This document shows positions 1-64,000 of a stretch of 64,000 nt of DNA, one piece after another. How positions within the stretch are numbered: position 1 is the first letter of the stretch; each line of letters starts with the position of its first letter. Under the pieces are notes generated by a model, which saw only the letters and a program-made list of their open reading frames with translations, ran no database searches and had not been told where the DNA came from. Source of the stretch: Streptomyces sp. SCSIO 30461 (lineage in GTDB: Bacteria > Actinomycetota > Actinomycetes > Streptomycetales > Streptomycetaceae); the NCBI RefSeq assembly GCF_037023745.1, contig NZ_CP146101.1:6774001-6838000 (forward strand), written 5' to 3'. Made by a program: the position numbers and the translations under genes.

Positions 1-23
1 GCCTCATCAGCGCGATCAACGCT

Positions 24-551
24 ATGAAGAACAAAGCACGCAATGCCGCCGAGCAGTGGGAACTGCTGGACGAGCGGGGACATGTACCGGCCGAACCCTC
101 CTACGCCGGGCTGCTCCAACATGCCGTCGGCGCGCAGGACCTCTCCCGCGCCGTGATCCGGCTGACTGCCAACTTCGCCACAAGCCCGCACAGCAAGACC
201 CGCGACGGCCGCACCGTCCTAGCCCGCCTCGCGACGGCCTCCACCATGTCGAGCCATGCCTCGGGGCACTTCGCCGAGACCGCTGAAACCATCCTGGCCC
301 TGTCCCGATCCCCCGAGCAAAGCAGGCCGTATCTGGAGAACTCCATGGTCCTCGACCACGCCACGGCCCGCGCCTACCTGCGGCGCACCTCGGAATCGCT
401 CCGCGACGCCGTCAAGGAACTCGACGCCCACCTCGACTTCCACCGCTACTTCTCCACGCCTTCCCGACAGGAGCGCCCAGCACCCGCGCCACCCAGGGGC
501 ATTCCGCCCACACCGCCCTCCCCACCGGCCGGCCCGACAGGCGGCAGGTAG
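24..551 (+). CDS. Hypothetical protein, 5' end possibly outside window
   Basis: No family is recognised. The 175-residue reading starts at ATG 24, but the frame is open back to the window edge with no stop, and no Shine-Dalgarno is visible before the ATG, so the gene may begin further left. The first 150 residues look like a soluble helical domain rich in Ala, Arg and Leu. The last 25 are a Pro/Gly/Ala tail, a style shared by many proteins of this block. It is followed after 24 nt by the next gene on the same strand. GC-rich third positions support real coding. Confidence 0.6.
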   Translation: MKNKARNAAEQWELLDERGHVPAEPSYAGLLQHAVGAQDLSRAVIRLTANFATSPHSKTRDGRTVLARLATASTMSSHASGHFAETAETILALSRSPEQSRPYLENSMVLDHATARAYLRRTSESLRDAVKELDAHLDFHRYFSTPSRQERPAPAPPRGIPPTPPSPPAGPTGGR

Positions 552-564
552 CCCGACGACTCCC

Positions 565-578
565 GGAGACCCTCCCTG
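565..578 (+). promoter_or_regulatory. Shine-Dalgarno GGAG and CTG start of the 576-1148 gene
   Basis: GGAG at 565-568 is followed by a 7-nt spacer and CTG at 576, giving a protein starting (M)STRSVIARPTD. The in-frame GTG at 591 has no comparable ribosome-binding site, so the spacing favours CTG as the initiator. This is inferred from spacing only. Confidence 0.5.
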
Positions 579-1148
579 TCCACCCGTTCCGTGATCGCCC
601 GACCCACCGACACCGGCTACACCGGCATCCATGTCCAGCACGACGGGCATCCCAGCCACCACCTGCCGCTCCTGCTGACCGCCTACCAGTACCGCTTCGA
701 ACGGGACACCGAAGCACTGTCGCAGCACCTCATCGACGAGGTCCCCATCGCCTGGGCGGAGATCGGCACCGACCTCCTCGACGGCGCCCCGACCGCACTC
801 CTCACCGCGCTGACCGGCGGCAAACGGTGGCCCAGCCGCACGATGGACAACGTCATCACCACCGACGGATCACCCCCGGTGCGCATGCTGGAGACCGAAA
901 TGTCCGTCGAGGACTCTGACACCGAATGGGTCTACGTCCTGCACCAGCACGGCATCGAAGTGATCAGCGCCCCGTACATGAGCGTCGGTGCCGTCGTGGA
1001 CTGGGACACCGACCCGCGCTCCGCCTTCAGCGACCACCCCTTCCACTGGGCACCCGGCGCAGTCCCGGTGATCACCCCGAGGACCACCGAGCAAGCCGCA
1101 CCCGCCGCGGCACCACCCGCTGCCACCGCGGCGCCTCGCGCCCGATGA
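576..1148 (+). CDS. Hypothetical protein of actinobacterial plasmid/ICE type
   Basis: A 190-residue protein if read from CTG 576, or 185 residues from GTG 591. From memory, similar proteins occur beside conjugation genes in Streptomyces elements, with an N-terminal Thr-Arg-Ser then a GYTGI-like stretch and a central DLLDGAP segment; both are present here (TRS at residues 3-5, GYTGIHV, TDLLDGAP). That argues for the upstream CTG start because TRS lies before the GTG. The C-terminus is an Ala/Pro/Thr tail. No catalytic motif, signal peptide or membrane segment is seen. Function unknown. Confidence 0.7.
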   Translation: MSTRSVIARPTDTGYTGIHVQHDGHPSHHLPLLLTAYQYRFERDTEALSQHLIDEVPIAWAEIGTDLLDGAPTALLTALTGGKRWPSRTMDNVITTDGSPPVRMLETEMSVEDSDTEWVYVLHQHGIEVISAPYMSVGAVVDWDTDPRSAFSDHPFHWAPGAVPVITPRTTEQAAPAAAPPAATAAPRAR

Positions 1149-1271
1149 CGACACACCGCAGGTCAGTTGAGCACGCCAGAGACATATCGCGCACGTGGCC
1201 GCCCACGGCCCGGCTGCACATCGCGGCCACTGGCAGCCTCCGCCCCGACAACGTGAGGAGAATCCCACCCC

Positions 1272-1730
1272 TTGCAACCCGGCACCCATTTCGCCTTCGG
1301 CACCCACGAGATACACGGCTTCGTGGCCTCCTTCACCCCGGCCATGCCCGTCCACCTTGCCCACTGGTACCTGGATCGCGAGGAGTTCGAGCCCGTTCCC
1401 GGCACGCAGCCGCTCTTCCGGCTGAGGGCACCCGAGTACGACGGTCCGCGCCGAACCCGTCAAGCCGTCCACGATCTGCGCCGCCAGGGCTACACCGTGC
1501 ACGCCGACATCGCCCTCGCCCCGTCCCCCTCGGCCGGCCCGCCACGCCTCGTCCGTCCCCACCGGGTCCCCGAGCACCGCGCCCGTCTCGCCCAGGCCGG
1601 CGCCGGTCGGACGACGCAACGCTTCACACCGCCGGCCGCCTCCCCACCAGCGGCACGGCCCATCCCGTCGAAGCCCACCTACCCTCCGACCGTCCACCTG
1701 ACGGCGGCGGGCGGCGGGCGGTCCCGATGA
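1272..1730 (+). CDS. Hypothetical protein, 152 aa
   Basis: Starts at TTG 1272, preceded by GAGGAG about 10 nt upstream. The central part reads RTRQAVHDLRRQGYTVHAD. The product of 6350-6757 has a related RQAVHDLRARAG segment at its end, so the two may be distant paralogues. The C-terminal 50 residues are low-complexity Pro/Ala/Arg. Its stop overlaps the ATG of the next gene by 4 nt (ATGA), which implies translational coupling. No enzyme motif is visible. Function unknown. Confidence 0.65.
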   Translation: MQPGTHFAFGTHEIHGFVASFTPAMPVHLAHWYLDREEFEPVPGTQPLFRLRAPEYDGPRRTRQAVHDLRRQGYTVHADIALAPSPSAGPPRLVRPHRVPEHRARLAQAGAGRTTQRFTPPAASPPAARPIPSKPTYPPTVHLTAAGGGRSR

Positions 1731-2914
1731 CGCCCGCGAGCAGTCCCATCCCCGGCGCCCCGGTGCTGCCCGAACTGGTCGACGGTGCACGTGACTTCCG
1801 GCTGCGGATGGCAGTCATCGACCGCGAGACCGAGTCCGCGCTGGACCTGACCCGCGACCGCTACGGCCGCACCGTCCACGCGGACGCGGCGGCAGCCGCC
1901 CGCGCCCACCGCAGCAAGGCGGCCGTCAAGGCATACACCACGCACCTCGCTCCGTACACCGACGCTCTGCTCGATGCCGCGCGCCGGGCGCTCGACGACC
2001 TATCGCCCGCCCGGCACCTGACCGGGTGGCGGAACGTACTGGACGCCCTCGCCACCTCCGCCGCCGAAATCCGCCGCGCCCTCGACCGCCCGACCGCCCC
2101 CGGCTCCGCGGCCGAACGCGCACAACACGCAGCCCTGTGGCCGCACCTGGCCGCCTGGGCAGACCACGGTGTGATCGCCGACCATCTCGCCGACCAGAAC
2201 AAGCACCACCAGCACAAGGCCCCGCTGACCGACGAGGAACAGCGGATGTGGACCGAGAGGGCCCAGGCCGCGCAACGGCGCGGCGCGCTGGAGCGGACCG
2301 AGTCGTGGTACGCCGCCGACGGGCAGCCGATCACCCTCGCCCATCTGATCGAGGACGGCGACTCGACGGTCATCGCGCTGCAAGGCGACCCGGACGCGCC
2401 AGGCTGGTGGGTGATCGGGCACTTCGCCCACGAGTACGAGGCGGGGAAAGTACTGCCCGCTCCGGTCCCGCCCGGCGTGCTACGCCCGGACGCCTCCCGA
2501 TACAACCGCCCCGAGCCCGTACCCGAGATGTCGCTGCAGGAACTCATCCGGAGTGTCGTCGAGGGCCAGAGTGCGGGTGACGCCTCCGAGGCCCTGCTGA
2601 GTGCCACCCAGCGCGGATACCACGCGGGCCCGATGGTCCGCCTCCAAGAACTCCTGGAAACGGGCGCCCAGTTCGCCGGTGCTTTGGAGACCGTGCAGGG
2701 CCGTCAGATCGCCGCCCGGCTCGCCGCGCTCGGCCGGCAGATCGAGTTCCTCACCCGTGAAGTCGAAGACGCGGCCGAAGAGCTCGGCGCGACCGTCGCC
2801 GTCCTGCCACCGCACCGCACCCCCGTGCCACGGGCCTACCCGCGTCCCGGCCTGACGACCACGCCCGCGCCCCCGCCGCCGCAGCGCACCCAACCCACCG
2901 CACACCGCCCGTAG
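1727..2914 (+). CDS. Hypothetical protein, 395 aa
   Basis: ATG 1727 overlaps the previous stop by 4 nt. The open frame extends back to 926, but the upstream part is a shadow of two real genes and has Arg/Pro-rich composition, so 1727 is preferred. The product is soluble, charged and mostly helical. A middle section (about residues 185-250) reads like a compact domain (WYAADGQPITLAHLIEDGD then GWWVIGHFAHEYEAG). Helical segments around residues 275-345 could form a coiled coil, and the tail is Pro-rich. No family assigned. Confidence 0.7.
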   Translation: MTPASSPIPGAPVLPELVDGARDFRLRMAVIDRETESALDLTRDRYGRTVHADAAAAARAHRSKAAVKAYTTHLAPYTDALLDAARRALDDLSPARHLTGWRNVLDALATSAAEIRRALDRPTAPGSAAERAQHAALWPHLAAWADHGVIADHLADQNKHHQHKAPLTDEEQRMWTERAQAAQRRGALERTESWYAADGQPITLAHLIEDGDSTVIALQGDPDAPGWWVIGHFAHEYEAGKVLPAPVPPGVLRPDASRYNRPEPVPEMSLQELIRSVVEGQSAGDASEALLSATQRGYHAGPMVRLQELLETGAQFAGALETVQGRQIAARLAALGRQIEFLTREVEDAAEELGATVAVLPPHRTPVPRAYPRPGLTTTPAPPPPQRTQPTAHRP

Positions 2915-2941
2915 CGGGCCACCACTCCCGGAAAGCACCCG

Positions 2942-4165
2942 TTGTCCCTGACCGCACCACCAGCCCCAGCGCCGCGCCCCACGTACGGCGCGGTGCTGGG
3001 CACTCCCCACGTCGGCCGCCTCCTCGGCGGCACTCTCCTGGGCCGGCTCCCCTCCGGCATGGCGCCCGTCGCCCTCGTCCTGTGGGCCATCAGCGCCGGT
3101 CACAGCATCGCCTTCGGCGGGCTGCTGTGCGCGCTGTACGGCCTCGCCTCCGCCCTGGCCCAACCGGTCAAGGGCCGCCTCATGGACCGCCACGGCCAAT
3201 ACGCCGTACACGTCCCGTGCGCGCTGCTCACGGCCGCCCTGCTGGCCACTCTCCCGCTCACGGGACTCTATGGCGGACCGGTCCTCGCCCTCGCTCTCGT
3301 CACCGCTGCCGGACTGACCACCCCGGCGCTGGAAGCCGGGTTGCGGTCCCTGTGGCCGAGCCTGATCCGCGACCGTCGGCTGCGGCACACCGCTCTCGCT
3401 CTCGACGCCGGGGCCCAGGGCCTGCTGTACATCGCCGGCCCGCTCCTCGCCGCCGCCCTCGCCTCCGCCTACAGCCCCGCCGCCGCTCTCGCCTGCACCG
3501 CCGCGCTCGGCCTCGTCGGCACCCTCACCGTCGCCACCGCACCGCCCTCACGCCACTGGCTCGCCACCCCGACCACCGCGGGCGGCGGTTCGGCACGACG
3601 ACTGGCGAGCGGTCCGCTGATCGCGCTGTTCGTCGCGCTGAGCGGTATCGGGGCCGCGATCGGCGCCCTGAACGTGTGGGCCGTCGCCATGGCCGACACC
3701 CACCGCCAGGTCATGCTGTCCGGGCTGATCCCCGCAGTGTTCTCGACCGGGGTGTTCCTCGGCGGCCTCGTCTACGGCCACCGCACCTGGCCCGGCACCA
3801 CCACCCGCCAACTCCACTGCGCAGTTACGGGTTTCCTGGCCGGATGGCTCCCGCTGCTCGCCGTGCCCGGCCCGCACGTGGCCGCTGTGGCGGTGTTGGT
3901 GCCCGGTGTGTTCCTCACCGTGGTCGTGGCCTGCGCCTACATGAGAACCGACGCCCTCACACCCACCGGCCGCACGAGCGAGGCGTACGCGTGGCTGATC
4001 CTCTCCATCGGCGTCGGACAGGCCGCCGGCACCGCCCTCGCCGGCCACCTCGCCGACCACCCTTGGGCCAGCGCCGCACTCCCCGCCATCGGCGCCGTCT
4101 TCGCCCTGACCGTCCTGCTCCTCGCCGCCCCGGCCAACGCGCCCGCCCGCCGCGACCACGCCTGA
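2942..4165 (+). CDS. MFS-type membrane transporter
   Basis: A 407-residue polytopic membrane protein with about 12 hydrophobic segments, which is the usual size and layout of the major facilitator superfamily. A charged cytoplasmic loop between segments 2 and 3 reads GRLMDRHGQY, close to the family motif A (GxLxDRxGRR). A second basic loop with SLIRDRR follows segment 4. It probably exports a small molecule; the substrate cannot be read. Start is TTG 2942 behind GGAAAG. Its place inside a block of mobile-element genes suggests cargo, but it could also support element biology. Confidence 0.85.
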   Translation: MSLTAPPAPAPRPTYGAVLGTPHVGRLLGGTLLGRLPSGMAPVALVLWAISAGHSIAFGGLLCALYGLASALAQPVKGRLMDRHGQYAVHVPCALLTAALLATLPLTGLYGGPVLALALVTAAGLTTPALEAGLRSLWPSLIRDRRLRHTALALDAGAQGLLYIAGPLLAAALASAYSPAAALACTAALGLVGTLTVATAPPSRHWLATPTTAGGGSARRLASGPLIALFVALSGIGAAIGALNVWAVAMADTHRQVMLSGLIPAVFSTGVFLGGLVYGHRTWPGTTTRQLHCAVTGFLAGWLPLLAVPGPHVAAVAVLVPGVFLTVVVACAYMRTDALTPTGRTSEAYAWLILSIGVGQAAGTALAGHLADHPWASAALPAIGAVFALTVLLLAAPANAPARRDHA

Positions 4166-4219
4166 GCACGCGCTTCTCCCTGTCTTTTCCTTCTCCCACA
4201 CCCCAGTTTGGAGACATTC

Positions 4220-4717
4220 ATGGCTGTTCACACCCGATGGACTGTCGAGCACCAGTGCGGCCACGACGTGGTCCATGACCTGTCCGAACGGCCCGCCGAT
4301 CGCCGTGCGAGTTTCGCTCGCTGGCTCGCCGGGCGCGACTGCACCGACTGCTGGAAGGCGGCGCGGGACGCCGACACGCAGTCCTCCAAGGAGTGGCTGG
4401 CCGCCAAGCGGGCGGCGGAGCAGCAGGCCGCGACCGAATGGACGACGAAGTTCGGCATGCCGCCGTTGGAGGGCTTTGAGAAGGCCCTCGGCTGGGGCGA
4501 GCGGTCCCGGCACCAGCTGATGACCGCCGCGTACACCGCGCTGGTCACCGAGGGCACCTGGGAGGAGGCGGACTGGGCTGCGCTGGAGGACAAGGCCCGC
4601 TCGATCACCCGCGCCGGATGGTGGATCGACCAACGCGACGCGGAGGCCACCGACCTGCTCGAACTCCTCGACTCGGCAACCGAAACGGACCGCGGAACGG
4701 AGAACCCGTTCCGCTGA
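4220..4717 (+). CDS. Hypothetical protein with possible zinc-binding Cys/His cluster
   Basis: ATG 4220 sits behind GGAG at 4210-4213. An in-frame TTG at 4208 would place the Shine-Dalgarno inside the gene, so it is rejected. The 165-residue product has HQCGHD near residues 11-16 and CTDCW near residues 40-44, together a plausible Cys/His metal site. The rest is helical and rich in Trp and Glu (SKEWLAAKRAAEQQAATEW). It has no Pro-rich tail, unlike its neighbours. It ends just before a perfect hairpin. Function unknown. Confidence 0.75.
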   Translation: MAVHTRWTVEHQCGHDVVHDLSERPADRRASFARWLAGRDCTDCWKAARDADTQSSKEWLAAKRAAEQQAATEWTTKFGMPPLEGFEKALGWGERSRHQLMTAAYTALVTEGTWEEADWAALEDKARSITRAGWWIDQRDAEATDLLELLDSATETDRGTENPFR

Positions 4718-4739
4718 CGGCGGCGGAATATAGACGCAC

Positions 4740-4764
4740 ATCGCCGGTTAGCCAAACCGGCGAT
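4740..4764 (+). terminator. Perfect 10-bp hairpin, likely terminator
   Basis: ATCGCCGGTT (4740-4749) pairs perfectly with AACCGGCGAT (4755-4764) around a 5-nt loop AGCCA. It lies 22 nt after the 4717 stop and before the next gene's ribosome-binding site. No T-run follows, which is common for Streptomyces terminators. Confidence 0.7.
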
Positions 4765-4817
4765 CCTGCGGACCATTGCTCCTCCCACCGCTCGTCTCAC
4801 GTGGAAGGAACTTCCGC

Positions 4818-5243
4818 ATGTCCCAGCCCCCGCTCGCCCCCGTCACCTCTCCCACCGCCGACCCGCTCACCCCCGACCGGGACATCACCCACGGCCACTT
4901 CCAAGCTGGCGACACGGTCGTCGTCCTCAAGGGCGTGGCCGGCGGTGAACTGTGGGGGGACGCGATGCGCGTGGTCACCCCGTCCTGGCACACCCCGACC
5001 GACGAGGACGGCTGGCGCCTGCGCGACGCCGCCGGAGGAGCCCAGACGTACGTCACCGGCCACCCCCGCTACCTCGTGCACCTCTCACGGCGCTGTCCGG
5101 ACTGCCTGATCCACCTGCGCGCGATGGAGGACCACCTCCTGCGCACATACACCGGCCGTGACGAGGTGATCGACTGCGGCTGGTACACCACCACCGCCCT
5201 CGGCCAGCTGGTGCACATCGCCGACACACGCGGCGGACGGTAA
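4818..5243 (+). CDS. Hypothetical protein, 141 aa
   Basis: ATG 4818 has GGAAGGAA at 4803-4810 with good spacing; an in-frame TTG at 4776 lacks one. After a Pro/Thr-rich head, residues 24-85 look like a small beta-rich fold (HFQAGDTVVVLKGVAGGELW, then WRLRDAAGGAQTYVTGHPRYLVHLSRRC). CPDCL around residue 93 may bind metal. It ends with a Trp/Tyr-containing helix. The next 224 nt to 5467 contain no convincing gene; they are very GC-rich and have no recognisable signal. Confidence 0.65.
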   Translation: MSQPPLAPVTSPTADPLTPDRDITHGHFQAGDTVVVLKGVAGGELWGDAMRVVTPSWHTPTDEDGWRLRDAAGGAQTYVTGHPRYLVHLSRRCPDCLIHLRAMEDHLLRTYTGRDEVIDCGWYTTTALGQLVHIADTRGGR

Positions 5244-5467
5244 CCCTGGCCGCGCGCCGCCCCGAAACCACCGCCAACCCGGGCTCGCTCGCCGCCGTCC
5301 CGGCCACCGGCGCCCGGCACACTCCGCAGCCCAGCCGTCGCACACGCACCGAACACGCCCGGCAACGGGCGTGAACGCTCCGCAGCGTGCGCGTGCCCTC
5401 CGCCGCCGCGCTCCCGGTCCCGTCACCCGCAGCCCTGCGCCGCTGACCCCAAAACCCCAAGGACACC

Positions 5468-6223
5468 ATGCACGACCACGACAACAACGCCGCCGAGCAT
5501 CTCGGCTCCTACGCCGACATCCTCGCCGGCGAACTCCCCGGAACCTGGAGGAGCGCCCACCACCGGCACGAGACCTACCTGTCCGATATCGCCGACCGCG
5601 TCTGGGACCTGGACCTGATCGCCGATGCTCTCGCCGAACACCCACTCCGGCAAGCCGTCGTCCTGAGCCGCCCGGACGGAGCGCAGCTCGTCGTCCTCGA
5701 CCGGCACGACGACCGTGCCGGATTCCTCGTTGCCGCCCTCGCCCTGCCCAGCCTGCCCGACGAGGCGTACCGCGATGTACCTGAGCCCAACGGCATCGCG
5801 CTCGCGGACGACCCGTTCCTGAGTGCCGAGCAGGTCGCCGGTGACCTGCTCGCCCGCTACGACACGGCGCTCGCCCAGGTCCGCCACAACGCGGCGGCCT
5901 GCATCCCCGCGTCCCAGCCGGACCGGGTCGTCATGGCCTGGCAGCCCGACGGCAGCCTCGCCACCGTGCCCGTCGGAGACGTGGCCGCCGCTGTCCTGGT
6001 GGCCAGCGGCTTCGTCCACGACCCGCACACCGGTATCCACCGCCTCAGCGGTGACGACACCCAGGCGCAGGCCCGCACGGTACGCAAGGCCGGCCGCCGG
6101 CTCGGCGAGCACGGGATCGCCACCGCGCTCCAGCACCCGTCAGGCCGTATCGCGCCCGCCGCCACCCCGGCCACCACGCCCGCACCGGCCAACACCCCTA
6201 CCTCGGCCTCCAGGGCTCGATGA
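5468..6223 (+). CDS. Hypothetical protein, 251 aa
   Basis: ATG 5468 follows AAGGA with 5-nt spacing. The soluble acidic product starts HDHDNNAAEH and has a mixed alpha/beta pattern through about residue 195 (QAVVLSRPDGAQLVVLDRHD; DRVVMAWQPDGSLATVPVGD). An Ala/Pro/Thr tail follows. The repeated pattern of a short beta hairpin then an amphipathic helix hints at duplicated subdomains. No family is recognised. It lies in the same-strand run of element genes. Confidence 0.65.
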   Translation: MHDHDNNAAEHLGSYADILAGELPGTWRSAHHRHETYLSDIADRVWDLDLIADALAEHPLRQAVVLSRPDGAQLVVLDRHDDRAGFLVAALALPSLPDEAYRDVPEPNGIALADDPFLSAEQVAGDLLARYDTALAQVRHNAAACIPASQPDRVVMAWQPDGSLATVPVGDVAAAVLVASGFVHDPHTGIHRLSGDDTQAQARTVRKAGRRLGEHGIATALQHPSGRIAPAATPATTPAPANTPTSASRAR

Positions 6224-6349
6224 CCAGACCGGGCGCGAGGGCCGGTCCACCACGCCGCACGCCGTGTGCAGCGGTCGGCGACCACCTCTCCGGCGTCGAA
6301 CCGCACCCACCCCGCGTCATCCCGCCGCCGTCGACCTGGAGACAGCGAC

Positions 6350-6757
6350 ATGGCCAACCTGGCCGACGAATACGGCACGGACGTCGAGATCTACATCAAG
6401 GCCCTGACGACCACCATCCACGCCGACACCCCGACCGGCGCCCCCGCCCAGCTCCACGACCTGCTGGAACACCTCGGCCTGGAGCGCCACTCCTCCCCCG
6501 CGAACTCACCCATCTACATCTGGCACACCGTGCCCGAACACCTCGACGCCGACGAGCAGAAGCGCCTGGCGACCCGCGCTGTCCCCGCCCTGCTCCTGGC
6601 CGGATACGAGGTCAACTGCGCGCCCGAGGCTTTCGACGCAGCCGCCTACCGGCAGGCCGTGCACGACCTGCGCGCCCGAGCGGGGCGCCCTGCCGCGCGA
6701 CGGCAGGCACCCGTCGGCTCCCCCTCGCGCGCAGCCCCGGCACGCCGCACCCCCTAA
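6350..6757 (+). CDS. Hypothetical protein, 135 aa
   Basis: ATG 6350 is preceded by TGGAGA at about 6338-6343. The longer frame from 6266 is Pro/Arg-rich noise. The sequence begins MANLADEYGTDVEIYIKAL, then has SPIYIWHTVPEHLDADEQKR and a helix RQAVHDLRARAG similar to the end of the 1272-1730 product, suggesting paralogy. The last 20 residues are a basic Arg/Ala/Pro tail. A strong hairpin follows 9 nt after the stop. Function unknown. Confidence 0.7.
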   Translation: MANLADEYGTDVEIYIKALTTTIHADTPTGAPAQLHDLLEHLGLERHSSPANSPIYIWHTVPEHLDADEQKRLATRAVPALLLAGYEVNCAPEAFDAAAYRQAVHDLRARAGRPAARRQAPVGSPSRAAPARRTP

Positions 6758-6765
6758 AGGCGCGG

Positions 6766-6794
6766 AAGCGGCCCCGGCACCACGCCGGGGCCGC
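6766..6794 (+). terminator. Perfect 11-bp GC hairpin, likely terminator
   Basis: GCGGCCCCGGC (6766-6776) pairs with GCCGGGGCCGC (6784-6794) around a 7-nt loop. It lies between the 6757 stop and the small gene beginning near 6810-6822. There is no T-tract. Confidence 0.7.
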
Positions 6795-6821
6795 CCACCA
6801 CACCGAGACATGGAGAAACCC

Positions 6822-7007
6822 ATAACACCCCGCGCACGCCCACCGATCAGCAAACCTTCGAGGCCCCACCTCGCCGCGGCCCTCTTCCGCCGCTACCTGC
6901 ACGCACGCGTCCAGGTCGGCCCCGACCGCACCTCTCCGCCGGCCGCCGCGCGATCGGCGGTCATCCTCGCCGAGACGCAGCGCGTCGGCTACCGCCACCA
7001 CCACTGA
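6822..7007 (+). CDS. Possible small basic protein, start codon uncertain
   Basis: A 61-residue basic peptide if read from ATA 6822, with GGAG at 6812-6815 and a 6-nt spacer. ATG 6810 would give 65 residues but would place that GGAG inside the gene. It has an amphipathic helix near PHLAAALFRRYLHARV and ends in three His. Arg/Pro/His-rich composition means it could also be a spurious frame; the fixed spacing to the next gene (22 nt) is the main support. Confidence 0.4.
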   Translation: MTPRARPPISKPSRPHLAAALFRRYLHARVQVGPDRTSPPAAARSAVILAETQRVGYRHHH

Positions 7008-7029
7008 CCGCCCACCGAACCGGAGGAGC

Positions 7030-7413
7030 ATGCCCCACCCCGCCCCCCACCCGGTGAGGCTGGCCGACGAGATCACCCACCAGCTCGGTCAGCTCGCCGA
7101 CCACCTCTCCCAGCTCCCCGCCGCCCAAGCCCTACAGGTCATCGCCCGCGTCCTCGACCCGGACACCGGAGTCCTCAGCGGCGTCACCCACCTCGTCGCC
7201 ACCGGCAGCGTCTTCGCGAAGAACCAGGCAGAGCGAGGCACTCTCCCCGCGGAGGTGTGGCTCGCTCTGGGCCGCGCCGCGAACGAACTCCACACCATCG
7301 GGTGCGACCTCGACGAGCACACCGACACACTCACCGCCGCCACCCGCCCCGTGAACACCAACCCCGTCCCTTCGCCGGCCGCCGCGCCGCTTGTCGTACG
7401 GCGGCACCGATGA
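7030..7413 (+). CDS. Hypothetical protein, 127 aa
   Basis: ATG 7030 follows a strong GGAGGAG. The product is mainly helical. Its first half is amphipathic (DEITHQLGQLADHLSQLPAA) and could be a coiled coil or bundle; a Thr/Pro/Ala-rich tail follows from about residue 105. The stop overlaps the ATG of the DUF317 gene by 4 nt, so the two are probably translated together. The product of 8246-8572 has a comparable size and helical pattern and likewise precedes a DUF317 gene, so this may be a repeated gene pair. No known domain. Confidence 0.7.
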   Translation: MPHPAPHPVRLADEITHQLGQLADHLSQLPAAQALQVIARVLDPDTGVLSGVTHLVATGSVFAKNQAERGTLPAEVWLALGRAANELHTIGCDLDEHTDTLTAATRPVNTNPVPSPAAAPLVVRRHR

Positions 7414-8210
7414 GCCGAAAGCAGTCCTCGGGCTGGGGCGGCAGCGAACCTGCCGAGCAGCACTACCTGGTCGAGCCGCGTCACCTGGCCGGCGGCGGGG
7501 ACCTGCGGCACGTCACCGAATACCTGCGTGCCTCGGGCTGGAAGGACAAGTCGAGGACCGGCGGCCCCCTCGTCTTCGACAGCCCCGACGGAATCATTCG
7601 GGTCGGCTACAACCCCTTTGTTCAGCCCGGTGGCTGGACCATCCGCGGCAAGCAGACCGCGACCCGGCCCGGGTGGCACGCGGTACTCAGCCCGCAGACG
7701 CCGGTGGAGATCGTGGCCGGGTTCACCGACGCGCTCACCCGGCCGCGTTCCGCGCACGCACCCCACGTGTGGGCGCCGCTGGAGCAGAACCACTGGCAGA
7801 CCCAGCGCGGGCAGCATGTCACCGCGATGAGCCCGGACGGCAACTGCTTTGTGCGGTTCCACCAGTCCGGTCCCGCCCAGGCGCACTGGTGGGCCGGGGC
7901 CCGCGACGAACACGGACGCACCTGGGACGCCACCTTCACCTCGACCACGCCGATGCACCTCGTCCAGGCGTTCACCACCGCCCTCGCGGACCCGCTGCCG
8001 GTAATGCGTCCCCGCGGCAATGTCCCGCCGACCCGGCAGGTCCGCACCACCTCCGTGTCCGTGCGCCCCAGTGAGCTCGCCGCGTGGCAGCAGGCCCGGA
8101 TCACCGCCGCCCGCGCCGCCACCTGGGCACGCAACAGCACCCGACGCACCCGTCCGCGCACCACCGCCCGACCCCACACCACCGCCGGCAGCGCGCGAAC
8201 CCGCCGCTGA
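7410..8210 (+). CDS. DUF317 domain protein
   Basis: Start at ATG 7410 overlaps the previous stop. The 266-residue protein shows the layout I know from DUF317 proteins of streptomycetes: an N-terminal segment with YLVEPRHLAGGGDLRHVTEY then a Gly-Trp, a strand region ending in W-x-I, then PVEIVAGFTDALTRP. A second copy of the unit ends in HLVQAFTTALADPLP. The C-terminus is a basic, Thr/Arg-rich tail. The biochemical role of DUF317 is not established; it is common on conjugative elements. Homologous to the products of 8575-9381 and 16429-17793. Confidence 0.85.
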   Translation: MSRKQSSGWGGSEPAEQHYLVEPRHLAGGGDLRHVTEYLRASGWKDKSRTGGPLVFDSPDGIIRVGYNPFVQPGGWTIRGKQTATRPGWHAVLSPQTPVEIVAGFTDALTRPRSAHAPHVWAPLEQNHWQTQRGQHVTAMSPDGNCFVRFHQSGPAQAHWWAGARDEHGRTWDATFTSTTPMHLVQAFTTALADPLPVMRPRGNVPPTRQVRTTSVSVRPSELAAWQQARITAARAATWARNSTRRTRPRTTARPHTTAGSARTRR

Positions 8211-8245
8211 ACCGATACCCATCACCCTTGATCGAGGAGCCCCCC

Positions 8246-8572
8246 GTGCACGCACCCACCCCAGACGCCCTCCGGACCGCGGGTGAGACCCTCGCCCATC
8301 TCACCGAGTACCTCCGCGAGCGACCCGATCTCGACGAGGCACTCGACCTCGTCGAGCCGCTCCTGGACGAATACACCGGGCTGCCCATCCAGCTCGGCGA
8401 GGTCCTGCGCGCCCTCGCCCGCGTCGCACTCGACCATGCGACGGTCCGCACCCCCGAGTTCCACCGGCTGATCGCCGACCTGCGCGAGGCAGCGTGGGAG
8501 CAGACCGACCAGCACGCCCTCCACTACCAGCTCGACCGGCTGCGCTCGCTCCTGGCGACCGCGGAGGGCTGA
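8246..8572 (+). CDS. Hypothetical helical protein, 108 aa
   Basis: GTG 8246 follows GAGGAG at 8233-8238. An almost entirely helical acidic protein (HLTEYLRERPDLDEALDLVE; LPIQLGEVLRALARVALDH; HYQLDRLRSLLATAEG) with no tail. It ends 2 nt before the GTG of the next DUF317 gene, matching the order helical small protein then DUF317 seen at 7030-8210. This suggests the two gene pairs arose by duplication or act as partners. No known domain. Confidence 0.75.
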   Translation: MHAPTPDALRTAGETLAHLTEYLRERPDLDEALDLVEPLLDEYTGLPIQLGEVLRALARVALDHATVRTPEFHRLIADLREAAWEQTDQHALHYQLDRLRSLLATAEG

Positions 8573-8574
8573 AC

Positions 8575-9381
8575 GTGCCCGTAAGCCGCAGGCAGCTCGC
8601 TCAGTTCGCCGACAAGCACGCCTGGCAGATCCCGTTCGACACCAGCCCCCGCCACCTCGCCGGCTCCGGCGACGCCCGCCACGTCACCCACGGCCTGGCC
8701 GCCGCCGGATGGAGCGCCGTCTCCGACCCGCTGAGTGCCGAGATCGTCATGGCAAGCCCTGACCTGCGCCACCGGCTCCAGTTCGACCCGCAGAGCCGCG
8801 CCTCGGCGTGGTGGCGGCTGCAGGCCGTTCCCACCCTCACCGAGCCGGGCTGGTATGCCGAGTTCGGCGAACTCGTGCCCGCCGAGGTCCTCGCCGCCTT
8901 CACCGACGCCCTGATCGCGCCGCCGCCACAGCAGCCGGCCCCGTGGCAGCCGCTGACCTCGGCAGGCTGGCACCGCGACGCCGACTCCGCGCGCTCGCCG
9001 GACTCCATGTGCCACGTCGAACTACGGCCGTTGAACGAATTCCACGACCGGCCGTCCTGGCACATCGAGACCAGCGGAGAGGCCCCCGGCCCGCGCATCT
9101 GGAACGCCTACCTCGACGAGCACACGCCCACACACCTGGTCGGTACGTTCCTCAGCGCTCTGGCCGACCCCGCACCGTTGCAGCGCCACATGTTCGACCG
9201 CACCGCCCACCACACCGCCGCAAAGACACGCAGCGCCATGACACCCGAGCAGGTCGTCGAAGCCCACACCCACCGCCTGGCCGCCCTGCGCACCCGAGCC
9301 CGTACCACCCGGCGCCGACAGCCAGCCGCCACCAGCCCCGCGCCGAGCCCGCAGCACGGCGCGCCGGTTGCCCGCCGCTGA
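8575..9381 (+). CDS. DUF317 domain protein
   Basis: GTG 8575 follows the preceding stop by 2 nt; the frame continues upstream to 8494 but overlaps the previous gene. The 268-residue product has the DUF317 signature twice: SPRHLAGSGDARHVTHGLAA then AGWSAVSDPL, a WWRLQ strand, and VPAEVLAAFTDALI; then a second unit ending HLVGTFLSALADPAPL. The C-terminal 60 residues are basic and Pro/Ala-rich. A strong terminator-like hairpin follows directly. Same family as 7410-8210. Confidence 0.88.
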   Translation: MPVSRRQLAQFADKHAWQIPFDTSPRHLAGSGDARHVTHGLAAAGWSAVSDPLSAEIVMASPDLRHRLQFDPQSRASAWWRLQAVPTLTEPGWYAEFGELVPAEVLAAFTDALIAPPPQQPAPWQPLTSAGWHRDADSARSPDSMCHVELRPLNEFHDRPSWHIETSGEAPGPRIWNAYLDEHTPTHLVGTFLSALADPAPLQRHMFDRTAHHTAAKTRSAMTPEQVVEAHTHRLAALRTRARTTRRRQPAATSPAPSPQHGAPVARR

Positions 9382-9386
9382 ACCGC

Positions 9387-9422
9387 GGTCGCGGCCGGGG
9401 GCCATGCCTCCCGGCCGCGACC
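9387..9422 (+). terminator. 13-bp perfect hairpin, likely terminator
   Basis: GGTCGCGGCCGGG (9387-9399) pairs exactly with CCCGGCCGCGACC (9410-9422) around a 10-nt loop. It lies 6 nt after the DUF317 stop, so it probably ends that transcription unit or attenuates readthrough. Confidence 0.75.
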
Positions 9423-9451
9423 TTCCGTGCCACCTGCCCCGTCCCCTGTGA

Positions 9452-9467
9452 AAGGACGTCCCCCATA
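9452..9467 (+). promoter_or_regulatory. Shine-Dalgarno AAGGA with ATA as apparent start
   Basis: AAGGA at 9452-9456, an 8-nt spacer, then ATA at 9465 in frame with the coding sequence that follows. Between the end of the previous gene and ATG 9614 there is no ATG, GTG or TTG in this frame, so ATA is the only codon at the expected distance. Initiation here is inferred from position alone. Confidence 0.4.
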
Positions 9468-10034
9468 CGCCGATCCCCCCGTTCCCCGCGCGCCCTCCAC
9501 GCGCAGCTCACCCAGTTCGTCCAGAGGGGCGAGGAGATCCTCGCCGCCTGGGACGCCTACTCCGAGGAGGCCACCGGACTCGACGGCTGGCCCTGCAACG
9601 AGCACGCCTACGGCATGCGCCAGAGCCGGCGCGACGCCGACACCGCCACGGCGTTCGAGCAGGTCCGCCCCGCCGCGCGCGCTCTGCTCGCCACCGCCCA
9701 CACCCAGCTCGCCATCTTGCCCCGCCCGCTCGATACGAAGCACCTGGGTCTGGCAGTTGGCCACCCTCACCTACGCACTCGACCGACTCGACACCCTCAG
9801 CGAGGCGTGGGACGAGACCCGCACCGGTCTACTCGCCGGCACAGATGCCCGCAGTCCCGCATACGCGCCGACGCCGACGCCGAATACCACGCCGAGGCGT
9901 GGAGCTACCTGAACGACTGGGCCAGCCACGGCACTGCGCTCCGGGAAATCAACACCGCAGCCCGCCACACGTCCTCCGCCCTCGCCCCGGCTCCCACCAA
10001 GACAAGCACGCGTCCCCGACGCAAGGCACCGTGA
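9465..10034 (+). pseudogene. Hypothetical gene with two compensating frameshifts
   Basis: Coding-like sequence continues over the whole interval but not in one frame. From 9465 to about 9745 it reads LHAQLTQFVQRGEEILAAWD onward. From about 9750 to 9850 the sensible reading is one base later (WQLATLTYALDRLDTLSEAW). From about 9865 the original frame resumes (DADAEYHAEAWSYLNDWASH). This implies roughly one inserted and one deleted base. The intact product would be about 190 residues, helical, with a basic tail, family unknown. It may be a sequencing error pair or a decaying gene; no clean start codon is visible either. Confidence 0.6.
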
Positions 10035-10082
10035 CGTCGCCGTCCCTGTGTTGCCCGAGCGCCCCCTATCCAGGAGCTTCCC

Positions 10083-10148
10083 CTGACCGAGCCCGAGTCC
10101 ATGCTCGTCGACCAGGGCCTCGCCGGACCCGGCCGCCGCTCCCACTGA
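10083..10148 (+). other. Possible 21-codon leader ORF with CTG start
   Basis: AGGAG at 10072-10076 and a 6-nt spacer precede CTG 10083, opening a short frame (TEPESMLVDQGLAGPGRRSH) that stops 32 nt before the coupling-protein start. It could be a translated leader or just a chance frame. The only support is the ribosome-binding-site spacing. Confidence 0.25.
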
Positions 10149-10180
10149 CCCGCCACCCCCTTTGGAAACCGCCCCCCCCT

Positions 10181-11965
10181 TTGACCAATCCCCCCTCGAA
10201 CTCCCACACCGGCAGCGACATCGGGTTCCGAATACTCCTCGGAACCCTCGCCGTAGCCGTCCCCCTCGCCCACCTCGCCTGGCTGGGCGGGAACATCACC
10301 GCCTCCCTTGCCGGCGGCCAGTGGGCGCCCTACCAGCCCACCCTCGCCCTGCTCCACCCCGACCAACTCTGGCCCGAAGCGGGGGACACCGCCCTCCTGA
10401 TCGGCACCCGCATCGCGCCGACCGTCGTGTTCCTCACGCTCGCGGCCGTCGTCGGCATCCTGTGGACCCGCCGCAAGAACCACACCGGGAAAAAGAACAT
10501 CGCCGGCATGGCCAAGGCGAAGGACATCGAGCCGCTACTGACGAAGGCGATCACCGCCAAAGCGCGCTCCCTGCGCCCGAGCCTGAAGAACACCAAACAC
10601 ATCGCGGCCCGCGACACCGGCATCCTGCTCGGCAACCTCCAAGGAACCAAACGCGAGGTCCGCATGGGGTATGAGGACGTCGCCGTCGCGATCATGGCTC
10701 CCCGCTCCGGCAAGACCACCTCGCTGGCGATCCCGTCCATACTCAACGCGCCCGGTCCGGTCCTGCTGACCTCGAACAAGGCCGCCGGGGATGCATTCAC
10801 CGCCACCTACGACGCCCGTGCCCGCGGCGGGCAGGTGTGGTCGATGGATCCGCAGCAGATCGCCCACGTCGCACGCGAGATGTGGTGGAACCCGCTCGCC
10901 GACGCCAAGACCCTGGACGGCGCCGGGAGGTTGGCCGGGCACTTCCTCGCCGCGAGCGTGGACGCCTCGCAACAGGGTGACTTCTGGTCCAAGGCCGGAT
11001 CCAACATCCTCGCCCAGCTGTTCCTCGCCGCGGCCCTGGACGAGCGGCCGATCACCGACGTCATGCAGTGGCTCGCGTTCCCCGCCGACCGCACCCCACT
11101 CGACATCCTGCGCGACCACAAGTTCACCGCCGTCGCCGCACAGTTGAAGGGCACCGTCGAGGGTCCGCCGGAAACCCGGGACGGTATCTACGAGACCGCC
11201 CGCCAGTACGCCGCCGCGCTGCTGAACAGCGAGATCGCTGCCTGGGTCACCCCGCAGCGAGGCGTGCCCGAGTTCACGCCGTCCGCGTTCGTCACCTCCA
11301 CCGACACCCTGTTCCTGCTGTCCAAGGACGGCGGCGGCGGAGCCTCAGCCCTGATCGCCGCGTGCGCGGACTCCGTGATGCGCGCCGCGACCGCCCAGGC
11401 CGAACGCGCCGGTGGGCGCCTCGACCCGCCCATGCTCGCGATCCTCGACGAGGCCGCCAACGTCTGCAAGATCAGCGACCTTCCCGACCTGTACTCCCAC
11501 TTGGGATCGCGCGGCATCATCCCCATCACAATCCTGCAGTCCTACCGGCAGGGCCAGAAGGTGTGGGGCGACGCGGGCATGGACGCCATGTGGTCCGCGA
11601 GCACAGTCAAGGTCATCGGCTCCGGCATTGACGACCCCGACTTCGCCGACAAACTCTCCCGCCTGATCGGCGACCACGACGTCGAAACCACGTCCACGTC
11701 GCACTCGGAGTCCGGCAAGAGCACCTCGGTGTCGATGCGGCAGGAGCGGATCCTGCCCGCCGACGCGATCCGCGCCCTGCCCAAGGGCAGCGCGCTCTGC
11801 CTGGCCACAGGTTTGCGGGTGGCGATGCTGGACCTGCGCCCCTGGTACCTGGAGCCCGGCGCGCAGGAACTGACCGCCGCGTCCGCTCGCGCGTCGAAGG
11901 CGATCACCACGCGTGCCATCGCGAAGCACACACGGAACCGGGACGACTTCGGGCCGACGGCATGA
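10181..11965 (+). CDS. VirD4/TraG-type conjugation coupling ATPase
   Basis: A 594-residue type IV coupling protein. Two N-terminal membrane segments (about residues 10-35 and 70-95) are followed by a cytoplasmic ATPase. Walker A is APRSGKTTS (residues 173-181) and Walker B is MLAILDEAANV (418-428). A conserved Gln-containing segment ITILQSYRQG follows, as in TraG/TraD proteins. Such proteins bring the DNA-relaxase complex to the secretion channel and pump DNA. TTG 10181 is the best start; the nearest purine-rich stretch (GGAAAC) is rather far, about 14 nt. It marks this block as conjugative, though no relaxase or VirB4 gene is in the window. Confidence 0.9.
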   Translation: MTNPPSNSHTGSDIGFRILLGTLAVAVPLAHLAWLGGNITASLAGGQWAPYQPTLALLHPDQLWPEAGDTALLIGTRIAPTVVFLTLAAVVGILWTRRKNHTGKKNIAGMAKAKDIEPLLTKAITAKARSLRPSLKNTKHIAARDTGILLGNLQGTKREVRMGYEDVAVAIMAPRSGKTTSLAIPSILNAPGPVLLTSNKAAGDAFTATYDARARGGQVWSMDPQQIAHVAREMWWNPLADAKTLDGAGRLAGHFLAASVDASQQGDFWSKAGSNILAQLFLAAALDERPITDVMQWLAFPADRTPLDILRDHKFTAVAAQLKGTVEGPPETRDGIYETARQYAAALLNSEIAAWVTPQRGVPEFTPSAFVTSTDTLFLLSKDGGGGASALIAACADSVMRAATAQAERAGGRLDPPMLAILDEAANVCKISDLPDLYSHLGSRGIIPITILQSYRQGQKVWGDAGMDAMWSASTVKVIGSGIDDPDFADKLSRLIGDHDVETTSTSHSESGKSTSVSMRQERILPADAIRALPKGSALCLATGLRVAMLDLRPWYLEPGAQELTAASARASKAITTRAIAKHTRNRDDFGPTA

Positions 11966-12522
11966 GCGAGGCGCACCTGCACCTGGTGCCGGTCCGCTCC
12001 CGTGAGGCGAAGGAGTTCGTCCGCGCCTGGCACCGGCACCACCCACCGCCCGCCGGGCAGATCTTCTCCGTCGGCGCAGCCGACGAGACCGGAACCCTGC
12101 GCGCGGTGGCCATCGTCGGCCGTCCCGTCGCACGCCACCTGGACGACGGCAGCACGCTCGAAGTCACCCGCACCACCAGCGACGGTGCGCCCATGGCGAA
12201 CTCGCTGCTCTACGGAGCGGCATGGAGAGCGGCCAAAGCCCTCGGATACCGCCGGCTGATCACATACACCCAGGCTGGCGAGAGCGGAGCCTCGCTGCGC
12301 GGAGCCGGATGGCGTGTCCTCGCCCACCGCCCCGCGCGGCCGGGCTGGCACACACCGTCCCGGCCGCGGACCGACCGCGGCACCGCTCACATCGCCCGCA
12401 CCCTGTGGCAAGCCCCTCTGACAGGACACCCCTCATCGACACCTACGAACCGTCCAACGCCGCAGCCACCAGCCGCGCTCGCTGAAGCGCCTTCTCGTCG
12501 AGGAGATGCCCACGTCCACTGA
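11962..12522 (+). CDS. XF1762-like protein (GNAT-like fold)
   Basis: ATG 11962 overlaps the coupling-protein stop (ATGA). Residues 20-140 match what I recall of the XF1762 family: HRHHPPPAGQIFSVGAAD, AIVGRPVARHLDDGSTLEVT, then LLYGAAWRAAKALGYRRLIT, YTQAGESGASLRGAGW and a final ARTLW. The pattern of strands with an R/Q-x-x-G/A helix resembles acetyltransferases, but catalytic activity is not established. The family is typical of phages and mobile elements. The C-terminal 35 residues run past the usual end and overlap the next gene. Confidence 0.8.
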   Translation: MSEAHLHLVPVRSREAKEFVRAWHRHHPPPAGQIFSVGAADETGTLRAVAIVGRPVARHLDDGSTLEVTRTTSDGAPMANSLLYGAAWRAAKALGYRRLITYTQAGESGASLRGAGWRVLAHRPARPGWHTPSRPRTDRGTAHIARTLWQAPLTGHPSSTPTNRPTPQPPAALAEAPSRRGDAHVH

Positions 12523-13039
12523 CACACCCACCGCGCACGACTTCGCCCATGCGCTCGCCGACCAGATTCCCGGCGCCGCTCCCCGCGACGTCACCATGCA
12601 TTTCGGCGTTAGACGCCAGGCCGCGGCCCGGCACCGCTACCGCTCCCGCGGCGGCCCCGTGACGGTCTACGCCCAAGCCCTGCACGCCCAGCTCTACGGA
12701 CTGCCCACAGGCGACGAGCCCCTTCCCACCGCTCTCGACGCGCTACTGCAAGCCGCGCACGGCACCAGCAGTCCCGAACAGCAGACAGCGGTCCTGCAGC
12801 AGCTCACCGAACAACTGCGCAACGCCGCCGAGATCCTCGAATGGGCCCGCGACCACGCCCACCGGCGCGGGCTGCCCACCCCCACCTGGCAATGGCTGCG
12901 TGACGCCACGGACACCGCCCGCGACCTCGCCGACGGCCTCGACACGGTACGCCCCGCCTTCACCACACCCCGCACCCCCGCCACGACCCCGGCCCCGCCG
13001 GCACCCGCCGCGGCCCGCACCCCCACACCCCGCCGCTGA
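12506..13039 (+). CDS. Hypothetical protein, 177 aa
   Basis: ATG 12506 touches AGGAG (12501-12505), an impossibly short spacer. An ACG six nt later (12512, in frame) would be at the normal distance, so the true start is unclear. The product has an N-terminal half that could be a helix-turn-helix-like fold (MHFGVRRQAAARHRYRSRGG), then helices through residue 150 (EQLRNAAEILEWARDHAHRR) and a Thr/Pro/Ala tail. It overlaps the previous gene by 17 nt. Function unknown. Confidence 0.65.
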   Translation: MPTSTDTPTAHDFAHALADQIPGAAPRDVTMHFGVRRQAAARHRYRSRGGPVTVYAQALHAQLYGLPTGDEPLPTALDALLQAAHGTSSPEQQTAVLQQLTEQLRNAAEILEWARDHAHRRGLPTPTWQWLRDATDTARDLADGLDTVRPAFTTPRTPATTPAPPAPAAARTPTPRR

Positions 13040-13073
13040 CCGACCCACCCACCGGCAGCGCCCCGCCCACCGC

Positions 13074-13087
13074 AAGGACCCCCGATT
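13074..13087 (+). promoter_or_regulatory. Shine-Dalgarno AAGGA with ATT start codon
   Basis: AAGGA at 13074-13078, spacer 6 nt, then ATT 13085. The frame is closed upstream by TGA at 13037, and no ATG, GTG, TTG or CTG occurs in this frame before ATG 13145. The conserved PP-loop is encoded before 13145, so translation must begin at a non-standard codon, and ATT 13085 is ideally placed. Confidence 0.65.
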
Positions 13088-14008
13088 TCCACCGACCCCG
13101 TATTCAGATCCATCTCGCTCGGCGCCGGAATTCAATCCAGCGCCATGCTCGCCCTGTCAGCCGAAGGCATTCTCCCCAAGGTCGACTACGCCATTTTCGC
13201 CGACACAGGATGGGAACCCAAAGCCGTATATTCGCATCTCGACCGCCTGGAGCGAGAGATAGCGAAACCGGCAGGCATCCCCATCCTGCGCGTCGCCTCC
13301 GGAAACATTCGAAGCGACGCATTGAACCCTGACCACCGATTCGCCAGCATGCCGCTCCACATTCTCAACCAGGACGGCAAGGCAGGAATGACCAGACGGC
13401 AATGCACAGGTGAATATAAGATCAAACCGATAAAGAAGAAGGTCCGCGAACTCCTCGGCTACCCTTATCCGACACGCATACCTAGGGTGGTGTTCGTGGA
13501 GCAGTGGGTTGGCATCTCCACCGATGAATTCCACCGCGCCAAGGACGCCGATGTGAAGTACATGCGCAACCGGCATCCTCTTCTTGACCTGGGCTGGAGC
13601 AGAGCGGACTGCGTCCGCTACCTCACGTCACTCGGGTTGGCTGACACACCGAAATCAAGCTGCCTCGGATGCCCTTTCCACGGAAATGCGCAGTGGAGGC
13701 ATATCCGCGACCATTCGCCTGAGGAGTGGGCGGACGTTGTCGAATTCGACGCGGCCATCCGGCAGGGGAATGCCCGCGCCAACGCGTCGGGCAGCCGACT
13801 GCTCGGCGAGGCGTTCCTGCACCGCTCCCGCGTCCCGTTGAGTGAGGCGCCCATCGACCATGTCACCGCCGCCGAACGCAAAGCCCTGCAGGGCGAGCCG
13901 GCCGAAGCGTCGGAGTGGGAGAACGGTGTCGAGGACGGCTGCTCACCCTGGACGTGCCGCGGGGATACGGACGCGCTGACGCGGAATCATTTCGGGCTGG
14001 CTACTTGA
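13085..14008 (+). CDS. PAPS-reductase-like PP-loop protein
   Basis: A 307-residue member of the adenine nucleotide alpha hydrolase (PP-loop) superfamily, in the phage/plasmid group often labelled phosphoadenosine phosphosulfate reductase. The ATP-pyrophosphatase loop is SLGAGIQSSAM (residues 11-21). Cysteines occur in RRQCTGEYK (C107), SCLGCPFHG (C193, C196) and near the C-terminus (CSPWTCRG), possibly holding an iron-sulfur cluster. Relatives act in DNA or tRNA modification; the substrate here is unknown. Starting at ATG 13145 would delete the PP-loop. Codon use is less GC-biased than the neighbours (many ATT, AAA, TAT), suggesting separate acquisition. It overlaps the methyltransferase start by 4 nt. 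Confidence 0.82.
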   Translation: MSTDPVFRSISLGAGIQSSAMLALSAEGILPKVDYAIFADTGWEPKAVYSHLDRLEREIAKPAGIPILRVASGNIRSDALNPDHRFASMPLHILNQDGKAGMTRRQCTGEYKIKPIKKKVRELLGYPYPTRIPRVVFVEQWVGISTDEFHRAKDADVKYMRNRHPLLDLGWSRADCVRYLTSLGLADTPKSSCLGCPFHGNAQWRHIRDHSPEEWADVVEFDAAIRQGNARANASGSRLLGEAFLHRSRVPLSEAPIDHVTAAERKALQGEPAEASEWENGVEDGCSPWTCRGDTDALTRNHFGLAT

Positions 14009-15270
14009 TACTCGACCTCTTCGCCGGCCCGGGGGGTTGGAGCCACTCGCTGAGCGTTCTCGGTGTGCGTGACGTCGGCCTGGAATGGGACGCGTGGGCC
14101 TGCAAGACCCGAGCGGCTGCCGGGCAGGTGACTATCCGGACCGATGTGGCGAGGTATCCGACGAGGCCGTTCCTCGGCCGCACACGCGGGTTGATCGCAT
14201 CCCCGCCGTGTCAGGCGTGGTCGATGGCCGGCAAACGCCTCGGCCTGGTGGACCAGCCACTAGTCCACCAGGCGGTCGAAGATCTCGCCACCGGACGCGA
14301 CACCCGCGAACGTCTGCTCACCGCCTGCCGGGACGAGCGCAGCCTGCTCGCCGCCGAGCCGATGCGCTACCTCCACGCGTTGAACAGCGTCGGCGAGCCG
14401 GAATGGGTCGCCATGGAGGAAGTGCCGGACGTCCTGCCGCTGTGGCGGCACTACGCGGCAGTGCTCCGGTCGTGGGGGTACTCGGTGTGGTGCGGCATTC
14501 TCAACGCCGCCGACTACGGGGTGCCGCAGACGAGGCGGCGGGCGATCCTGCTCGCCTCCCGCGTCCGCACAGCACAACCGCCTCCCCCGACGCATGCCCA
14601 AGTAACCGAACCGGATTCGCTGTTCGGACCGGGACGTACCCGCTGGGTCAGCATGGCCGAAGCACTCGGCTGGGGCGCCACCGACCGGCCCACGCCGACC
14701 GTCTGCGCCGGAGGAGGCCCCGGCGGCGGCCCGGAGCCGTTCCCCTCCGGCTCCCGCAAAATGTTGTCCGATGCCCGGGAGCGCGGGACCTGGACGCCGC
14801 GACCGGACGGTGCGGTCCTGCCATCGCGCCGACAACGAGCCAGCAGCGCGGTGCACCGCGGCACTGGTGACCGCCGCGGTGCCGGGGTATCGGCGTTTCC
14901 CACGGTGGGGCAGCGCTGGTCTTGGTCGCTGCGCAGCAACAACCAGGCCAACGCGACCGTCCGGTCGATCGAGGAGCCGGCGGGCACGCTGTTCTTCGGC
15001 CATCGCGCGAACGAGTGCACGTGGGTCGCCGAACCCGCCTCGGCACCATCGCACGGCACGGCGCCTGCGGCAGTGCCGGAGCCGATCCGGATCACTGCCC
15101 GCGAGGCCGGCATCCTGCAGTCCTTCCCCGCCGACTACCCCTGGGCGGGGAACAAGGGCCAGCGGTTCTCTCAGATCGGCAATGCCGTGCCCCCGCTGCT
15201 CGCCGGCCATCTGCTCGCCCCGCACCTCGGCAAGACCCTCAATCCCGCCGACTTCACCCTGGCCGCTTGA
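14005..15270 (+). CDS. C5-cytosine DNA methyltransferase
   Basis: A 421-residue Dcm-type enzyme that would transfer a methyl group from SAM to carbon 5 of cytosine. Motif I is LDLFAGPGGWS (residues 3-13), motif IV with the catalytic Cys is SPPCQAWS (C69), the motif VI region is MEEVPD (137-142), motif VIII is GVPQTRRRAI (172-181), and a C-terminal QIGNAVPPLLAGHL is motif X. TTG 14005 overlaps the previous stop (TTGA) and puts motif I right at the N-terminus, as usual. An in-frame ATG at 13915 is inside the previous gene. No cognate endonuclease is visible, so it is an orphan or works with the PP-loop partner. Confidence 0.92.
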   Translation: MILDLFAGPGGWSHSLSVLGVRDVGLEWDAWACKTRAAAGQVTIRTDVARYPTRPFLGRTRGLIASPPCQAWSMAGKRLGLVDQPLVHQAVEDLATGRDTRERLLTACRDERSLLAAEPMRYLHALNSVGEPEWVAMEEVPDVLPLWRHYAAVLRSWGYSVWCGILNAADYGVPQTRRRAILLASRVRTAQPPPPTHAQVTEPDSLFGPGRTRWVSMAEALGWGATDRPTPTVCAGGGPGGGPEPFPSGSRKMLSDARERGTWTPRPDGAVLPSRRQRASSAVHRGTGDRRGAGVSAFPTVGQRWSWSLRSNNQANATVRSIEEPAGTLFFGHRANECTWVAEPASAPSHGTAPAAVPEPIRITAREAGILQSFPADYPWAGNKGQRFSQIGNAVPPLLAGHLLAPHLGKTLNPADFTLAA

Positions 15271-16373
15271 TGCCCCATCCCCCGAGCCCGTACGACGATC
15301 CGGTCGACCTGCCGCCGCAGCCGCCGGTGCACTACGCCGAGCAGGCCCTCCTCGGCGCACTCCTCCTCGAACCCCACCGATCCGGCGACATTGCTGTGCA
15401 CGCCGACCAGTTCGGCAATCACGCCCACGGCGCGCTGTTCGCGGCCATCCAGGCAGCACCGGCGTGCGGTGCGGAGACGCGCCGGTCCGATGTGGTCTGG
15501 CTGAACGCGGTGCTGGAAGCCGCCCGGCCCGAAGCCCCCGGGCTGAGCGTGTCCTACCTCCACGCCCTGGTCCAGGTCTGTCCCTCCCCTGGGCACGCCG
15601 CCGTTTACGCGCAGGTCATCCAGGCCGAGCACGCCCGCCGCCGCCTGCGTGAAGCCGCCCTGCGCCTCGCGCAGACCGCGCGGGACACCTCCCTGCCCCA
15701 CCCGGTGCCCACCACCCTCGCCGAAGCCGACGCCCTCGCCGGCGTCGTGGACGACATCGCCGCCGCCTTCGCTCACGGCTCCGGGCCCCTGCCCCGCACC
15801 CCCACACCGCCCGCACCCGTCCGCGACGCCGAAGAAGCGGCCGAGGAAGAACGCCTGCTCCTCGCCACCGCCACCGCCAACCCGGCCGACATCGCCCAGA
15901 TGCGGTGGCTGACCGGCGACGACTTCACCCACTCCCTGCATGCCGGACTGTGGCACTGCCTGACCGCCCTTGCCGGACGCCGTGCGCCCGTCGACCCCAT
16001 CACCGTCGTCTGGGAAGCCCAGCAACGCGGTGTCCTGCACGACCACGATCCGCGAGACCTGCTCGGCTTCCTCGCCGCACCGGCCGAATCCGCACGGCAC
16101 TTGGGTGGGCGCATCCTGCACCGCCGCATCCTGGACAGCGCCCACCGCACCGGCCGGCATATCGCCGCACTCACCGACGACCCGGCCACCACGCCCCCGC
16201 AGCTCGTGCTCGGCAGCCGACGCGCCCTCGCGGACCTGGCCGCTGTACGAACCCGCTGGCACCTCGCCACCGCACCACCGTCGGTCAGAGCCACACCCGG
16301 CCCGGCGACCGCCGCGCCCCGGGCCGGCCCGCCGCCCACCACAGCCCCGCCCCCCAGCCGCATCGCCCACTAA
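15270..16373 (+). CDS. DnaB-N-terminal-like protein lacking the helicase domain
   Basis: ATG 15270 shares its A with the methyltransferase stop. The 367-residue product carries a DnaB-helicase N-terminal-like unit (YAEQALLGALLLEPHRSGDI, then SYLHALVQVCPSPGHAAVYA, AEHARRRLREAALRL) and a second similar unit from about residue 185 (RLLLATATANPADIAQMRWL, then GLWHCLTALAGRRAPVDPIT, ILHRRILDSAHRTGRHI). No Walker A or B motif follows, so it is not a helicase itself. It could bind primase or replicative helicase, or regulate element replication. The tail is Pro/Ala-rich. Confidence 0.75.
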   Translation: MPHPPSPYDDPVDLPPQPPVHYAEQALLGALLLEPHRSGDIAVHADQFGNHAHGALFAAIQAAPACGAETRRSDVVWLNAVLEAARPEAPGLSVSYLHALVQVCPSPGHAAVYAQVIQAEHARRRLREAALRLAQTARDTSLPHPVPTTLAEADALAGVVDDIAAAFAHGSGPLPRTPTPPAPVRDAEEAAEEERLLLATATANPADIAQMRWLTGDDFTHSLHAGLWHCLTALAGRRAPVDPITVVWEAQQRGVLHDHDPRDLLGFLAAPAESARHLGGRILHRRILDSAHRTGRHIAALTDDPATTPPQLVLGSRRALADLAAVRTRWHLATAPPSVRATPGPATAAPRAGPPPTTAPPPSRIAH

Positions 16374-16428
16374 CCCCGGCGCCCCCGCAGTCTGCCCCCG
16401 GTCGCCGGAGACAAGGAACTCCCGCTTC

Positions 16429-17793
16429 GTGACCACCCCTCACCTCGACGCACATGTCCGCCTCGACACCCACCCCACGCATCCCAGCGCCGTCACCGCC
16501 ACCCTCACCGGCGCCAACCGCCTCGTCGCCCACCTCGCTCTGGAAGCCGCCGACTGGACCACCGTCGCCGACAACACCCTCGTCCTGGCCCGCATCGACC
16601 ACGAAGAGCCCCACTGGGCCAAGGACGCAGCCCAGCACCTGTCCGACAGCGGCATCACCGTCGAGATCACACCGAGACTCCAGAAAGCCATGGACGAAGA
16701 ATGGACCTGGGCGGAATACCCGATGCCGTGGTGCACCCGCAGCGAAATCCGCGAGGTCTCCGATCAGGCGCAGAAGATCCACGACGACATCCGCCGCGGC
16801 CAACTCCTCATCCACGCCCACGCCGACGACGGAAATACCACCGCCGCGGTCGGCACCTACCTCCACGGCGGCGAGAGCGTCCACCTGCACGGCGAGGACC
16901 ACCTGCGCCAAGTCGCCGGCACCTTCGACTCCCCGGGCCAGGCCCTGCTCGCCTTCGAGAAGGCCCACGGAACCGGCATACGCCCCGGCCCGGCACCCCT
17001 GACCGCCACCGAACACGCAGCCATCGAAGCCCGCACGCCACTCAGCGCACCTCCCAAGCCCGAGCCGACCCCCGCCCTACCAGAGGCCGTCCCCGTGTAC
17101 CTGGCCGACCCCGGCGACCACGACGCCGCCCTGGAACTCTTCCTCGACACACACAAGGACTGGCGGAAATGGCGTACCTGGTCGGACGACACCACCCATG
17201 CCGTCCACGAGAACCAGACCCTGCGCATCGAACGCGTACACGAGAGCGATCCCCGCGAGTACGCATGGACCATCGCCGCCTACGAGAATCCCGTGTCCGA
17301 TCGCATATGGCACATGACGCTCACCGGCACGACTCCGGCACCCCTGCTCCAGACCCTGCTGGACAACCTCGCGGAAACAGATGTCTGGGAAACGTCCGTC
17401 GGCACCCCCGTCACCGAGAAGACCGTCACCCAGGCCACCCGCGCCCTCACCGACGCCGGCTGGCAGCACACCCTGGACGGACGCTGGATCCGCTGGAGGA
17501 ACCACGACGGTGACGCCGGAGTCCAGTTCGACGCCTTCGCCGCCCAACGCACCTACAACACCCTCCCCACATGGACCCTGTGGGCCGGAAGCGACATCAC
17601 CCACCCCCACTGGGCCATCCACGCCTCGCCCTACACACCCGCCCCTCTCCTCGCCCGCCTGACCGAAGAACTCGCCCACGGCAGCGGCACCCGCCAGCCC
17701 GCACCCAGCCCGCACCGGCAGACCCATCGGCACGCCGCACAACCCGCGGCAGCCATACCAGCCCCATCACCCCGGCCCGCCCGACACCGCTGA
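16429..17793 (+). CDS. Large DUF317-related protein, 454 aa
   Basis: GTG 16429 lies about 12 nt after ACAAGGA. The N-terminal 200 residues are unfamiliar, with a DDDD-free acidic and His-rich mixture and a LLIHAHADDGNTTAA stretch. Residues 215-430 contain two DUF317-like units, each ending in the typical helix (PAPLLQTLLDNLAE and PAPLLARLTEELAHG) after Trp-rich strands (YAWTIAAYEN; WTLWAGSDITHPHWAIHA). The C-terminus is a His/Pro/Ala-rich basic tail. It is the third DUF317 protein in the block. Function unknown. Confidence 0.75.
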   Translation: MTTPHLDAHVRLDTHPTHPSAVTATLTGANRLVAHLALEAADWTTVADNTLVLARIDHEEPHWAKDAAQHLSDSGITVEITPRLQKAMDEEWTWAEYPMPWCTRSEIREVSDQAQKIHDDIRRGQLLIHAHADDGNTTAAVGTYLHGGESVHLHGEDHLRQVAGTFDSPGQALLAFEKAHGTGIRPGPAPLTATEHAAIEARTPLSAPPKPEPTPALPEAVPVYLADPGDHDAALELFLDTHKDWRKWRTWSDDTTHAVHENQTLRIERVHESDPREYAWTIAAYENPVSDRIWHMTLTGTTPAPLLQTLLDNLAETDVWETSVGTPVTEKTVTQATRALTDAGWQHTLDGRWIRWRNHDGDAGVQFDAFAAQRTYNTLPTWTLWAGSDITHPHWAIHASPYTPAPLLARLTEELAHGSGTRQPAPSPHRQTHRHAAQPAAAIPAPSPRPARHR

Positions 17794-17920
17794 CCCGGCA
17801 TGCGCAGGCCGACAGGCACGATCCCGGTCCCGGCCGCAGGGCACCCCACCGACGGGGGACGGTGCCACCGCCACCATCACCAGAAACAGCCCGGGCCCCG
17901 CACCAGCACCGCCCAGCCAC

Positions 17921-17936
17921 TCGCTCGCTCGCTCGC
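17921..17936 (+). repeat. Four tandem TCGC units
   Basis: TCGC is repeated four times perfectly just before the convergent end of the 17956-18903 gene. The flanking interval 17794-17955 contains no gene. A short slippage-prone repeat with no known role. Confidence 0.7.
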
Positions 17937-17955
17937 TGGAGATGAACCCCGGCGG

Positions 17956-18903
17956 TCAGCCCCGCTCGTCGATCAGACGCCCCACCTGCTGCAACACATC
18001 GTCACGGCCGACGAGGGGGAAGTCCCGTTCTCGCAGGAACACGTTCACCTTCCGTGGATCACTGTGCCGCAGCAGGTCCGTCGAGGCGACCACCAGTTCC
18101 GGGAACCGATGCGTCCCCTGGGCGGAAGGACGTACGCCTGTCGCCCGGGCGACCGCCATCCGCACCCGCGAAGCGTCAAGCTCCCAGTGAGCCGATACAT
18201 GCCCCTGATCGCACACCAGGATCGCCTCAGGGCCATCGACGCGCACGCCGCTCACCCGGTCATCGTGTGGGCAGCGGCGGACCGGCCTGATGCTGTGGGC
18301 GGTCGCGATCTGGATCCGGTCGGACTCGATGATGAGCGGGCCGGGCGCGACGACCGGTGCGACCTTCTGCTCGCGGGCCTGATCCGGATAGCCGGCGAAG
18401 AACGCGGCCAGGCGTCCGGCCGCTCCCCGCATAGGGGACGGGCCAGGAGCGGGAGGCTCGATATCGTCAGCCAGCAGGCTCGCCCCCATGCGGCCTTTGT
18501 ACTGGTCGCGGGCCGTGTTGAAGATGCTCCACAGCGGTGTGTTCCGCCCGCTCTCCCGGTCCCGGCCCTGCCCGGTCTCGGTCAGCGCCCGGTCGATCTC
18601 GCCGATGATCTGCGGCTCATGGTCTGCCGGGCCGTGGAAAGCCTCGACCAGCTCGGCGGCCGGTACGTCCCCGGGCACACGGTCCCCGGCGTACGTCCGG
18701 GCGAACAGCAGCAGGGACAGCGTGCACAGGTCGACAGACGCCCGGCTGCCCTGATCCCATCGCTGGTCGACAAGGAGCCGAGCCGCTTCATGAACCGCTG
18801 CGCCCCAGGCAGGCGGCGCCGAGGAGGGGAGCAGCAGGCTCATCTCCAGGTCGAGGTCGTATGCGCTCGGTTGACCGGACTCCACCGCCAGGACGTCAGA
18901 CAT
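17956..18903 (-). CDS. Hypothetical protein, 315 aa
   Basis: First minus-strand gene after the element block. ATG 18903 is placed behind AGGATGGG; the in-frame ATG at 18912 would sit directly on that site. The product is soluble. Residues 1-110 are helical (DLDLEMSLLLPSSAPPAWGA); the middle has a possible Cys/His site (VRRCPHDDRVSG and ILVCDQGHVSAHWEL) and a beta-rich stretch LIIESDRIQIATAH; the C-terminus is helical (DVLQQVGRLIDERG). No known domain is recognised. Its upstream neighbour on the same strand is the 2H phosphoesterase gene. Confidence 0.7.
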   Translation of the reverse strand: MSDVLAVESGQPSAYDLDLEMSLLLPSSAPPAWGAAVHEAARLLVDQRWDQGSRASVDLCTLSLLLFARTYAGDRVPGDVPAAELVEAFHGPADHEPQIIGEIDRALTETGQGRDRESGRNTPLWSIFNTARDQYKGRMGASLLADDIEPPAPGPSPMRGAAGRLAAFFAGYPDQAREQKVAPVVAPGPLIIESDRIQIATAHSIRPVRRCPHDDRVSGVRVDGPEAILVCDQGHVSAHWELDASRVRMAVARATGVRPSAQGTHRFPELVVASTDLLRHSDPRKVNVFLRERDFPLVGRDDVLQQVGRLIDERG

Positions 18904-18969
18904 GGTGCCCATCCTGCCCGGTAACTGCCGGGCTGCGAAGGGGAACCCGCCACGCCTCTGTTCCAGTCG

Positions 18970-19635
18970 TCATCGGGGCCGGTGGCCGAGGGGGATCTCG
19001 GCTACCGGCTCCCATGACATGCGCCACCCGCCGATGTCGTCGGCGAAGGCCCATGTCACGTCCAGCAGGTGCACCCGGTCGACGTGCAGGGGCACCTGCC
19101 TCGGCGTGATCTCGTTGCGCAGCGGCCCGTTGAGCCGGTCGGAGGAGGTGTCCCGGTAGCTGTACCCGAGGGAGAGGTGAGGCCGGCCGCCCGAATGCAG
19201 CAGCGCGCCCTCCCCCCTGGATTTCCGGATCGCCGCGCGGACCCGCTCGATCAGCGCGAGGACCTCCGCGTCGGGCCACACGTCGACCACCACGCCGGCG
19301 ATGTTGCTGAACGGGTGGCCGACCTGAGTGGTGAACGGCTCGACATCGGCGAGTTCGGTCGCGAGCGCGTCCACCACCTGTCCCAGGGCTGGCCGGTCGT
19401 AGTCGGCGGACGGGGCGTCGGCCAGCATCTCCAGCGTCATGTGCAGCAGCCCCGCACCATCCTCCGCGCCCGAGTACTGCGGGTCGATCGGATAGCCCGC
19501 CATCAGCGGCCCACAGGCCCGAGCCATCGCGAGGAACCCGTCATCGACTCCCGCACGAGGCAAGGCATAGACATGAAGCACCCCCACCCCACTGGGCCAC
19601 GGACGCCCCCGAAAACGCGGCACGAACTTCTCCAC
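18970..19635 (-). CDS. 2H phosphoesterase (2'-5' RNA ligase family)
   Basis: A 221-residue protein with the two H-x-T/S motifs of the 2H superfamily: HMTLEM (H65) and HLSLGY (H153), spaced as expected with a FSNIAGVVVDVWPD strand between. Such enzymes open cyclic phosphates or act on 2'-5' linkages in RNA or nucleotides; the substrate is not readable here. GTG 19635 is the start, with a G-rich Shine-Dalgarno upstream. It lies 66 nt from the downstream gene on the same strand and may form an operon with it. Confidence 0.85.
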   Translation of the reverse strand: MEKFVPRFRGRPWPSGVGVLHVYALPRAGVDDGFLAMARACGPLMAGYPIDPQYSGAEDGAGLLHMTLEMLADAPSADYDRPALGQVVDALATELADVEPFTTQVGHPFSNIAGVVVDVWPDAEVLALIERVRAAIRKSRGEGALLHSGGRPHLSLGYSYRDTSSDRLNGPLRNEITPRQVPLHVDRVHLLDVTWAFADDIGGWRMSWEPVAEIPLGHRPR

Positions 19636-19822
19636 CGACTGCCCCCTTCACCCCGGCGGGATGGCATTCGGCCACCACTCCGCCCGTCGTGGCCGTGCCC
19701 AACCTCCCACGCCCAGCCAATGGCCCCCGGGGACGTGGCCACACATTCGCGGTCTCCTTCTGCCTTTCCCCCCACACACCGCACGCCTACTGTCAGCCTC
19801 ACCAGTACGCAGCGGAGGGACA

Positions 19823-20428
19823 ATGAAGGACAGGAAGGCGCAAGTCGCGGCGCTTCTGGCGCTCGGCGCCCGCACGCAGCCGGCCCTACGCGGCTGGGTC
19901 CCGTTCGGCGACCTCCCATCTGAGTATCACCAGGCCCTGGGGGCCGCAGTCGACAAAAGGCTGGCGGAGTTCGCCGATCGGGATACCCGCGCCGAACTCT
20001 CGGCCCTCGCCGGCCACCCGGTCCCTGAGGCGGCCCGACTGACCACACAGGGCCACGACGCCGTCGCCTACATCAAGGCAAGCTCCGCACTCCCCTCCCC
20101 CGAGGAACCGTCGGACGAGGGCCTCAGGTTGATCCAGTTGCGCCCGTCGGAAATGGATGTCGTACGGGTGTATGTGAGCATCGCTCCGCAACTCCACGTG
20201 CCGCCCGCCGACGGCCTCGCCGAAAAGGTGCGCACCGCCGCCTTCGACAAGACCGCCAACCGATGGACGCTGCGGCTGACCTCGGAACAGGTCGAATCGG
20301 TCGCCTACGCCTTCTACCTGCACGCCTGCAGCGTGTCCGTAGGAGAAGCAAACCGCTTCGCCCGCACCTACAACATCAGCATGCGCGTGGACAGCACCAC
20401 GGGGGAGATACGGCCAACACCGCTGTGA
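19823..20428 (+). CDS. Hypothetical protein, DUF6417-like
   Basis: ATG 19823 follows GGAGGGACA. An open frame extends upstream to 19661 without coding character. The 201-residue product has RLIQLRPSEMDVVRVYVSIA, then VPPADGLAEKVRTAAFDKTA, NRWTLRLTSEQVESVAYAFY and a Ser-x-x-x-x-EANRFARTY ending. I recall this pattern from the Streptomyces family called DUF6417, but only from memory. The N-terminal third resembles a winged-helix (LTTQGHDAVAYIKAS). Possibly a regulatory or structural protein; no function is known. Confidence 0.7.
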   Translation: MKDRKAQVAALLALGARTQPALRGWVPFGDLPSEYHQALGAAVDKRLAEFADRDTRAELSALAGHPVPEAARLTTQGHDAVAYIKASSALPSPEEPSDEGLRLIQLRPSEMDVVRVYVSIAPQLHVPPADGLAEKVRTAAFDKTANRWTLRLTSEQVESVAYAFYLHACSVSVGEANRFARTYNISMRVDSTTGEIRPTPL

Positions 20429-20660
20429 GACCCGGCAGCAGACCGCCATGATCGGTGAACTCCCGCCCAAAGCAGTCCCCCTGTAACGGCCGTTCGTACC
20501 CAGCCCAGGAACCGCCGATTCCTGCAACCGACTACCTGCGTCCTGCGGGGGCTGCCGACTCCGCGCCCAACCAGCCGGGCTACGTCCACCCGCGATCCCA
20601 GGGCTGCGGTTGGGACGATCCTTCGGTCGGCGCCTCCTTGCGGCGGGCACACGTGAACGC

Positions 20661-20862
20661 CCCGGCTGCGCCTCGTCCGGGTGGCTTCCGCCGTACCGGC
20701 GCGGCCCAGGCGGCTGCTCTGCAAGATAGATCCGCGCACCTCGCGACCGAATCGTAGGACGGATGACAGATGTCCACTGCGACAGACGGGCCTTTCCGTG
20801 CTTACATCACGAAGGCTGAATTCTCCGTCGACCTTCCCTGCGACGCCCTTCGGGAGGACCTG
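20661..20862 (+). repeat. Degenerate copy A of a 200-bp duplication
   Basis: This interval matches 22083-22283 with many substitutions but clear blocks of identity, for example CCGAATCGTAGGACGGA and GACAGACGGGCCTTTC-type stretches. It covers the upstream region and first codons of the 22191-24425 gene. Copy A leads into a truncated frame. Confidence 0.75.
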
Positions 20863-20898
20863 TGGGATCCGGTCCCGGAGGGCGCCCCTACTCGCTAG
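20770..20898 (+). pseudogene. Truncated paralogue of the 22191-24425 gene N-terminus
   Basis: A 42-codon frame beginning MSTATDGPFRAYITKAEF, compared with MATAADGPFAAYTAAAEH at the start of the 744-residue protein. Similarity continues to about residue 31 and then stops; the frame ends at TAG 20896. It looks like the stump of a lost paralogue, or a short peptide made by partial duplication. Confidence 0.6.
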
Positions 20899-20929
20899 CG
20901 TAGAAGCGCGATGGAGGGAGATCAGGCTG

Positions 20930-21610
20930 ATGGCGACGCTGGTAGTGGGGTTTCGGCTGGGCAATGACACGACCAGCCGGCAAGTTACGGTGCTGGTGAC
21001 CGAGTCTGGTGTCCTGCACCGTGCCCAAGGTATCTACGGGAAGCTCCCGCGGTTGTCCCGACCGGAGCCCTCGGTTGCGCTCAGCCGAAACTCCTTATTC
21101 AAAGGCGAGAATCCTCTGGCCAGCCCCATTGCCGCCCTGCGCGAGCGCCACACCGACTACACGAAGAAGGGCTACTCCCGCGCCCTCATCCCACCGGCCG
21201 TCGTTCGCCTCGACCTGGAAGAGCTCCCGCCCTTTCCCGCGATCCCCCATCGTAAGCTGATGCAGGCTTTCATCGGGGCGGCCCCAAACACGCCGCAGCC
21301 GCTCGACGTCGCCATCAGGGACTTCCGCGCTGCCCTCGGCTTGCCCACACGGCCCGCGAACGTCTCATGGAAACCCCGTAGACAGCCGATCCCGCCGCGT
21401 GTCGAGGCGATGATGCGTACCCTCGCCCACGGCTCTCCCATCAGCTCCCCGCCACGTCGGCCGGTCGGCTGGACCGTCACGGGCGAGGGGGTAAGGCTGC
21501 ACGTCGGAAGGACAGGCGAGACCCTCGACCGGCAAGCGGTGATCGAACTGCAGGCGGCACTCAGCGCGTGGCTGCGCTTTACAGGGAAGTCGGAGGCGGC
21601 TGCCGATTGA
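20930..21610 (+). CDS. Hypothetical protein, 226 aa
   Basis: ATG 20930 follows GGAGGGAG by about 9 nt. The product opens with a strand-rich stretch (MATLVVGFRLGNDTTSRQVT) and contains LIPPAVVRLDLEELPPFPAI around residues 85-105. The C-terminal 60 residues read GWTVTGEGVRLHVGRTGETL followed by a helix. No family is recognised. Its start lies 31 nt beyond the truncated paralogue, so the upstream duplication may have provided its promoter. Confidence 0.65.
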   Translation: MATLVVGFRLGNDTTSRQVTVLVTESGVLHRAQGIYGKLPRLSRPEPSVALSRNSLFKGENPLASPIAALRERHTDYTKKGYSRALIPPAVVRLDLEELPPFPAIPHRKLMQAFIGAAPNTPQPLDVAIRDFRAALGLPTRPANVSWKPRRQPIPPRVEAMMRTLAHGSPISSPPRRPVGWTVTGEGVRLHVGRTGETLDRQAVIELQAALSAWLRFTGKSEAAAD

Positions 21611-21682
21611 ACGGCAGGCCGCTGCCTGGTCAAGACCGTCCAGGTGGGGCGAGCTGTCCGTACACCTGGAGACCAGCATTCT

Positions 21683-21808
21683 GACTTCGACTCCCGCACC
21701 CGCGGTTACACAAAGCTCAAGGACCTCCTGGCCACCACCCTGTTCGAGGTGGACCGCAGGACTCCCGGCGGCGGAAAGACGACCGTCATCTACGCCCGCG
21801 ACAAACGC
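21683..21808 (+). pseudogene. Remnant of an OST-HTH/LOTUS domain
   Basis: The 42 residues encoded here contain DFDSRTRGYTKLKDLL, LFEVDRR and TTVIYARDK, a pattern close to the RNA-binding OST-HTH/LOTUS domain found at the C-terminus of NYN-type nucleases. Neither an NYN domain nor a ribosome-binding site is nearby, and the 121-residue frame (21644-22009) continues into unrelated sequence. It is probably the tail of a lost gene. Confidence 0.5.
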
Positions 21809-22082
21809 AACACCAGCGACGGCCCCCTCCCAGGGCTGATGCCGGCACTGCGGCAAGCCGGTCACCGGGCTCATCGCGAACCAGGGGCTCCAGAACCGCT
21901 TGGGCCACGGATCGTCCAGTTGTCCTGCGCGTACCTGGCCCACCTGCGAGCACTGCTCGCGCTCACGCGAGGTCACCGACCCAACAGGAGGAAGGTCGAC
22001 GACGGATGAAGTGCCCCGGCCCGATGGCACCACTCACGCCATCCACGAGTCCCAGACCCTGGCCCCTGAACACGTCCCCCAG

Positions 22083-22283
22083 CCCGGGCTGCCTCGTACG
22101 GGTGGATTCCCTCCCCGCAGTCACAGCCCAGGCGGTTGCCCTGCAAGATTGATCCGCGACCTCGCACCCGAATCGTAGGACGGACGACAGATGGCCACTG
22201 CGGCAGACGGGCCTTTCGCTGCTTACACCGCGGCAGCCGAACACTTCACCGACCTTCCCTTCGGCGGGCTCGATGAATACCTG
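22083..22283 (+). repeat. Copy B of a 200-bp duplication
   Basis: The partner of 20661-20862. It includes the upstream region and the first 31 codons of the intact 744-residue gene. The two copies are in direct orientation about 1.4 kb apart and flank the 20930-21610 gene and the LOTUS remnant. Confidence 0.75.
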
Positions 22284-24425
22284 CGTCCGTTCGACGCCGG
22301 GCTGCTGATGGCGGCCGGCCGGATGCTGGCCGTCTGCGCCTACCGCGACGCCGCCCACTACACGGACCGCCCCTTCGCCCGGGGCGAGAAGGACGCCGCC
22401 GCCACGGTGCTGAACCTGCTGCCCCCCGCGTGCGACGACCAGGGCCACGCCTTCCGCCGGGAGGTGGCGCGCGCCTTCGGGGACCTGGCCGAGGACCTCG
22501 CGGCCGGGCGTGCGCCGCTGCCGCGCTGCCAGGCCGAGACCTGGGCCCTGAAGACCATGCTGGACGCGGCGCCCCGGGTGTGTGCCGCCGACGACGAGGA
22601 ACTGACCGCGCTCGGCGTCCCCGTTCCCCCGGGCACGGACGGGAACTCCTACTGGCAACCCTGCTTCGATGACGAACCCTGGGCGTTCGTCATCGAGGAC
22701 GCGAAATACACGATCGCCGAGGCTCAGCCATCCGCTTCTGCCCAGGAGACGGTGGCAGGAGCCGAGGGACCTGGGCCGGTTCCGGAGCCGGAAGACGGCT
22801 GGGACGCCCCCGCGTACTGGTTCTCCCCCTACGCCATCACCCGCCCCCGGGACCCTGGGCGGGGCCACCCGGACTGGGCCGACCCCGCCGGCCGCAGCTC
22901 GCTGCCGCTGGGGTGGCCGAGTGTCGAGCGGGCCGTTGGCCTGCTCGGCTTGGGCGACGACTTCGACCCCTGGCAAGCGGCACAGAGCGACGTACTGCGC
23001 CCCCGGGTGGCGATGGTCGCGGACATCCTCACCCCGCTGGCGGCCAGGCTGCTGACGGTGGCCGCCGACAGTGTCGCCGACAGCGGCCGGCACGACCTGC
23101 TCGCCCACGGCGACCGGGTCTTCGCCCGCCCCGACGACGAGGACGCGGTGTGGGAGTTGGAGGACTCCTTCCTGTACCGGCTCCCGCCGCTGTGCGACGG
23201 CCAGTCCGCCGCCTGGCGCCTGGCCATGGTCCGCGCGGTGGAGAACCTGGCCGATGACCTGCGCGGCGGACGGGCCCCGCTGCCCACCTGCACCGCCGAG
23301 GAACTCGCCTTCCACCTGATCCTCGCCGAAGCCGAAATGGTCCTGGACCAGCTCGACGACGCCGAGTACGCCCACGACGTGGGCCTGCCGACCGGCGACC
23401 GGTTCACCGCCCGTCACCGCACCCTCGACCTATGGAGGGAAGCCTTTCTCCAGGATGAAGACGTCCTGCTCCACTACGACGAGGCCCTCGCCCGCGTCGC
23501 CGCCGACCCCGACCACCCGGTAAGCCTGCAGGCAGGCACCGGGGACCTGCGCCCCCGCGCCTGGTTCGCGCCCTTCGGCAACATCCGCCCCCGCACCCCA
23601 CAACCCCTCAGCGATCAGGACCGCGCGATCCTCGCTGGCGCGGACCCCGACGCCTTCTTCGACAGCACCCCCGCACTCACCCAGTTGCACACCGAGCCCG
23701 TCGAGCCCGATACGGCCACCGTCCTGCCTGGACAACTCCGGGAAGAGTTCGAGCACTTCACCGGCCTCGCGCAGCGCCGGTTCTTCGACGAGTCCTGTGC
23801 CATCGCGATGGCCGTAAGCCTGGAGCGTCTGCTCGCCCGCCTCTTCGACAGCGACGTCGTGGTGCCCTCCCGTATCTGGCCGCTCAACCCCCGCGCCAGC
23901 GCCGTCCAAGCCGGACTGCTCCTGGTCGACCACGACTTCTGCCTCCAGGGCTACACCCGTACCTGGCGCCTGCACGCCGACCTCACCGCCCGCGAGGCAC
24001 GCCAGTGGACCGTCGCCCTCCTCGAAGACTGCGCCAAGTACATCGTCGCGAACCACGGGCACACCGCCATGGACATCCTCCAAGGCAACCCGCCCGCCCC
24101 GCCACTCGATGACGACCTCCTCGACGAGCTGCTCGCGCGTCTGCGCGCACTCGCACGCGACCTCACCACCGCCGGCCTGCTGCGCCACCGCACCCACCAC
24201 CTCGGCATCAGCAGCACCCAACTCGCCGAGGAAGCCATCCTCCCCCACACCCTCATCACCGCCTGGCTCGACGGCGCACCCCCCACACCCACCCAGCTCC
24301 TGCGCTGCGCCCCCGCCCTGCAACTGTCCGAAGACGTCCTCCTCGCCACACTCGAAGGCAAACGGGACACCGCCTACTGGCCCCTGCCCGTTCCACCACC
24401 GGACCACCAAGGCCGCCCCGAATGA
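22191..24425 (+). CDS. Large unknown protein with internal duplication
   Basis: A 744-residue protein from ATG 22191 with AGGACG upstream. Two repeats are visible: residues about 65-125 (VLNLLPPACDDQGHAFRREV, then LAEDLAAGRAPLPRC) and about 325-385 (FLYRLPPLCDGQSAAWRLAM, then LADDLRGGRAPLPTC). Each repeat is followed by a YWFSPYAITRPR or AWFAPFGNIRPR segment, so the unit is about 220 residues long. The last 70 residues look like an XRE-type helix-turn-helix (LGISSTQLAEEAILPHTLIT). No catalytic motif is seen. It may be a regulator or a helical-repeat scaffold. Confidence 0.8.
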   Translation: MATAADGPFAAYTAAAEHFTDLPFGGLDEYLRPFDAGLLMAAGRMLAVCAYRDAAHYTDRPFARGEKDAAATVLNLLPPACDDQGHAFRREVARAFGDLAEDLAAGRAPLPRCQAETWALKTMLDAAPRVCAADDEELTALGVPVPPGTDGNSYWQPCFDDEPWAFVIEDAKYTIAEAQPSASAQETVAGAEGPGPVPEPEDGWDAPAYWFSPYAITRPRDPGRGHPDWADPAGRSSLPLGWPSVERAVGLLGLGDDFDPWQAAQSDVLRPRVAMVADILTPLAARLLTVAADSVADSGRHDLLAHGDRVFARPDDEDAVWELEDSFLYRLPPLCDGQSAAWRLAMVRAVENLADDLRGGRAPLPTCTAEELAFHLILAEAEMVLDQLDDAEYAHDVGLPTGDRFTARHRTLDLWREAFLQDEDVLLHYDEALARVAADPDHPVSLQAGTGDLRPRAWFAPFGNIRPRTPQPLSDQDRAILAGADPDAFFDSTPALTQLHTEPVEPDTATVLPGQLREEFEHFTGLAQRRFFDESCAIAMAVSLERLLARLFDSDVVVPSRIWPLNPRASAVQAGLLLVDHDFCLQGYTRTWRLHADLTAREARQWTVALLEDCAKYIVANHGHTAMDILQGNPPAPPLDDDLLDELLARLRALARDLTTAGLLRHRTHHLGISSTQLAEEAILPHTLITAWLDGAPPTPTQLLRCAPALQLSEDVLLATLEGKRDTAYWPLPVPPPDHQGRPE

Positions 24426-24515
24426 TCAGACCCGCAGGGATCCGCCGGATTCCCGTACCTCCACCGCCACAACCCGCCCCGCGACGCACAAACGCTGTGG
24501 AAGGCCAGGGCGGTA

Positions 24516-25418
24516 TCACGCCGCCGCGTAGCTGAGCCGGAACAGGTCCTGGGCACGTCCCAGGTCCCGCTCCGTGCGCAGTTGTACCTCCAGATCGCCC
24601 GTGCCGTGGTGGCCGAGACCCGTCACATCCCGGGTGAACCCAGGGACGATGTCCACCTTCGCCGGGTCCGCCTTCAGGTAGACCAGCAGTTTGGTCTGCT
24701 GGGGCGGCACCACGCAGGCGAAGTTCCGCAGCCGCCGGTAGGCCGCGTACTGCTTGCGCTGCACGCGACTGACGCCGTCCCCAAGGCCGAGAAGCGTCTC
24801 CCCGAGGCCCTCAGCCAACTCCTCCATGGCCCCGACCTTGCGCTGGGGCGCCTGCGGCGTACCCGCGCGCCGGCGGCTGCGCCTGCCCGCCTCCGTCTTC
24901 CCCGTGACGGAGGCGACGGTCTCAAGTCCGACGTGGTCATCGCCGAAATACCGGTAGCGGACCAGGTCGATACTGCGCCGGTGCTCGCGCACCGCGTGCA
25001 CGTCGTACCGGGTGAAGTCCCCGGCGACGCAGATCAGCCTGGGCGCGCTCCACAGGACCTGGGCCGCGGCTGGTGCCCCGAGCCGGTCGCGGACCAGAGC
25101 GTGGAAGACGCTCCGGTGCCGGGTGAGCCAGGCCAGGTAGTAGAGGCCCTGGTGGATCACGCCGGCATTCGTGCCGCGTTTGTACTCAATGACGACCGGC
25201 GCCCCATTTTCGTCGATTCCCAGCGAATCAATGCGTCCGCCGTCGACACAGTCGATGACGTACTCGCTCGCCAGGAACGTGACACCCAGCATCGTCTCCA
25301 TGTGCGCCTCGATGAGGCCCTGCACGTCCGCCTCGGCCTCCGCGAGACGCGGCGCAACCTCGACCACACCGCCGCCTGCCGTATTGAACAGCTTCAGGTC
25401 CGACACCATCCCCTCCAT
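24516..25418 (-). CDS. DUF5655 protein with RecB/NucS-like nuclease core
   Basis: A 300-residue protein that I recognise as the DUF5655 type. The N-terminal nuclease-like core has GRIDSLGID (D64), VVIEYKR (E78, K80) and HQGLYYLAWL (Q90, Y94), which are the D, ExK and QxxxY elements of RecB/NucS-type PD-(D/E)XK nucleases. A basic linker (residues about 180-195) leads to a C-terminal DUF5655 domain with QTKLLVYLKADPAKVDI. Start may be ATG 25418 or ATG 25409. It is the last gene before the tRNA remnant and is probably element cargo, possibly DNA repair or defence. Confidence 0.8.
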   Translation of the reverse strand: MEGMVSDLKLFNTAGGGVVEVAPRLAEAEADVQGLIEAHMETMLGVTFLASEYVIDCVDGGRIDSLGIDENGAPVVIEYKRGTNAGVIHQGLYYLAWLTRHRSVFHALVRDRLGAPAAAQVLWSAPRLICVAGDFTRYDVHAVREHRRSIDLVRYRYFGDDHVGLETVASVTGKTEAGRRSRRRAGTPQAPQRKVGAMEELAEGLGETLLGLGDGVSRVQRKQYAAYRRLRNFACVVPPQQTKLLVYLKADPAKVDIVPGFTRDVTGLGHHGTGDLEVQLRTERDLGRAQDLFRLSYAAA

Positions 25419-25627
25419 GTTTGGAAGATCGACAACGCCGGAGAAGGCAGGAGTATTTCCGAGAGCATCCCCGGACAGCGAGGGGCGGGATGCACGCCGT
25501 ACCCCGAACTCGCACGCGGCCAGTCCCAGAAACGGGGCTGATCCCACATACATCCCACAAAATCCATGACGACACGTCAGACCTTTAGAAACATGCAGGT
25601 CAAGAGGCATTCGAAGCGAATTCACCA

Positions 25628-25674
25628 GGCGCCTTCTAAGCGCTTGGCCGCAGGTTCGAGTCCTGCCGGGGGCG
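25628..25674 (+). other. 3' half of a tRNA-Arg(TCT) gene, probable attachment-site scar
   Basis: The stretch folds as the anticodon arm and T arm of a tRNA. The anticodon stem is GGCGC (25628-25632) with GCGCT (25640-25644), and the loop CTTCTAA holds anticodon TCT. The T stem is GCAGG (25650-25654) with CCTGC (25662-25666), around loop TTCGAGT. The 3' acceptor strand CGGGGGC (25667-25673) follows. The matching 5' strand GCCCCCG and a D arm are absent upstream, so it is not a whole tRNA. A duplicated tRNA 3' end is the usual footprint of tyrosine-recombinase integration, so this likely marks one end of an integrated element. Confidence 0.75.
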
Positions 25675-25684
25675 CAAATACTCG

Positions 25685-25708
25685 TTGACCAGCGGAAACG
25701 CTGGTCAA
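25685..25708 (+). terminator. Perfect 10-bp hairpin with GAAA loop
   Basis: TTGACCAGCG (25685-25694) and CGCTGGTCAA (25699-25708) pair perfectly around GAAA. It lies 10 nt after the tRNA fragment. It may be the original tRNA terminator, or part of the recombination site. TT and a C-rich stretch follow. Confidence 0.65.
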
Positions 25709-26286
25709 TTCCAAGTCCGGCCCGATGCGCACCGCGTCCAGGCCAAGCGCCTTTCCGCCGGCCGCGATGGCGGGGGGCGACACGGAACCGAGTAGCGCAC
25801 CGCCGCCGGCAGCCTGGCAGCACCGCCGGGGACCACTCAGCGCCACCTGCGCGTGACGACACGGGACCGACACCACGGACGCCTCGCCAAGAGGCCGTCC
25901 GCGGCCGGTCCGACCTCCGGGGTGCCGCGTCGGATCGGCGGCTGGGCATCGTGCCCGTGGCTCCTTCGGAGAGGGGCGCTTGACCAACGGCAAGGGGTGC
26001 AGTCAGCGGACGGGGCCGACGCCCATGCGGCCGAAGCATGGCGGCGCCCACCACCCGACGACACGGCAGAAACGATTCGCCAGGCGCCTGACCGCTACCG
26101 ACATCGCACTGATCACTCCTCTGTACGGCTGCGCGACGGCGGGACGGCGCGACAGTTCGGCTGTTCGACATCGCCGCCCGATCCGGGCAACGTGACGAAC
26201 AGACGCAGCCGACCGATGCCAGACAGGCTCGCCGCCGCGGTCGGCGATACAGCGCAGCGGCGACACCCGTGTGGCCGAGCAGGCGG
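25709..26286. other. 578 bp without a supportable gene
   Basis: Open frames exist on both strands, but their products are Arg/Pro/Ala-rich with no recognised domain, ribosome-binding site or consistent codon bias. It lies between the attachment-site scar and the polysaccharide locus and may hold decayed sequence from past insertions. I see no repeat, RNA or regulatory site that I can defend. Confidence 0.6.
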
Positions 26287-27567
26287 TCAAAGGCGCTCGA
26301 CGTCCGCACCCCGGCAGCGGTTGCACGCATCGAACACATAGTCGGCGGCGCTCTCGACCAGCGCGTAGTCGAAGGCGTCGTGGTCTGTGGCGATGACCAC
26401 CGCGTCCGCCGCCGCCAGCCGCTCCTCGGTGAGCTCGACGCACAGGATGTCCACGGGCAGCCGGGACGCCTCGACATGCGGCTCCACCGCCAGGACATGG
26501 GCGCCCAGCTGCCGCAGCCCGTCGGCGACGGCGACGGACGGCGACTCCCTGATGTCCCCGGTGTTCCTCTTGTACGCGAGCCCGAGCACCAGCACCTTGC
26601 TTCCGTTGACCGGCTTGCGGCGCGCGTTCAGCCCCCTCGCGACCCGCAGCACCACATGGTCGGGCATATGGCTGTTGATGTCGTTCGCCAGCGACACGAA
26701 GCGGAAGTCGCGCCGCAGCGCCTGCTTGACCTGCCAGGAGAGATAGGAGGGGTCGATCGGCAGGCAGTGTCCGCCGACCCCGGGTCCCGGCAGGAAGCGC
26801 ATGAATCCGAAGGGCTTCGTCGACGCGGCGTCGATGACTTCCCAGATGTCGATACCGAGCGGCTTGCAGAACATCGCCAGCTCGTTGACGAGCGCGATGT
26901 TCACATGCCGGAAAGTGTTCTCCAGCAACTTGGTGAGTTCGGCGGTACGGGGAGAACTCACCGCGACCGTCCGCTCGACCACGCAGTCGTAGAACTCCGC
27001 CACATGGCGCAGCGATTCCTCGTTCACCCCGGAAATCACCTTGGGCGTGTTCTCAAGGCGCCAGGTCCGGTTGCCCGGGTCGATCCGCTCCGGGCTGTAT
27101 CCGAGATGGAAGTCATCGCCCGCCCGCAACCCGCTGCAGGCCTCCAGAATCGGGAGTACTACATGTTCGGTCGTGCACGGATAAGTTGTGGATTCAAGGA
27201 TTACCGTGGCGCCCGGCTTCAGATACTCACCAATACCCTGCACCGCACTCTCGACATAGCTGAGATCCGGCGCCCCGTCCTTCAGCGGAGTGGGCACGGT
27301 GATGATGCAGACATCGAAATCCGCGGCATCCGCGTAGTCCGTACTCAGGCTGTAGCGACCTGAGTTGAGAGCCCGCAGCAGACGGTCGGAGGTCACGTCC
27401 TCGGCGAAGGACTCACCGGATGAGAGCCGCTTGACCCGCAGTTCGTCGACATCGACGCCCACGACACGGTGACCTGCCTCCGCGACGCGCACCGCCAGGG
27501 GAAGGCCGACGTACCCCTGCCCGACCACCACTACCCTTTTCACTGGGACTTCAGTTGAGCTCGACAT
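26287..27567 (-). CDS. UDP-sugar 6-dehydrogenase, UDP-HexNAc type
   Basis: A 426-residue nucleotide-sugar dehydrogenase that would oxidise C6 of a UDP-sugar to a uronic acid with two NAD+. A Rossmann motif VVVVGQGYVGLPLA lies at residues 12-25, the substrate-binding SPERIDPGN at 158-166, and the catalytic Cys in GVGGHCLPID (C268). LLENTFRHVNIALVNELAMF is typical of WbpA-like enzymes acting on UDP-GlcNAc rather than UDP-glucose; this preference is inferred. ATG 27567 or TTG 27573 may start translation. It is divergent from the SDR gene across 27568-27837 and supplies precursor to the polysaccharide locus. Confidence 0.9.
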   Translation of the reverse strand: MSSSTEVPVKRVVVVGQGYVGLPLAVRVAEAGHRVVGVDVDELRVKRLSSGESFAEDVTSDRLLRALNSGRYSLSTDYADAADFDVCIITVPTPLKDGAPDLSYVESAVQGIGEYLKPGATVILESTTYPCTTEHVVLPILEACSGLRAGDDFHLGYSPERIDPGNRTWRLENTPKVISGVNEESLRHVAEFYDCVVERTVAVSSPRTAELTKLLENTFRHVNIALVNELAMFCKPLGIDIWEVIDAASTKPFGFMRFLPGPGVGGHCLPIDPSYLSWQVKQALRRDFRFVSLANDINSHMPDHVVLRVARGLNARRKPVNGSKVLVLGLAYKRNTGDIRESPSVAVADGLRQLGAHVLAVEPHVEASRLPVDILCVELTEERLAAADAVVIATDHDAFDYALVESAADYVFDACNRCRGADVERL

Positions 27568-27837
27568 CTTCAAGACCCTCTCCGGTCGGTGTTCGATCTA
27601 CCGGGGAAGTACCCGACTCGCAATCAACGCGACCCACAATCAACGCCACCAGAATCCCGCCTTCCGGGTGACAGTGATTCAGGCGAACAGCGTCACACGC
27701 CCCGGAAAGTCGCTTCACAGACGGACCAATCGCGCATTCATTGCATTACTAGCGCTCCGGCTCGGGCTATCGTTGCCCTGAGCGACCGGGTGCACACACC
27801 CCCGGAATATCGTGAACCGCAAACGTGGGGTGACATC

Positions 27838-28998
27838 TTGACGGAACATCCGGAAAGTCCCAAGTACCTTGTCACCGGAGGAGCCGGATTCATCGGATCC
27901 CATCTTGTCGAGGCGCTGCTGAAACAGGGTGCGCGCGTCGTCGTCCTGGACGACCTCAGCACGGGACGCCTGAGGAATCTCACCGTCTCCCGTGAATACG
28001 CTCAGCGGCAGGGGGCCCGGGACGGCTTCACCTTCGTGGAGGGTTCCGTGCTCGACGCCCCGCTCGTCGACGAGCTGGTGCGCGACTGCGGAACCGTGGT
28101 GCACCTGGCCGCGGCCGTGGGGGTCAGGCTGATCGTGGAGCAACCGCTCAGGTCCTTCCTGGTCAACACCAAGGGCGCGGAGTCGGTCATCGAGTCGGCG
28201 AGCCGCCACAACCGCGAGCTCCTGCTCGCGAGCACGTCGGAGATCTACGGCAAGAACTCGTCGGGTCCGCTGAAGGAGACCTCCGATCGGGTCCTCGGCA
28301 GCCCGGCCATCCCCCGGTGGTCGTACAGCACGGCCAAGGCGGTGGACGAGATCCTCGCCGAGCTGTACCGCAGGGAGTACGGGCTGCGCGCCACCGTCGT
28401 GCGGTTCTTCAACACCGTGGGCCCGCGCCAGAGCCCCGCCTACGGAATGGTCATCCCGCGCTTCGCCCGGCAGGCGGTGCTCGGTGAGCCCCTCAGCGTC
28501 TACGGCACCGGAGAGCAGACCCGCTGCTTCCTTCATGTCGCCGACGCGGTCGACGCGCTGCTGCGGCTGCTCGCACTCCCCGGGTCCAGTGGGGAGACCT
28601 TCAACATCGGGGGTGAGGAGGAGATCCGTGTCCTGGACCTCGCACGGCGGGTGATCGCCCGTGCCGAGAGTCCCTCGTCCCTACGGCGGCTGACTTACGA
28701 CGAGGCGTACGGGCCCGAGTTCGAGGACATGGAGCGGCGGGTCCCCGATACCTCGAAGCTCAGGGATCTCACCGGCTGGGCGCCCAGGCGGAGCCTGGAC
28801 GACATGCTGGGGGACGCGGTGGAGCAGGCCAGGGACGAAGTGCGCCGGCAGGCTCTCGGAGCCGCCGCCGAAGGACGTTCCAACGGGAACACCGAAGGCA
28901 CCGGGAAGGCCGGGAAGGCCGGGAACGCCGACGGCGCAGGCGACGCCGGGGGTGCGGGCAGCAGCCCCGGCGTACTGGCGGGCCCGTGTCCGGTCTGA
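27838..28998 (+). CDS. NAD-dependent sugar epimerase/dehydratase (extended SDR)
   Basis: A 386-residue extended short-chain dehydrogenase. The cofactor motif is VTGGAGFIGSH near residues 12-22, the catalytic S/T and YxxxK are in STSEIYGK and YSTAKAVDEI, and RFFNTVGPRQSPAYGMVIPR is the typical nucleotide-sugar segment. It resembles UDP-glucose epimerases and UDP-glucuronate decarboxylases; exact reaction unknown. TTG 27838 follows GGGGTGA; the frame is open to 27589 but the upstream part lacks coding character. The last 45 residues are a Gly/Ala/Lys-rich tail. It overlaps the next gene by 13 nt. Confidence 0.88.
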   Translation: MTEHPESPKYLVTGGAGFIGSHLVEALLKQGARVVVLDDLSTGRLRNLTVSREYAQRQGARDGFTFVEGSVLDAPLVDELVRDCGTVVHLAAAVGVRLIVEQPLRSFLVNTKGAESVIESASRHNRELLLASTSEIYGKNSSGPLKETSDRVLGSPAIPRWSYSTAKAVDEILAELYRREYGLRATVVRFFNTVGPRQSPAYGMVIPRFARQAVLGEPLSVYGTGEQTRCFLHVADAVDALLRLLALPGSSGETFNIGGEEEIRVLDLARRVIARAESPSSLRRLTYDEAYGPEFEDMERRVPDTSKLRDLTGWAPRRSLDDMLGDAVEQARDEVRRQALGAAAEGRSNGNTEGTGKAGKAGNADGAGDAGGAGSSPGVLAGPCPV

Positions 28999-30032
28999 CT
29001 CCATGGCCGGGGTTCCTGTTCGCGAGTCTCGGCGCCTTCCTGGTCGCGGCCCTGCTGACCGAACCCCTGCGGCGGCTGGCACTGCGCCGCGGCTACACCG
29101 ACCGTCCGAACGCCCGCAAGTCGCATATCCACCCCACGCCCTACCTCGGCGGTGTGGCCGTCGCCTGCGCCACGCTGGCCACCGCGATCACGGCGGTGCT
29201 CATCGCCGGGGAGAACACCGGGAAGCCCGGGAGCGCCGACACGGTCACCGTCGGCGTCATCCTGGCCAGCGCCGCGCTCGTGGCCGCCCTGGGACTCGCC
29301 GACGACCTGCGTCCGCTCGGCATCGGTGCCCGGTTGGGCGTCGAGGCGGTGGCGGCGCTCGTGGTGGTGCTCTGCTGCGACCATCCCGAGTTCCTGGGCG
29401 CGTGGTTCGACGTGCCGTTCGCCGTCGGATGGATCCTGTTCACCACGAACGCGTTCAACCTCCTGGACAACATGGACGGCGTGGTCGCGACGGTGACGAC
29501 GGTGATCGCGGGTTTCCTGTGCTGTGCGGCGCTCAGCACCGGGCACGCGGCCACGGCCGCGCTCATGGCCGCGCTCACCGGAGCGTGCGCGGGCTTCCTC
29601 TTCCACAACTGGCATCCCGCCCGCATCTTCCTCGGTGACGCGGGCTCCCTCTTCGTGGGCTTCCTGGTGTCGTGCACCACCCTGACCCTCCACGAGGACG
29701 GCGGTGGTGCGCTGTCCGGATACGCGGCGCTACCGCTCGTCACCCTCGTGGTGAGCGCCGACACGGCCCTGGTGATGGTCGCCAGACGCCGGGCGGGCCG
29801 GCCGGTTTTGCAGGGCGGCAAGGACCACATCGCCCACCGGCTGCGCCGACTCGGCCTGACCGTGCGCCAGGTCGCCGTGGTGATCGGTGCCTTCGCCTCG
29901 TTGACCTGCCTGATCGCCTTCCTGGTGATGTTCCGTGTGTTCGCGCAGGACATCGCACTGATCGCGGTGGTCGCGGCGACCGCCGTGGCCTGGGGGCTGC
30001 TGCTGAGGGTCCCGGTGTACGAACCGAGCTGA
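28986..30032 (+). CDS. WecA/MraY-family polyprenyl-phosphate sugar-1-phosphate transferase
   Basis: A 348-residue integral membrane enzyme with about ten segments. It would start a glycan by moving a sugar-1-phosphate from a UDP-sugar to undecaprenyl or decaprenyl phosphate. Family marks are RKSHIHPTPYLGGVAV near residue 40, LADDLRPLG, NAFNLLDNMDGV and IFLGDAGSLFVGFL, plus a cytoplasmic His loop GGKDHIAHRL. GTG 28986 lies inside the end of the SDR gene, implying coupling. This is the initiating glycosyltransferase of the locus. Confidence 0.92.
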   Translation: MSGLTPWPGFLFASLGAFLVAALLTEPLRRLALRRGYTDRPNARKSHIHPTPYLGGVAVACATLATAITAVLIAGENTGKPGSADTVTVGVILASAALVAALGLADDLRPLGIGARLGVEAVAALVVVLCCDHPEFLGAWFDVPFAVGWILFTTNAFNLLDNMDGVVATVTTVIAGFLCCAALSTGHAATAALMAALTGACAGFLFHNWHPARIFLGDAGSLFVGFLVSCTTLTLHEDGGGALSGYAALPLVTLVVSADTALVMVARRRAGRPVLQGGKDHIAHRLRRLGLTVRQVAVVIGAFASLTCLIAFLVMFRVFAQDIALIAVVAATAVAWGLLLRVPVYEPS

Positions 30033-30167
30033 GGCGGCCCGCTTCCGGACCGGCCGGGACCAGACCGGACCCAGCCGGCTCCCCAGCCCTGCAGGTCGTC
30101 CGGAATAGGAGATTATGCCGGTATCGTGCCATTGGTCAGTCGCTATCAGGCGCAGAAGGGCGGACAG

Positions 30168-32135
30168 ATGTGCGGGGTAGCCGGAATCGCGACCACCGGG
30201 ACTGCCGATCCGGCAACCGTCCGCGCCATGTGCGGCACCCTCACGCACCGCGGTCCGGACGGTTCGGGCTACCACACCGATGAACACGTGGCCCTCGGCA
30301 TGCGCCGGCTCGCGATCATCGATGTGACCGGAGGCGATCAGCCCATCGCCAACGAGGACCGCAGCGTGATCGCGGTGTTCAACGGCGAGATCTACAACTT
30401 CGGGGACCTCCGCCGCGAACTGCTGGCCCGCGGGCACCGGTTCCGCACCGGCAGTGACGGCGAATGCATCGTGCACCTGTACGAGGAGTGCGGCGAGGCT
30501 CTCGTCCACCGGCTGCGTGGCATGTTCGCCTTCGCGCTGTGGGACGTGAAGCGGCGTCGGCTGCTGCTGGCCCGCGACCGCATCGGGAAGAAGCCGCTCT
30601 ACTACCGGGACACCGGCAGCGCCCTGCTGTTCGCGTCCGAGCTCAAGGCGCTGACGGCCGTGGCCCCGGGCGACCGAGAGGTGGACCCGGTCGCCCTCCA
30701 CCACTATCTGACCTACCAGTACGTGCCCGCGCCGTGGTCGATCCTCCGAGACGTCCGCAAGCTGCCGCCCGGACATCTACTCAGCTGGCAGGACGGCCGG
30801 ACGAGCGTGCGGCGCTACTGGCGGCTGGACTTCTCCCCCGCCGACCGCAGGGTCGACGAACACGAGGCCGCCGAGCGCACCCGTGAACTCCTTCTCGAGG
30901 CCACCAGGATCCGGATGGTGGCCGAACGCCCCCTGGGCGCGTTCCTGTCCGGGGGCGTCGACTCGTCCGCTGTGGTCGCCGCCATGGCCCGGAGCACCGA
31001 CCGGCCGGTGAAGACCTTCGCCATCGGCTTCGACGACGCCCGCTACGACGAGCGGGAGCATGCCCGGGTGGTGGCGCGCCGATACGGGACGGACCACCAC
31101 GAGTTCGTCGTGGACGCCTCCGCGCTGGCCGTCCTACCCACACTGACCTGGCATTTCGACGAGCCGTTCGCCGACTCGTCCGCCATCCCCTCCTTCTACG
31201 TGGCCCAGTTGAGCAAGCAGCAGGTCACCGTCGCCCTCAACGGCGACGGCGGCGACGAGTCCTTCGGCGGCTACACCCGCTACGCCCTCATGGCCCGTAC
31301 ATCGCGGCTGCGGGCCCCGGCCATCACCCACCCCGCGCTGCGCCGGCTGGCCGGCCTGCTCCACGACCGCTGTTCGACCCGCGCGCCCCTGCGGAAGGCG
31401 GGAACCGCCCTCAGGATGCTGAGCGAGACCCCCCGGCACCGCTACGCCCGGCTGATGTCGTATCTCGGCCCCGAGCAGAAGCACGAGCTCTACACGGACG
31501 AGCTACGCCGCGAGCTGTCGGGCGTGGACAGCTACGTCCTCATGGAACAGGCCTTCGCCGCCTCGCGCGCGGGCAGTCTGCCGAACCAGCTGATGGACGT
31601 CGACGTGCACACCTATCTGCCGGGCGACTTGCTGGTGAAGGTGGACATCACCACCATGGCCCACTCCCTAGAGGCCCGCTCCCCCTTTCTCGACCACCAG
31701 CTGATGGAGTGGGCAGCGCGGCTTCCCGCGTCGCTGAAGGTACGGGGAACCACCACCAAGTACCTCCTCAAGAAGGCGCTGGAGGGCTGGCTGCCCTCCG
31801 AGGTGCTGCACCGGCCGAAGCAGGGGTTCGGAGTGCCGCTCGACCACTGGCTCCGTACCGAGCTGAAGGACCTGGCCTGGGACGTCCTGACGGACCGGAC
31901 GGCGAGGTCGCGCGGGTTCTTCCGGCCGGAGGCCGTACGGGCGCTGCTCGACGAGCACATGGCGGGGGCGAACCACGCACGGGGGTTGTGGGCGCTGATG
32001 CAGTTCGAGCTCTGGCACCGGCACTTCGCCGACCCGCCGCTGCCCGGGCCGAGGCCCGCGCCCTGCCCGCTGCCGGGCTTCGCCATCGGAGCGGCCCCGG
32101 TCGCCTCGGAGCCGATGCGGCACAGTGGGGACTGA
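30168..32135 (+). CDS. AsnB-type glutamine-hydrolysing amidotransferase
   Basis: A 655-residue class II glutamine amidotransferase/asparagine synthase. The mature N-terminal nucleophile Cys2 is in MCGVAGIA, and the synthetase domain has the ATP loop LSGGVDSS (about residues 260-267). ATG 30168 is chosen because Cys2 must be N-terminal; the open frame back to 30126 is not real. Enzymes of this type in sugar loci amidate uronic acids rather than make free asparagine. With a UDP-HexNAc dehydrogenase in the same locus, that role is plausible here but inferred. It ends 6 nt before the next gene. Confidence 0.9.
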   Translation: MCGVAGIATTGTADPATVRAMCGTLTHRGPDGSGYHTDEHVALGMRRLAIIDVTGGDQPIANEDRSVIAVFNGEIYNFGDLRRELLARGHRFRTGSDGECIVHLYEECGEALVHRLRGMFAFALWDVKRRRLLLARDRIGKKPLYYRDTGSALLFASELKALTAVAPGDREVDPVALHHYLTYQYVPAPWSILRDVRKLPPGHLLSWQDGRTSVRRYWRLDFSPADRRVDEHEAAERTRELLLEATRIRMVAERPLGAFLSGGVDSSAVVAAMARSTDRPVKTFAIGFDDARYDEREHARVVARRYGTDHHEFVVDASALAVLPTLTWHFDEPFADSSAIPSFYVAQLSKQQVTVALNGDGGDESFGGYTRYALMARTSRLRAPAITHPALRRLAGLLHDRCSTRAPLRKAGTALRMLSETPRHRYARLMSYLGPEQKHELYTDELRRELSGVDSYVLMEQAFAASRAGSLPNQLMDVDVHTYLPGDLLVKVDITTMAHSLEARSPFLDHQLMEWAARLPASLKVRGTTTKYLLKKALEGWLPSEVLHRPKQGFGVPLDHWLRTELKDLAWDVLTDRTARSRGFFRPEAVRALLDEHMAGANHARGLWALMQFELWHRHFADPPLPGPRPAPCPLPGFAIGAAPVASEPMRHSGD

Positions 32136-32141
32136 GCGGGA

Positions 32142-33431
32142 ATGCAATCGCGTGCCGCCGTGGTCGTCGGCTGGATGTGCCTGCTGCTCTCCGTGCCCGC
32201 CGCGGTGTATCTGACGCTGTTCCACGGCAAGGCGACCGCAGCGGCTGTGGTCGCGACCTGCTTCGGCCTGGTCGTCTGGTCCCGTCCGGATCTGTCCCTG
32301 GTGCTGCTGCTTGGGCTGGTTCCCGTGACGGCGGTCTTGGACCCGGCAGGCACGGCGACGGCGGCACTGGTCGCCGGCGGCGTCGCCATCCTGCTGCTCC
32401 GCATCCTGCTGCGCGGTCTGAGGCTCCGCTGCGATCTGCTCGCGCTGGCCCTGGTCGTACTGCTCGCCCTCGCGGCCGCCGCAAGCCATCTGCTGCCACC
32501 GCTGCCGACCATCGCCGAGGGAGACGGGGCGGGATGCGCGGCACTCGTCATGGGCCTGGCACTCGTCGCGGTCTCGGCCATGGCTCCGGCGGACCCTCGG
32601 CGCATCGCGCAGGTCGTCGCCCTGTCGGGGGCCGCGGTCGCCGGGCATCTCCTGGTCCAGGGGGAACAAGCCACCGATCGCCTGATCGGACTCGGCCTCA
32701 ACCCCAACTACCTCGGCGCCATGCTGGCCCTGCCGCTCGTCGCCACCGCCGGCCTCGCGCGGCTGCAGCGCTCCTGGCTGTGGCTGCTGCCCGCGCTGGT
32801 CCTCGCCACCGCGATCACGGAGACACGGTCGCGCGGTGCCTTCCTGATGGTCGCTGCGGGCGTGACCTGCGTGCTGCTCGCCGGGCGCCCGCTGCGCCGC
32901 AAGGTGCTCATCGCGGCGGCGGCCTTCGCCGCCGCCCTGCTGCTGCCGGGCACCCTGGACGCGGTCGGGGACATGCTGACCGGGAACCGTCAGTCCGCCG
33001 AGCTCTCCGCGAACAACGACGTGCGCGGGCGCGCCGCCTGGGTGGCCGCACGCATGGCGCTCGACCATCCGCTGCGCGGGATCGGATACGGAGCGTTCCC
33101 CGACTTCGCCAGGATGTCGCCCGAGTTGGGGATCTACATCAACACCCACAACGACTACCTGAGGCTGGCGGCCGAGTCCGGAGTCTCGGCACTCGTCCTG
33201 TTCGCGGCCCTGCTGTGGCTCGCTCTCGCCCGGCGGCACTCCCCCGAGCAGGCGGTTCTCCAGTCGATGGGAGTGGCTGCCGCGGTGGGGCTGCTCTTCG
33301 CCAACGCCCTGGCGAGCCTCCTCGTGTCCGTTCCGTTCTGGGTGCTGCTGGGTTGTCTGCTCGCCCAGTCCCGGCGTCGGCAGCCGGCCGTCGCACCCCC
33401 TTCCCGTCCCCTCACCGCAAGGAAGACGTAA
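32142..33431 (+). CDS. O-antigen ligase/polymerase-like membrane protein
   Basis: A 429-residue polytopic membrane protein with about eleven hydrophobic segments. The large external loop in the second half contains SRGAFLMV and an arginine-rich approach (ETRSRGAF), then GRAAWVAARMALDHPLRGIG and YINTHNDYLRLAAESGVSAL. The His-containing THNDYLRLAAE stretch is typical of the Wzy_C/O-antigen ligase family. It would link or polymerise lipid-carried repeat units outside the membrane. It lies 6 nt from the AsnB stop and its own stop touches the next ATG, so it belongs to one operon. Confidence 0.85.
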   Translation: MQSRAAVVVGWMCLLLSVPAAVYLTLFHGKATAAAVVATCFGLVVWSRPDLSLVLLLGLVPVTAVLDPAGTATAALVAGGVAILLLRILLRGLRLRCDLLALALVVLLALAAAASHLLPPLPTIAEGDGAGCAALVMGLALVAVSAMAPADPRRIAQVVALSGAAVAGHLLVQGEQATDRLIGLGLNPNYLGAMLALPLVATAGLARLQRSWLWLLPALVLATAITETRSRGAFLMVAAGVTCVLLAGRPLRRKVLIAAAAFAAALLLPGTLDAVGDMLTGNRQSAELSANNDVRGRAAWVAARMALDHPLRGIGYGAFPDFARMSPELGIYINTHNDYLRLAAESGVSALVLFAALLWLALARRHSPEQAVLQSMGVAAAVGLLFANALASLLVSVPFWVLLGCLLAQSRRRQPAVAPPSRPLTARKT

Positions 33432-34361
33432 ATGACAGAGATCGCCGCACACACCGAGTCCACGGCGAGCACCGGCACCGCGATGTCCGGAGCAGCGGAA
33501 TCGGCGGGCTGCGAGACCGAGATCAGTCAGGGCCGGCGCTTCGCCTTCGGCCGCAACTGGCACCAGTTCGGGCATCTGATCGACGAGGAGCGCATCACCT
33601 CCGCCAGAAAGTCGCTCGAACATTCGCTCGGTACCGCCGACCTCACCGGCCGCACCTTCCTCGACATCGGTTGCGGCAGCGGGCTGTTCTCCCTCGCGGC
33701 GCTGCGTATGGGTGCGCGGGTCCGCTCCTTCGACTACGACCCCGACTCGGTGCGTACGACCGAACGGCTGCGCGCGCAGTTCGCTCCTGACGCCGACGGG
33801 ACGGACTGGAGCGTGTGCTGCGCGTCCATCCTGGATTCCGGCTTCGTGAAGGAGCAGGCGCAGGCGGACATCGTGTACTCCTGGGGTGTACTGCACCACA
33901 CGGGTGATCTCTGGAAGGCGATGGACGCCGCGTGCGGACTGGTCGCCCCGGGAGGGACGCTGTACGTGTCGATCTACAACGACCAGGGGTTGGAAAGCCG
34001 GGTCTGGACCGAAGTCAAGCGGCGCTACAACCGGTCCGGACCGCTCGCGCGGCGGCTGCTGCTGTCCGGCAGCCTGCTGTACCTGAGCCGGAACCAACCC
34101 GCGCGTACGCTCCTGAACCTGGCTCGCGGGCGCGCGCCACTCGGCGGGGCGGCCGTACCCCGCCCCCGCGGCATGTCACGCCGACACGATCTGGTCGACT
34201 GGGTGGGGGGCTACCCCTTCGAGGTCGCGACACCGGAGGAGGTCTTCTCGTTCTGCCGGGAGCGTGACTTCGAACTGCGTCATCTGAAGACCTGCCGAGG
34301 CGGACTCGGCTGCAACGAGTTCGTGTTCACCCTGGGCTCGGGAGCCGGCGCGGGAGCCTGA
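33432..34361 (+). CDS. SAM-dependent methyltransferase
   Basis: A 309-residue class I methyltransferase. The SAM site is FLDIGCGSGLFSLAA (about residues 76-90), with the acidic end of strand two at SFDYDPDSV and a catalytic-region motif YSWGVLHHTGDLWKAM. A long N-terminal Ala/Thr/Ser-rich leader precedes the fold. ATG 33432 begins directly after the upstream stop. Its place in the locus suggests sugar O- or N-methylation; a lipid or other acceptor is possible. It is convergent with the flippase gene, with a 24-nt gap. Confidence 0.88.
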   Translation: MTEIAAHTESTASTGTAMSGAAESAGCETEISQGRRFAFGRNWHQFGHLIDEERITSARKSLEHSLGTADLTGRTFLDIGCGSGLFSLAALRMGARVRSFDYDPDSVRTTERLRAQFAPDADGTDWSVCCASILDSGFVKEQAQADIVYSWGVLHHTGDLWKAMDAACGLVAPGGTLYVSIYNDQGLESRVWTEVKRRYNRSGPLARRLLLSGSLLYLSRNQPARTLLNLARGRAPLGGAAVPRPRGMSRRHDLVDWVGGYPFEVATPEEVFSFCRERDFELRHLKTCRGGLGCNEFVFTLGSGAGAGA

Positions 34362-34385
34362 CCGGACCGCGGCGCGGCGCGCTCG

Positions 34386-35696
34386 TCAGCCGGCCTGGCC
34401 GCCGACACGGAGCCCGCCGCGCCGCCGTCGCAGCGACTTGGTGAGCTGGGCGGCCTCGGCGCCGGTCGGCAGCAGTCGCCACCACGGGACGCCGCTGTCG
34501 CGGAGGAAGAGTCCGAACTGCACGCCCATCACGGTCAGATAGGCGACCGTGGAGGCGATCGCACAGCCGACCGCGCCCCAGACGGGAATCAGCAGCAGGT
34601 TCAGTCCGGTGTTCACCCCCAGGGCGAGCATCGACGGCACTACGACGGAGCGCGCCGAGCGGAACCGCAGCAGGTAGGTGGACACGGGACGGCCCGCCGA
34701 CATCAGCAGCACCCCCGGCACCAGCCAGGTGGTGAGTGCGGCCGCCTCCGCGTAGGCGGCCCCGTACACAGGTCTGATCAGGGCGGCGACGGCGACCACC
34801 GTGGTCAGCGCGGATGCCGCGCTGAGCAGCGCCATGAGCCGTACGTTCCGCACCACGACGGGAACCGCCCCGCGCTTGTCGTGGTCGAACTGCCTGGGCA
34901 GTGTGATCTGCGCGAACACGTCTACGGCGACACGGCTCAGCTCAGCGAGGGTGACCGCGAGGGTGTAGACGCCGACCGCGTGGGGGCCCGCCAGGGCGTT
35001 CAGGAGGAACACGTCCGATCGCAGCAGCAGGAAGGTCGCGGTCGAACCGGCGTGCAGCCGCAGCCCCTTGAGACAGGCCAGCCGCGCGAGTCCCATGCGG
35101 GGCCTGGCGACACCGACCCCGCCCGTTCCGACCAGCACGGCCAGGGACACCACGGAGGAGGCGGACCACACGATCACGACGGTGTACACCGTGATGTGCC
35201 CGGTGGCGCCGAGCGCGACCAGGCACGCGCACTGGACGGCGGCGGCGACCAGCGCGGCCAGCCCCGCCTCGCGGGAGCGGTCGCGCAGCACGGCGATGTT
35301 GCTCGCGTACAGCACCCCGACCGCCAGAGGTACGTTCGCGCAGGCGGCGGCCAGCAGCCACAGTCCGGGCAGGTTGCCGTACCCCTGGAAGGCGGCGGCC
35401 GCGGCCATCGCCAGCAGCGCGGCGACGGCGCCGACGAGCAACCCCAGCGGAACACTGTTGGCCTCGAGGAGAGGTCGCTTGCTCTTGTCCGACCACAGGG
35501 CGGTCTGCGCCTGTTCGACGGACAGGTGCCCGAGTGCCATGGCGGTGGTGCCGAATGTGACGGCCACGTAGTACGTGCCGCGCGCTTCGGGCGGCAGTGC
35601 CCTGGCGATGACGACACTGGCGACGACGCCCATGGCGAGGGTGCCCGCACGGGCCGCGATCACCCGGACGAACTGCTGTGCCCCGCTGTCAGCCAT
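34386..35696 (-). CDS. Wzx-like polysaccharide flippase
   Basis: A 436-residue membrane protein with about twelve to fourteen segments. Its overall pattern fits the MOP/polysaccharide flippase family (GTYYVAVTFGTTAMALGHLS, VFLLNALAGPHAVGVYTLAV, ITLPRQFDHDKRGAVPVVVR). It would move lipid-linked repeat units across the membrane for the ligase/polymerase. The start at ATG 35696 overlaps the end of the upstream glycosyltransferase by 8 nt, so the two are coupled. The substrate cannot be read from sequence. Confidence 0.88.
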   Translation of the reverse strand: MADSGAQQFVRVIAARAGTLAMGVVASVVIARALPPEARGTYYVAVTFGTTAMALGHLSVEQAQTALWSDKSKRPLLEANSVPLGLLVGAVAALLAMAAAAAFQGYGNLPGLWLLAAACANVPLAVGVLYASNIAVLRDRSREAGLAALVAAAVQCACLVALGATGHITVYTVVIVWSASSVVSLAVLVGTGGVGVARPRMGLARLACLKGLRLHAGSTATFLLLRSDVFLLNALAGPHAVGVYTLAVTLAELSRVAVDVFAQITLPRQFDHDKRGAVPVVVRNVRLMALLSAASALTTVVAVAALIRPVYGAAYAEAAALTTWLVPGVLLMSAGRPVSTYLLRFRSARSVVVPSMLALGVNTGLNLLLIPVWGAVGCAIASTVAYLTVMGVQFGLFLRDSGVPWWRLLPTGAEAAQLTKSLRRRRGGLRVGGQAG

Positions 35697-36915
35697 GGAG
35701 AAGCCGCTGGTACAGCGACAGATACCGGTCGACCATCACGTCTTCGCTGAGGTTGGCCAGGGCCCATTCACGTGCCTGCCGTCCCATCGCGGCGGCCCTG
35801 TCGCGGTCTTCCAGCACCGACCGGATGCCGTCGGCCAGCGCGATCGGGTCTGCGGGCGGGACCAGTACCCCACGCCCGTCGTCGAGCAGCTCCGGTGTGC
35901 CGCCGACCGCCGTGGCCACCATCGGCCGCCCTGCCGCCATGGCCTCCATGACGGCGTTGCTCAGCCCCTCGTACAGGGACGGCTGCACGACCACATCCGC
36001 ACGCGCCAGGAATCCGGCACCGTCGGTACGGAAGCCCAGGAAGCGCGCGTCGACCTCCAGACGGGCGGCCTGCTGCTCCAGCACCGCGCGCTCCGGACCG
36101 TCCCCGATCAGGACGAGGGTGCACGGCCTGCCCTGGCGCCGCAGCTCGGCACAGGCCGCGAGGAGGTGACGGTGGCCCTTGTGGGTCGCGAGATTGGCGA
36201 CGCAGAGCACCACGGGCAGCGAGGTGTCCACATCGACGGGCGCGGCGAGTTCGAACTCGCCGGCCGGCATCCCGTTGGGGATCACCGTGAGCTTGTCGGC
36301 GGGCAGCCCCTCGTCCTGCCGCACGTCGTCGGCGACCGCCTGCGCGTTGGCGACCACCAGATCGGTCCAGCGCGTCGCGATCCGCTCCAGCGTGAGCGCC
36401 ACGCGGTGCCCGCGTTTGAAGAACCCGAGACTGCGCCGCCCCGCCACCATCACGGGGACACGCGCGAGCCTGGCAGCGGGCGCCGCCAGCACATAGGCGT
36501 GGAGCAGGAAAGCCTGGAGCACCTGCGGCTTCTCCTTCCGCAGGAACACCAGCAGGCGCACGAAGGCGCGGATGTTGCCGAGCAGCGTGGACCCCCGGGT
36601 CTGCCGACGCCAGAAGCCCAGCTTCACCAGGGTCACTCCGGAGTCCCGGAGCTCGGCCTCCCGCGGGCCCCCGTCGAACAGGACCAGCAGATGGGTCCGG
36701 ATGCCCCGCCTGCTCAGTCCGCGAGCGAGGAGCACGAGTTGCTTCTCCGCGCCACCGAGACCGAGCTGTCCGATCAGCAGGCAGACCCGGGTGGGCGACG
36801 GAGGCGAGGAGGCGTCACCGGTCGGTGCTGACGGGCCGGATGAGGGTGCGAGCGGTGCGGGTGTCCGGTCCGTCGTCTGCATGGAAGACACCACTCGCTC
36901 GCTATTCATGGACAT
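35689..36915 (-). CDS. GT4-family glycosyltransferase
   Basis: A 408-residue GT-B enzyme. The N-terminal half begins VCLLIGQLGLGGAEKQLVLL (about residues 44-63), a donor/acceptor loop typical of GT4. The C-terminal half has VLCVANLATHKGHRHLLAAC, then a late EGLSNAVMEAMAAGRPMVAT with the conserved E-x7-E pair of this family. It transfers a sugar from a nucleotide donor to the growing lipid-linked unit. ATG 36915 or 36909 may start it. It is divergent from the next GT4 gene over a 120-bp promoter region. Confidence 0.92.
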   Translation of the reverse strand: MSMNSERVVSSMQTTDRTPAPLAPSSGPSAPTGDASSPPSPTRVCLLIGQLGLGGAEKQLVLLARGLSRRGIRTHLLVLFDGGPREAELRDSGVTLVKLGFWRRQTRGSTLLGNIRAFVRLLVFLRKEKPQVLQAFLLHAYVLAAPAARLARVPVMVAGRRSLGFFKRGHRVALTLERIATRWTDLVVANAQAVADDVRQDEGLPADKLTVIPNGMPAGEFELAAPVDVDTSLPVVLCVANLATHKGHRHLLAACAELRRQGRPCTLVLIGDGPERAVLEQQAARLEVDARFLGFRTDGAGFLARADVVVQPSLYEGLSNAVMEAMAAGRPMVATAVGGTPELLDDGRGVLVPPADPIALADGIRSVLEDRDRAAAMGRQAREWALANLSEDVMVDRYLSLYQRLLHG

Positions 36916-37035
36916 TCACCGCCGGTCATCGCCAACCGCGTTCCGGGAATTCGTACTGTACATGCGACCCGCGGATCCGGACATGAAACGCGCCCTTGGC
37001 CAATACACCGGCGCACGCCGCCTACTATCGGCTGC

Positions 37036-38298
37036 ATGTCGACCGCCATGCAGCCAGACGCAGGGCCGGAAATCCCACGCCTACGTGTGATGAGAGTAAT
37101 CACGCGTATGAATATCGGCGGACCTGCCGTCCAGGTTTCGGCACTTCTGCGGGGCATGGACTCCGGACGGTTCGAGCACCGACTCATCGCCGGGTTCGTG
37201 GCGCCGGACGAGGCCGACCACCTGGATCACCGAGCACCTGACCTGCCAGTTCAGCGAATCAAAGGACTCGGTCGCGCCGTGCGGCCATCGGACGACGCCC
37301 GCTGCCTCGCCGAACTCGTCACCACGATGAGGCGATTCCGGCCGCATATCGTCCATACGCACACGGCGAAAGCCGGGGCCCTCGGCCGGACCGCCGCGGT
37401 GCTGGCCGGAGTTCCGTCGCGTGTGCACACCTTTCACGGACATCTCCTGCACGGCTATTTCCCACCGACGAAGACCAGAATCGTGGTGGGCGCCGAACGC
37501 CGACTCGCCGCGTTCACGGACCGGCTGGTGGCGGTCGGAGGCCGGGTACGCGACGATCTCATCGCCGCCGGAATCGGAAAGCCCGGGCAGTACACCGTCG
37601 TACCGCCGGGCACCCGGCTCGGGCCCGCGCCGGATGGGGTGAAGGCCAGAGAGGCACTCGGGCTGCCCCAGGACTGCCCGGTGGTCGCATATGTCGGCCG
37701 GGTCACCGGGATCAAGCGACCCGACCGGTTGCTCGGCGTGGCCCGCGAGGTGCACCGCGCCGTGCCGGAGGCGCATTTCGCGGTGTGCGGGGACGGCGAT
37801 CTGCGGCCGGGGCCGGAAACCGTCGCGGAACTCGGGGACCGCCTCCATCTGCTGGGCTGGCGCCCTGATGTGGAGACCGTGTACGCCGCCGCCGACCTGG
37901 TGCTGCTGACCTCGGACAACGAGGGTATGCCGGTCAGCCTGATCGAAGCCGGGCTCGCCGGACTGCCGGTGGTGGCCACCGACGTCGGCAGCGTCTCCGA
38001 GGTCGTACGGGACGGGGTGACGGGGTTCCTGGCCGCGCCCACGCCGGGTGTGACCGCCGAGCTCACGAGCCGGACGGTGGCTCTGCTGCGCGATCCGGAC
38101 CTGCGCCGGGAGATGGGGGCCCGGGCGCGGGAGTTCACCGGGCGGCGGTTCGGCGAGGAGCGCCTGGTGGCCGACACGGAGGCGCTCTACTCCGCCATCG
38201 CCGTGGCCCGTGGCTGGTGGAGTCCCCCTGCTCCTCCCGGATCCGCTGTCCCTCCCGTCCTCTCTGTCATCCCGTCCGAAAAAGGTGAGCACAGTTGA
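37036..38298 (+). CDS. GT4-family glycosyltransferase
   Basis: A 420-residue GT-B enzyme with VMRVITRMNIGGPAVQVSAL near residues 18-37, HTHTAKAGALGRTAA, VHTFHGHLLHGYF, VAYVGRVTGIKRPDRLLGVA and the donor-site EGMPVSLIEAGLAGLPVVAT. The pattern is close to WcaL/RfaB-like transferases. ATG 37036 is used; ATG 37051 or 37087 cannot be excluded. Its stop overlaps the next gene's TTG (TTGA). It is divergent from the other GT4 gene, so the locus has at least two glycosyl additions after the initiating step. Confidence 0.92.
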   Translation: MSTAMQPDAGPEIPRLRVMRVITRMNIGGPAVQVSALLRGMDSGRFEHRLIAGFVAPDEADHLDHRAPDLPVQRIKGLGRAVRPSDDARCLAELVTTMRRFRPHIVHTHTAKAGALGRTAAVLAGVPSRVHTFHGHLLHGYFPPTKTRIVVGAERRLAAFTDRLVAVGGRVRDDLIAAGIGKPGQYTVVPPGTRLGPAPDGVKAREALGLPQDCPVVAYVGRVTGIKRPDRLLGVAREVHRAVPEAHFAVCGDGDLRPGPETVAELGDRLHLLGWRPDVETVYAAADLVLLTSDNEGMPVSLIEAGLAGLPVVATDVGSVSEVVRDGVTGFLAAPTPGVTAELTSRTVALLRDPDLRREMGARAREFTGRRFGEERLVADTEALYSAIAVARGWWSPPAPPGSAVPPVLSVIPSEKGEHS

Positions 38299-39287
38299 AC
38301 GTACTCGTCACCGGAGGTGCCGGGTTCATCGGCGCCAACCTGTGCCAAGAGCTCGTATCGCGTCCCGACGCCGGCAGGGTCATCGCCCTGGACGACCTGA
38401 GCACGGGTTTCGCGGCCAATCTGGAGGGGACCGGCGCCGAGCTGGTCGAGGGCAGCATCCTCGACTCCTCGCTCGTCGAGAGCCTCGTCGCCCGCGTGGA
38501 CGCCGTGGTGCACCTCGCGGCCCGCCCCTCCGTGCCCCGTTCCCTCGCCGACCCGGTGGCGAGCCACCATGTCAACGCCACCGGCACGGTGACCGTCCTG
38601 GAGGCATGCCGGCGAGCGGGGGTGCATGTGGTCGCGGCCTCGTCGTCCTCCGTCTACGGGGCCACCGCAGTGCTGCCGAAGCACGAACAACTGGCAACGC
38701 GGCCATTGAGCCCGTATGCCGCGAGCAAGCTGGCCACGGAAGCGTACCTGCTCGCCTACGGCGCCTCGTTCGGGCTCCCGGCCCTGGCATTCCGGTTCTT
38801 CAACGTCTACGGGCCTCTCCAGCCCGCCGGGCACGCCTACGCAGCCGTGGTACCCGCCTTCATCGACGCGCTGCTGCGCGGGGCACCGGTGCGGGTATTC
38901 GGCGACGGCGCCCAGACCCGCGACTTCACCTATGTGGGCACCGTCGTCCGCGTACTCGCCGACGCGGTGCTGCGCCGGGTGACCTGCGCCGGACCCGTCA
39001 ACCTCGCCTTCGGCACCCGGGTGAGCGTGCTCGACCTCGCCCGGCAGCTCGCCGGAATCACCGGGCGGCAGTCCGCGATCCGGCACGAGCCGCCGAGGAC
39101 GGGCGACGTCCGCGACTCGCAGGCGGCCGACGGGCTGCTGCGCGAGCTGTTCCCGGATCTCGCGCAGGTGCCGCTGGTGGAAGGGCTGGAACGCACGGTG
39201 GAGTGGTTCCGCACCCTGCCCGAATACCACCCCGAACGCCCCGAGCACGCGGCACACGCGGCGTTCGGCTCGGCCGAGCCGAACTGA
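38295..39287 (+). CDS. UDP-glucose 4-epimerase-like SDR
   Basis: A 330-residue extended SDR. VLVTGGAGFIGANL (residues 3-16) binds NAD, and the catalytic residues are in ASSSSVYGA and YAASKLATEAYLLAYG (YxxxK). RFFNVYGPLQPAGHAYAAVV is the sugar-nucleotide segment. It probably interconverts UDP-hexoses or UDP-HexNAcs for the locus; the substrate is uncertain. TTG 38295 overlaps the glycosyltransferase stop, with AAGGTGAG upstream. It is related to the 27838-28998 product. It ends close to a long inverted repeat. Confidence 0.9.
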   Translation: MNVLVTGGAGFIGANLCQELVSRPDAGRVIALDDLSTGFAANLEGTGAELVEGSILDSSLVESLVARVDAVVHLAARPSVPRSLADPVASHHVNATGTVTVLEACRRAGVHVVAASSSSVYGATAVLPKHEQLATRPLSPYAASKLATEAYLLAYGASFGLPALAFRFFNVYGPLQPAGHAYAAVVPAFIDALLRGAPVRVFGDGAQTRDFTYVGTVVRVLADAVLRRVTCAGPVNLAFGTRVSVLDLARQLAGITGRQSAIRHEPPRTGDVRDSQAADGLLRELFPDLAQVPLVEGLERTVEWFRTLPEYHPERPEHAAHAAFGSAEPN

Positions 39288-39310
39288 GCTCAGTCCGACC
39301 GAACCGACGA

Positions 39311-39353
39311 CGGGTCCGGCCCGACAGCCCTGCGCGGCGACGGACCGGACCCG
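39311..39353. terminator. 9-bp inverted repeat between convergent genes
   Basis: CGGGTCCGG (39311-39319) pairs with CCGGACCCG (39345-39353) across a 25-nt interior that can itself fold partly. It lies between the epimerase stop and the end of the minus-strand DUF4012 gene, the expected place for a bidirectional terminator. Confidence 0.55.
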
Positions 39354-39357
39354 CCGG

Positions 39358-41244
39358 TCAGCCGACCCGGCAGCCCGGGTACGGGTGCACGGTGACCTTC
39401 ATCGGGCGCGGCAACCGCTGCTGGAAGACGACGGGGCGCTGCTCCGACACCGGCTCGCGCAGCCGCATGGTCAGCGTCCTGCTGCCGCCGCCCGGCAGCT
39501 CGACATCGAAGGTGAACACCGGATGGCCCAACTCGTCTCCCTGGTTCACCATGGCCGGCCGGCCGTCGATACTCGCCCCGAGCAGCTCCGCCCCGCTGGT
39601 CGCGAAGTAGGACACCAGCAGGCGGTTGTCCCCGAGCCGGACCGGATAAGCGGGTTTGTCGAGTCGCGCGGTGACATAAGGCGGCAGCCCCTTGAGCGGC
39701 GCGCTGCTGGACAGCACTGCCTTGACGGTGACCTCGCGACCTGCCGTGGTGCAGCCGCCGGGACGCCAGTCCAGCGTGCGGTCGAGGTAGTAGTCCAGCT
39801 TGGTGCCCGCTCCGTTGTTGACCACCAGGCCCGCGTAGGGGCGGTCGTCCTGCGGCAGGGCGCCGCCGAACGGGTACCGCTCCAGCTCCCGCTGCTCGTC
39901 GGCGTGCGCGCTCCAGGCGGTCATCTGCCCGCTCCGCAGCACGTCGTACACCCCGAGGAAGAGCGCTGAGCGCCGCTGCGGGTCGTCGGCGGCGCTCAAC
40001 AGGCGGCCGGCGGCGGCGCGGGCCACGTCCAGCAGATAGGCCTTGCGCTTGATGGAGTCGGAGAATTTCGCGTAGTTGGCCCGTTCGCTGAGGTCCACGA
40101 CGTTGTCCGCGCTCACCACCGCTCCGTCGGCCATGACCGCGGGTCCGGTCGCGGCCAGCAGACGCGCCAGGACGGCCGGGTCCACCGCGAAGACGCCGTC
40201 GATCCGCTCGCCACCGCTCTTCTCGTACCAGGTGGCCGACCAGATGCGGGCGGCATAGGGGAAGTGCGGGCTCATGTTCGAATTGGGCCAGGTGTTGACC
40301 GGATCAGCCGGCCCGTACAGCCTGTCGAACTCGGGACCGAGGGCCACCCTGGGGCGGGCTCCGGCCATCGTGGTGTCGATGCCGAACTCGGTCAGCGACA
40401 GCTTGCCCCGGGTGGCGGTGAGCATGGTGTACGCGCCGGGCATGCCGCCCGTTCCACGCGCCTCGGCCGGGTTCTGGAAGACCAGCAGATAGCGGCGCGG
40501 GGCGGTGTCACCGAGCATCGGCGGAAGGAGCCGGGCGCCCGTCGCGGCGTCCGCGACCGCCGGTGCCAGCCGGTCGAGACGGTCGACGAGCGCGTCCCGT
40601 ACCCGGTCGACGGCGGGCAGCCAGGTGCGCCGCGGCAGCCTGTGGGCCTCGGTCCTGGCCTGCGCCATGTGCTGTGCCGCCCGGTCGAGCGCGGGTGCCG
40701 ACGCGCCCAGTGCCGAGAGGTCGAGGTGACCGGGGCCGCTGTGCCCGCTGAGCCTGCTGACGGTCCGTACGACGCCGGGGAGTACATCGCCCGCCAGCCT
40801 GTCGAACACCTTGGTCGTGCCGCGGACCGTCTCCAGGGGCTCACCGACCAAGGGCAGCCGAGCCGCGAGATACCAGGCGGGGCCGGTGGTGGCACCGTGA
40901 GCGTTCGCCGCGTGCGAAGCGGCCGACGCCGCCGCCGCTTCGGCACGCGCGCCGTGCTCACCCCGATGGCCGGGGTCCCCCGCCCCCGTGAGCGCGCTCC
41001 GCACGGCATCCAGGTCCTGGCGGGCAGCGAGCAGTTCACCGCGGGCGTACAGCCCTGTCCCGACCAACCAGCCGACGGAAAGCAGCAGAAGGCCGGCGAA
41101 GGCCGGCGGCAGGAATCCGGCGCGCCGCCGCCCTCGAACACGTCGAAGCAGTCCCGCCCAGTGGGCGACCCGTTTCCTGAGGGGCTTGATCAGCGAGTCC
41201 CCGACTGACGAAGCGACTCCCTGAATACGTGGTGGCACGTTCAC
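39358..41244 (-). CDS. DUF4012 membrane-anchored protein, copy 1
   Basis: A 628-residue protein with a cytoplasmic basic head, one membrane segment (about residues 40-62, PAFAGLLLLSVGWLVGTGLY) and a large outside region. Shared DUF4012 marks are YLLVFQNPAEARGTGGMPGA, NMSPHFPYAARIW, DGVFAVDPAVLARLL and VDLSERANYAKFSD. GTG 41244 follows GGGAGAAGAG; the frame open to 41478 is not used. The family is frequent in actinobacterial polysaccharide loci and its function is unknown; a role in wall attachment or export is only a guess. Paralogous to 43495-45375. Confidence 0.85.
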   Translation of the reverse strand: MNVPPRIQGVASSVGDSLIKPLRKRVAHWAGLLRRVRGRRRAGFLPPAFAGLLLLSVGWLVGTGLYARGELLAARQDLDAVRSALTGAGDPGHRGEHGARAEAAAASAASHAANAHGATTGPAWYLAARLPLVGEPLETVRGTTKVFDRLAGDVLPGVVRTVSRLSGHSGPGHLDLSALGASAPALDRAAQHMAQARTEAHRLPRRTWLPAVDRVRDALVDRLDRLAPAVADAATGARLLPPMLGDTAPRRYLLVFQNPAEARGTGGMPGAYTMLTATRGKLSLTEFGIDTTMAGARPRVALGPEFDRLYGPADPVNTWPNSNMSPHFPYAARIWSATWYEKSGGERIDGVFAVDPAVLARLLAATGPAVMADGAVVSADNVVDLSERANYAKFSDSIKRKAYLLDVARAAAGRLLSAADDPQRRSALFLGVYDVLRSGQMTAWSAHADEQRELERYPFGGALPQDDRPYAGLVVNNGAGTKLDYYLDRTLDWRPGGCTTAGREVTVKAVLSSSAPLKGLPPYVTARLDKPAYPVRLGDNRLLVSYFATSGAELLGASIDGRPAMVNQGDELGHPVFTFDVELPGGGSRTLTMRLREPVSEQRPVVFQQRLPRPMKVTVHPYPGCRVG

Positions 41245-41371
41245 CGGCTCTTCTCCCGATCTGGACGGCGCCACCCTCGCAAGGGAAAACGCCCATAGCG
41301 GAATGAATGCCCCATTTTTTACTAATCTGGGGAGGACCGGATCCGAACTCGCCCAACGAGGTGCACTGCCT

Positions 41372-42889
41372 GTGGAACTCCGCATCGTTCTGAGAGCGCT
41401 GCTGCGCAGCTGGCCCGCCGTCATCGTCTGCGCGCTGCTGGGCGTCGGCACCGCATGGGCTGTCACGGCCTTCACCAAGCCGGTCTACCAGGCCCGCACC
41501 CAGCTGTTCGTCGCGGCCCAGTCCGGCGGCGCCGACATCGCCCAGCTCCAGCAGGGCAATGCCTTCTCGCAGGCCCGGGTCCAGTCGTACGCATCGATCG
41601 TGGCCAGCCGTCAGGTGACCGAAGGCGTGGTCGGGATGTTGCAACTGGACACCACCCCGGAAGAGCTCGCCGCGCGGATCACCGCCGAAGCACCGCTCAA
41701 CACGGTGCTCGTCAACGTCGCGGTCAGCGATACGGACCCCACCCGGGCGGCGCGCATCGCCAACGCCGTGGCTCTGCGCTTCAGCGAGGTGGTGGAGCGC
41801 TTGGAGACCCCGCGGGGAGACCCGGCCAGGACCCGCTCCCCGGTGAAGATCGGGGTGACGGAGACGGCCATCCCCCCTTCGGCTCCGTTGAGCCCGCGCC
41901 CGACGCTCAACACCGCCATGGGCCTGCTGGTCGGCCTGTTCATCGGCGGCGCCATCGCGGTGCTGCGCGAGACTCTCGACACCACGATGAAGACGACGGA
42001 AGCCCTCGCAAAGCACACCGGGCTGCCGGTTCTGGGCGCGATCCCCTACGACAAGAAGTCCGCCGGCCTGCCCCCCACCGAAGGCGCGCTGGGGCACTCA
42101 CCACGTGCTGAAGCGTTCCGACACCTGCGGACGAACCTGAAGTTCACGCAGATCGACCAGGCGTCGAGCGTCATCGTGGTGACGAGCGCCCTTCCAGGCG
42201 AGGGCAAGACCAGTGCGGCGGTGGGCCTGGCACTGTCCCTCGCCGAATCCGGCACGCCCACGTGCCTGGTCGACGCCGATCTGCGCCGACCCCGTATCGC
42301 AGCCGCGTTCGGACTGGTCCAGGACGCCGGTCTGGCCAGTGTGCTCATCAACCAGGCGGACATCGACGACGTGACGCAGCAGACGGGGAGGCTCTCCGTG
42401 CTCACCAGCGGACCGATTCCGCCCAATCCCGCCGAGCTGCTGGCATCCGGCCGGATGCGCGAGGTACTCGACGAACTCGCCGGCCGCTACAAGGCCGTGG
42501 TCGTGGACAGTGCGCCGCTGCTCCCCGTCGCCGACACCGTGGGGCTGGCCCCGATGGCGCAGGGTGCCATCCTGGTCGCCCAGGCCGGGAAGACCCCCCG
42601 TGACCGCACCGTCGCCGCCGCAGAGTCGCTGCGCAAGGTGGGTGTCCACACGCTGGGTGCCGTCCTCAGCATGGTGCCGGTCCCCAGCCGGGTGGGCGGC
42701 GGCTACGGCGCCTTGTACGGCTACGGCGATCCCGCGGTGGACACCGAACTGCCCGCGACGCCGCCGCGACCGCGCGACTCGGAACCCCGAGCGCGTGGCC
42801 CGGAACCACGAGCGGGTGTGTCGGCACAGCGCGGGATGCCCCGGCTCATCAAGCGCCGCAAGGCGGCGTCAGCACGCGGCGAGTCCTGA
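41372..42889 (+). CDS. Chain-length regulator/tyrosine autokinase (Wzc-type)
   Basis: A 505-residue protein joining a Wzz-like membrane domain to a BY-kinase-type ATPase. Two membrane segments lie near residues 12-32 and 185-205 and flank an external coiled region. The ATPase has Walker A ALPGEGKTSAAVG (G276-T280), Walker A' CLVDADLRRPRI and Walker B VVVDSAPLLPVAD. The C-terminus has a Tyr cluster GGYGALYGYG that could be autophosphorylated. GTG 41372 with GAGG upstream gives the usual VELR-type start; ATG 41303 is possible. It would control polymer length with the phosphatase that follows. Confidence 0.9.
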   Translation: MELRIVLRALLRSWPAVIVCALLGVGTAWAVTAFTKPVYQARTQLFVAAQSGGADIAQLQQGNAFSQARVQSYASIVASRQVTEGVVGMLQLDTTPEELAARITAEAPLNTVLVNVAVSDTDPTRAARIANAVALRFSEVVERLETPRGDPARTRSPVKIGVTETAIPPSAPLSPRPTLNTAMGLLVGLFIGGAIAVLRETLDTTMKTTEALAKHTGLPVLGAIPYDKKSAGLPPTEGALGHSPRAEAFRHLRTNLKFTQIDQASSVIVVTSALPGEGKTSAAVGLALSLAESGTPTCLVDADLRRPRIAAAFGLVQDAGLASVLINQADIDDVTQQTGRLSVLTSGPIPPNPAELLASGRMREVLDELAGRYKAVVVDSAPLLPVADTVGLAPMAQGAILVAQAGKTPRDRTVAAAESLRKVGVHTLGAVLSMVPVPSRVGGGYGALYGYGDPAVDTELPATPPRPRDSEPRARGPEPRAGVSAQRGMPRLIKRRKAASARGES

Positions 42890-43516
42890 ATGACCCGCGA
42901 CGCCGACAGCACCCACGAGCTCCGCGTGCTCTTCATCTGCACGGGGAACATGTACCGTTCACCGCTCGCCGAGCGCCTGCTGGCGTCCCGGCTGCCGGGC
43001 GTCCGGGTGTCCAGCGCGGGCACCCGGGCCTGGGCCGGCGTGGGTGGCGCACGCGGATCCGGCATGGACACGGCGACCCTCGCCGTGCTGGAGTCCCTGG
43101 GCGGGGACGGCACGGGCTTCCGCTCGACCCTACTGGCCCCGGAGCTGATCATCTCGGCGGACCTCGTGCTCGGACTCGCCAGGGAACACCGCGACGAGGC
43201 GGTGCGGATGCACCCCGCGGCGCTGCGCCGCAGCTTCACCCTCAAGGAGTTCCTGCGGCTGGCCGACGGCACGTGGGAACCCGGCCGGACGCCCCGGGAG
43301 CTGATCAGATGCGCCGCCGCCGAGCGCGGCACACCGCACCCGGCGCCTGCCGCTGATGACGAGATCGCCGATCCCCAGGGGCGCGGTCATGAGGTCCTCA
43401 CGCGGTGCGCGCAGGAGATCGGCACAGCCGTCGCCGCCTTGGCGGCGCTGCTGGCACCGGGCGCGGCCGGCGAGCCGTGCGAGTTCCCGATTTCTCAGCC
43501 GCGGCAGGGCGGATAG
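42890..43516 (+). CDS. Low-molecular-weight protein-tyrosine phosphatase
   Basis: A 208-residue LMW-PTP with the P-loop CTGNMYRS (C17 to R23, the C-x5-R signature) at the N-terminus after LRVLFI. Its ATG follows directly on the kinase stop, so the kinase and phosphatase are coupled as in Wzb/Wzc pairs; it should dephosphorylate the kinase's tyrosines. It is somewhat longer than the usual 150 residues and has an Ala-rich end. Its last 22 nt overlap the end of the convergent DUF4012 gene. Confidence 0.9.
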   Translation: MTRDADSTHELRVLFICTGNMYRSPLAERLLASRLPGVRVSSAGTRAWAGVGGARGSGMDTATLAVLESLGGDGTGFRSTLLAPELIISADLVLGLAREHRDEAVRMHPAALRRSFTLKEFLRLADGTWEPGRTPRELIRCAAAERGTPHPAPAADDEIADPQGRGHEVLTRCAQEIGTAVAALAALLAPGAAGEPCEFPISQPRQGG

Positions 43517-45375
43517 GGCTGGACGACCGGCTGGAGAGGGGTGACCAGCGGCTGGCTCAGCACACGCGGGGGCCGCTCGCTGAGCGGCTCGATGAGGGTC
43601 AGTGTCAGGGTGCGGGTCTGCTGGGCCGGAAGCTCCAGATCCGTCGTGAAGACAGGGTGGCCATGCTCGATCTCGGTGCCGGTCGCGACAGGTGTGCCGT
43701 CCAGGGCGGCTCCGGTGAGTTCCGCTCCGGCGCTGGCGTAGTAGGAGACCAGCAGTCGGTTGTCACCGGGGCGGGTGGGATACGAAGGCTTGTCCGCACG
43801 CAGGGTGACGACCCCAGGCAGCCCGGACACGGGAGCGCGGTTGCCGAGGATGATCCGTACGACCACGGGCCGGCCCTCCGGGGTGCAGCGCCCCGGGGTC
43901 CACTCCAGGCGCCGGTCCAGGTAGTAGTCCAGCTTCCCGCCCGTGGTGTTGTTGACGACGAGACCGGCGAACGGGCCTTCACCCGAGGGGAGGATGCCGC
44001 CCAGCGGCCGTGTTGCGAGCAGCCGCTGCTCGTCCTCCCAGGTGCTCCACACCTTCAGCCGGTCCTGCCCCAGCACTTGGTGGACCGCGTCGAGCATGGC
44101 GGGCAGACGGCGCGGGTCCTCGATGGCACCGGCCAGCCGGAGAGCGGCCCGGTGCGCGGCGTCGAAGAAGACGGTCTTGCGCTTGGCCGGGTCCGCGAAG
44201 CGTCCGTAGCCCGTGCGCTCGGTGAGGTCCAGGACGTTGTCCGCGGTGAGCGCGGTGCCGTCGGAGAGCCTGGCCGGGCCTGCGGCCCGCAGCAGGAGCG
44301 ACAGCGCGCTGGGGTCGAGTGCGATCACGCCGTCCACGTGCTTGCCGCTGTAGGCCCGCCATGCCTCCGCCCAGATGCGGGCGGCATAGGGGAAGTGCGG
44401 GCTGAGGTTGGTGTTGGCCCAGGTGCTGGTGGGGTTGCTCGGCCCGTACCGGGAGGTGAACTCGGCTCCGAGGTCGACGATCGGTCTGGTCTTGGCGAGC
44501 GAGGCCTCGTTGCCGAAGGTCTCGAAGCTCAGCCGCCCCTGATCGGCGGTGACGAGGGCGAAGGCCGCGGGCACGCCCCCGGTGCCGCGTGCCTCGGCCG
44601 TGTTCTGGAACACCACGAAGAAGCGCCGCGGCCCCTCGTCACCCAGCATCGGGGGCAGCACCCTGGCCGCGACGGTCGCGTCCGCCATGGCGGACGTGAT
44701 GCCGTCGAGCCCGGCGGCGAGCTCGTCCCTCAACCGGTCGGCGGCCGAGAGCCAGGTGTCCCGGGGCAGTTCGGCGACCGCGGCCTCGGTCTCGATGGCG
44801 GCGCCCTCCGCCCGGTCGAGGCCGGGTGCGCTGTCGCGCAGCGCTGACAGCAGGGCCTGGAAGCCGCGGCCCTTGGTGTCCCTGGCGATGTCCGGAACCA
44901 CCCGCACCAGCGCCGGGAACACCTCGTGGGTGATCCGGTCCGCCGCATGGGTGGCGCCCCGCATGGACTCGAAGGGGCGGCCGATGACGGGGATCCGCGA
45001 GGCGAGATACCACGCGGGCCCGGTGGTGAGGCGATGCGCAAGATCGGCGTGCTCCGCCGCGGAACCCATCGCCCGCCGCACATCACCGACTCCGGCGGCG
45101 GTGGCGGCCCCGCCGCCTTCTTCCCGTGCCACTCCGGCGCCGGTGGCCGACTGACGCAGATTCTGGAGGTCCCTCTTCGCGGCCGTCAGTTCGGCGCGTG
45201 CGAAGAGTCCGGTCACGGCGATCCAGCCGGCGCCCGCCAGAAGCAGCACGGCGGCGGCGGCCAGCAGCAGCCGGATCGGTCCGGAACCCGTGGGCAGGGG
45301 CAGGGAGGGAAGGGGCAGCGGATGGGGCAGGCGCGACAGGAGTCGCGACCTTGCCGACCTCAGTCCAAGGCTCAT
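43495..45375 (-). CDS. DUF4012 membrane-anchored protein, copy 2
   Basis: A 626-residue paralogue of 39358-41244 with the same plan: basic head, one membrane segment (about residues 33-55, IRLLLAAAAVLLLAGAGWIA) and a long external part. Matching blocks include FFVVFQNTAEARGTGGVPAA, NLSPHFPYAARIW, DGVIALDPSALSLLL and LDLTERTGYGRFADPAKRK. ATG 45375 follows GGGAG. The two copies flank the kinase/phosphatase pair on the opposite strand, which suggests a shared job in the polysaccharide pathway. Biochemical function unknown. Confidence 0.85.
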   Translation of the reverse strand: MSLGLRSARSRLLSRLPHPLPLPSLPLPTGSGPIRLLLAAAAVLLLAGAGWIAVTGLFARAELTAAKRDLQNLRQSATGAGVAREEGGGAATAAGVGDVRRAMGSAAEHADLAHRLTTGPAWYLASRIPVIGRPFESMRGATHAADRITHEVFPALVRVVPDIARDTKGRGFQALLSALRDSAPGLDRAEGAAIETEAAVAELPRDTWLSAADRLRDELAAGLDGITSAMADATVAARVLPPMLGDEGPRRFFVVFQNTAEARGTGGVPAAFALVTADQGRLSFETFGNEASLAKTRPIVDLGAEFTSRYGPSNPTSTWANTNLSPHFPYAARIWAEAWRAYSGKHVDGVIALDPSALSLLLRAAGPARLSDGTALTADNVLDLTERTGYGRFADPAKRKTVFFDAAHRAALRLAGAIEDPRRLPAMLDAVHQVLGQDRLKVWSTWEDEQRLLATRPLGGILPSGEGPFAGLVVNNTTGGKLDYYLDRRLEWTPGRCTPEGRPVVVRIILGNRAPVSGLPGVVTLRADKPSYPTRPGDNRLLVSYYASAGAELTGAALDGTPVATGTEIEHGHPVFTTDLELPAQQTRTLTLTLIEPLSERPPRVLSQPLVTPLQPVVQPYPPCRG

Positions 45376-45451
45376 GGAGGCTCCCGTCCGTACGACGATG
45401 TTTCTGCGAGCGGTACTTCGGCCGGAGTGACGTTGCGCGAGGCAGCGCGGC

Positions 45452-46348
45452 TCACGAATGGGGTCCGCCGCTGCCGGCGGCGGCGGATGCCTGTGCACGA
45501 GCGGGCACGAAGACCACCCGGAACGTCTTGGGCCAGAGCTTGCCCGTGATCAGGAACTGATCGGTGCCGGGCACAGCCGCGACACCGTTCAGCACATCGG
45601 CGCGCTCCGCCTCCTGAGGGGTCAGCAGGCCCGAAGCGTCGATCGTCCCCGTGACCTTCCCGGTGTTCGCGTCGATGCGCATGATCTGGTCCGTCGACCA
45701 GATGTTGGCGTAGACGGTGTCCCCGACGCACTCCAGCTCATTGAGCTGGGTCACCGGCTCGTCGTGCGCGGTCACCGTGATCTCGCCGGTCTTGGCGAAG
45801 GTACGCCGATCGCGGAAGACGAGCTGCGCGGAACCGTCGCTCATCACCAGCCTGCCGCGGGCCGGCTGATGGCACAGACCCCAGCCCTCACCGGAGTAGC
45901 GGACCCGCCGGCGCTCGGCCAGGGTCCGGGCATCGCGCTCGATCGCCACCCCGTCCCGCCAGGTGAGCTGCCAGAGGGTGGGCCCGAGTACCGTGATGCC
46001 CTCGCCGAACAGGGGCGAGGGCAGCGCCACCTTCCGCACGCCCTTGCCGCCCAGGCGGCTGGAGCGCATGGAGGACCGGCCCGCCATTCCCGTGCTTTCG
46101 TACAGGGTGTCGCCGTCGAGCTCGAGCCCCTGGGTGAAAGCACTCTTATCGTGCGGAAGCACCTCCAGCACCCTGACCGCCAAGGGCTCGACACCGTCCG
46201 CCGCGTCAGCGCGGTCGGTTCCGTCCGTGTGCGGCGCCGCGGCGCTGGGACCGGGGAGTCCCCGCCCATGACCGGCACCGCAGGCCGCGGTCAGCAGGGC
46301 GGCGCACGCGGTCGCCACCGTGCAGACGACCACCCGTGGCCGGCTCAT
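45452..46348 (-). CDS. Secreted glutaminyl-peptide cyclotransferase (lipoprotein)
   Basis: A 298-residue protein with a lipoprotein signal (basic start, hydrophobic core, lipobox LTAAC at about residue 22). The mature part matches the plant-type glutaminyl cyclase family: AFTQGLELDGDTLYESTGMA, LWQLTWRDGVA, SGEGWGLCHQ, VTQLNELECVGDTVYANIW and TDQIMRIDANTGKV. It would convert N-terminal Gln of exported proteins to pyroglutamate. ATG 46348 has a GAAGG site; the longer reading from 46408 lacks one. It lies beside genes for surface proteins, which could be substrates. Confidence 0.85.
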   Translation of the reverse strand: MSRPRVVVCTVATACAALLTAACGAGHGRGLPGPSAAAPHTDGTDRADAADGVEPLAVRVLEVLPHDKSAFTQGLELDGDTLYESTGMAGRSSMRSSRLGGKGVRKVALPSPLFGEGITVLGPTLWQLTWRDGVAIERDARTLAERRRVRYSGEGWGLCHQPARGRLVMSDGSAQLVFRDRRTFAKTGEITVTAHDEPVTQLNELECVGDTVYANIWSTDQIMRIDANTGKVTGTIDASGLLTPQEAERADVLNGVAAVPGTDQFLITGKLWPKTFRVVFVPARAQASAAAGSGGPHS

Positions 46349-46453
46349 GGTCCTGCCTTCTGAGTACAGACGCACATCCGGTCCTTCCGTCGGTGCCCGC
46401 ACCGGCACCGGCCGGAACCCGGCACCGGGCCGTGAGCTGGAGCCTCCCGAACC

Positions 46454-46590
46454 CTCAGGGCCATGCTTGGCCTCCCCATGCCTTCAGGGCCGTGGGTTGG
46501 GGCCTCCCCAGGCCTTCAGGGCCGTGGGTTGGGGCCTCCCCCGGCCTTCAGGGCCGTGGGTTGGGGCCTCCCCAGGCCTTCAGGGCCGTG
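46454..46590. repeat. 32-bp tandem repeat
   Basis: Units start at 46483, 46515 and 46547, each 32 bp, with a fourth partial unit at 46579 and a diverged 29-bp unit before (from 46454). The unit includes TTCAGGGCCGTGGGTTGGGG then CCTCCCCAGGCC. Copies differ by one or two bases, so expansion is recent. Length 32 is not a multiple of three and no gene covers it. It lies between the cyclotransferase and the LAATG protein gene. Confidence 0.9.
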
Positions 46591-46758
46591 GGGAAAGATC
46601 GCGACAGAGTCGGCGCATGGCCCAAGCCGGCGTGGGATCCCCCTGGGCCCCCCGCGACAGCAGGGGAAGGGCCAGGGGGAACGGCACAGGAGCACGCGCG
46701 CACGGCACGGACAGGGACCTTGCGCGTCCCCGGCCGGCGGAGCCGCGGCAGGCGGTGT

Positions 46759-47328
46759 TCAGCTGTTGCCGAACCGCCGGACGGCCACGACCGCCCCGCC
46801 ACCGAGCAGCGCGAGACCCGCCGCACCGCCGAAGAGCATCAGGGTGTCGTCCTGACCGGTCGCCGCCAGCTCGGGCTGGGCGAGAGAACCCGCGTCCCCA
46901 GGCTCTTCGGCGACGACGCCCGGCGGCACGCCATCCGTGCCGCACTCGTTTTGCTTCCTGACGGTCAGCTTCGCCGACAGCTCCCGCTCCGGATTCCTGG
47001 CGTCGAGCCTGAAGGTGTGCTTCCCGCTGCGGACGTTCGACGGGATCTCCACGGTCCCGTCCACGTCGCCCTGCGCATCCGCGTTGAAATGCCCGAGCAG
47101 CAAGGCCTTGCTCAGGAGCTTCGCGGTCGTCGGCTGCAGCGGCGCGAACCCGTCCGCGTGGAAGGTGACGGAGTCCCCCGGGCACACCACGGCCGGCTCC
47201 AGCACCAGGGGCGGGCCAGGCGGGTACTGGGCGGCGAACGCGGGCTGGGCGGAGACGAATGTCACGGCTCCGACGACGGCGGAGGCGGCCATGGCCGCCA
47301 GGCCGGCACGCCCTGTGAACGTCCTCAT
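46759..47328 (-). CDS. Cell-wall-anchored protein with LAATG sorting signal
   Basis: A 189-residue exported protein. The Sec signal (MRTFTGRAGLAAMAASAVVG to about residue 32, AQPAFA) is followed by a small beta-rich domain with two Cys (VVCPGDSVTF and QNECGTDG) that may form a disulfide. The end is a sortase signal: LAATG, a hydrophobic run and RRFGNS. LAxTG motifs are used by class E sortases of streptomycetes. ATG 47328 is preferred; GTG 47337 is possible. No sortase gene is in the window. Function probably in the hyphal surface. Confidence 0.85.
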   Translation of the reverse strand: MRTFTGRAGLAAMAASAVVGAVTFVSAQPAFAAQYPPGPPLVLEPAVVCPGDSVTFHADGFAPLQPTTAKLLSKALLLGHFNADAQGDVDGTVEIPSNVRSGKHTFRLDARNPERELSAKLTVRKQNECGTDGVPPGVVAEEPGDAGSLAQPELAATGQDDTLMLFGGAAGLALLGGGAVVAVRRFGNS

Positions 47329-47492
47329 GTGGTTCACGCTCCTCGGGAGGGTTCGGGCCGACAACTGACGACCCCATGCGTGACATATTTACGGATACAA
47401 GGCGTTATTCCGTGATTGTCTACGCGCCAGGGCGGCGGAGGCACCGTACTGGCCTAAGCACCCCGGGGTGCCGCACACCGTTGGCCCACCGC

Positions 47493-48293
47493 TCAGGTCC
47501 AGCTCGGCGGCGGGTACAGATCGCCCACGCCGCTTACCGCGCCGGCGAACTCGAGGTCCTCCTCATAGCGGCGGTGGCGCCCCAGGGTCGTCCTGGTACC
47601 CGGCAGGTCGGGCTTGGCCAAGTGGCCGTCGGCGGCAAGGATCTGCACCCGCTGGAGCACCGTACGCAGATCCACCCCCAGCTCGTTCGCCACGACCATC
47701 AGGTCGACGCCCGACTGCCAACTCCATACCAGCACCGAGTCCATGGCGGACGTCCAGAGCACGGTGGGCTGGTGCGCCTCGCTCCAGTGGTCGTCGAACA
47801 CCGGCGTGGGCATCGATGCCGGGGCCGGGACCACCGGGATCGAGGCCGTGGTCACGGTCGCCGATGCCGACGGTACAGCGGACGTGAACGATGCCGGAGC
47901 CGGTGCCGGCACGGAAGGCGCCGCCGACGGAGGGGGCGGTGGCGCCACCGGCGCCGGTTCCACCGGAGGGGTGGCGCAGGAGGCTTCCGGCACCGGATCG
48001 GCGATGGCGTCCCTGATGGTGTCCTGTCCCGTGGTCAGCAGATTGGCGGCCACCGTGCGGGCGCCGTCCCGGCCGACGGTCCTGCGCGCCACCCGCACTT
48101 CGCGCTCATGCAGACCCATCATCCCGGCCACGCTACCGTCGTCACCGACGATCACCGCGAAGGCGGCGAGTTTCCTCGTACGGTCGGCCTGCGCCTCGTC
48201 CAGAGCCGCCCGTGCCGCTCGGACCTTGTCATCGCTGGCACAGAACGCCTTGGCTAGGATCGTATTTCTTTCCCATACTTCACGCGGTTCCAC
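47493..48293 (-). CDS. Hypothetical protein with Pro-rich linker, 266 aa
   Basis: Three parts can be seen. Residues 1-95 are helical (EVWERNTILAKAFCASDDKV, AALDEAQADRTRKLAAFAVI, MGLHEREVRVARRTVG) and look like an HTH-containing domain. Residues about 105-165 are a Pro/Ala/Ser-rich linker. The C-terminal 90 residues include a helix-turn-helix-like stretch (LMVVANELGVDLRTVLQRVQ) that could bind DNA. A transcriptional regulator is possible, but no named family is recognised. GTG 48293 is taken as start. It is transcribed towards the LAATG gene, 164 nt away. Confidence 0.7.
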   Translation of the reverse strand: MEPREVWERNTILAKAFCASDDKVRAARAALDEAQADRTRKLAAFAVIVGDDGSVAGMMGLHEREVRVARRTVGRDGARTVAANLLTTGQDTIRDAIADPVPEASCATPPVEPAPVAPPPPPSAAPSVPAPAPASFTSAVPSASATVTTASIPVVPAPASMPTPVFDDHWSEAHQPTVLWTSAMDSVLVWSWQSGVDLMVVANELGVDLRTVLQRVQILAADGHLAKPDLPGTRTTLGRHRRYEEDLEFAGAVSGVGDLYPPPSWT

Positions 48294-48718
48294 ATACGCA
48301 TAAACGCCCGTCCCGGCCTTTGAGCTCGCAGGTGCGACACATTCAACACAAAGAGAGCCAAAAACTAAAGGCGATCAAGACGGCAGCCGATAACTTGGGA
48401 TCGCCGCCACCACAAGCCGTCCGCATCGAGACGGCGTTCGACTGCGAGCCCTCCGTACGAACCGCTCGCGATCTGCCTATCGGATGCTCCGACGACAGAA
48501 TATGCATCCACTAGGCTGAATTCCGGGCGCGCCGGACAGGCACTCGACCGCGGTCCGCCGCCGCCGGTGCCATCGTGCTGCTACGCGCTCCCGAAGCGCC
48601 GTGATCCGTCCGAGGCGCCCGGCTCCCTCCTCCCGGCCGGGCGCCTCAGGACTCGGCCCCGCAGGGAAGTGCACCGGACACGTCCGTACACGCGGGCGGA
48701 CGGCGGCAGTGCGCCGCA
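48294..48718. other. 425 bp intergenic region without gene
   Basis: Contains an unusually A-rich stretch (about 48340-48400) upstream of the minus-strand 48293 gene, suitable for a promoter, and a GC-rich part towards the CAP gene's end. No convincing coding frame, RNA or repeat is seen. Confidence 0.6.
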
Positions 48719-49255
48719 TCAGGGGTGTGCGGCGCCCAGGATGACGGTCCACCAGGGGCCGTCCGAGTCAAGCGCGATCCCCACACCGGCCTCCTCGTAG
48801 AGGCAGGTGAGGATGATCTCCCGGTGCGCGGGGCTGTGCATCCAGCTGTTCACGACCGAGCGGGCGGTGAGCGAACCCCGCGCCAGGTTCTCGCCGAAGT
48901 ACTCGTTCCTGTACCCCGAGTCGCGCAGGCGCTCGGCGACGGAGAGGCCGCCCGTCCCCGTATGCGTCAACCGCCCCCGCTCGGCCATGTCCTCGCTGTG
49001 CTCCTCGGCGGCCCGCTCGAGTGCCGGATGCGCGTGGACGGGGTCGCAGCCCCCGCGCTCCCGCTCCTTGTTGACCAGACCGAGCACGCGGTCGGCGGTC
49101 ACATCGAGCCGGACCTCGATGGCGGACCGTCCGACGACGGAGACCGCGGACGAGGCCGCCAGTGCCGGTGCGGGACCACTCGTCGCCCATGCGGCCGCCG
49201 ACGCGAGCCCGGCGAACAGAGCCACGACACGAATTCTCTTCGCCCAGTTCGTCAT
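48719..49255 (-). CDS. Secreted CAP-domain (SCP/PR-1) protein
   Basis: A 178-residue protein with a Sec signal (about residues 1-35, ending APALAA) and a CAP fold: LGLVNKERERGGCDPVHAHP, AAEEHSEDMAERGRLTHTG, NEYFGENLARGSLT, VVNSWMHSPAHREIIL and VGIALDSDGPWWTVILG. The two His and Glu expected of the CAP cavity are present (AEEHS, GENLA, SPAHR). The role of bacterial CAP proteins is unclear; some act at the cell surface. It is probably exported free because no anchor is visible. Confidence 0.88.
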   Translation of the reverse strand: MTNWAKRIRVVALFAGLASAAAWATSGPAPALAASSAVSVVGRSAIEVRLDVTADRVLGLVNKERERGGCDPVHAHPALERAAEEHSEDMAERGRLTHTGTGGLSVAERLRDSGYRNEYFGENLARGSLTARSVVNSWMHSPAHREIILTCLYEEAGVGIALDSDGPWWTVILGAAHP

Positions 49256-49436
49256 GGCACATTTGTACAGCGCTTACCACCGACCGCCCGTAAATTCGAT
49301 ACGGCGGCGAGATTTTCTCTTCCTTCCGGACGATTGGTCGGACTTTATTCGCCGGATGCCATGTCAGCCACACACGAAGGAGTCCCGGACACGCGGCTGT
49401 CGTGTCCGGGACTTCCCTCCGCGGGCATACGCGTGG

Positions 49437-50132
49437 TCAGCGCCGTGCGGCCCTGGTGCTCCGGATCGCGAGGGCACCGCCACCGGCGAGCGCGAGCGCG
49501 ACCGCCGCCATGATTCCGGCGTTGGCCTCGGCGCCCGTCTCGGCGAGCGTGGCACCCGGGGCGGCCGGGGCGGCGGGGGCGGCGGGGGTGTTCACGACCG
49601 GGGTGACGGCCGGGACCTCGGGCGTCTCAGCGACCGGGACCTCGGGGGTGGCCGGGGTCTCAGGCGTGCTGACGACCGGCGGCTGCGGCTGGACCGGCGG
49701 CTCGGGCGCGGGGTTGTCCACCGGCGGAACGACGGGCGGCTCCTCGACCGGCGGGACCGGAGCCGGCTCGTTCGGCTCCGGGAGCGGCTCCGGGAGCGGC
49801 AGCGGCTCGTTGGCCGGAGGCTCCTCGGTGCCCGGGGTCGTGGGCTCCTCCGGTCCGGGGACCGTCGGTTCCTCGATCACACTGGTGCCGTCGCCGTTGC
49901 CGCACGCGTTGCCGGAAGCCGGGTTGAGGAGACCGATGACGCTGACGGTGTTTCCGCACACGTTCACCGGAACATGCACCGGCGCCTGGATGACATTGCC
50001 CGAGAGGATCCCGGGCGAGCCCGACGCGGCACCGACGGCACCACTGTCCGCCAGGGCCGCCCCGGCACCGGCCATGGTCGCCCCCGTAGCCAGGCAGGCT
50101 GCGAGGAGAATGCGCTGAGCCTTGCTCTCCAC
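49437..50132 (-). CDS. Long chaplin with Pro-rich stalk and LAETG anchor
   Basis: A 231-residue exported surface protein. After a signal peptide (to about residue 28, AALA) comes one chaplin domain, GILSGNVIQAPVHVPVNVCG to GLLNPASGNAC, with its two conserved Cys. A Pro/Glu/Val-rich stalk of about 110 residues follows, then LAETG, a membrane segment and RSTRAARR. Long chaplins are sortase-anchored and help make aerial hyphae hydrophobic. Typical members carry two chaplin domains; only one is seen here. GTG 50132 has GAAGGG upstream. The next 206 nt (50133-50338) hold its promoter region only. Confidence 0.9.
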   Translation of the reverse strand: MESKAQRILLAACLATGATMAGAGAALADSGAVGAASGSPGILSGNVIQAPVHVPVNVCGNTVSVIGLLNPASGNACGNGDGTSVIEEPTVPGPEEPTTPGTEEPPANEPLPLPEPLPEPNEPAPVPPVEEPPVVPPVDNPAPEPPVQPQPPVVSTPETPATPEVPVAETPEVPAVTPVVNTPAAPAAPAAPGATLAETGAEANAGIMAAVALALAGGGALAIRSTRAARR

Positions 50133-50338
50133 CCTTAATTCCCTTCATGCATCGGGGGAAGGATCTGACCTCACCCCTTCGAGCAGGAAACGAAACAGAG
50201 GGCGGACACGTCACGCAGTAGCGGTCGCGGATTTTCGGGAATCGACAAAAGCAAATCAGTTCTTCCTATTTGGGTGCCATGAATGCGTCGCTGGTGGATA
50301 CTGCGGCGGCTATGGCACGGCCGCCTCACAGGCGCCGC

Positions 50339-50560
50339 TCAGCAACCCGGTCGGTGACGTGCCGTCAACTGACGGCGAAGACGGCGCTCCGCCGGGGTCA
50401 GCGGGATGTCCGGGCGCACCCGTTCCGGGTGGCCGGGCGGCGGCGGGCGGAGCCCGGGGGGCTCCGTACCCCGGCCCGGGGCGGGCACCCCGATCCATAT
50501 CCACCCGGCGGTCACGAGGGCGTCGTAGCAGCCGTACACCACCCGCCTCAGCAGCGTCAT
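50339..50560 (-). CDS. Small DUF6059-like protein
   Basis: A 73-residue protein whose ATG 50560 overlaps the acyltransferase stop (ATGA), so it is the last gene of the PKS operon. It has LLRRVVYGCYDALVTAGWIW, then a Pro-rich PPGHPERVRPDIPLTPAERR, which I recall as the DUF6059 pattern (small proteins often found at the end of Streptomyces gene clusters). The hydrophobic first half could be a short membrane segment. Function unknown. Confidence 0.7.
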   Translation of the reverse strand: MTLLRRVVYGCYDALVTAGWIWIGVPAPGRGTEPPGLRPPPPGHPERVRPDIPLTPAERRLRRQLTARHRPGC

Positions 50561-52344
50561 GAGCGCAGCGCGGCGGCCGGCTCCCAGGGTGCGCCGGTCC
50601 CGGTCACCGTCGCCACGGGCTCCTCGTCGCTCCAGGTCCACAACCGGGACAACGCGTCGAGGTCGAGATCGTGGCCCTCGGTCCAGATGCGCGCGGCGGT
50701 CGCCAGCACCGACTGGCGGTCGGCCTCGGGCGTGCCCCGGCGCGCGGGCAGCAGCGCGGCGGCCGCGCTCGCACCGAGGCGCACGGCGCGGTGCCTGCGG
50801 GCGAAGGCGGTCAGGGTCTGCCGCGGACCGGCCTCGATCAGCAGCATGTCGTCCACCGCGAGCAGTTCTTCGAGCGCGGCCTTGAAGTACACCGTGTCGG
50901 TGATCTGGCGCGCCCAGAAGCGGGGGCTGACGGCGTCCTCGGGGTGCATCAGACCACCGGTGTAGCCGGAGTACAGCGGCAGCCGGGGCTCGCGCAGGGG
51001 GATGCCGCGGTAGACGGCCTCCACGGCGTCGGATGCCGGAGCCATCGCAGGTGAGTGGAAGGGACTGGTCGCGGGGACGTTGACGACGGTGAAGCCATCG
51101 GACCTGAGGTCGGCCGCGACATCGGCCAGCGGGGCGGCGGAACCCGCGAGCATCACCTGCTGCGCGGCGTTGACCGCGGCGATGGCCACGTCCCCCTCCA
51201 CGTAGGGATGCAGTTGCTCCTCGCTCGCGGCGACGGCCAGCATTCCGCCTTCCGGTATCCGTACCGCCTCTCGCACCCGGGCCATCATCATCGCCACGGC
51301 GTCGGGCAGCGCCATCACTCCGGCGAGGGTGGCGGCGACCAGTTCACCGGCGCTGTGCCCGAGCAGGGCTGCGGGGCGCACACCCCAGCTGAGGATGAGC
51401 CGGCCGAGCGCGTAGTCGACGGCGAACAGCAGCGGCTGTGCGCGGCGCACATCGTCGATGTCGATGCGCGGCGATCCGGAGTTGAGCCAGTCCTCGCGGA
51501 TCCGGTGGCCCTCCTCGCCCATGTGGGAGAGTGCGGCGTCCACGGCGGCGGTGAACACGGGCTCGCGCAGGTAGAGCCCTGCGGCCATGCCCGCGTGCTG
51601 GGAGCCCTGGCCTGGGAAAAGCAGGGCGACGGGCCGCGGACGGGCGGCGGTCACGGGCTTGGCCTTGTGCACGGTGGCGGCGGCCAGCGCCGACACCGAG
51701 ACGGCGGCGCCGCGCACCGGTCCGGGCGTGGTGCCGCAGGGCACCGCAGTGGGCAGGGCCGGGTAGGCCTCACTGTGCAGTCCGCTGAGCAGGGGCAGCA
51801 GTTCGCTGCGGACCCGGCTCTCGTCGGCGGCGTCCTGACCGGACCAGAGCAGCAGCCGATGCTGCTCGGGGTCGGTGGCGCGGCGTCCGTGGTGGAGCGG
51901 GCGCAGCGCGGGCATCTCGTCGTCGGTGCCGCCGCTCGCGTCGAGCACGCCGAGGACGCGGTCCGCCTCCGCGATGGCCTCGGCGGCCCGCTTGACCGCG
52001 TAGACGGTGATGGTGTGCGGGTCCAACTCGCCGAATCCGGCGACCATGGCGAAGTCCGCGATGCCGTCGCGCAGTTCCCGGTCGGCGAGGCGCAGGGCCC
52101 GGCCGGGGGTGGACACGGTACGCACCGTGAAGCCCTCGTGTTCGCTGCCGAGTCCGGGGTCCGGGTCGATGGCGCCGACGTACACGATGGTGCGTACGGG
52201 CAGTTCCTCGGGCGGCTTGCCGAAGGCCCGCAGCACCGCCGACACACCGGCGGCCGATGCCACGATCCGCGCTCGGGGCGGCTGCGTGGAGCCGGGGCTG
52301 ATGACCAGCCTCCGGACGACCGCGCTGTATGAGGTGAGCGACAT
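50557..52344 (-). CDS. Discrete acyltransferase with KS-like N-terminal remnant
   Basis: A 595-residue protein. Residues about 237-530 form an acyltransferase domain with LLFPGQGSQ (242-249), active-site LLGHSAGE (S331) and SPFHSPAM, which would load malonyl-type units onto the ACP. The His-Phe-His-like segment is closest to malonyl-specific enzymes; the inference is weak. Residues 1-235 resemble parts of a ketosynthase and its linker (RDGIADFAMVAGFG, then LLLWSGQDAADESRV) but lack a catalytic Cys. ATG 52344 follows AGGAGGGAAG. Type II PKS clusters usually borrow the AT of fatty-acid synthesis, so a dedicated one is notable. Confidence 0.85.
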   Translation of the reverse strand: MSLTSYSAVVRRLVISPGSTQPPRARIVASAAGVSAVLRAFGKPPEELPVRTIVYVGAIDPDPGLGSEHEGFTVRTVSTPGRALRLADRELRDGIADFAMVAGFGELDPHTITVYAVKRAAEAIAEADRVLGVLDASGGTDDEMPALRPLHHGRRATDPEQHRLLLWSGQDAADESRVRSELLPLLSGLHSEAYPALPTAVPCGTTPGPVRGAAVSVSALAAATVHKAKPVTAARPRPVALLFPGQGSQHAGMAAGLYLREPVFTAAVDAALSHMGEEGHRIREDWLNSGSPRIDIDDVRRAQPLLFAVDYALGRLILSWGVRPAALLGHSAGELVAATLAGVMALPDAVAMMMARVREAVRIPEGGMLAVAASEEQLHPYVEGDVAIAAVNAAQQVMLAGSAAPLADVAADLRSDGFTVVNVPATSPFHSPAMAPASDAVEAVYRGIPLREPRLPLYSGYTGGLMHPEDAVSPRFWARQITDTVYFKAALEELLAVDDMLLIEAGPRQTLTAFARRHRAVRLGASAAAALLPARRGTPEADRQSVLATAARIWTEGHDLDLDALSRLWTWSDEEPVATVTGTGAPWEPAAALRS

Positions 52345-52502
52345 CTTCCCTCCTGGTGGGCCGCGGCCTCCGGCCGCCCTGGCGTGCGCGTTCGTGTGCT
52401 TGTGGTCGTGCGGAGTTGCGTGTGGGGGCGGGGTGTGGGGGGGCGGCCGTCCCGCCCCGCGGGGGATTCGGGCGGGACGGCCGCGTTCATTCGAGCCCCT
52501 GG

Positions 52503-52787
52503 TCAGGCGGCGGTCTGGTCCGCGTTGATGAGCGCGAGCAGGGCCCTCGGGGTCTCCGCGTCCACCACGGCGTCGTCCGGGATCTCGATGCCGTACTCGC
52601 GCTGGATCTGGCCGATCACCTGGAGCAGGGCGAGCGAGTCGTAACCGAGGTCCATGAAGGGGGTGTCCATGACGTCGCCGTCCAGGTCGACACCCTCCTC
52701 CTCGCCCGCGCTCTCACGCAACATGCGGGTCAGGTCGGCCAGGGTGACGGTGATCGTCGTGGTGGTGGTGGTGATACCGGTGCTCAT
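52503..52787 (-). CDS. Acyl carrier protein
   Basis: A 94-residue ACP with the phosphopantetheine site DLGYDSLALLQ (S51), acidic helix II and typical length. It starts at ATG 52787 behind GAGAGGACG; the N-terminus has an odd run of Thr (ITTTTTTITVTL). It carries the growing chain for the KS-alpha/CLF pair encoded upstream and is loaded by the downstream acyltransferase. The phosphopantetheinyl transferase encoded at the right edge of the window could activate it. Confidence 0.9.
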   Translation of the reverse strand: MSTGITTTTTTITVTLADLTRMLRESAGEEEGVDLDGDVMDTPFMDLGYDSLALLQVIGQIQREYGIEIPDDAVVDAETPRALLALINADQTAA

Positions 52788-52891
52788 GATGGGACGTCCT
52801 CTCGTTCGGGCTGGCTGGTCTGGTGGTGAGGTAGGTGACGCTGTGGAGCTTGTGAGGGGTGGGGAGTGGGGGATCGCAGCTCGTACCGGCT

Positions 52892-54106
52892 CTAGGCGCG
52901 GCGCACGACCAGCGCCGCGTTGAAGCCTCCGTGGCCCCTGGCGACGACCAGCGCGGCGCGCAGATCGGCCTCGCGCGCCTCGGTGACCAGGTCGATGCCG
53001 AGACCGGGCGCCGGCGCCGCCACATGGACGGTCGGCGGGACCACCCCGTCGCGCAGGGCGAGCAGGGCGGTGGCCGCGTCCAGGGCGGCGCCGCCGGCCA
53101 GCAGTCGCCCGGTCATCGTCTTGGGCGCGGTGACGGGGACGGCGTTCGGCCCGAACACGGCGGCGAGCGCCTCGGCCTCCGCCCGGTCGTGCTCGGGCAC
53201 ACCCGCCGCGTCGGCGAAGACCACGTCGATGTCGGCGCTGGTGCACCCGGCGTCGGCCAAGGCTTGCTCGATGGCCCGGCGCAGTCCGGACGGGCGACCG
53301 GATCCGGGAGCCGGATCGAGGGTGGCCGCGTAGCCGGCGATCTCCCCGTAGACATGGGTGGCACCCCGGTCGCGTGCCGCCTCCGCGTCTTCGAGGAGCA
53401 GGATCGCGCCCCCCTCACCCGGTACGTAGCCGCTCGCTTCGGACGAGAACGGCAGATAGGCGCGCGCCGGGTCGTCGACCGTCGACATCAGCCCGGAGGC
53501 GATCTGCGGCACCCAGCCCCAGGGGCAGACGGCCGCGTCGACGCCACCGGAGATCACGGCCGGGAAACCCTTGCGGATGTGGCGGCGTGCCTGCCCGATG
53601 GAGTCGATGCCACCCGCCTGCTCGGTGAGCAGCACCCCGCTGGGGCCGCGCAGCTTGTGCCGGATGGAGATCTGGCCGGTGTTGACGGCGTAGAACCAGG
53701 CGAAGGACTGGTACGCGCTGACGTACTCCTTGCCCTTGCTCCACAGGTTCTCCAGCTCCCGCTGGCCGAACTCGACAGCGCCTCCCGAGGCCGAGGTGAC
53801 GACGCCGATGCCGTACTCGGGCATCGCGGTGGTGTCGATCCCGGCGTCGGAGAGTGCCCAGTCCGCCGCGGTCAGCGCGAGCCGCGTCATATGGTCGGTC
53901 TGCGGCATCAGCCGGCTGGGGATGTGCTCCTCGGCGTTGTAGTCGGAGACCTCGCCCGCGACACGCGAGGGATACCCCGAGGCGTCGAAGCGTGTCACCT
54001 CGCCGAGGCCGGACTGTCCGGCCACCGTGGCCTTCCAGTACTCCTCGGTGCCCAGCCCGTTGGGCGCGGTCACGCCCAGGCCGGTCACCACGGTGGTCCT
54101 GCTCAT
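52892..54106 (-). CDS. Type II PKS chain-length factor (KS-beta)
   Basis: A 404-residue ketosynthase homologue in which the active-site Cys is replaced by Gln: [15 protein letters not shown] (Q163). That is the mark of the chain-length factor partner of KS-alpha. ATG 54106 overlaps the KS-alpha stop by 4 nt, ensuring equal synthesis of the dimer. Other KS landmarks remain ([27 protein letters not shown]). CLFs set the number of extension steps. I cannot predict chain length from reading. Confidence 0.92.
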
Positions 54107-55368
54107 GCGGCGCTCCTCTCCGGACGGGCCAGCACCATGGCACTCTGGAACCCGCCGAAGCCGCTGCCGACGCTGAGGACCACGTCGGTCTGCTTCTCAC
54201 GGGCGGTCAGCGGGATGTAGTCGAGGTCGAGTTCGGGGTCGGGCTCGTGCAGATTGGCGGTGGGCGGCAGCACTCCGTGCTCCATCGCCAGCGCGCAGGC
54301 GGCGATCTCCAGGGAGCCGATGGCACCCAGCGAGTGCCCGATCATCGACTTGATGGAGCTGACGGGGGTGCGGTACGCGTGGTCCCCCAGGCTGCGCTTG
54401 AACGCGCCGGTCTCGTGGCGGTCGTTCATCTTGGTGCCGGAGCCGTGGGCGTTGATGTAGTCGATGGTGTCGGGTGCGAGCCGGGCCTCGGCGAGCGCGA
54501 CGTCGATGGCCTCGGCCATCTCGCGCCCGTCCGGCTTGAGACCGGTCATGTGGTACGCGTTGCAACGGGAGGCGAATCCCGCGATCTCCGCGTAGATATG
54601 GGCGCCGCGCCGCTTGGCACTCTCCAACTCCTCCAGGACGAGGATCGCCGCGCCCTCGCCGAGGACGAGACCGCTGCGGGTCCTGTCGAAGGGCCGGCAG
54701 GCGCTCTCCGGGGTGTCGTTGCGGGGGGTGGTGGCGTGGATGGCGTCGAAGCAGGCCGAGGTGATCGGTGAGATGGGCGCCTCGGTGGCGCCCGCGATCA
54801 TCACATCGGCAGTGCCCTCTCGGATGAGCTCCACGGCGTGTCCGAGGGAGTCGAGTCCCGAGGTGCAGCCGGTGGAGACCACCGCCGCGGGTCCTTCGGC
54901 TCCGGCCGCCTGGCCCACCTCGGCGGCCATCGAGCTGGGCACGAAGTGCCGGTACAGCTCGGGTACCGCGTAGGTGTGGTCGACGTTCCACAGGCGCCCG
55001 CCGTCGCTGACGACGGCGTACTCCCGCTCCAGGCTGGTGGTGCAGCCGACCGCGCTGCCCAGCGAGGTGCCGATCCGCCCCGGGTCGAGCGTGCCGACAT
55101 CGAGTCCGCTGTCGGCGACGGCCTCACGGGTGGAGACCACCGCGAACTGCGCGGCCCGGTCGAGACGCCGGGCCTCCTGCTGGGACAGACCCGCCGCCAG
55201 CGGGTCGAAATCGCACTCGGCGGCGACCTGGGAGCGGAACGGGGACGGGTCGTAGAAGGTGATCCTGCGGGTGGCGGTGCGTCCCGCCGTGAGCAGGTCC
55301 CAGTACTCCTTGACACCGACCCCGCCCGGGGCCACGACGCCCAGGCCTGTGATGGCGACTCTGCGCAT
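54103..55368 (-). CDS. Type II PKS ketosynthase alpha
   Basis: A 421-residue condensing enzyme with intact catalytic triad: Cys168 in [12 protein letters not shown], His308 in [12 protein letters not shown] and His345 in [12 protein letters not shown]. The TGCTSGLDS form is that of KS-alpha subunits rather than FabF. It forms a heterodimer with the CLF to extend ACP-bound chains. ATG 55368 has AGGTAG a few bases upstream. The gene heads the KS-CLF-ACP-AT-DUF6059 operon. No ketoreductase, cyclase or aromatase gene is in the window, so product class is open. Confidence 0.93.
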
Positions 55369-55650
55369 GGTCTACCTGGCCTTCGACGGGGCCGGGTGCG
55401 CCGTCGCGCACCAGCCGGCTGGAACTGTGGGGGTCACTGTCGATCCCTTCGTCCGTGACGCTTTCGCTTGCGTGACGCTCCTGCACTCGATGCGGCGGCC
55501 GGGGCGGTTCAGGGTCAGGGCCTCCCCACCCCGGCCGGCCGGGCACCTGTCCGGCGACTCGCTCGTGGCTTGTCGCCGGGCTCGGTCCAGCCATGGAACG
55601 GGTGTGCTCTCGACCGTGGCTCGCGCGCCCGTGGACCGTGGAAAAGCGCA
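55369..55650 (-). promoter_or_regulatory. Promoter region of the PKS operon
   Basis: 282 bp with no gene. On the plus strand it contains three copies of CCGTGG(A/C): 55614-55620, 55629-55635 and 55636-55642. The outer two are 22 bp apart, two helical turns, which recalls the direct heptamer repeats bound by SARP activators. This assignment is speculative. Confidence 0.35.
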
Positions 55651-57240
55651 CTACGTCGGCACATTTCCATGCTTGCGGGCAGGCACTTCGGCTTGCTTCG
55701 CGCGCAGCATGGCGAGGGACCTGACCAGTACCCGCCGGGTGTCCCCGGGGTCGATGACGTCGTCCACGAGACCACGTTCGGCCGCGTAGTACGGATGCAT
55801 CAGCTCGGACTTGTACTCCTTGATGCGCTGCGCCCGTAGCGCATCGGGATCCTCGGCTGCGGCTATCTCGCGCCGGAAGATGACGTTGGCGGCGCCCTCG
55901 GCTCCCATCACCGCGATCTCGTTGGTGGGCCAGGCGAAGGACAGGTCGGCGCCGATGGAGCGGGAGTCCATCACGATGTACGCGCCGCCGTAGGCCTTGC
56001 GCAGCACCAGGGAGATACGGGGCACGGTGGCGTTGCAGTACGCGTACAGCAGCTTGGCGCCGTGCCGGATGATGCCGCCGTGCTCCTGGTCGACACCGGG
56101 CAGGAAACCGGGCACGTCGACCAGGGTGACGAGCGGGATGTTGAACGAGTCGCAGAAGGACACGAAGCGGGCGGCCTTCTCCGAGGCATGGATGTCGAGT
56201 ACCCCAGCGAGGGAGGCGGGCTGGTTGGCGACGATGCCGACCGGGTGCCCGTCGAGCCGGGCGAGCGCGCACACCACGTTCTGCGCCCAGCTCTCGTGCA
56301 CTTCGAGGAACTCGCCGTCGTCCACGACCTCCTCGATGACCTTGCGGATGTCGTACGAGCGTCCCGGCTCGGCCGGCACCAGCTCGGTGAGCGCGTCGGT
56401 GCGCCGGTCGGCCGGGTCGTCGCAGGCCGCGGCGGGTGGCATCTCGCGGTTGTTCCCGGGCAGCAGGGCGAGAAGGAAGCGCACGTCCTCCAGGCAGGCG
56501 GCCTCGTCGTCATGGGCGAAGTGGCAGACCCCGGAGGTGGTGGCGTGCACATCGGCCCCGCCGAGTCCGTTGTGGGTGATCTGCTCGCCCGTGACGGCCT
56601 GGACCACGTCGGGTCCGGTGATGAACATCTGCGCGGTCTCGCGGACCATGAAGACGAAGTCGGTCAGGGCCGGGGAATAGGCCGCTCCGCCCGCGCAGGG
56701 GCCGAGCATCACACTGATCTGGGGGATGACGCCGGAGGCCGCGACATTGCGGCGGAAGATCCCACCGTAGCCCGCGAGGGCGGTGACGCCCTCCTGGATG
56801 CGGGCGCCCGCGCCGTCGTTGAGGCTGACCAGGGGCGCTCCCGCGGCCTCGGCGAGGTCCATGACCTTGTGAACCTTCTCGGCGTGCGCCTCACCCAGCG
56901 CACCGGCGAACACCCGGAAGTCGTGGGCGTAGGCGAAGACGGTGCGGCCGTGCACCAGTCCCCAGCCGGTGATCACGCCGTCGCCGTGCGGCTTGCGGTG
57001 CTCCAGGCCGAAGCCGCTGGCCCGGTGCCGGCGCAGCGGCTCGATCTCCGTGAACGTGCCCTCGTCAAAGAGCAGTTCGAGGCGTTCATGGGCGGTGAGT
57101 TTGTTCTTCTCGTGCTGCCGTCGGGTGGCGGCCGGGTCGGGGCCGCGGCTCACCTCTTCCTTGAGACGGCGCAGTTCGTCGGTGGAGCGGCGCAGGTCGG
57201 GTGCCGCCTGGATGACCGTGAGCTCGTCAAGGATCGTCAT
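55651..57240 (-). CDS. Acyl-CoA carboxylase beta subunit (carboxyltransferase)
   Basis: A 529-residue biotin-dependent carboxyltransferase of the PccB/AccD type, which would carboxylate acetyl- or propionyl-CoA to malonyl- or methylmalonyl-CoA. Typical segments are HEKNKLTAHERLELLFDEGT, GVITGWGLVHGRTVFAYAHD, SLNDGAGARIQEGVTALAGY, VMLGPCAGGAAYSPALTDF and KAYGGAYIVMDSRSIGAD. The biotin carrier/carboxylase alpha subunit is not nearby and must come from elsewhere. Its placement between the SARP gene and the PKS operon suggests a dedicated supply of extender units. ATG 57240 has no strong Shine-Dalgarno. Confidence 0.92.
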   Translation of the reverse strand: MTILDELTVIQAAPDLRRSTDELRRLKEEVSRGPDPAATRRQHEKNKLTAHERLELLFDEGTFTEIEPLRRHRASGFGLEHRKPHGDGVITGWGLVHGRTVFAYAHDFRVFAGALGEAHAEKVHKVMDLAEAAGAPLVSLNDGAGARIQEGVTALAGYGGIFRRNVAASGVIPQISVMLGPCAGGAAYSPALTDFVFMVRETAQMFITGPDVVQAVTGEQITHNGLGGADVHATTSGVCHFAHDDEAACLEDVRFLLALLPGNNREMPPAAACDDPADRRTDALTELVPAEPGRSYDIRKVIEEVVDDGEFLEVHESWAQNVVCALARLDGHPVGIVANQPASLAGVLDIHASEKAARFVSFCDSFNIPLVTLVDVPGFLPGVDQEHGGIIRHGAKLLYAYCNATVPRISLVLRKAYGGAYIVMDSRSIGADLSFAWPTNEIAVMGAEGAANVIFRREIAAAEDPDALRAQRIKEYKSELMHPYYAAERGLVDDVIDPGDTRRVLVRSLAMLRAKQAEVPARKHGNVPT

Positions 57241-57316
57241 TGGCCGAACGTAGGAACGGCTCCTCGAAGCTCGGTGGAGCAGCCGCTCCCCGTGTCCCCG
57301 GCACGTCCGGCTCCGA

Positions 57317-58108
57317 TCAGGTGGCCGGCACGTTCAGATCCAGCTCCGGGTCGGAGGACAGGATGGCCTGGTGCAGCCGCTGGAGCCGCGGCGACGGTTC
57401 GAGTCCCAGCTCGTCTATCAGGGTGCCGCGCAGCCGCTGGTACGACTCCAGGGCCCGCCAGGCGCTGCCCGCGCGGTGCAGCGCGGTCATCAGCTGGGCG
57501 CAGAAGTTCTCGTGCATCGGGTGCTTGGCGACCAGCACACGCAGCTCGGGCACGATCTCGGTGTGCCGTCCGAGGCGCAGATCGGCGTCGATACGCCGCT
57601 CCAGCGCCGCCATCCGGTCCTCTTCGAGGCCCAGCACCTCAAGCTCCAGCACACTGCCGACCCGGACATCGACCAGGGCCGGCCCGCGCCACATCTTGAG
57701 CGCGGTGCCGAGCAGTTCCGAGGCGGCGTGGTAGTCGCCCGCCTCGTGCGCGTCCCGTCCCGATGAGGCCAGCCGGCTGAACTCCTCGGCGTCCACCCTG
57801 CCGGGCTGGACCTGGAGCAGATAGCCGCCGTGCTGGGTGACCAGCACGTCCTTGGCCTGCCGGTGCGGATCCCCGTCCAGTGCCGCGGTGAGCTTGCGGC
57901 GCAGCTGGAGGATGTACGTCTGGAGGGTGGTCGCCGCGCTACGCGGGATCTCCTCGCCCCAGATCTCCTCCATCAGGGTCGGTACGGTGACCACCCGGTC
58001 GGCCTGGAGGGCGAGGAGCGCGAGGATCTGGCGCGGCTTGCCGGCGGTGGGGACCACGGAGATGCCGTGCTCGACGGCGGCGAGCGGTCCCAGAACATTG
58101 ATCTCCAT
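57317..58108 (-). CDS. SARP-family transcriptional activator
   Basis: A 263-residue regulator. The N-terminal winged-helix DNA-binding domain (MEINVLGPLAAVEHGISVVP, then RQILALLALQADRVVTVPTL and TLQTYILQLRRKL) is followed by the bacterial transcriptional activator domain (DAEEFSRLASSGRDAHEAGD, LWRG-type segment KMWRGPALVDV, LMTALHRAGSAWRALESYQR, LIDELGLEPSPRLQRLHQAI). SARPs of this size activate antibiotic clusters by binding direct repeats near the -35 region. ATG 58108 follows AGGGGAA. It is divergent from the precursor gene and probably controls both arms of the cluster. Confidence 0.93.
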   Translation of the reverse strand: MEINVLGPLAAVEHGISVVPTAGKPRQILALLALQADRVVTVPTLMEEIWGEEIPRSAATTLQTYILQLRRKLTAALDGDPHRQAKDVLVTQHGGYLLQVQPGRVDAEEFSRLASSGRDAHEAGDYHAASELLGTALKMWRGPALVDVRVGSVLELEVLGLEEDRMAALERRIDADLRLGRHTEIVPELRVLVAKHPMHENFCAQLMTALHRAGSAWRALESYQRLRGTLIDELGLEPSPRLQRLHQAILSSDPELDLNVPAT

Positions 58109-58353
58109 CGTTCGTTCCCCTTTGCCTCGATTCCCCGTCTCACGCTCCGGTGCTCGGGGCGGAGCACTGCTGAGGGTCGAGGTTCGCATCAAAGGCGGTC
58201 GCGCCCCCAGTGAGCGGCTCACGAAGGCCGACATGAAAATGTCATACCGCGATGGTGAACCGGGCACTGGGCCTCCATGAGATCCACACCTCACAATCCT
58301 GAGCCACAGGACGTCGACGAAAACTCGTACGACTGACTCGGGAGGGGAACCCC
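58109..58353. promoter_or_regulatory. Divergent control region of the SARP and precursor/YcaO genes
   Basis: 245 bp between divergent starts. Three small inverted repeats are seen: GTGCTC/GAGCAC (58150-58155 and 58162-58167), the palindrome GTGAGCGGCTCAC (58210-58222) and GACAT-GAAA-ATGTC (58230-58243). They may be operators for the SARP or the response regulator encoded nearby. No gene is present. Confidence 0.5.
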
Positions 58354-58644
58354 ATGATCGGCTCGACCACGCTCGTACCCGGCAAGTCCCCGTCTACGCA
58401 GACCGACGACCACCGTCTGGCCCTGCTCACCGCCCGGACGGGTCTGGAGCCCGACCTGGCCCTGCGCTACACCATCGACCCGGTGTCCGTCCTCGCCGAG
58501 TTCGGCCTGGTGGCGGCGGAGCCGGTCTACCTGGACGGACACGCGGAACGCCCGCTGGACGTACTGCTGGAGAGCTTCGACGACACGGCCGCGGCGGTCA
58601 CCGCCGGGTGCAACTGGACCACACTGTCCGCGGCGGGCTCATGA
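58354..58644 (+). CDS. Candidate RiPP precursor peptide, 96 aa
   Basis: ATG 58354 follows an excellent GGGAGGGGAA. Residues 20-60 (LALLTARTGLEPDLALRYTI, then DPVSVLAEFGLVAAEPVYL) resemble the nitrile-hydratase-like or Nif11-like leader style, though I cannot confirm the family. The C-terminal 20 or so residues after LLESFDD carry Thr78, Thr83, Cys86, Thr89, Thr90, Ser92 and Ser96, side chains that a cyclodehydratase can turn into azolines. The stop overlaps the YcaO start (ATGA), so the two are made together. It could instead be a small accessory protein; a leader-core boundary is not certain. Confidence 0.6.
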   Translation: MIGSTTLVPGKSPSTQTDDHRLALLTARTGLEPDLALRYTIDPVSVLAEFGLVAAEPVYLDGHAERPLDVLLESFDDTAAAVTAGCNWTTLSAAGS

Positions 58645-60905
58645 CGGCCGTGGACCCGGCTCACGCCGGATTTCCGGTGGGGTTCAAGCACCACCTGCGT
58701 GTGGAGATGGTGGCCGGGGAAGCGGTGTATCTGCTGTCCGAACGCGGTACCAAGGTGCTGCGGGGACAGCAGGTCGTCGCCCTGGCTCCGCTCCTCGACG
58801 GAACACGCACCCTCCCCGCGGTGATCGCCGAGGCGACTCCGGTCGTGCCGGCCGAGGAGGTGGGCCGGGTGATCGCCGCCCTCGCTCGCGCCGACCTCGT
58901 CGGCTACCGCGACCCGGGGGCGGACTCCGCCGCCGCGGCGTACTGGGAACTCGCCGGTATCGGCGGCCCCGACGTCGCGGCGACGGTCGCCTCAACCCCG
59001 GTGCAGGTGGTGCCGCTGGGGCGGACGGACGGCGCGGCGGCCAGGGCGGAGTGCCTGACCGCCGGGCTCTCCCTGGCGGAGACGGTGGGGGCGGCCGCCT
59101 TCGGCCTGGTGCTGTGCGATGACTATCTCGACCCCGCGCTGGCCGAGGTGGACGCCCGGTACCGGGCGGCTGGACGGCCGTGGCTGCTGGCCCGCCCGTG
59201 CGGTCCTGAGGTGTGGGTCGGGCCGGTGTTCGGCGCGGACGGCGGGCCGTGCTGGTCCTGTCTGGCGCACCGGCTGCGCGGCCATCGTTCGTCCGAGGCT
59301 CCGGTCCGGCACGCCCTGGGCCTGCCGGGCCCGGTGCCGCTGCCGGAGGCCTCGCTGACTGCGGTGCGGATGATGGGGCTGCACACGACAGTGCTGGAGG
59401 CGCTGAAGTGGGCGGCCGGGATGCGCTACGAGGGCCAGGGTGCGGTGTGCGCGCTGGACACACGCACCCTGCGCACCCGCCACCATCAGGTGGCCAAGCG
59501 CCCCCAGTGCTCCGAGTGCGGAGACCCGGGGCTGGTCGCCGCGCGAGTCCGAGGCCCCGTGGTGCCGATGTCACGGCCCAAGGCGAAGGAGTCCGGCAGC
59601 AACCACCGGGCGCTTTCGGCTGCCGAGGTGCTCGCGCGCTACAGGCATCTGGTCGATCCGATCACCGGCGTCGTCTCCTCACTCCAGCCGTCGCCGGGAA
59701 CTCCGGAGGGCCTCAACCGCTGGATGTCCGGGCGGAATCTGGCCTGGCGCGGCCGTTCCCCCGAGGGGCTGCGCAGCCACAGCGGCGGCAAGGGCGTCAC
59801 ATCGGAGGAGGCGGAGGCCGGAGCGCTCTGCGAAGCGGTCGAGCGCTACTGCGGCACCCGGCAGGGGGACGAGCCGGTGGTACGGGACTCGTACACGGGT
59901 CTCGGTGGCGACGCCATGCACCCGAACGCCGTCCAACTGTTCGCCGACCGGCAGTTCCGCGACCGCGACCGCTGGAATCCGAGCCACTCGCTGATGCAGA
60001 CGGTGCCGCCGCGCTTCGACGAGCTGGCGCCGTGCGAGTGGACTCCCGTGTGGTCGCTCACGGAAGGCCGGCACCGGCTGCTGCCGACATCGATGCTGTA
60101 CTACGGCCCCGGACCCGATGGTGTCCAGGAGCCGCCCTGGGCGGACTCCAACGGCAACGCGGCGGGTTCCAGTCCGGAGGACGCCATCGTCCAGGGCTTC
60201 CTGGAACTGGTGGAGCGCGACGCGGTGGCGCTGTGGTGGTACAACCGCCTGCGGCGTCCCGCGGTCGACCTCGACGCCTTCGACGAGCCCTGGCTCACCC
60301 GGGCCCGTGAGGCGTACGCGCGGACGGGCCGCTCACTGTGGGTACTTGATCTGACGGCGGACTTCGGCATCCCCGTGATGGGGGCGGTGTCCCGGACCGA
60401 CGGACACCGGCAGGAGATCTGCTTCGGCTTCGGGGCCCATTTCGATCCCCGCCTGGCTCTGCGCCGTGCGGTCACCGAAATGTGCCAGCTGCTCCCGCCA
60501 CCGGTCGCCGGCGTGGGCGAACCGTTGCGCCGTAGACCCGGATTGCCGCAGGAACTGCTGGAATGGTGGTCCACGGCGACCGTCGAAAATCAGCCGTATG
60601 TGCTCCCCGATCCCGGAGAGCCCTCCAACGGCCCGTCGGACTACGTCTACACGCCGCGGGCGGACCTGCGGGCGGATGTCGAAGCGGCGGAATCCGCGGT
60701 TCGGGCCCGAGGCATGGAGCTGCTGGTACTGGACCAGACCAGGCCCGACGTGGGGCTGCCCGTGGTCAAGGTCGTGGTGCCCGGGCTACGCCACTTCTGG
60801 GCACGGTTCGCACCCGGTCGACTCTTCGACGTACCGGTGGAGATGGGGTGGTGTGATCGAGCCACACCGTACGAAGAGTTGAACCCGGTTCCCCTCTTCG
60901 TCTGA
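58641..60905 (+). CDS. Fused TOMM cyclodehydratase (leader-binding + YcaO)
   Basis: A 754-residue protein with two parts. The N-terminal half looks like the E1/ThiF-like leader-peptide-binding component, with a zinc site formed by CWSC (C204, C207) and CSEC (C290, C293). The C-terminal half (from about residue 350) is a YcaO ATP-dependent cyclodehydratase with SGGKGVTSEEAEAGALCEAV and ending in NPVPLFV, close to the Pro-rich tail needed by such enzymes. It would convert Ser, Thr or Cys to azolines. ATG 58641 overlaps the precursor stop. No flavin dehydrogenase or peptidase is in the window. Confidence 0.88.
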   Translation: MTAVDPAHAGFPVGFKHHLRVEMVAGEAVYLLSERGTKVLRGQQVVALAPLLDGTRTLPAVIAEATPVVPAEEVGRVIAALARADLVGYRDPGADSAAAAYWELAGIGGPDVAATVASTPVQVVPLGRTDGAAARAECLTAGLSLAETVGAAAFGLVLCDDYLDPALAEVDARYRAAGRPWLLARPCGPEVWVGPVFGADGGPCWSCLAHRLRGHRSSEAPVRHALGLPGPVPLPEASLTAVRMMGLHTTVLEALKWAAGMRYEGQGAVCALDTRTLRTRHHQVAKRPQCSECGDPGLVAARVRGPVVPMSRPKAKESGSNHRALSAAEVLARYRHLVDPITGVVSSLQPSPGTPEGLNRWMSGRNLAWRGRSPEGLRSHSGGKGVTSEEAEAGALCEAVERYCGTRQGDEPVVRDSYTGLGGDAMHPNAVQLFADRQFRDRDRWNPSHSLMQTVPPRFDELAPCEWTPVWSLTEGRHRLLPTSMLYYGPGPDGVQEPPWADSNGNAAGSSPEDAIVQGFLELVERDAVALWWYNRLRRPAVDLDAFDEPWLTRAREAYARTGRSLWVLDLTADFGIPVMGAVSRTDGHRQEICFGFGAHFDPRLALRRAVTEMCQLLPPPVAGVGEPLRRRPGLPQELLEWWSTATVENQPYVLPDPGEPSNGPSDYVYTPRADLRADVEAAESAVRARGMELLVLDQTRPDVGLPVVKVVVPGLRHFWARFAPGRLFDVPVEMGWCDRATPYEELNPVPLFV

Positions 60906-60992
60906 AACCAGGGCTGTTGTCGCCTGGCGCGGGCACCATCCCACTTTCGTCATTAGCATGCGGTTCTGCCACAGTCCCTCAAGGAGGCTGCG

Positions 60993-62294
60993 ATGCCGGA
61001 CCGCTCCCGAAGTGCCGTCCCGGATTCAACCAACGACGAACCACCCGGCAGAGACATTCGGGACCGGGGGCAGACCTCCGGACGCCTCCGCGTGGACTCC
61101 GCCGAGCGCAGAAACCGAGCGGAACTTCCTGCCCCGCGTATGGCACGGGCGATCACCACCGCCGCCCTGCTGTGCTACGCGACGGTCACCATCCTGAACG
61201 TGCTGCGGTGGGGCGATCCGACCACGTCCCGCCTCACCGTCAGCATGACGCTGATCGTGCTCATCTTCACCGTGCAGCTCGCGATCTCCGCCCCCGCCGC
61301 CCGCTCCTGGAGCATCCGGCGCAAGGTGACCGTGCTTCTCCTTCAGGCGCTGCTGACCTATCTGCCGCTGTTCTGGTACGGGACCTCATGGGGAAGCATG
61401 GAGGGACCGCTGGCCGCCACCGTGCTGCTGGCTCTGCCTTCTCGGATCGCCTGGCCGGCATTCGCCCTGGTGGTGGTCAGCATTCCGGTCTACGCGGCGG
61501 TCGAGGGGGAGCCTCTCCCACAGGTCGGGTACTACGTCATAGCCGGGATCTTCACCGGTCTGGTGATCTACGGCCTCAGCCGGCTGACCGACCTGGTGCA
61601 CGAAGTACACGCCCAGCGCGCCGAGATGGCCAGAATGGCCGTCGTCCAGGAACGCCTCCGCTTCGCCCGCGACCTCCACGACCTCCTCGGCTACAGCCTC
61701 TCCGCCATCGCCCTCAAAGGAGAACTGATACACCGGCTCATCAACACCCGCCCCGAAGACGCCCGCGAGGAAACCGCCGACCTCCTCCGCGTCGCCCGCC
61801 AAGCACTCGCCGACGTACGCCTCGTCTCCAGCGGCTACCGCGACATGTCCCTACGCGACGAAGCGGAATCCGCAGCCGCGATCCTCACCGCAGCCGAAGT
61901 GGACACACAAGTCGACATCGCCTGCGGACGACTCCACCCGGTCGTCGACACCGTCCTCGCGACCGCGCTCCGTGAAGGCGTCACCAACATACTGCGCCAC
62001 AGCAAGGTACAAAGGTGCAGCATCTCCGCCACCGCAGACGGAGAAACCGTGCTCCTCAGCATCGTCAACGACGGAGCAGAGCACCACAAGGCCCCCTCAC
62101 CGCAACCGCGCCCGGCGAGCAGCGGGCTGGACAACCTACGGCAGCGCTTCACGGAGATCGGCGGACGGCTCACCGCCGAACTACGCGAAGACGGCCGCTT
62201 CCACCTCGAAGCCCACGCACCCACCCGGCCGCGGACCGGACACAACCCGGCTGACGCCACCGAGTCACGCACCGGCGAGAAGGTGGCCGCCTGA
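60993..62294 (+). CDS. DesK-like sensor histidine kinase
   Basis: A 433-residue NarL-type kinase. A hydrophilic head of 50 residues is followed by about five to six membrane segments (55-195), a HisKA_3 dimerisation domain with RFARDLHDLLGYSLSAIALK (H229) and a C-terminal ATPase with REGVTNILRHSKV (N box), VNDGAE and SSGLDNLRQRF (G boxes). It senses a membrane or external cue. ATG 60993 follows AAGGAGG. It is adjacent to a nearly identical truncated copy and the likely partner response regulator. Confidence 0.92.
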   Translation: MPDRSRSAVPDSTNDEPPGRDIRDRGQTSGRLRVDSAERRNRAELPAPRMARAITTAALLCYATVTILNVLRWGDPTTSRLTVSMTLIVLIFTVQLAISAPAARSWSIRRKVTVLLLQALLTYLPLFWYGTSWGSMEGPLAATVLLALPSRIAWPAFALVVVSIPVYAAVEGEPLPQVGYYVIAGIFTGLVIYGLSRLTDLVHEVHAQRAEMARMAVVQERLRFARDLHDLLGYSLSAIALKGELIHRLINTRPEDAREETADLLRVARQALADVRLVSSGYRDMSLRDEAESAAAILTAAEVDTQVDIACGRLHPVVDTVLATALREGVTNILRHSKVQRCSISATADGETVLLSIVNDGAEHHKAPSPQPRPASSGLDNLRQRFTEIGGRLTAELREDGRFHLEAHAPTRPRTGHNPADATESRTGEKVAA

Positions 62295-62339
62295 AGAGTT
62301 TCCAACCGAGGACGTCGTACCGACCTCCCGGCCCCGCGC

Positions 62340-62945
62340 ATGGCACGGGCGATCACCGTCGTCGCGCTGCCGTGCTTCGCGACAGTGGCCATCCTGAACG
62401 CACTGAAGTGGGGCGACCCGGACAGATCGCGTCTCACCGGCTTCGCCCGCCAAGCACCCGCCGACGTACGCCTCGTCTCCAGCGGCTACCGCGACATGTC
62501 CCCACGCGGCGAAGCGGAATCCGCAGCCGCGATCCTCACCGCAGCCGAAGTGGACACACAAGTCGACATCGCCTGCGGACGACTCCACCCGGTCGTCGAC
62601 ACCGTCCTCGCGACCGCGCTCCGTGAGGGTGTCACCAACGCACTGCGACACAGTAAGGTACAAAGGTGCAGCAACTCCGCCACCGTTGACGACGGAACGG
62701 TCCTGCTCGGCATCGTCAACGACGGAGCACGGCACCACAAAGCCTCGACACGTGAACGGCCGGCGAGCAGCGGGCTGGACAACCTCCGGCAGCGCCTCAC
62801 GGAGATCGGCGGACGGCTCACCGCCGAACTGCGCGAAGACGGCCGCTTCCACCTTGAGGCGTACGTACCCACCCGACCACGGACCGGAGACGACGAAACG
62901 CCACAGGACACCGGATCGCGCGCCGGCGAGAGGACAGCCGCTTGA
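62340..62945 (+). pseudogene. Internally deleted copy of the histidine kinase
   Basis: A 201-residue frame that matches residues 50-82 of the upstream kinase (MARAITVVALPCFATVAILN) and then jumps to residue about 268 to the end. It lacks most membrane segments and the H229 phosphorylation site but keeps the ATPase. Nucleotide identity from about 62442 to 62735 to the parent is very high, so the duplication is recent. No Shine-Dalgarno precedes ATG 62340. The frame is intact, so a functional ATPase-only protein cannot be excluded. Confidence 0.7.
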
Positions 62946-62977
62946 GAACGACGACCTGATTCGCCCGGGGGGGACTG

Positions 62978-63592
62978 ATGCTGTGCGTGAGGATTCTTCT
63001 CGCCGAGGACATGCACATGATTCGAGGCGCACTGGTCGCACTACTGCAACTCGAACCCGATCTGGAAGTCGTGGCGTCCGTCGACCGGGGGGACACCATC
63101 GTGAAGGCCGCGCTGGAGTCCAGACCGGACGTGGCGATCATCGACATCGACCTGCCGGGCATCGACGGCCTCACCGCCGCCGCCGAACTGCATGAGCAAC
63201 TACCCGGCTGCCGGACCCTGATCCTGACCAGCCTCGGCCGTCCGGGCACGTTGCGCCGTGCGCTCACCGCCCATGTCAGCGGGTTCCTGCTGAAGGACTC
63301 GCCGCCGGACCAGCTCGCCGAGGCCGTGCGCGCGGTCGCGGCGGGACGGCGGGTGGTGGACGCACAACTCGCCCTCAGCGCCTGGGACTCACCGGAGAAC
63401 CCGCTGTCGCCGAGGGAGCTGGAGGTGCTAAGGCTCGCCGCCCAGGGTGCGGACGCCGCCGAGATCGCCGGGTGCCTGTTCCTGTCCAAGGGCACCGTCC
63501 GCAACTACCTCACGGCCATCGTCACCAAGCTCGGCGCCCGCAACCGGATCGACGCGATCCGGATCGCCGAGGAGGCCGGCTGGATTCCCTGA
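62978..63592 (+). CDS. NarL/LuxR-family response regulator
   Basis: A 204-residue response regulator. The receiver has acidic pair LLAED (E10, D11), phospho-acceptor D56 in VAIIDIDLPG, LTSLG and K106 in GFLLKD. The output domain is a LuxR helix-turn-helix: NPLSPRELEVLRLAAQGADA, then FLSKGTVRNYLTAIVTKLGA. ATG 62978 follows a run of G that acts as the ribosome-binding site. It is the likely partner of the DesK-like kinase and may control the cluster or a membrane response. Its last 165 nt overlap the end of the convergent gene. Confidence 0.92.
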   Translation: MLCVRILLAEDMHMIRGALVALLQLEPDLEVVASVDRGDTIVKAALESRPDVAIIDIDLPGIDGLTAAAELHEQLPGCRTLILTSLGRPGTLRRALTAHVSGFLLKDSPPDQLAEAVRAVAAGRRVVDAQLALSAWDSPENPLSPRELEVLRLAAQGADAAEIAGCLFLSKGTVRNYLTAIVTKLGARNRIDAIRIAEEAGWIP

Positions 63593-64000
63593 CCCCGTGT
63601 CCGCGGGCCGCTCCCCGTCCGGCCCGGCCAGTCCCAGCAGGGTGTCGAACAGCCCCTCGTCCAGCATCGTGGCCACCGAAAGGTCAGCCATGTCCCCGAA
63701 GCCCGAGTCATGGACGGCGGCACTCACCACATAGCGCTCCCCGACCGGGAACGTGCCGAAACTCCATTCGTCACCTGCCGCCTGGGTTCCGTCCGGCCGC
63801 ACCAACCGGGTCGCGGACCCGTTCAGGGCGAAGCCGAATTCGGTGAACCGGAAGCGCAATCCCTGCCCGAGTGCCTTGCTGTACGCCTCCTTGAGCGTCC
63901 ACAGCCGCACCATGGTGTCGTTGCGTGCCTCCTCACCCCCTTCGTCCAGCCGCTCCTTCTCGTACGGGGTGCACGCCTGGAGTTCGGATCCGGTGTGGGC
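63428..64000 (-). CDS. 4'-phosphopantetheinyl transferase, 5' end outside window
   Basis: The visible 190 residues carry the Sfp-type core RLWTLKEAYSKALGQGL (the W-x-x-K-E-A-x-x-K motif) followed by FRFTEFGFALNG and a WSFGTF/VVSAAV strand pair. Such enzymes attach the phosphopantetheine arm to carrier proteins, so it could activate the ACP at 52503-52787. The gene begins beyond 64000. The stop at 63428 lies 165 nt inside the convergent response regulator gene, so the last 55 residues (Gly/Asp-rich) are antisense to it and look non-domain. A frameshift near 63600 is possible. Confidence 0.85.
   Translation of the reverse strand, partial: AHTGSELQACTPYEKERLDEGGEEARNDTMVRLWTLKEAYSKALGQGLRFRFTEFGFALNGSATRLVRPDGTQAAGDEWSFGTFPVGERYVVSAAVHDSGFGDMADLSVATMLDEGLFDTLLGLAGPDGERPADTGSGNPAGLLGDPDRVDPVAGAELGDDGREVVADGALGQEQAPGDLGGVRTLGGEP

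Follow-up and report, generated by a model that had tools for sequence, protein, structure and literature searches.

Under laboratory conditions many antibiotic gene clusters of Streptomyces stay silent; of the hormones in these bacteria, small lactones and furans are the best known. In control of the SRB type, the signal is a small lactone and its receptor a cytoplasmic protein of the TetR type. In the staphylococcal agr system the peptide, its processing protein and the sensor of the kinase diverge jointly while the regulator, a LytTR-type protein, is conserved, and in comQXPA the polymorphism ends inside comP. Nisin is an autoinducing RiPP antibiotic with a kinase-regulator pair of its own.

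The passages cited here tie the pherotypes of Bacillus to the striking polymorphism of the comQXPA system (PMC4408185; PMC4008528), present goadsporin as eliciting both secondary metabolism and morphogenesis of actinomycetes (PMC5303826), describe a nitrile-hydratase-like precursor family (PMC2887384) and set out, for SRB butenolides, srrA and srrY, a diffusible signal above a SARP that governs an antibiotic cluster (PMC7296167). None of the literature matches listed describes a YcaO-peptide/kinase/SARP signalling cassette, and the main text of a survey of the TOMM landscape mentions neither polyketide, histidine kinase, LuxR, signal nor SARP (PMC4603692). A mention of SagD in PMC11354674 proved to be just the title of a reference.

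The window analysed here comprises 64,000 nucleotides of Streptomyces sp. SCSIO 30461 (NZ_CP146101.1, positions 6,774,001 to 6,838,000). As in comQXPA (cited part of PMC4408185), a modifying enzyme, a precursor, a kinase and a regulator form one unit, here known from the genes; the modifying enzyme, however, is a YcaO cyclodehydratase instead of an isoprenyl transferase, and many of the related loci form part of actinomycete biosynthetic clusters and include a SARP. As in agr, core, YcaO and kinase sensor diverge together and the regulator is conserved, but there is no AgrB-type protease or thiolactone and the regulator is of the NarL type. The cassette is not a member of comQXPA or agr proper, since its modifying enzyme is YcaO and not ComQ or AgrB. 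With goadsporin and other linear azol(in)e RiPPs (TOMM/LAP) it shares, as predicted from the genes, azoline-forming enzymes acting on a leader-core precursor, but where the cited part of PMC5303826 gives six modification genes for goadsporin, this cassette has a single modifying enzyme together with a cognate kinase and regulator. The leader resembles NHLP/TOMM precursor families in matching TIGR04351, albeit below the cut-off; unlike in those precursors, the leader at many loci of this YcaO family is just a short stretch with an L-x-I-E-x-L-D box. With the SRB butenolides the cassette would share a diffusible signal acting above a SARP, but the signal here would be a peptide and the receptor a membrane kinase.

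Gene content of the locus

All genes named in an earlier note on this DNA, KS-alpha, CLF, ACP, acyltransferase, carboxyltransferase, SARP, precursor, YcaO, two-component system and PPTase, were recovered in that order with Pfam and NCBIfam models (Table 1).

Table 1. Features of the locus, in positions of the window.
Feature	Position	Strand	Evidence
Acyltransferase, 595 aa, extra N-terminal region, PKS arm	50557..52344	-	PF00698 (Acyl_transf_1), E 7.7e-42, residues 242-520
Acyl carrier protein	52503..52787	-	PF00550, E 2.9e-14; start ATG 52787 picked by reading frame
Chain length factor (CLF, KS-beta), Q at active-site position	52892..54106	-	PF00109/PF02801 (ketoacyl-synt)
Ketosynthase KS-alpha, Cys active site	54103..55368	-	PF00109/PF02801 (ketoacyl-synt)
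Acyl-CoA carboxylase carboxyltransferase subunit	55651..57240	-	PF01039, E 2.7e-194
SARP activator; listed ORF reaches 58294	57317..58108	-	PF03704 (BTAD), E 6.3e-47
66-bp conserved operator-like block, divergent SARP/precursor promoter	58206..58271	.	conservation among relatives
Precursor peptide: leader, box and core	58354..58644	+	TIGR04351 match below cut-off; homologues at related loci
Cyclodehydratase: leader-binding/E1-like part fused to YcaO	58641..60905	+	TIGR03882, TIGR03604, PF02624
Sensor histidine kinase: several hydrophobic stretches in the N-terminal part (around residues 50-195), followed by HisKA_3	60993..62294	+	PF07730; hydropathy
Second, partial kinase copy, without most of the sensor and the phospho-acceptor region	62340..62945	+	nucleotide identity to kinase
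Response regulator: receiver and LuxR/NarL DNA-binding domain	62978..63592	+	PF00072, PF00196
Phosphopantetheinyl transferase (PPTase), runs on past window end	63428..64000	-	PF01648, E 5.1e-14

The translations reveal the cysteine site GCTSGLD in KS-alpha and the glutamine site EQAGGID in the CLF. Extension to the right, a check proposed earlier, showed that the aromatic type II PKS cluster continues past the window according to rough gene calls, with a two-domain polyketide cyclase outside the window; a fused ACP-acyltransferase and an AMP-ligase also belong to the cluster. With KS-alpha, CLF, ACP and cyclase all found, the PKS arm is part of a type II aromatic PKS cluster, and reading its genes yielded no identity for the compound made. 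The KS-alpha recurs with 82-95% identity in 20 other genomes, separated by a gap from the next-best match at 78%.

The precursor scores 39.8 bits against the putative TOMM-peptide model TIGR04351 (cut-off 65; E 2.3e-10), and its leader box VLLESFD (58561-58581) is followed by the core DTAAAVTAGCNWTTLSAAGS (58582-58641). A likely ribosome-binding site, GGGAGGGG, precedes its ATG at 58354, its TGA and the YcaO ATG at 58641 overlap, and leader-box ORFs occupy the equivalent position in 70 of 81 related loci versus 19 of 1363 random places, so that the ORF behaves as a real gene. The precursor profile detects homologues at 40 of the 81 loci; every one of 18 non-redundant cores contains Cys, Ser or Thr, and 13 contain Cys. 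The YcaO gene most likely starts at 58641 and not at 58608. Its product exceeds the cut-offs of TIGR03604 (266 bits) and of the leader-binding model TIGR03882 (143 bits), matches PF02624 with E 2.5e-99 and, as read from the translation, has the CxxC pairs CWSC and CSEC and the C-terminus NPVPLFV. A leader-binding YcaO adjacent to a leader with a Cys/Ser/Thr core points to a TOMM/LAP azoline RiPP, for which azoline rings are predicted.

The start of the SARP is probably ATG 58108, conserved in an alignment of relatives, and not 58294. The operator-like block between SARP and precursor, which bears out the shared regulator region put forward earlier, follows the pattern CCCAGTGA..TCACGA..TGAAAATGTCAT..TGGTGA..CACTGGG, and its core pattern (58208-58245) has a single site in the genome at up to three mismatches. 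A profile of the block matches 26 loci outside the training set (E-values are nhmmer's own), and in 23 of these the match lies upstream of YcaO by 320-651 bp. The partial kinase copy, situated between the full kinase and the response regulator, is 88% identical at the nucleotide level to 61789-62294 and 80% to 61122-61239. YcaO-adjacent regulators from 76 loci are 63-90% identical to that of the window, while the best paralogue within the genome reaches 49%.

A proposed signalling mechanism

We consider it likely that the YcaO arm is an azoline-RiPP pheromone cassette, in which the kinase senses the peptide and turns on the SARP, through which the PKS is activated. The fused leader-binding/YcaO enzyme would convert the precursor, consisting of a leader and a short Cys/Ser/Thr core, into an azoline peptide, which may be trimmed and exported by host functions. 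Outside the cell, the membrane portion of the neighbouring histidine kinase would recognize the peptide, and the kinase would then phosphorylate the adjacent NarL-type regulator. This protein, as the putative ligand of the 66-bp block, would raise expression of the precursor-YcaO operon (autoinduction) as well as of the SARP, and the latter would turn on the type II PKS cluster. Joint variation of core, YcaO and sensor would then create strain-specific pherotypes. Counting against a pheromone function, the operator profile has no match in 36 of 81 loci and no dedicated exporter or leader protease recurring with the cassette was found among the rough gene calls for the 81 loci.

It is possible, though unlikely, that the azoline peptide is itself an antibiotic which, in the manner of nisin, also drives its own production by way of the kinase and regulator, the PKS being co-regulated but chemically separate. 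The cores are diverse and some precursors have them in tandem (four each in L014 and L015, several in L036/L038), as would suit this explanation. A SagB-like dehydrogenase, an enzyme that occurs in the clusters of azole antibiotics, is added in at least 12 of 81 loci (named by eye, from simple motif patterns). On the other hand, neither an immunity gene nor a transporter recurring with the cassette was found in the 81 loci by rough gene calls.

Distribution of the YcaO family and its partners

Across 392 Streptomyces genomes of sampled species, the YcaO family is present in 109 and the PKS (KS of at least 82% identity) in 21. In these 21 genomes, YcaO lies within 5 kb of the KS in 16, at about 16 kb in one and on another contig in three, and is missing in one. 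The 16 close pairs led us to reject YcaO as a chance neighbour of the PKS, the linkage of the two being genuine and conserved. The co-occurrence proposed as a check is seen in one direction, 20 of the 21 KS genomes having the YcaO family, but not in the other, 89 of the 109 YcaO genomes being without the PKS. Furthermore, one genome, G149, is a natural loss variant: PKS, SARP, kinase, regulator and operator are kept, whereas precursor and YcaO of this family are both missing.

In the earlier note both arms were thought to act on one product. Linkage and shared regulator region have stood, whereas a joint product is probably not made: cores are unrelated between two strains with 95.6%-identical PKS proteins, G149 has the PKS without peptide genes, and most YcaO genomes lack the PKS. 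The frequent close linkage would fit an azoline peptide joined to the polyketide chain, and the PPTase, the fused ACP-acyltransferase and the AMP-ligase could in principle load unusual groups. We nevertheless judge such a hybrid highly improbable, and the co-occurrence and core conservation tests led us to reject it as the main reading. A signal that switches on the PKS explains the same three observations better than a building block does.

The constant partners of YcaO are the adjacent kinase and regulator, and the YcaO arm belongs with these two. Both lie within 6.5 kb of YcaO in 74 of 80 related loci, a tally drawn from the best 80 of the 399 relatives found and so descriptive of the nearer part of the family. 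At least one of the two is absent in six (L055 and L075 are without both), which speaks against a pheromone function. A kinase within 1.5 kb was seen in 31 of 34 rows of the family but in none of the 29 control rows, which contain other YcaOs, a few rows in this comparison being the same gene counted twice. Wide recurrence is limited to YcaO, kinase, regulator and SARP, every other clustered family being found at no more than 33 of 81 loci by rough gene calls; the tally of neighbouring cluster types rests on simple motif patterns, and later-added regions partly repeat named loci and are not independent (for example L131/L014, L133/L016, L128/L061, L137/L031 and L142/L032). The kinase could instead sense something else, such as the polyketide or cell-envelope stress, with the YcaO peptide as an unrelated neighbour moving along. 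The constancy of the association across differing neighbourhoods makes this quite improbable.

Variation of core, cyclodehydratase and sensor

The cores are hypervariable. Among 23 loci with the PKS or close kin, the median core distance is 0.867, compared with 0.878 for shuffled cores and 0.337 for leaders, with core boundaries set by hand and 17 of 40 precursor loci left out. Differences approaching those of shuffled sequences, between strains sharing a cluster, would be unusual for a single antibiotic and, like the retention of the sensor in G149, argue against nisin-like autoinduction. Cores at loci away from the PKS look more alike (many ..ALFTICxxxxP), which counts against a pheromone function.

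Without controls, every part correlates with core distance (regulator 0.62, SARP 0.63, kinase core 0.68). When regulator, SARP and kinase core were controlled, core and kinase-sensor distances remained correlated (partial r 0.58, n=23, and 0.48, n=18 non-redundant; p 0.0005), while nothing was left for regulator and SARP after kinase-core control. With YcaO distance also controlled, the value fell to 0.14 (p 0.03) or 0.11 (p 0.19), so that enzyme-core matching alone could drive the correlation, the sensor being carried by linkage; core-sensor coevolution independent of YcaO is therefore not established. This weakening would be expected if the kinase sensed something other than the peptide, as would generally fast divergence of sensor regions, which in kinases often evolve rapidly. 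Fast evolution of YcaO by itself was dropped as evidence because some PKS-cluster genes diverge equally fast (median identity ABM 0.56, FAAL 0.65, YcaO 0.63).

The clearest pattern is a block-wise replacement between L018 and L019, which share 86-98% nucleotide identity across 22 kb, one short dip aside, outside a single block at 59-78%. This block (identity drop at 9601-12900) spans precursor, YcaO and the membrane sensor of the kinase. YcaO is 67% and the sensor 56% identical and the cores are unrelated, as opposed to 95.6% for six PKS-cluster proteins together, 99% for the regulator, 93% for the kinase core and 95% for the SARP. That the block ends near the border of sensor and kinase core argues against a kinase unrelated to the peptide. 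Among five parts compared, YcaO and sensor alone break the nearest-neighbour order. The swap is very sharp in this one of four pairs compared; it is also seen in L017/L018 and more weakly in L029/L031. An exchange of core, YcaO and sensor with kinase core and regulator conserved corresponds to the pherotype pattern of comQXPA and suggests a specificity polymorphism, in which the sensor-core link is not separable from the enzyme-core link.

Somewhat less firmly, we lean towards the wider view that these loci represent a widespread actinobacterial quorum-sensing family. Its pheromones would be azoline peptides that YcaO makes and that are specific to the strain; core, cyclodehydratase and kinase sensor would pass between strains as one block, and every pherotype would have control of an antibiotic cluster driven by a SARP. 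If so, antibiotic-producing Streptomyces would time compound production by strain-specific modified peptides, and the cassette, whose enzyme family occurs in 109 of 392 sampled species, would offer a directly testable route to awaken the clusters beside it. Cheating, eavesdropping and incompatible signalling groups, that is pherotype biology, would enter antibiotic production, and a large group of orphan TOMM gene pairs would acquire a function other than antibiosis. Receptor-only strains like G149 would be eavesdroppers; at L083, the cassette is missing from its usual place, but another one lies about 8 kb away.

Gene content of the locus

The window belongs to a single-contig genome of 8.05 Mb, of which it covers positions 6774001-6838000. 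Pfam and NCBIfam matches together with reading of the sequence confirmed that every gene named in the earlier note is present and that the order is as claimed. Taken together with the genes found to the right of the window, the PKS arm is a type II PKS cluster of the aromatic kind that includes a starter-unit toolkit. A LeuA/citramalate-type synthase and a class III CoA-transferase lie within a type II PKS cluster in region L007, and this pair suggests an unusual starter unit. The window furthermore carries a second, partial kinase gene in tandem with the first, devoid of most of the sensor and of the phospho-acceptor region; in the close relative L130 the gap between kinase and regulator is too small for such a copy. 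Two more YcaO genes, about 9 kb apart in the same genome, fall outside the family (26-31% identity).

Features of the locus, its surroundings and related regions
Feature	Position	Strand	Basis
Acyltransferase, ACP, CLF, KS-alpha, carboxyltransferase, SARP	window	-	
Precursor ORF, fused leader-binding/YcaO enzyme, histidine kinase, NarL-type response regulator	window	+	
PPTase	after regulator	-	
Operator-like block	window 58206-58271		
Partial kinase copy	window 62340-62945		
ACP-acyltransferase	right of window		Pfam
Acyl-CoA-dehydrogenase-like protein	right of window		Pfam
AMP-ligase	right of window		Pfam
Antibiotic-biosynthesis-monooxygenase protein	right of window		Pfam
Two-domain polyketide cyclase	right of window		Pfam
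KSIII	right of window		Pfam
HMGL/LeuA-dimer (citramalate/isopropylmalate-type) synthase	right of window		Pfam
CoA-transferase	right of window		Pfam
SDR	right of window		Pfam
Epoxide-hydrolase-like protein and P450s	farther right, to ~87 kb (window numbering)		gene calls, named by eye only
LeuA/citramalate-type synthase	L007 4567-6204		
Class III CoA-transferase	L007 6223-7539		
Two further YcaO genes	G000:C1:4130100-4142081		
L083, PKS cluster/missing-cassette site and other cassette	593-2649 and 10001-15941		

The precursor peptide

The precursor ORF behaves as a genuine gene. Its ATG at 58354 is preceded by GGGAGGGG, a likely ribosome-binding site, and its stop codon overlaps the YcaO start in an ATGA at 58641. 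With a profile built from the precursor, homologues were detected immediately 5' of YcaO at 40 of the 81 loci, which comprise 80 relatives and the window. A leader box of the form L-[VLI]-I-E-x-L-D with a core behind it lies at this position in 70 of the 81; random positions drawn from these sequences yielded it 19 times in 1363. For a stricter form of the box the figures are 58/81 and 5/1388. Neither method detected a precursor in L039, L048, L061, L063, L067, L077 and L082, though inspection by eye shows look-alikes in L039 and L063 as well as in L128, which is the same contig as L061.

The core of the window precursor reads GCNWTTLSAAGS and is, among the cores seen, nearest by eye to those of L014 and L130, which are of the CNFTH type. 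The L014 precursor repeats VTSSCNFTHGPIP four times, D replacing N in the final copy, and L016, L018 and L019 carry YGCYSGMTPLPG, FSIVFTKSDVPFPS and CRCYVPLAREAG, respectively. Tandemly repeated cores, in two to about seven copies, occur in the precursors just 5' of YcaO in L014, L015, L021, L023, L036 and L038 and recall multi-copy pheromone or cyanobactin precursors.

Partners of the YcaO enzyme

A scan of GTDB genomes yielded 399 YcaO relatives. Among the best 80 of these, 74 loci have kinase as well as regulator no more than 6.5 kb from YcaO (76 loci for each alone), and SARP is nearby at 49. Simple motif patterns revealed NRPS signatures at seven of the 80 and type I KS signatures at two. 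Clustering of neighbouring genes, based on rough gene calls, likewise showed wide recurrence of YcaO, kinase, regulator and SARP, with each further family present at 33 of 81 loci at most. The kinase resides within the 1.5-kb flanks in 31 of 34 rows of the YcaO family and in none of 29 rows of other YcaOs, two rows in either set being duplicates of one gene and control L170 resembling a truncated family relative (52% identity). In the window genome itself, the surroundings of the remaining four YcaOs, 14-20 kb each, lack a cassette-type kinase and hold one weak regulator match (29%) and one weak SARP match (34%). Since YcaO-adjacent regulators share 63-90% identity with that of the window, as opposed to 49% for the best paralogue within the window genome, they look like one orthologous group.

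The proposal that PKS and YcaO arms act on one product had been coupled to a check of their co-occurrence, which came out differently for the two arms. Of 392 Streptomyces genomes, 21 encode the window KS with at least 82% identity, the next value below a gap being 78%, and 109 encode a YcaO of the family (E <= 1e-150). YcaO is located within 5 kb of KS in 16 of the 21 and at about 16 kb in G321; in G146, G304 and G390 it is encoded on a different contig, and G149 lacks a YcaO of the family, a separate search retrieving just two distant ones (30-32% identity). The cassette therefore accompanies the PKS nearly always, but 89 of the 109 genomes with the cassette enzyme do not contain a window-type PKS. 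Less similar type II KS genes are situated near other family members; in G048, G077 and G083, for instance, the distance is at most 6 kb.

Two natural variants were encountered. Contig C4 of G149 (L123, L124) bears the PKS cluster with SARP, regulator, operator and an intact kinase ORF of 404 aa; no precursor was seen at this locus, which is a predicted receptor-only locus. In L083 (S. althioticus) the PKS cluster is present with a PPTase-SARP spacing of just ~0.4 kb and the usual cassette site is empty; a different family cassette (YcaO 52%) lies about 8 kb from that site.

An operator-like block

The intergenic region between SARP and precursor harbors a block of 66 bp in which an outer inverted repeat (CCCAGTG/CACTGGG) encloses TCA/TGA elements. 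The core pattern of this block has a single site in the 8-Mb genome when up to three mismatches are allowed. With a profile trained on 19 same-PKS loci and a cutoff of E < 0.01, 45 of the 81 loci gave a match. Twenty-six of these are outside the training set, three of them (L024, L032, L035) being near relatives of training loci and nine having weak E-values of 1.5e-3 to 9e-3. In 23 of the 26 the match is positioned 320-651 bp upstream of the YcaO match; the others lie at the SARP promoter (L083) or elsewhere (L068, L074). Several of the matches (E 5e-3 to 5e-4) fall at L037, L059, L060, L085 and L091, where SARP was not found beside YcaO, which points to the regulator rather than SARP as the putative binder.

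Variation of core, YcaO and sensor

Within the nineteen same-PKS loci (KS at least 88%, L083 excluded) median pairwise identity amounts to 0.915 for KS, 0.905 for ACP, 0.866 for the carboxyltransferase, 0.835 for the regulator, 0.832 for CLF, 0.785 for SARP, 0.628 for YcaO and 0.574 for the kinase. Since FAAL (0.649) and ABM (0.559) are similarly variable, the divergence of YcaO and kinase is in itself nothing special. Unlike this, the divergence of the core is special: across 23 loci (the nineteen plus L024, L032, L035 and L089) the median core distance of 0.867 is close to that of shuffled cores (0.878), while leaders differ by 0.337.

Raw Mantel correlations with core distance in the 23 loci were 0.82 for YcaO, 0.79 for the sensor, 0.68 for the kinase core, 0.63 for SARP, 0.62 for the regulator and 0.55 for the leader. 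After control for regulator, SARP and kinase core, the sensor-core correlation persisted at 0.58 (n=23) and 0.48 (n=18, five near-duplicates removed), with p 0.0005, and regulator and SARP had no relation to core distance once the kinase core was controlled. The core thus tracks the kinase sensor more than kinase core, regulator or SARP. The YcaO-core relation also persisted (0.64 and 0.53), and adding YcaO as a control reduced the sensor effect to 0.14 (p 0.03) and 0.11 (p 0.19). According to these partial correlations, core, YcaO and sensor change together as a single block; the correlations do not tell sensor-core matching apart from enzyme-core matching.

The clearest case of block-wise variation is provided by L018 (Streptomyces noursei B-3066) and L019 (S. 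lavendofoliae). Six of their PKS-cluster proteins are jointly 95.6% identical, regulator 99%, kinase core 93% and SARP 95%, whereas identity is 67% for YcaO and 56% for the sensor, and the two cores bear no relation to each other. Over 22 kb, nucleotide identity in 300-nt windows is 86-98% apart from one dip to 70% at 3901-4200 and from 9601-12900, where it falls to 59-78%. In 100-nt windows the drop starts at ~9601-9700 and stops at ~12900. Its left edge immediately follows the operator block, whose first base is 482 bases 5' of the YcaO match, and its right edge is close to where the kinase core begins. Among compared loci, L018 is nearest to L019 in kinase core, regulator and SARP, to L017 in YcaO and to L016 in the sensor. 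L017/L018 exhibit the same dip, L029/L031 a shallower one and L021/L023, whose cores are alike, none.

A candidate quorum-sensing switch

The most economical reading of the cassette is a peptide quorum-sensing switch. YcaO would turn the precursor into an azoline peptide, a chemistry proposed because of the enzyme family; the peptide would be exported and recognized by the kinase sensor, the kinase would phosphorylate the regulator, and this would activate the divergent promoter, giving more signal and more SARP and, via the latter, polyketide. No gene for export or leader removal was found to recur with the cassette in the neighbor clustering of 81 loci with its rough gene calls.

The polymorphism of comQXPA has its exact boundary inside comP. 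As described in PMC4408185, precursor, modifying enzyme and sensor of the Bacillus comQXPA pherotypes differ as a block while the regulator is conserved, the same pattern as observed here. In its mode of action the cassette would resemble comQXPA or agr, yet it belongs to neither, because modifying enzyme, chemistry and host are different. Among the matches listed in searches of open-access journal papers that paired the enzyme (YcaO, SagD, cyclodehydratase) with SARPs, type II PKSs, two-component systems, pheromones and quorum sensing, none describes the unit; in its main text, the landscape survey of TOMMs (PMC4603692) mentions neither histidine kinase, LuxR, SARP nor polyketide.

Next to YcaO, clustering revealed a SagB-like dehydrogenase, named by eye, at 12 of 81 loci, with weaker matches in L083 and L127; none was seen among the window genes. 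Such an enzyme would oxidize azolines to azoles. A second type of cluster with the cassette (L045, L046, L047, L049, L052, L062 and L092) has a SagB-like dehydrogenase in six of seven loci and an AfsA-like gene in six of seven, both named by eye; with an AfsA-like gene beside the cassette, two signalling systems may be united on one locus.
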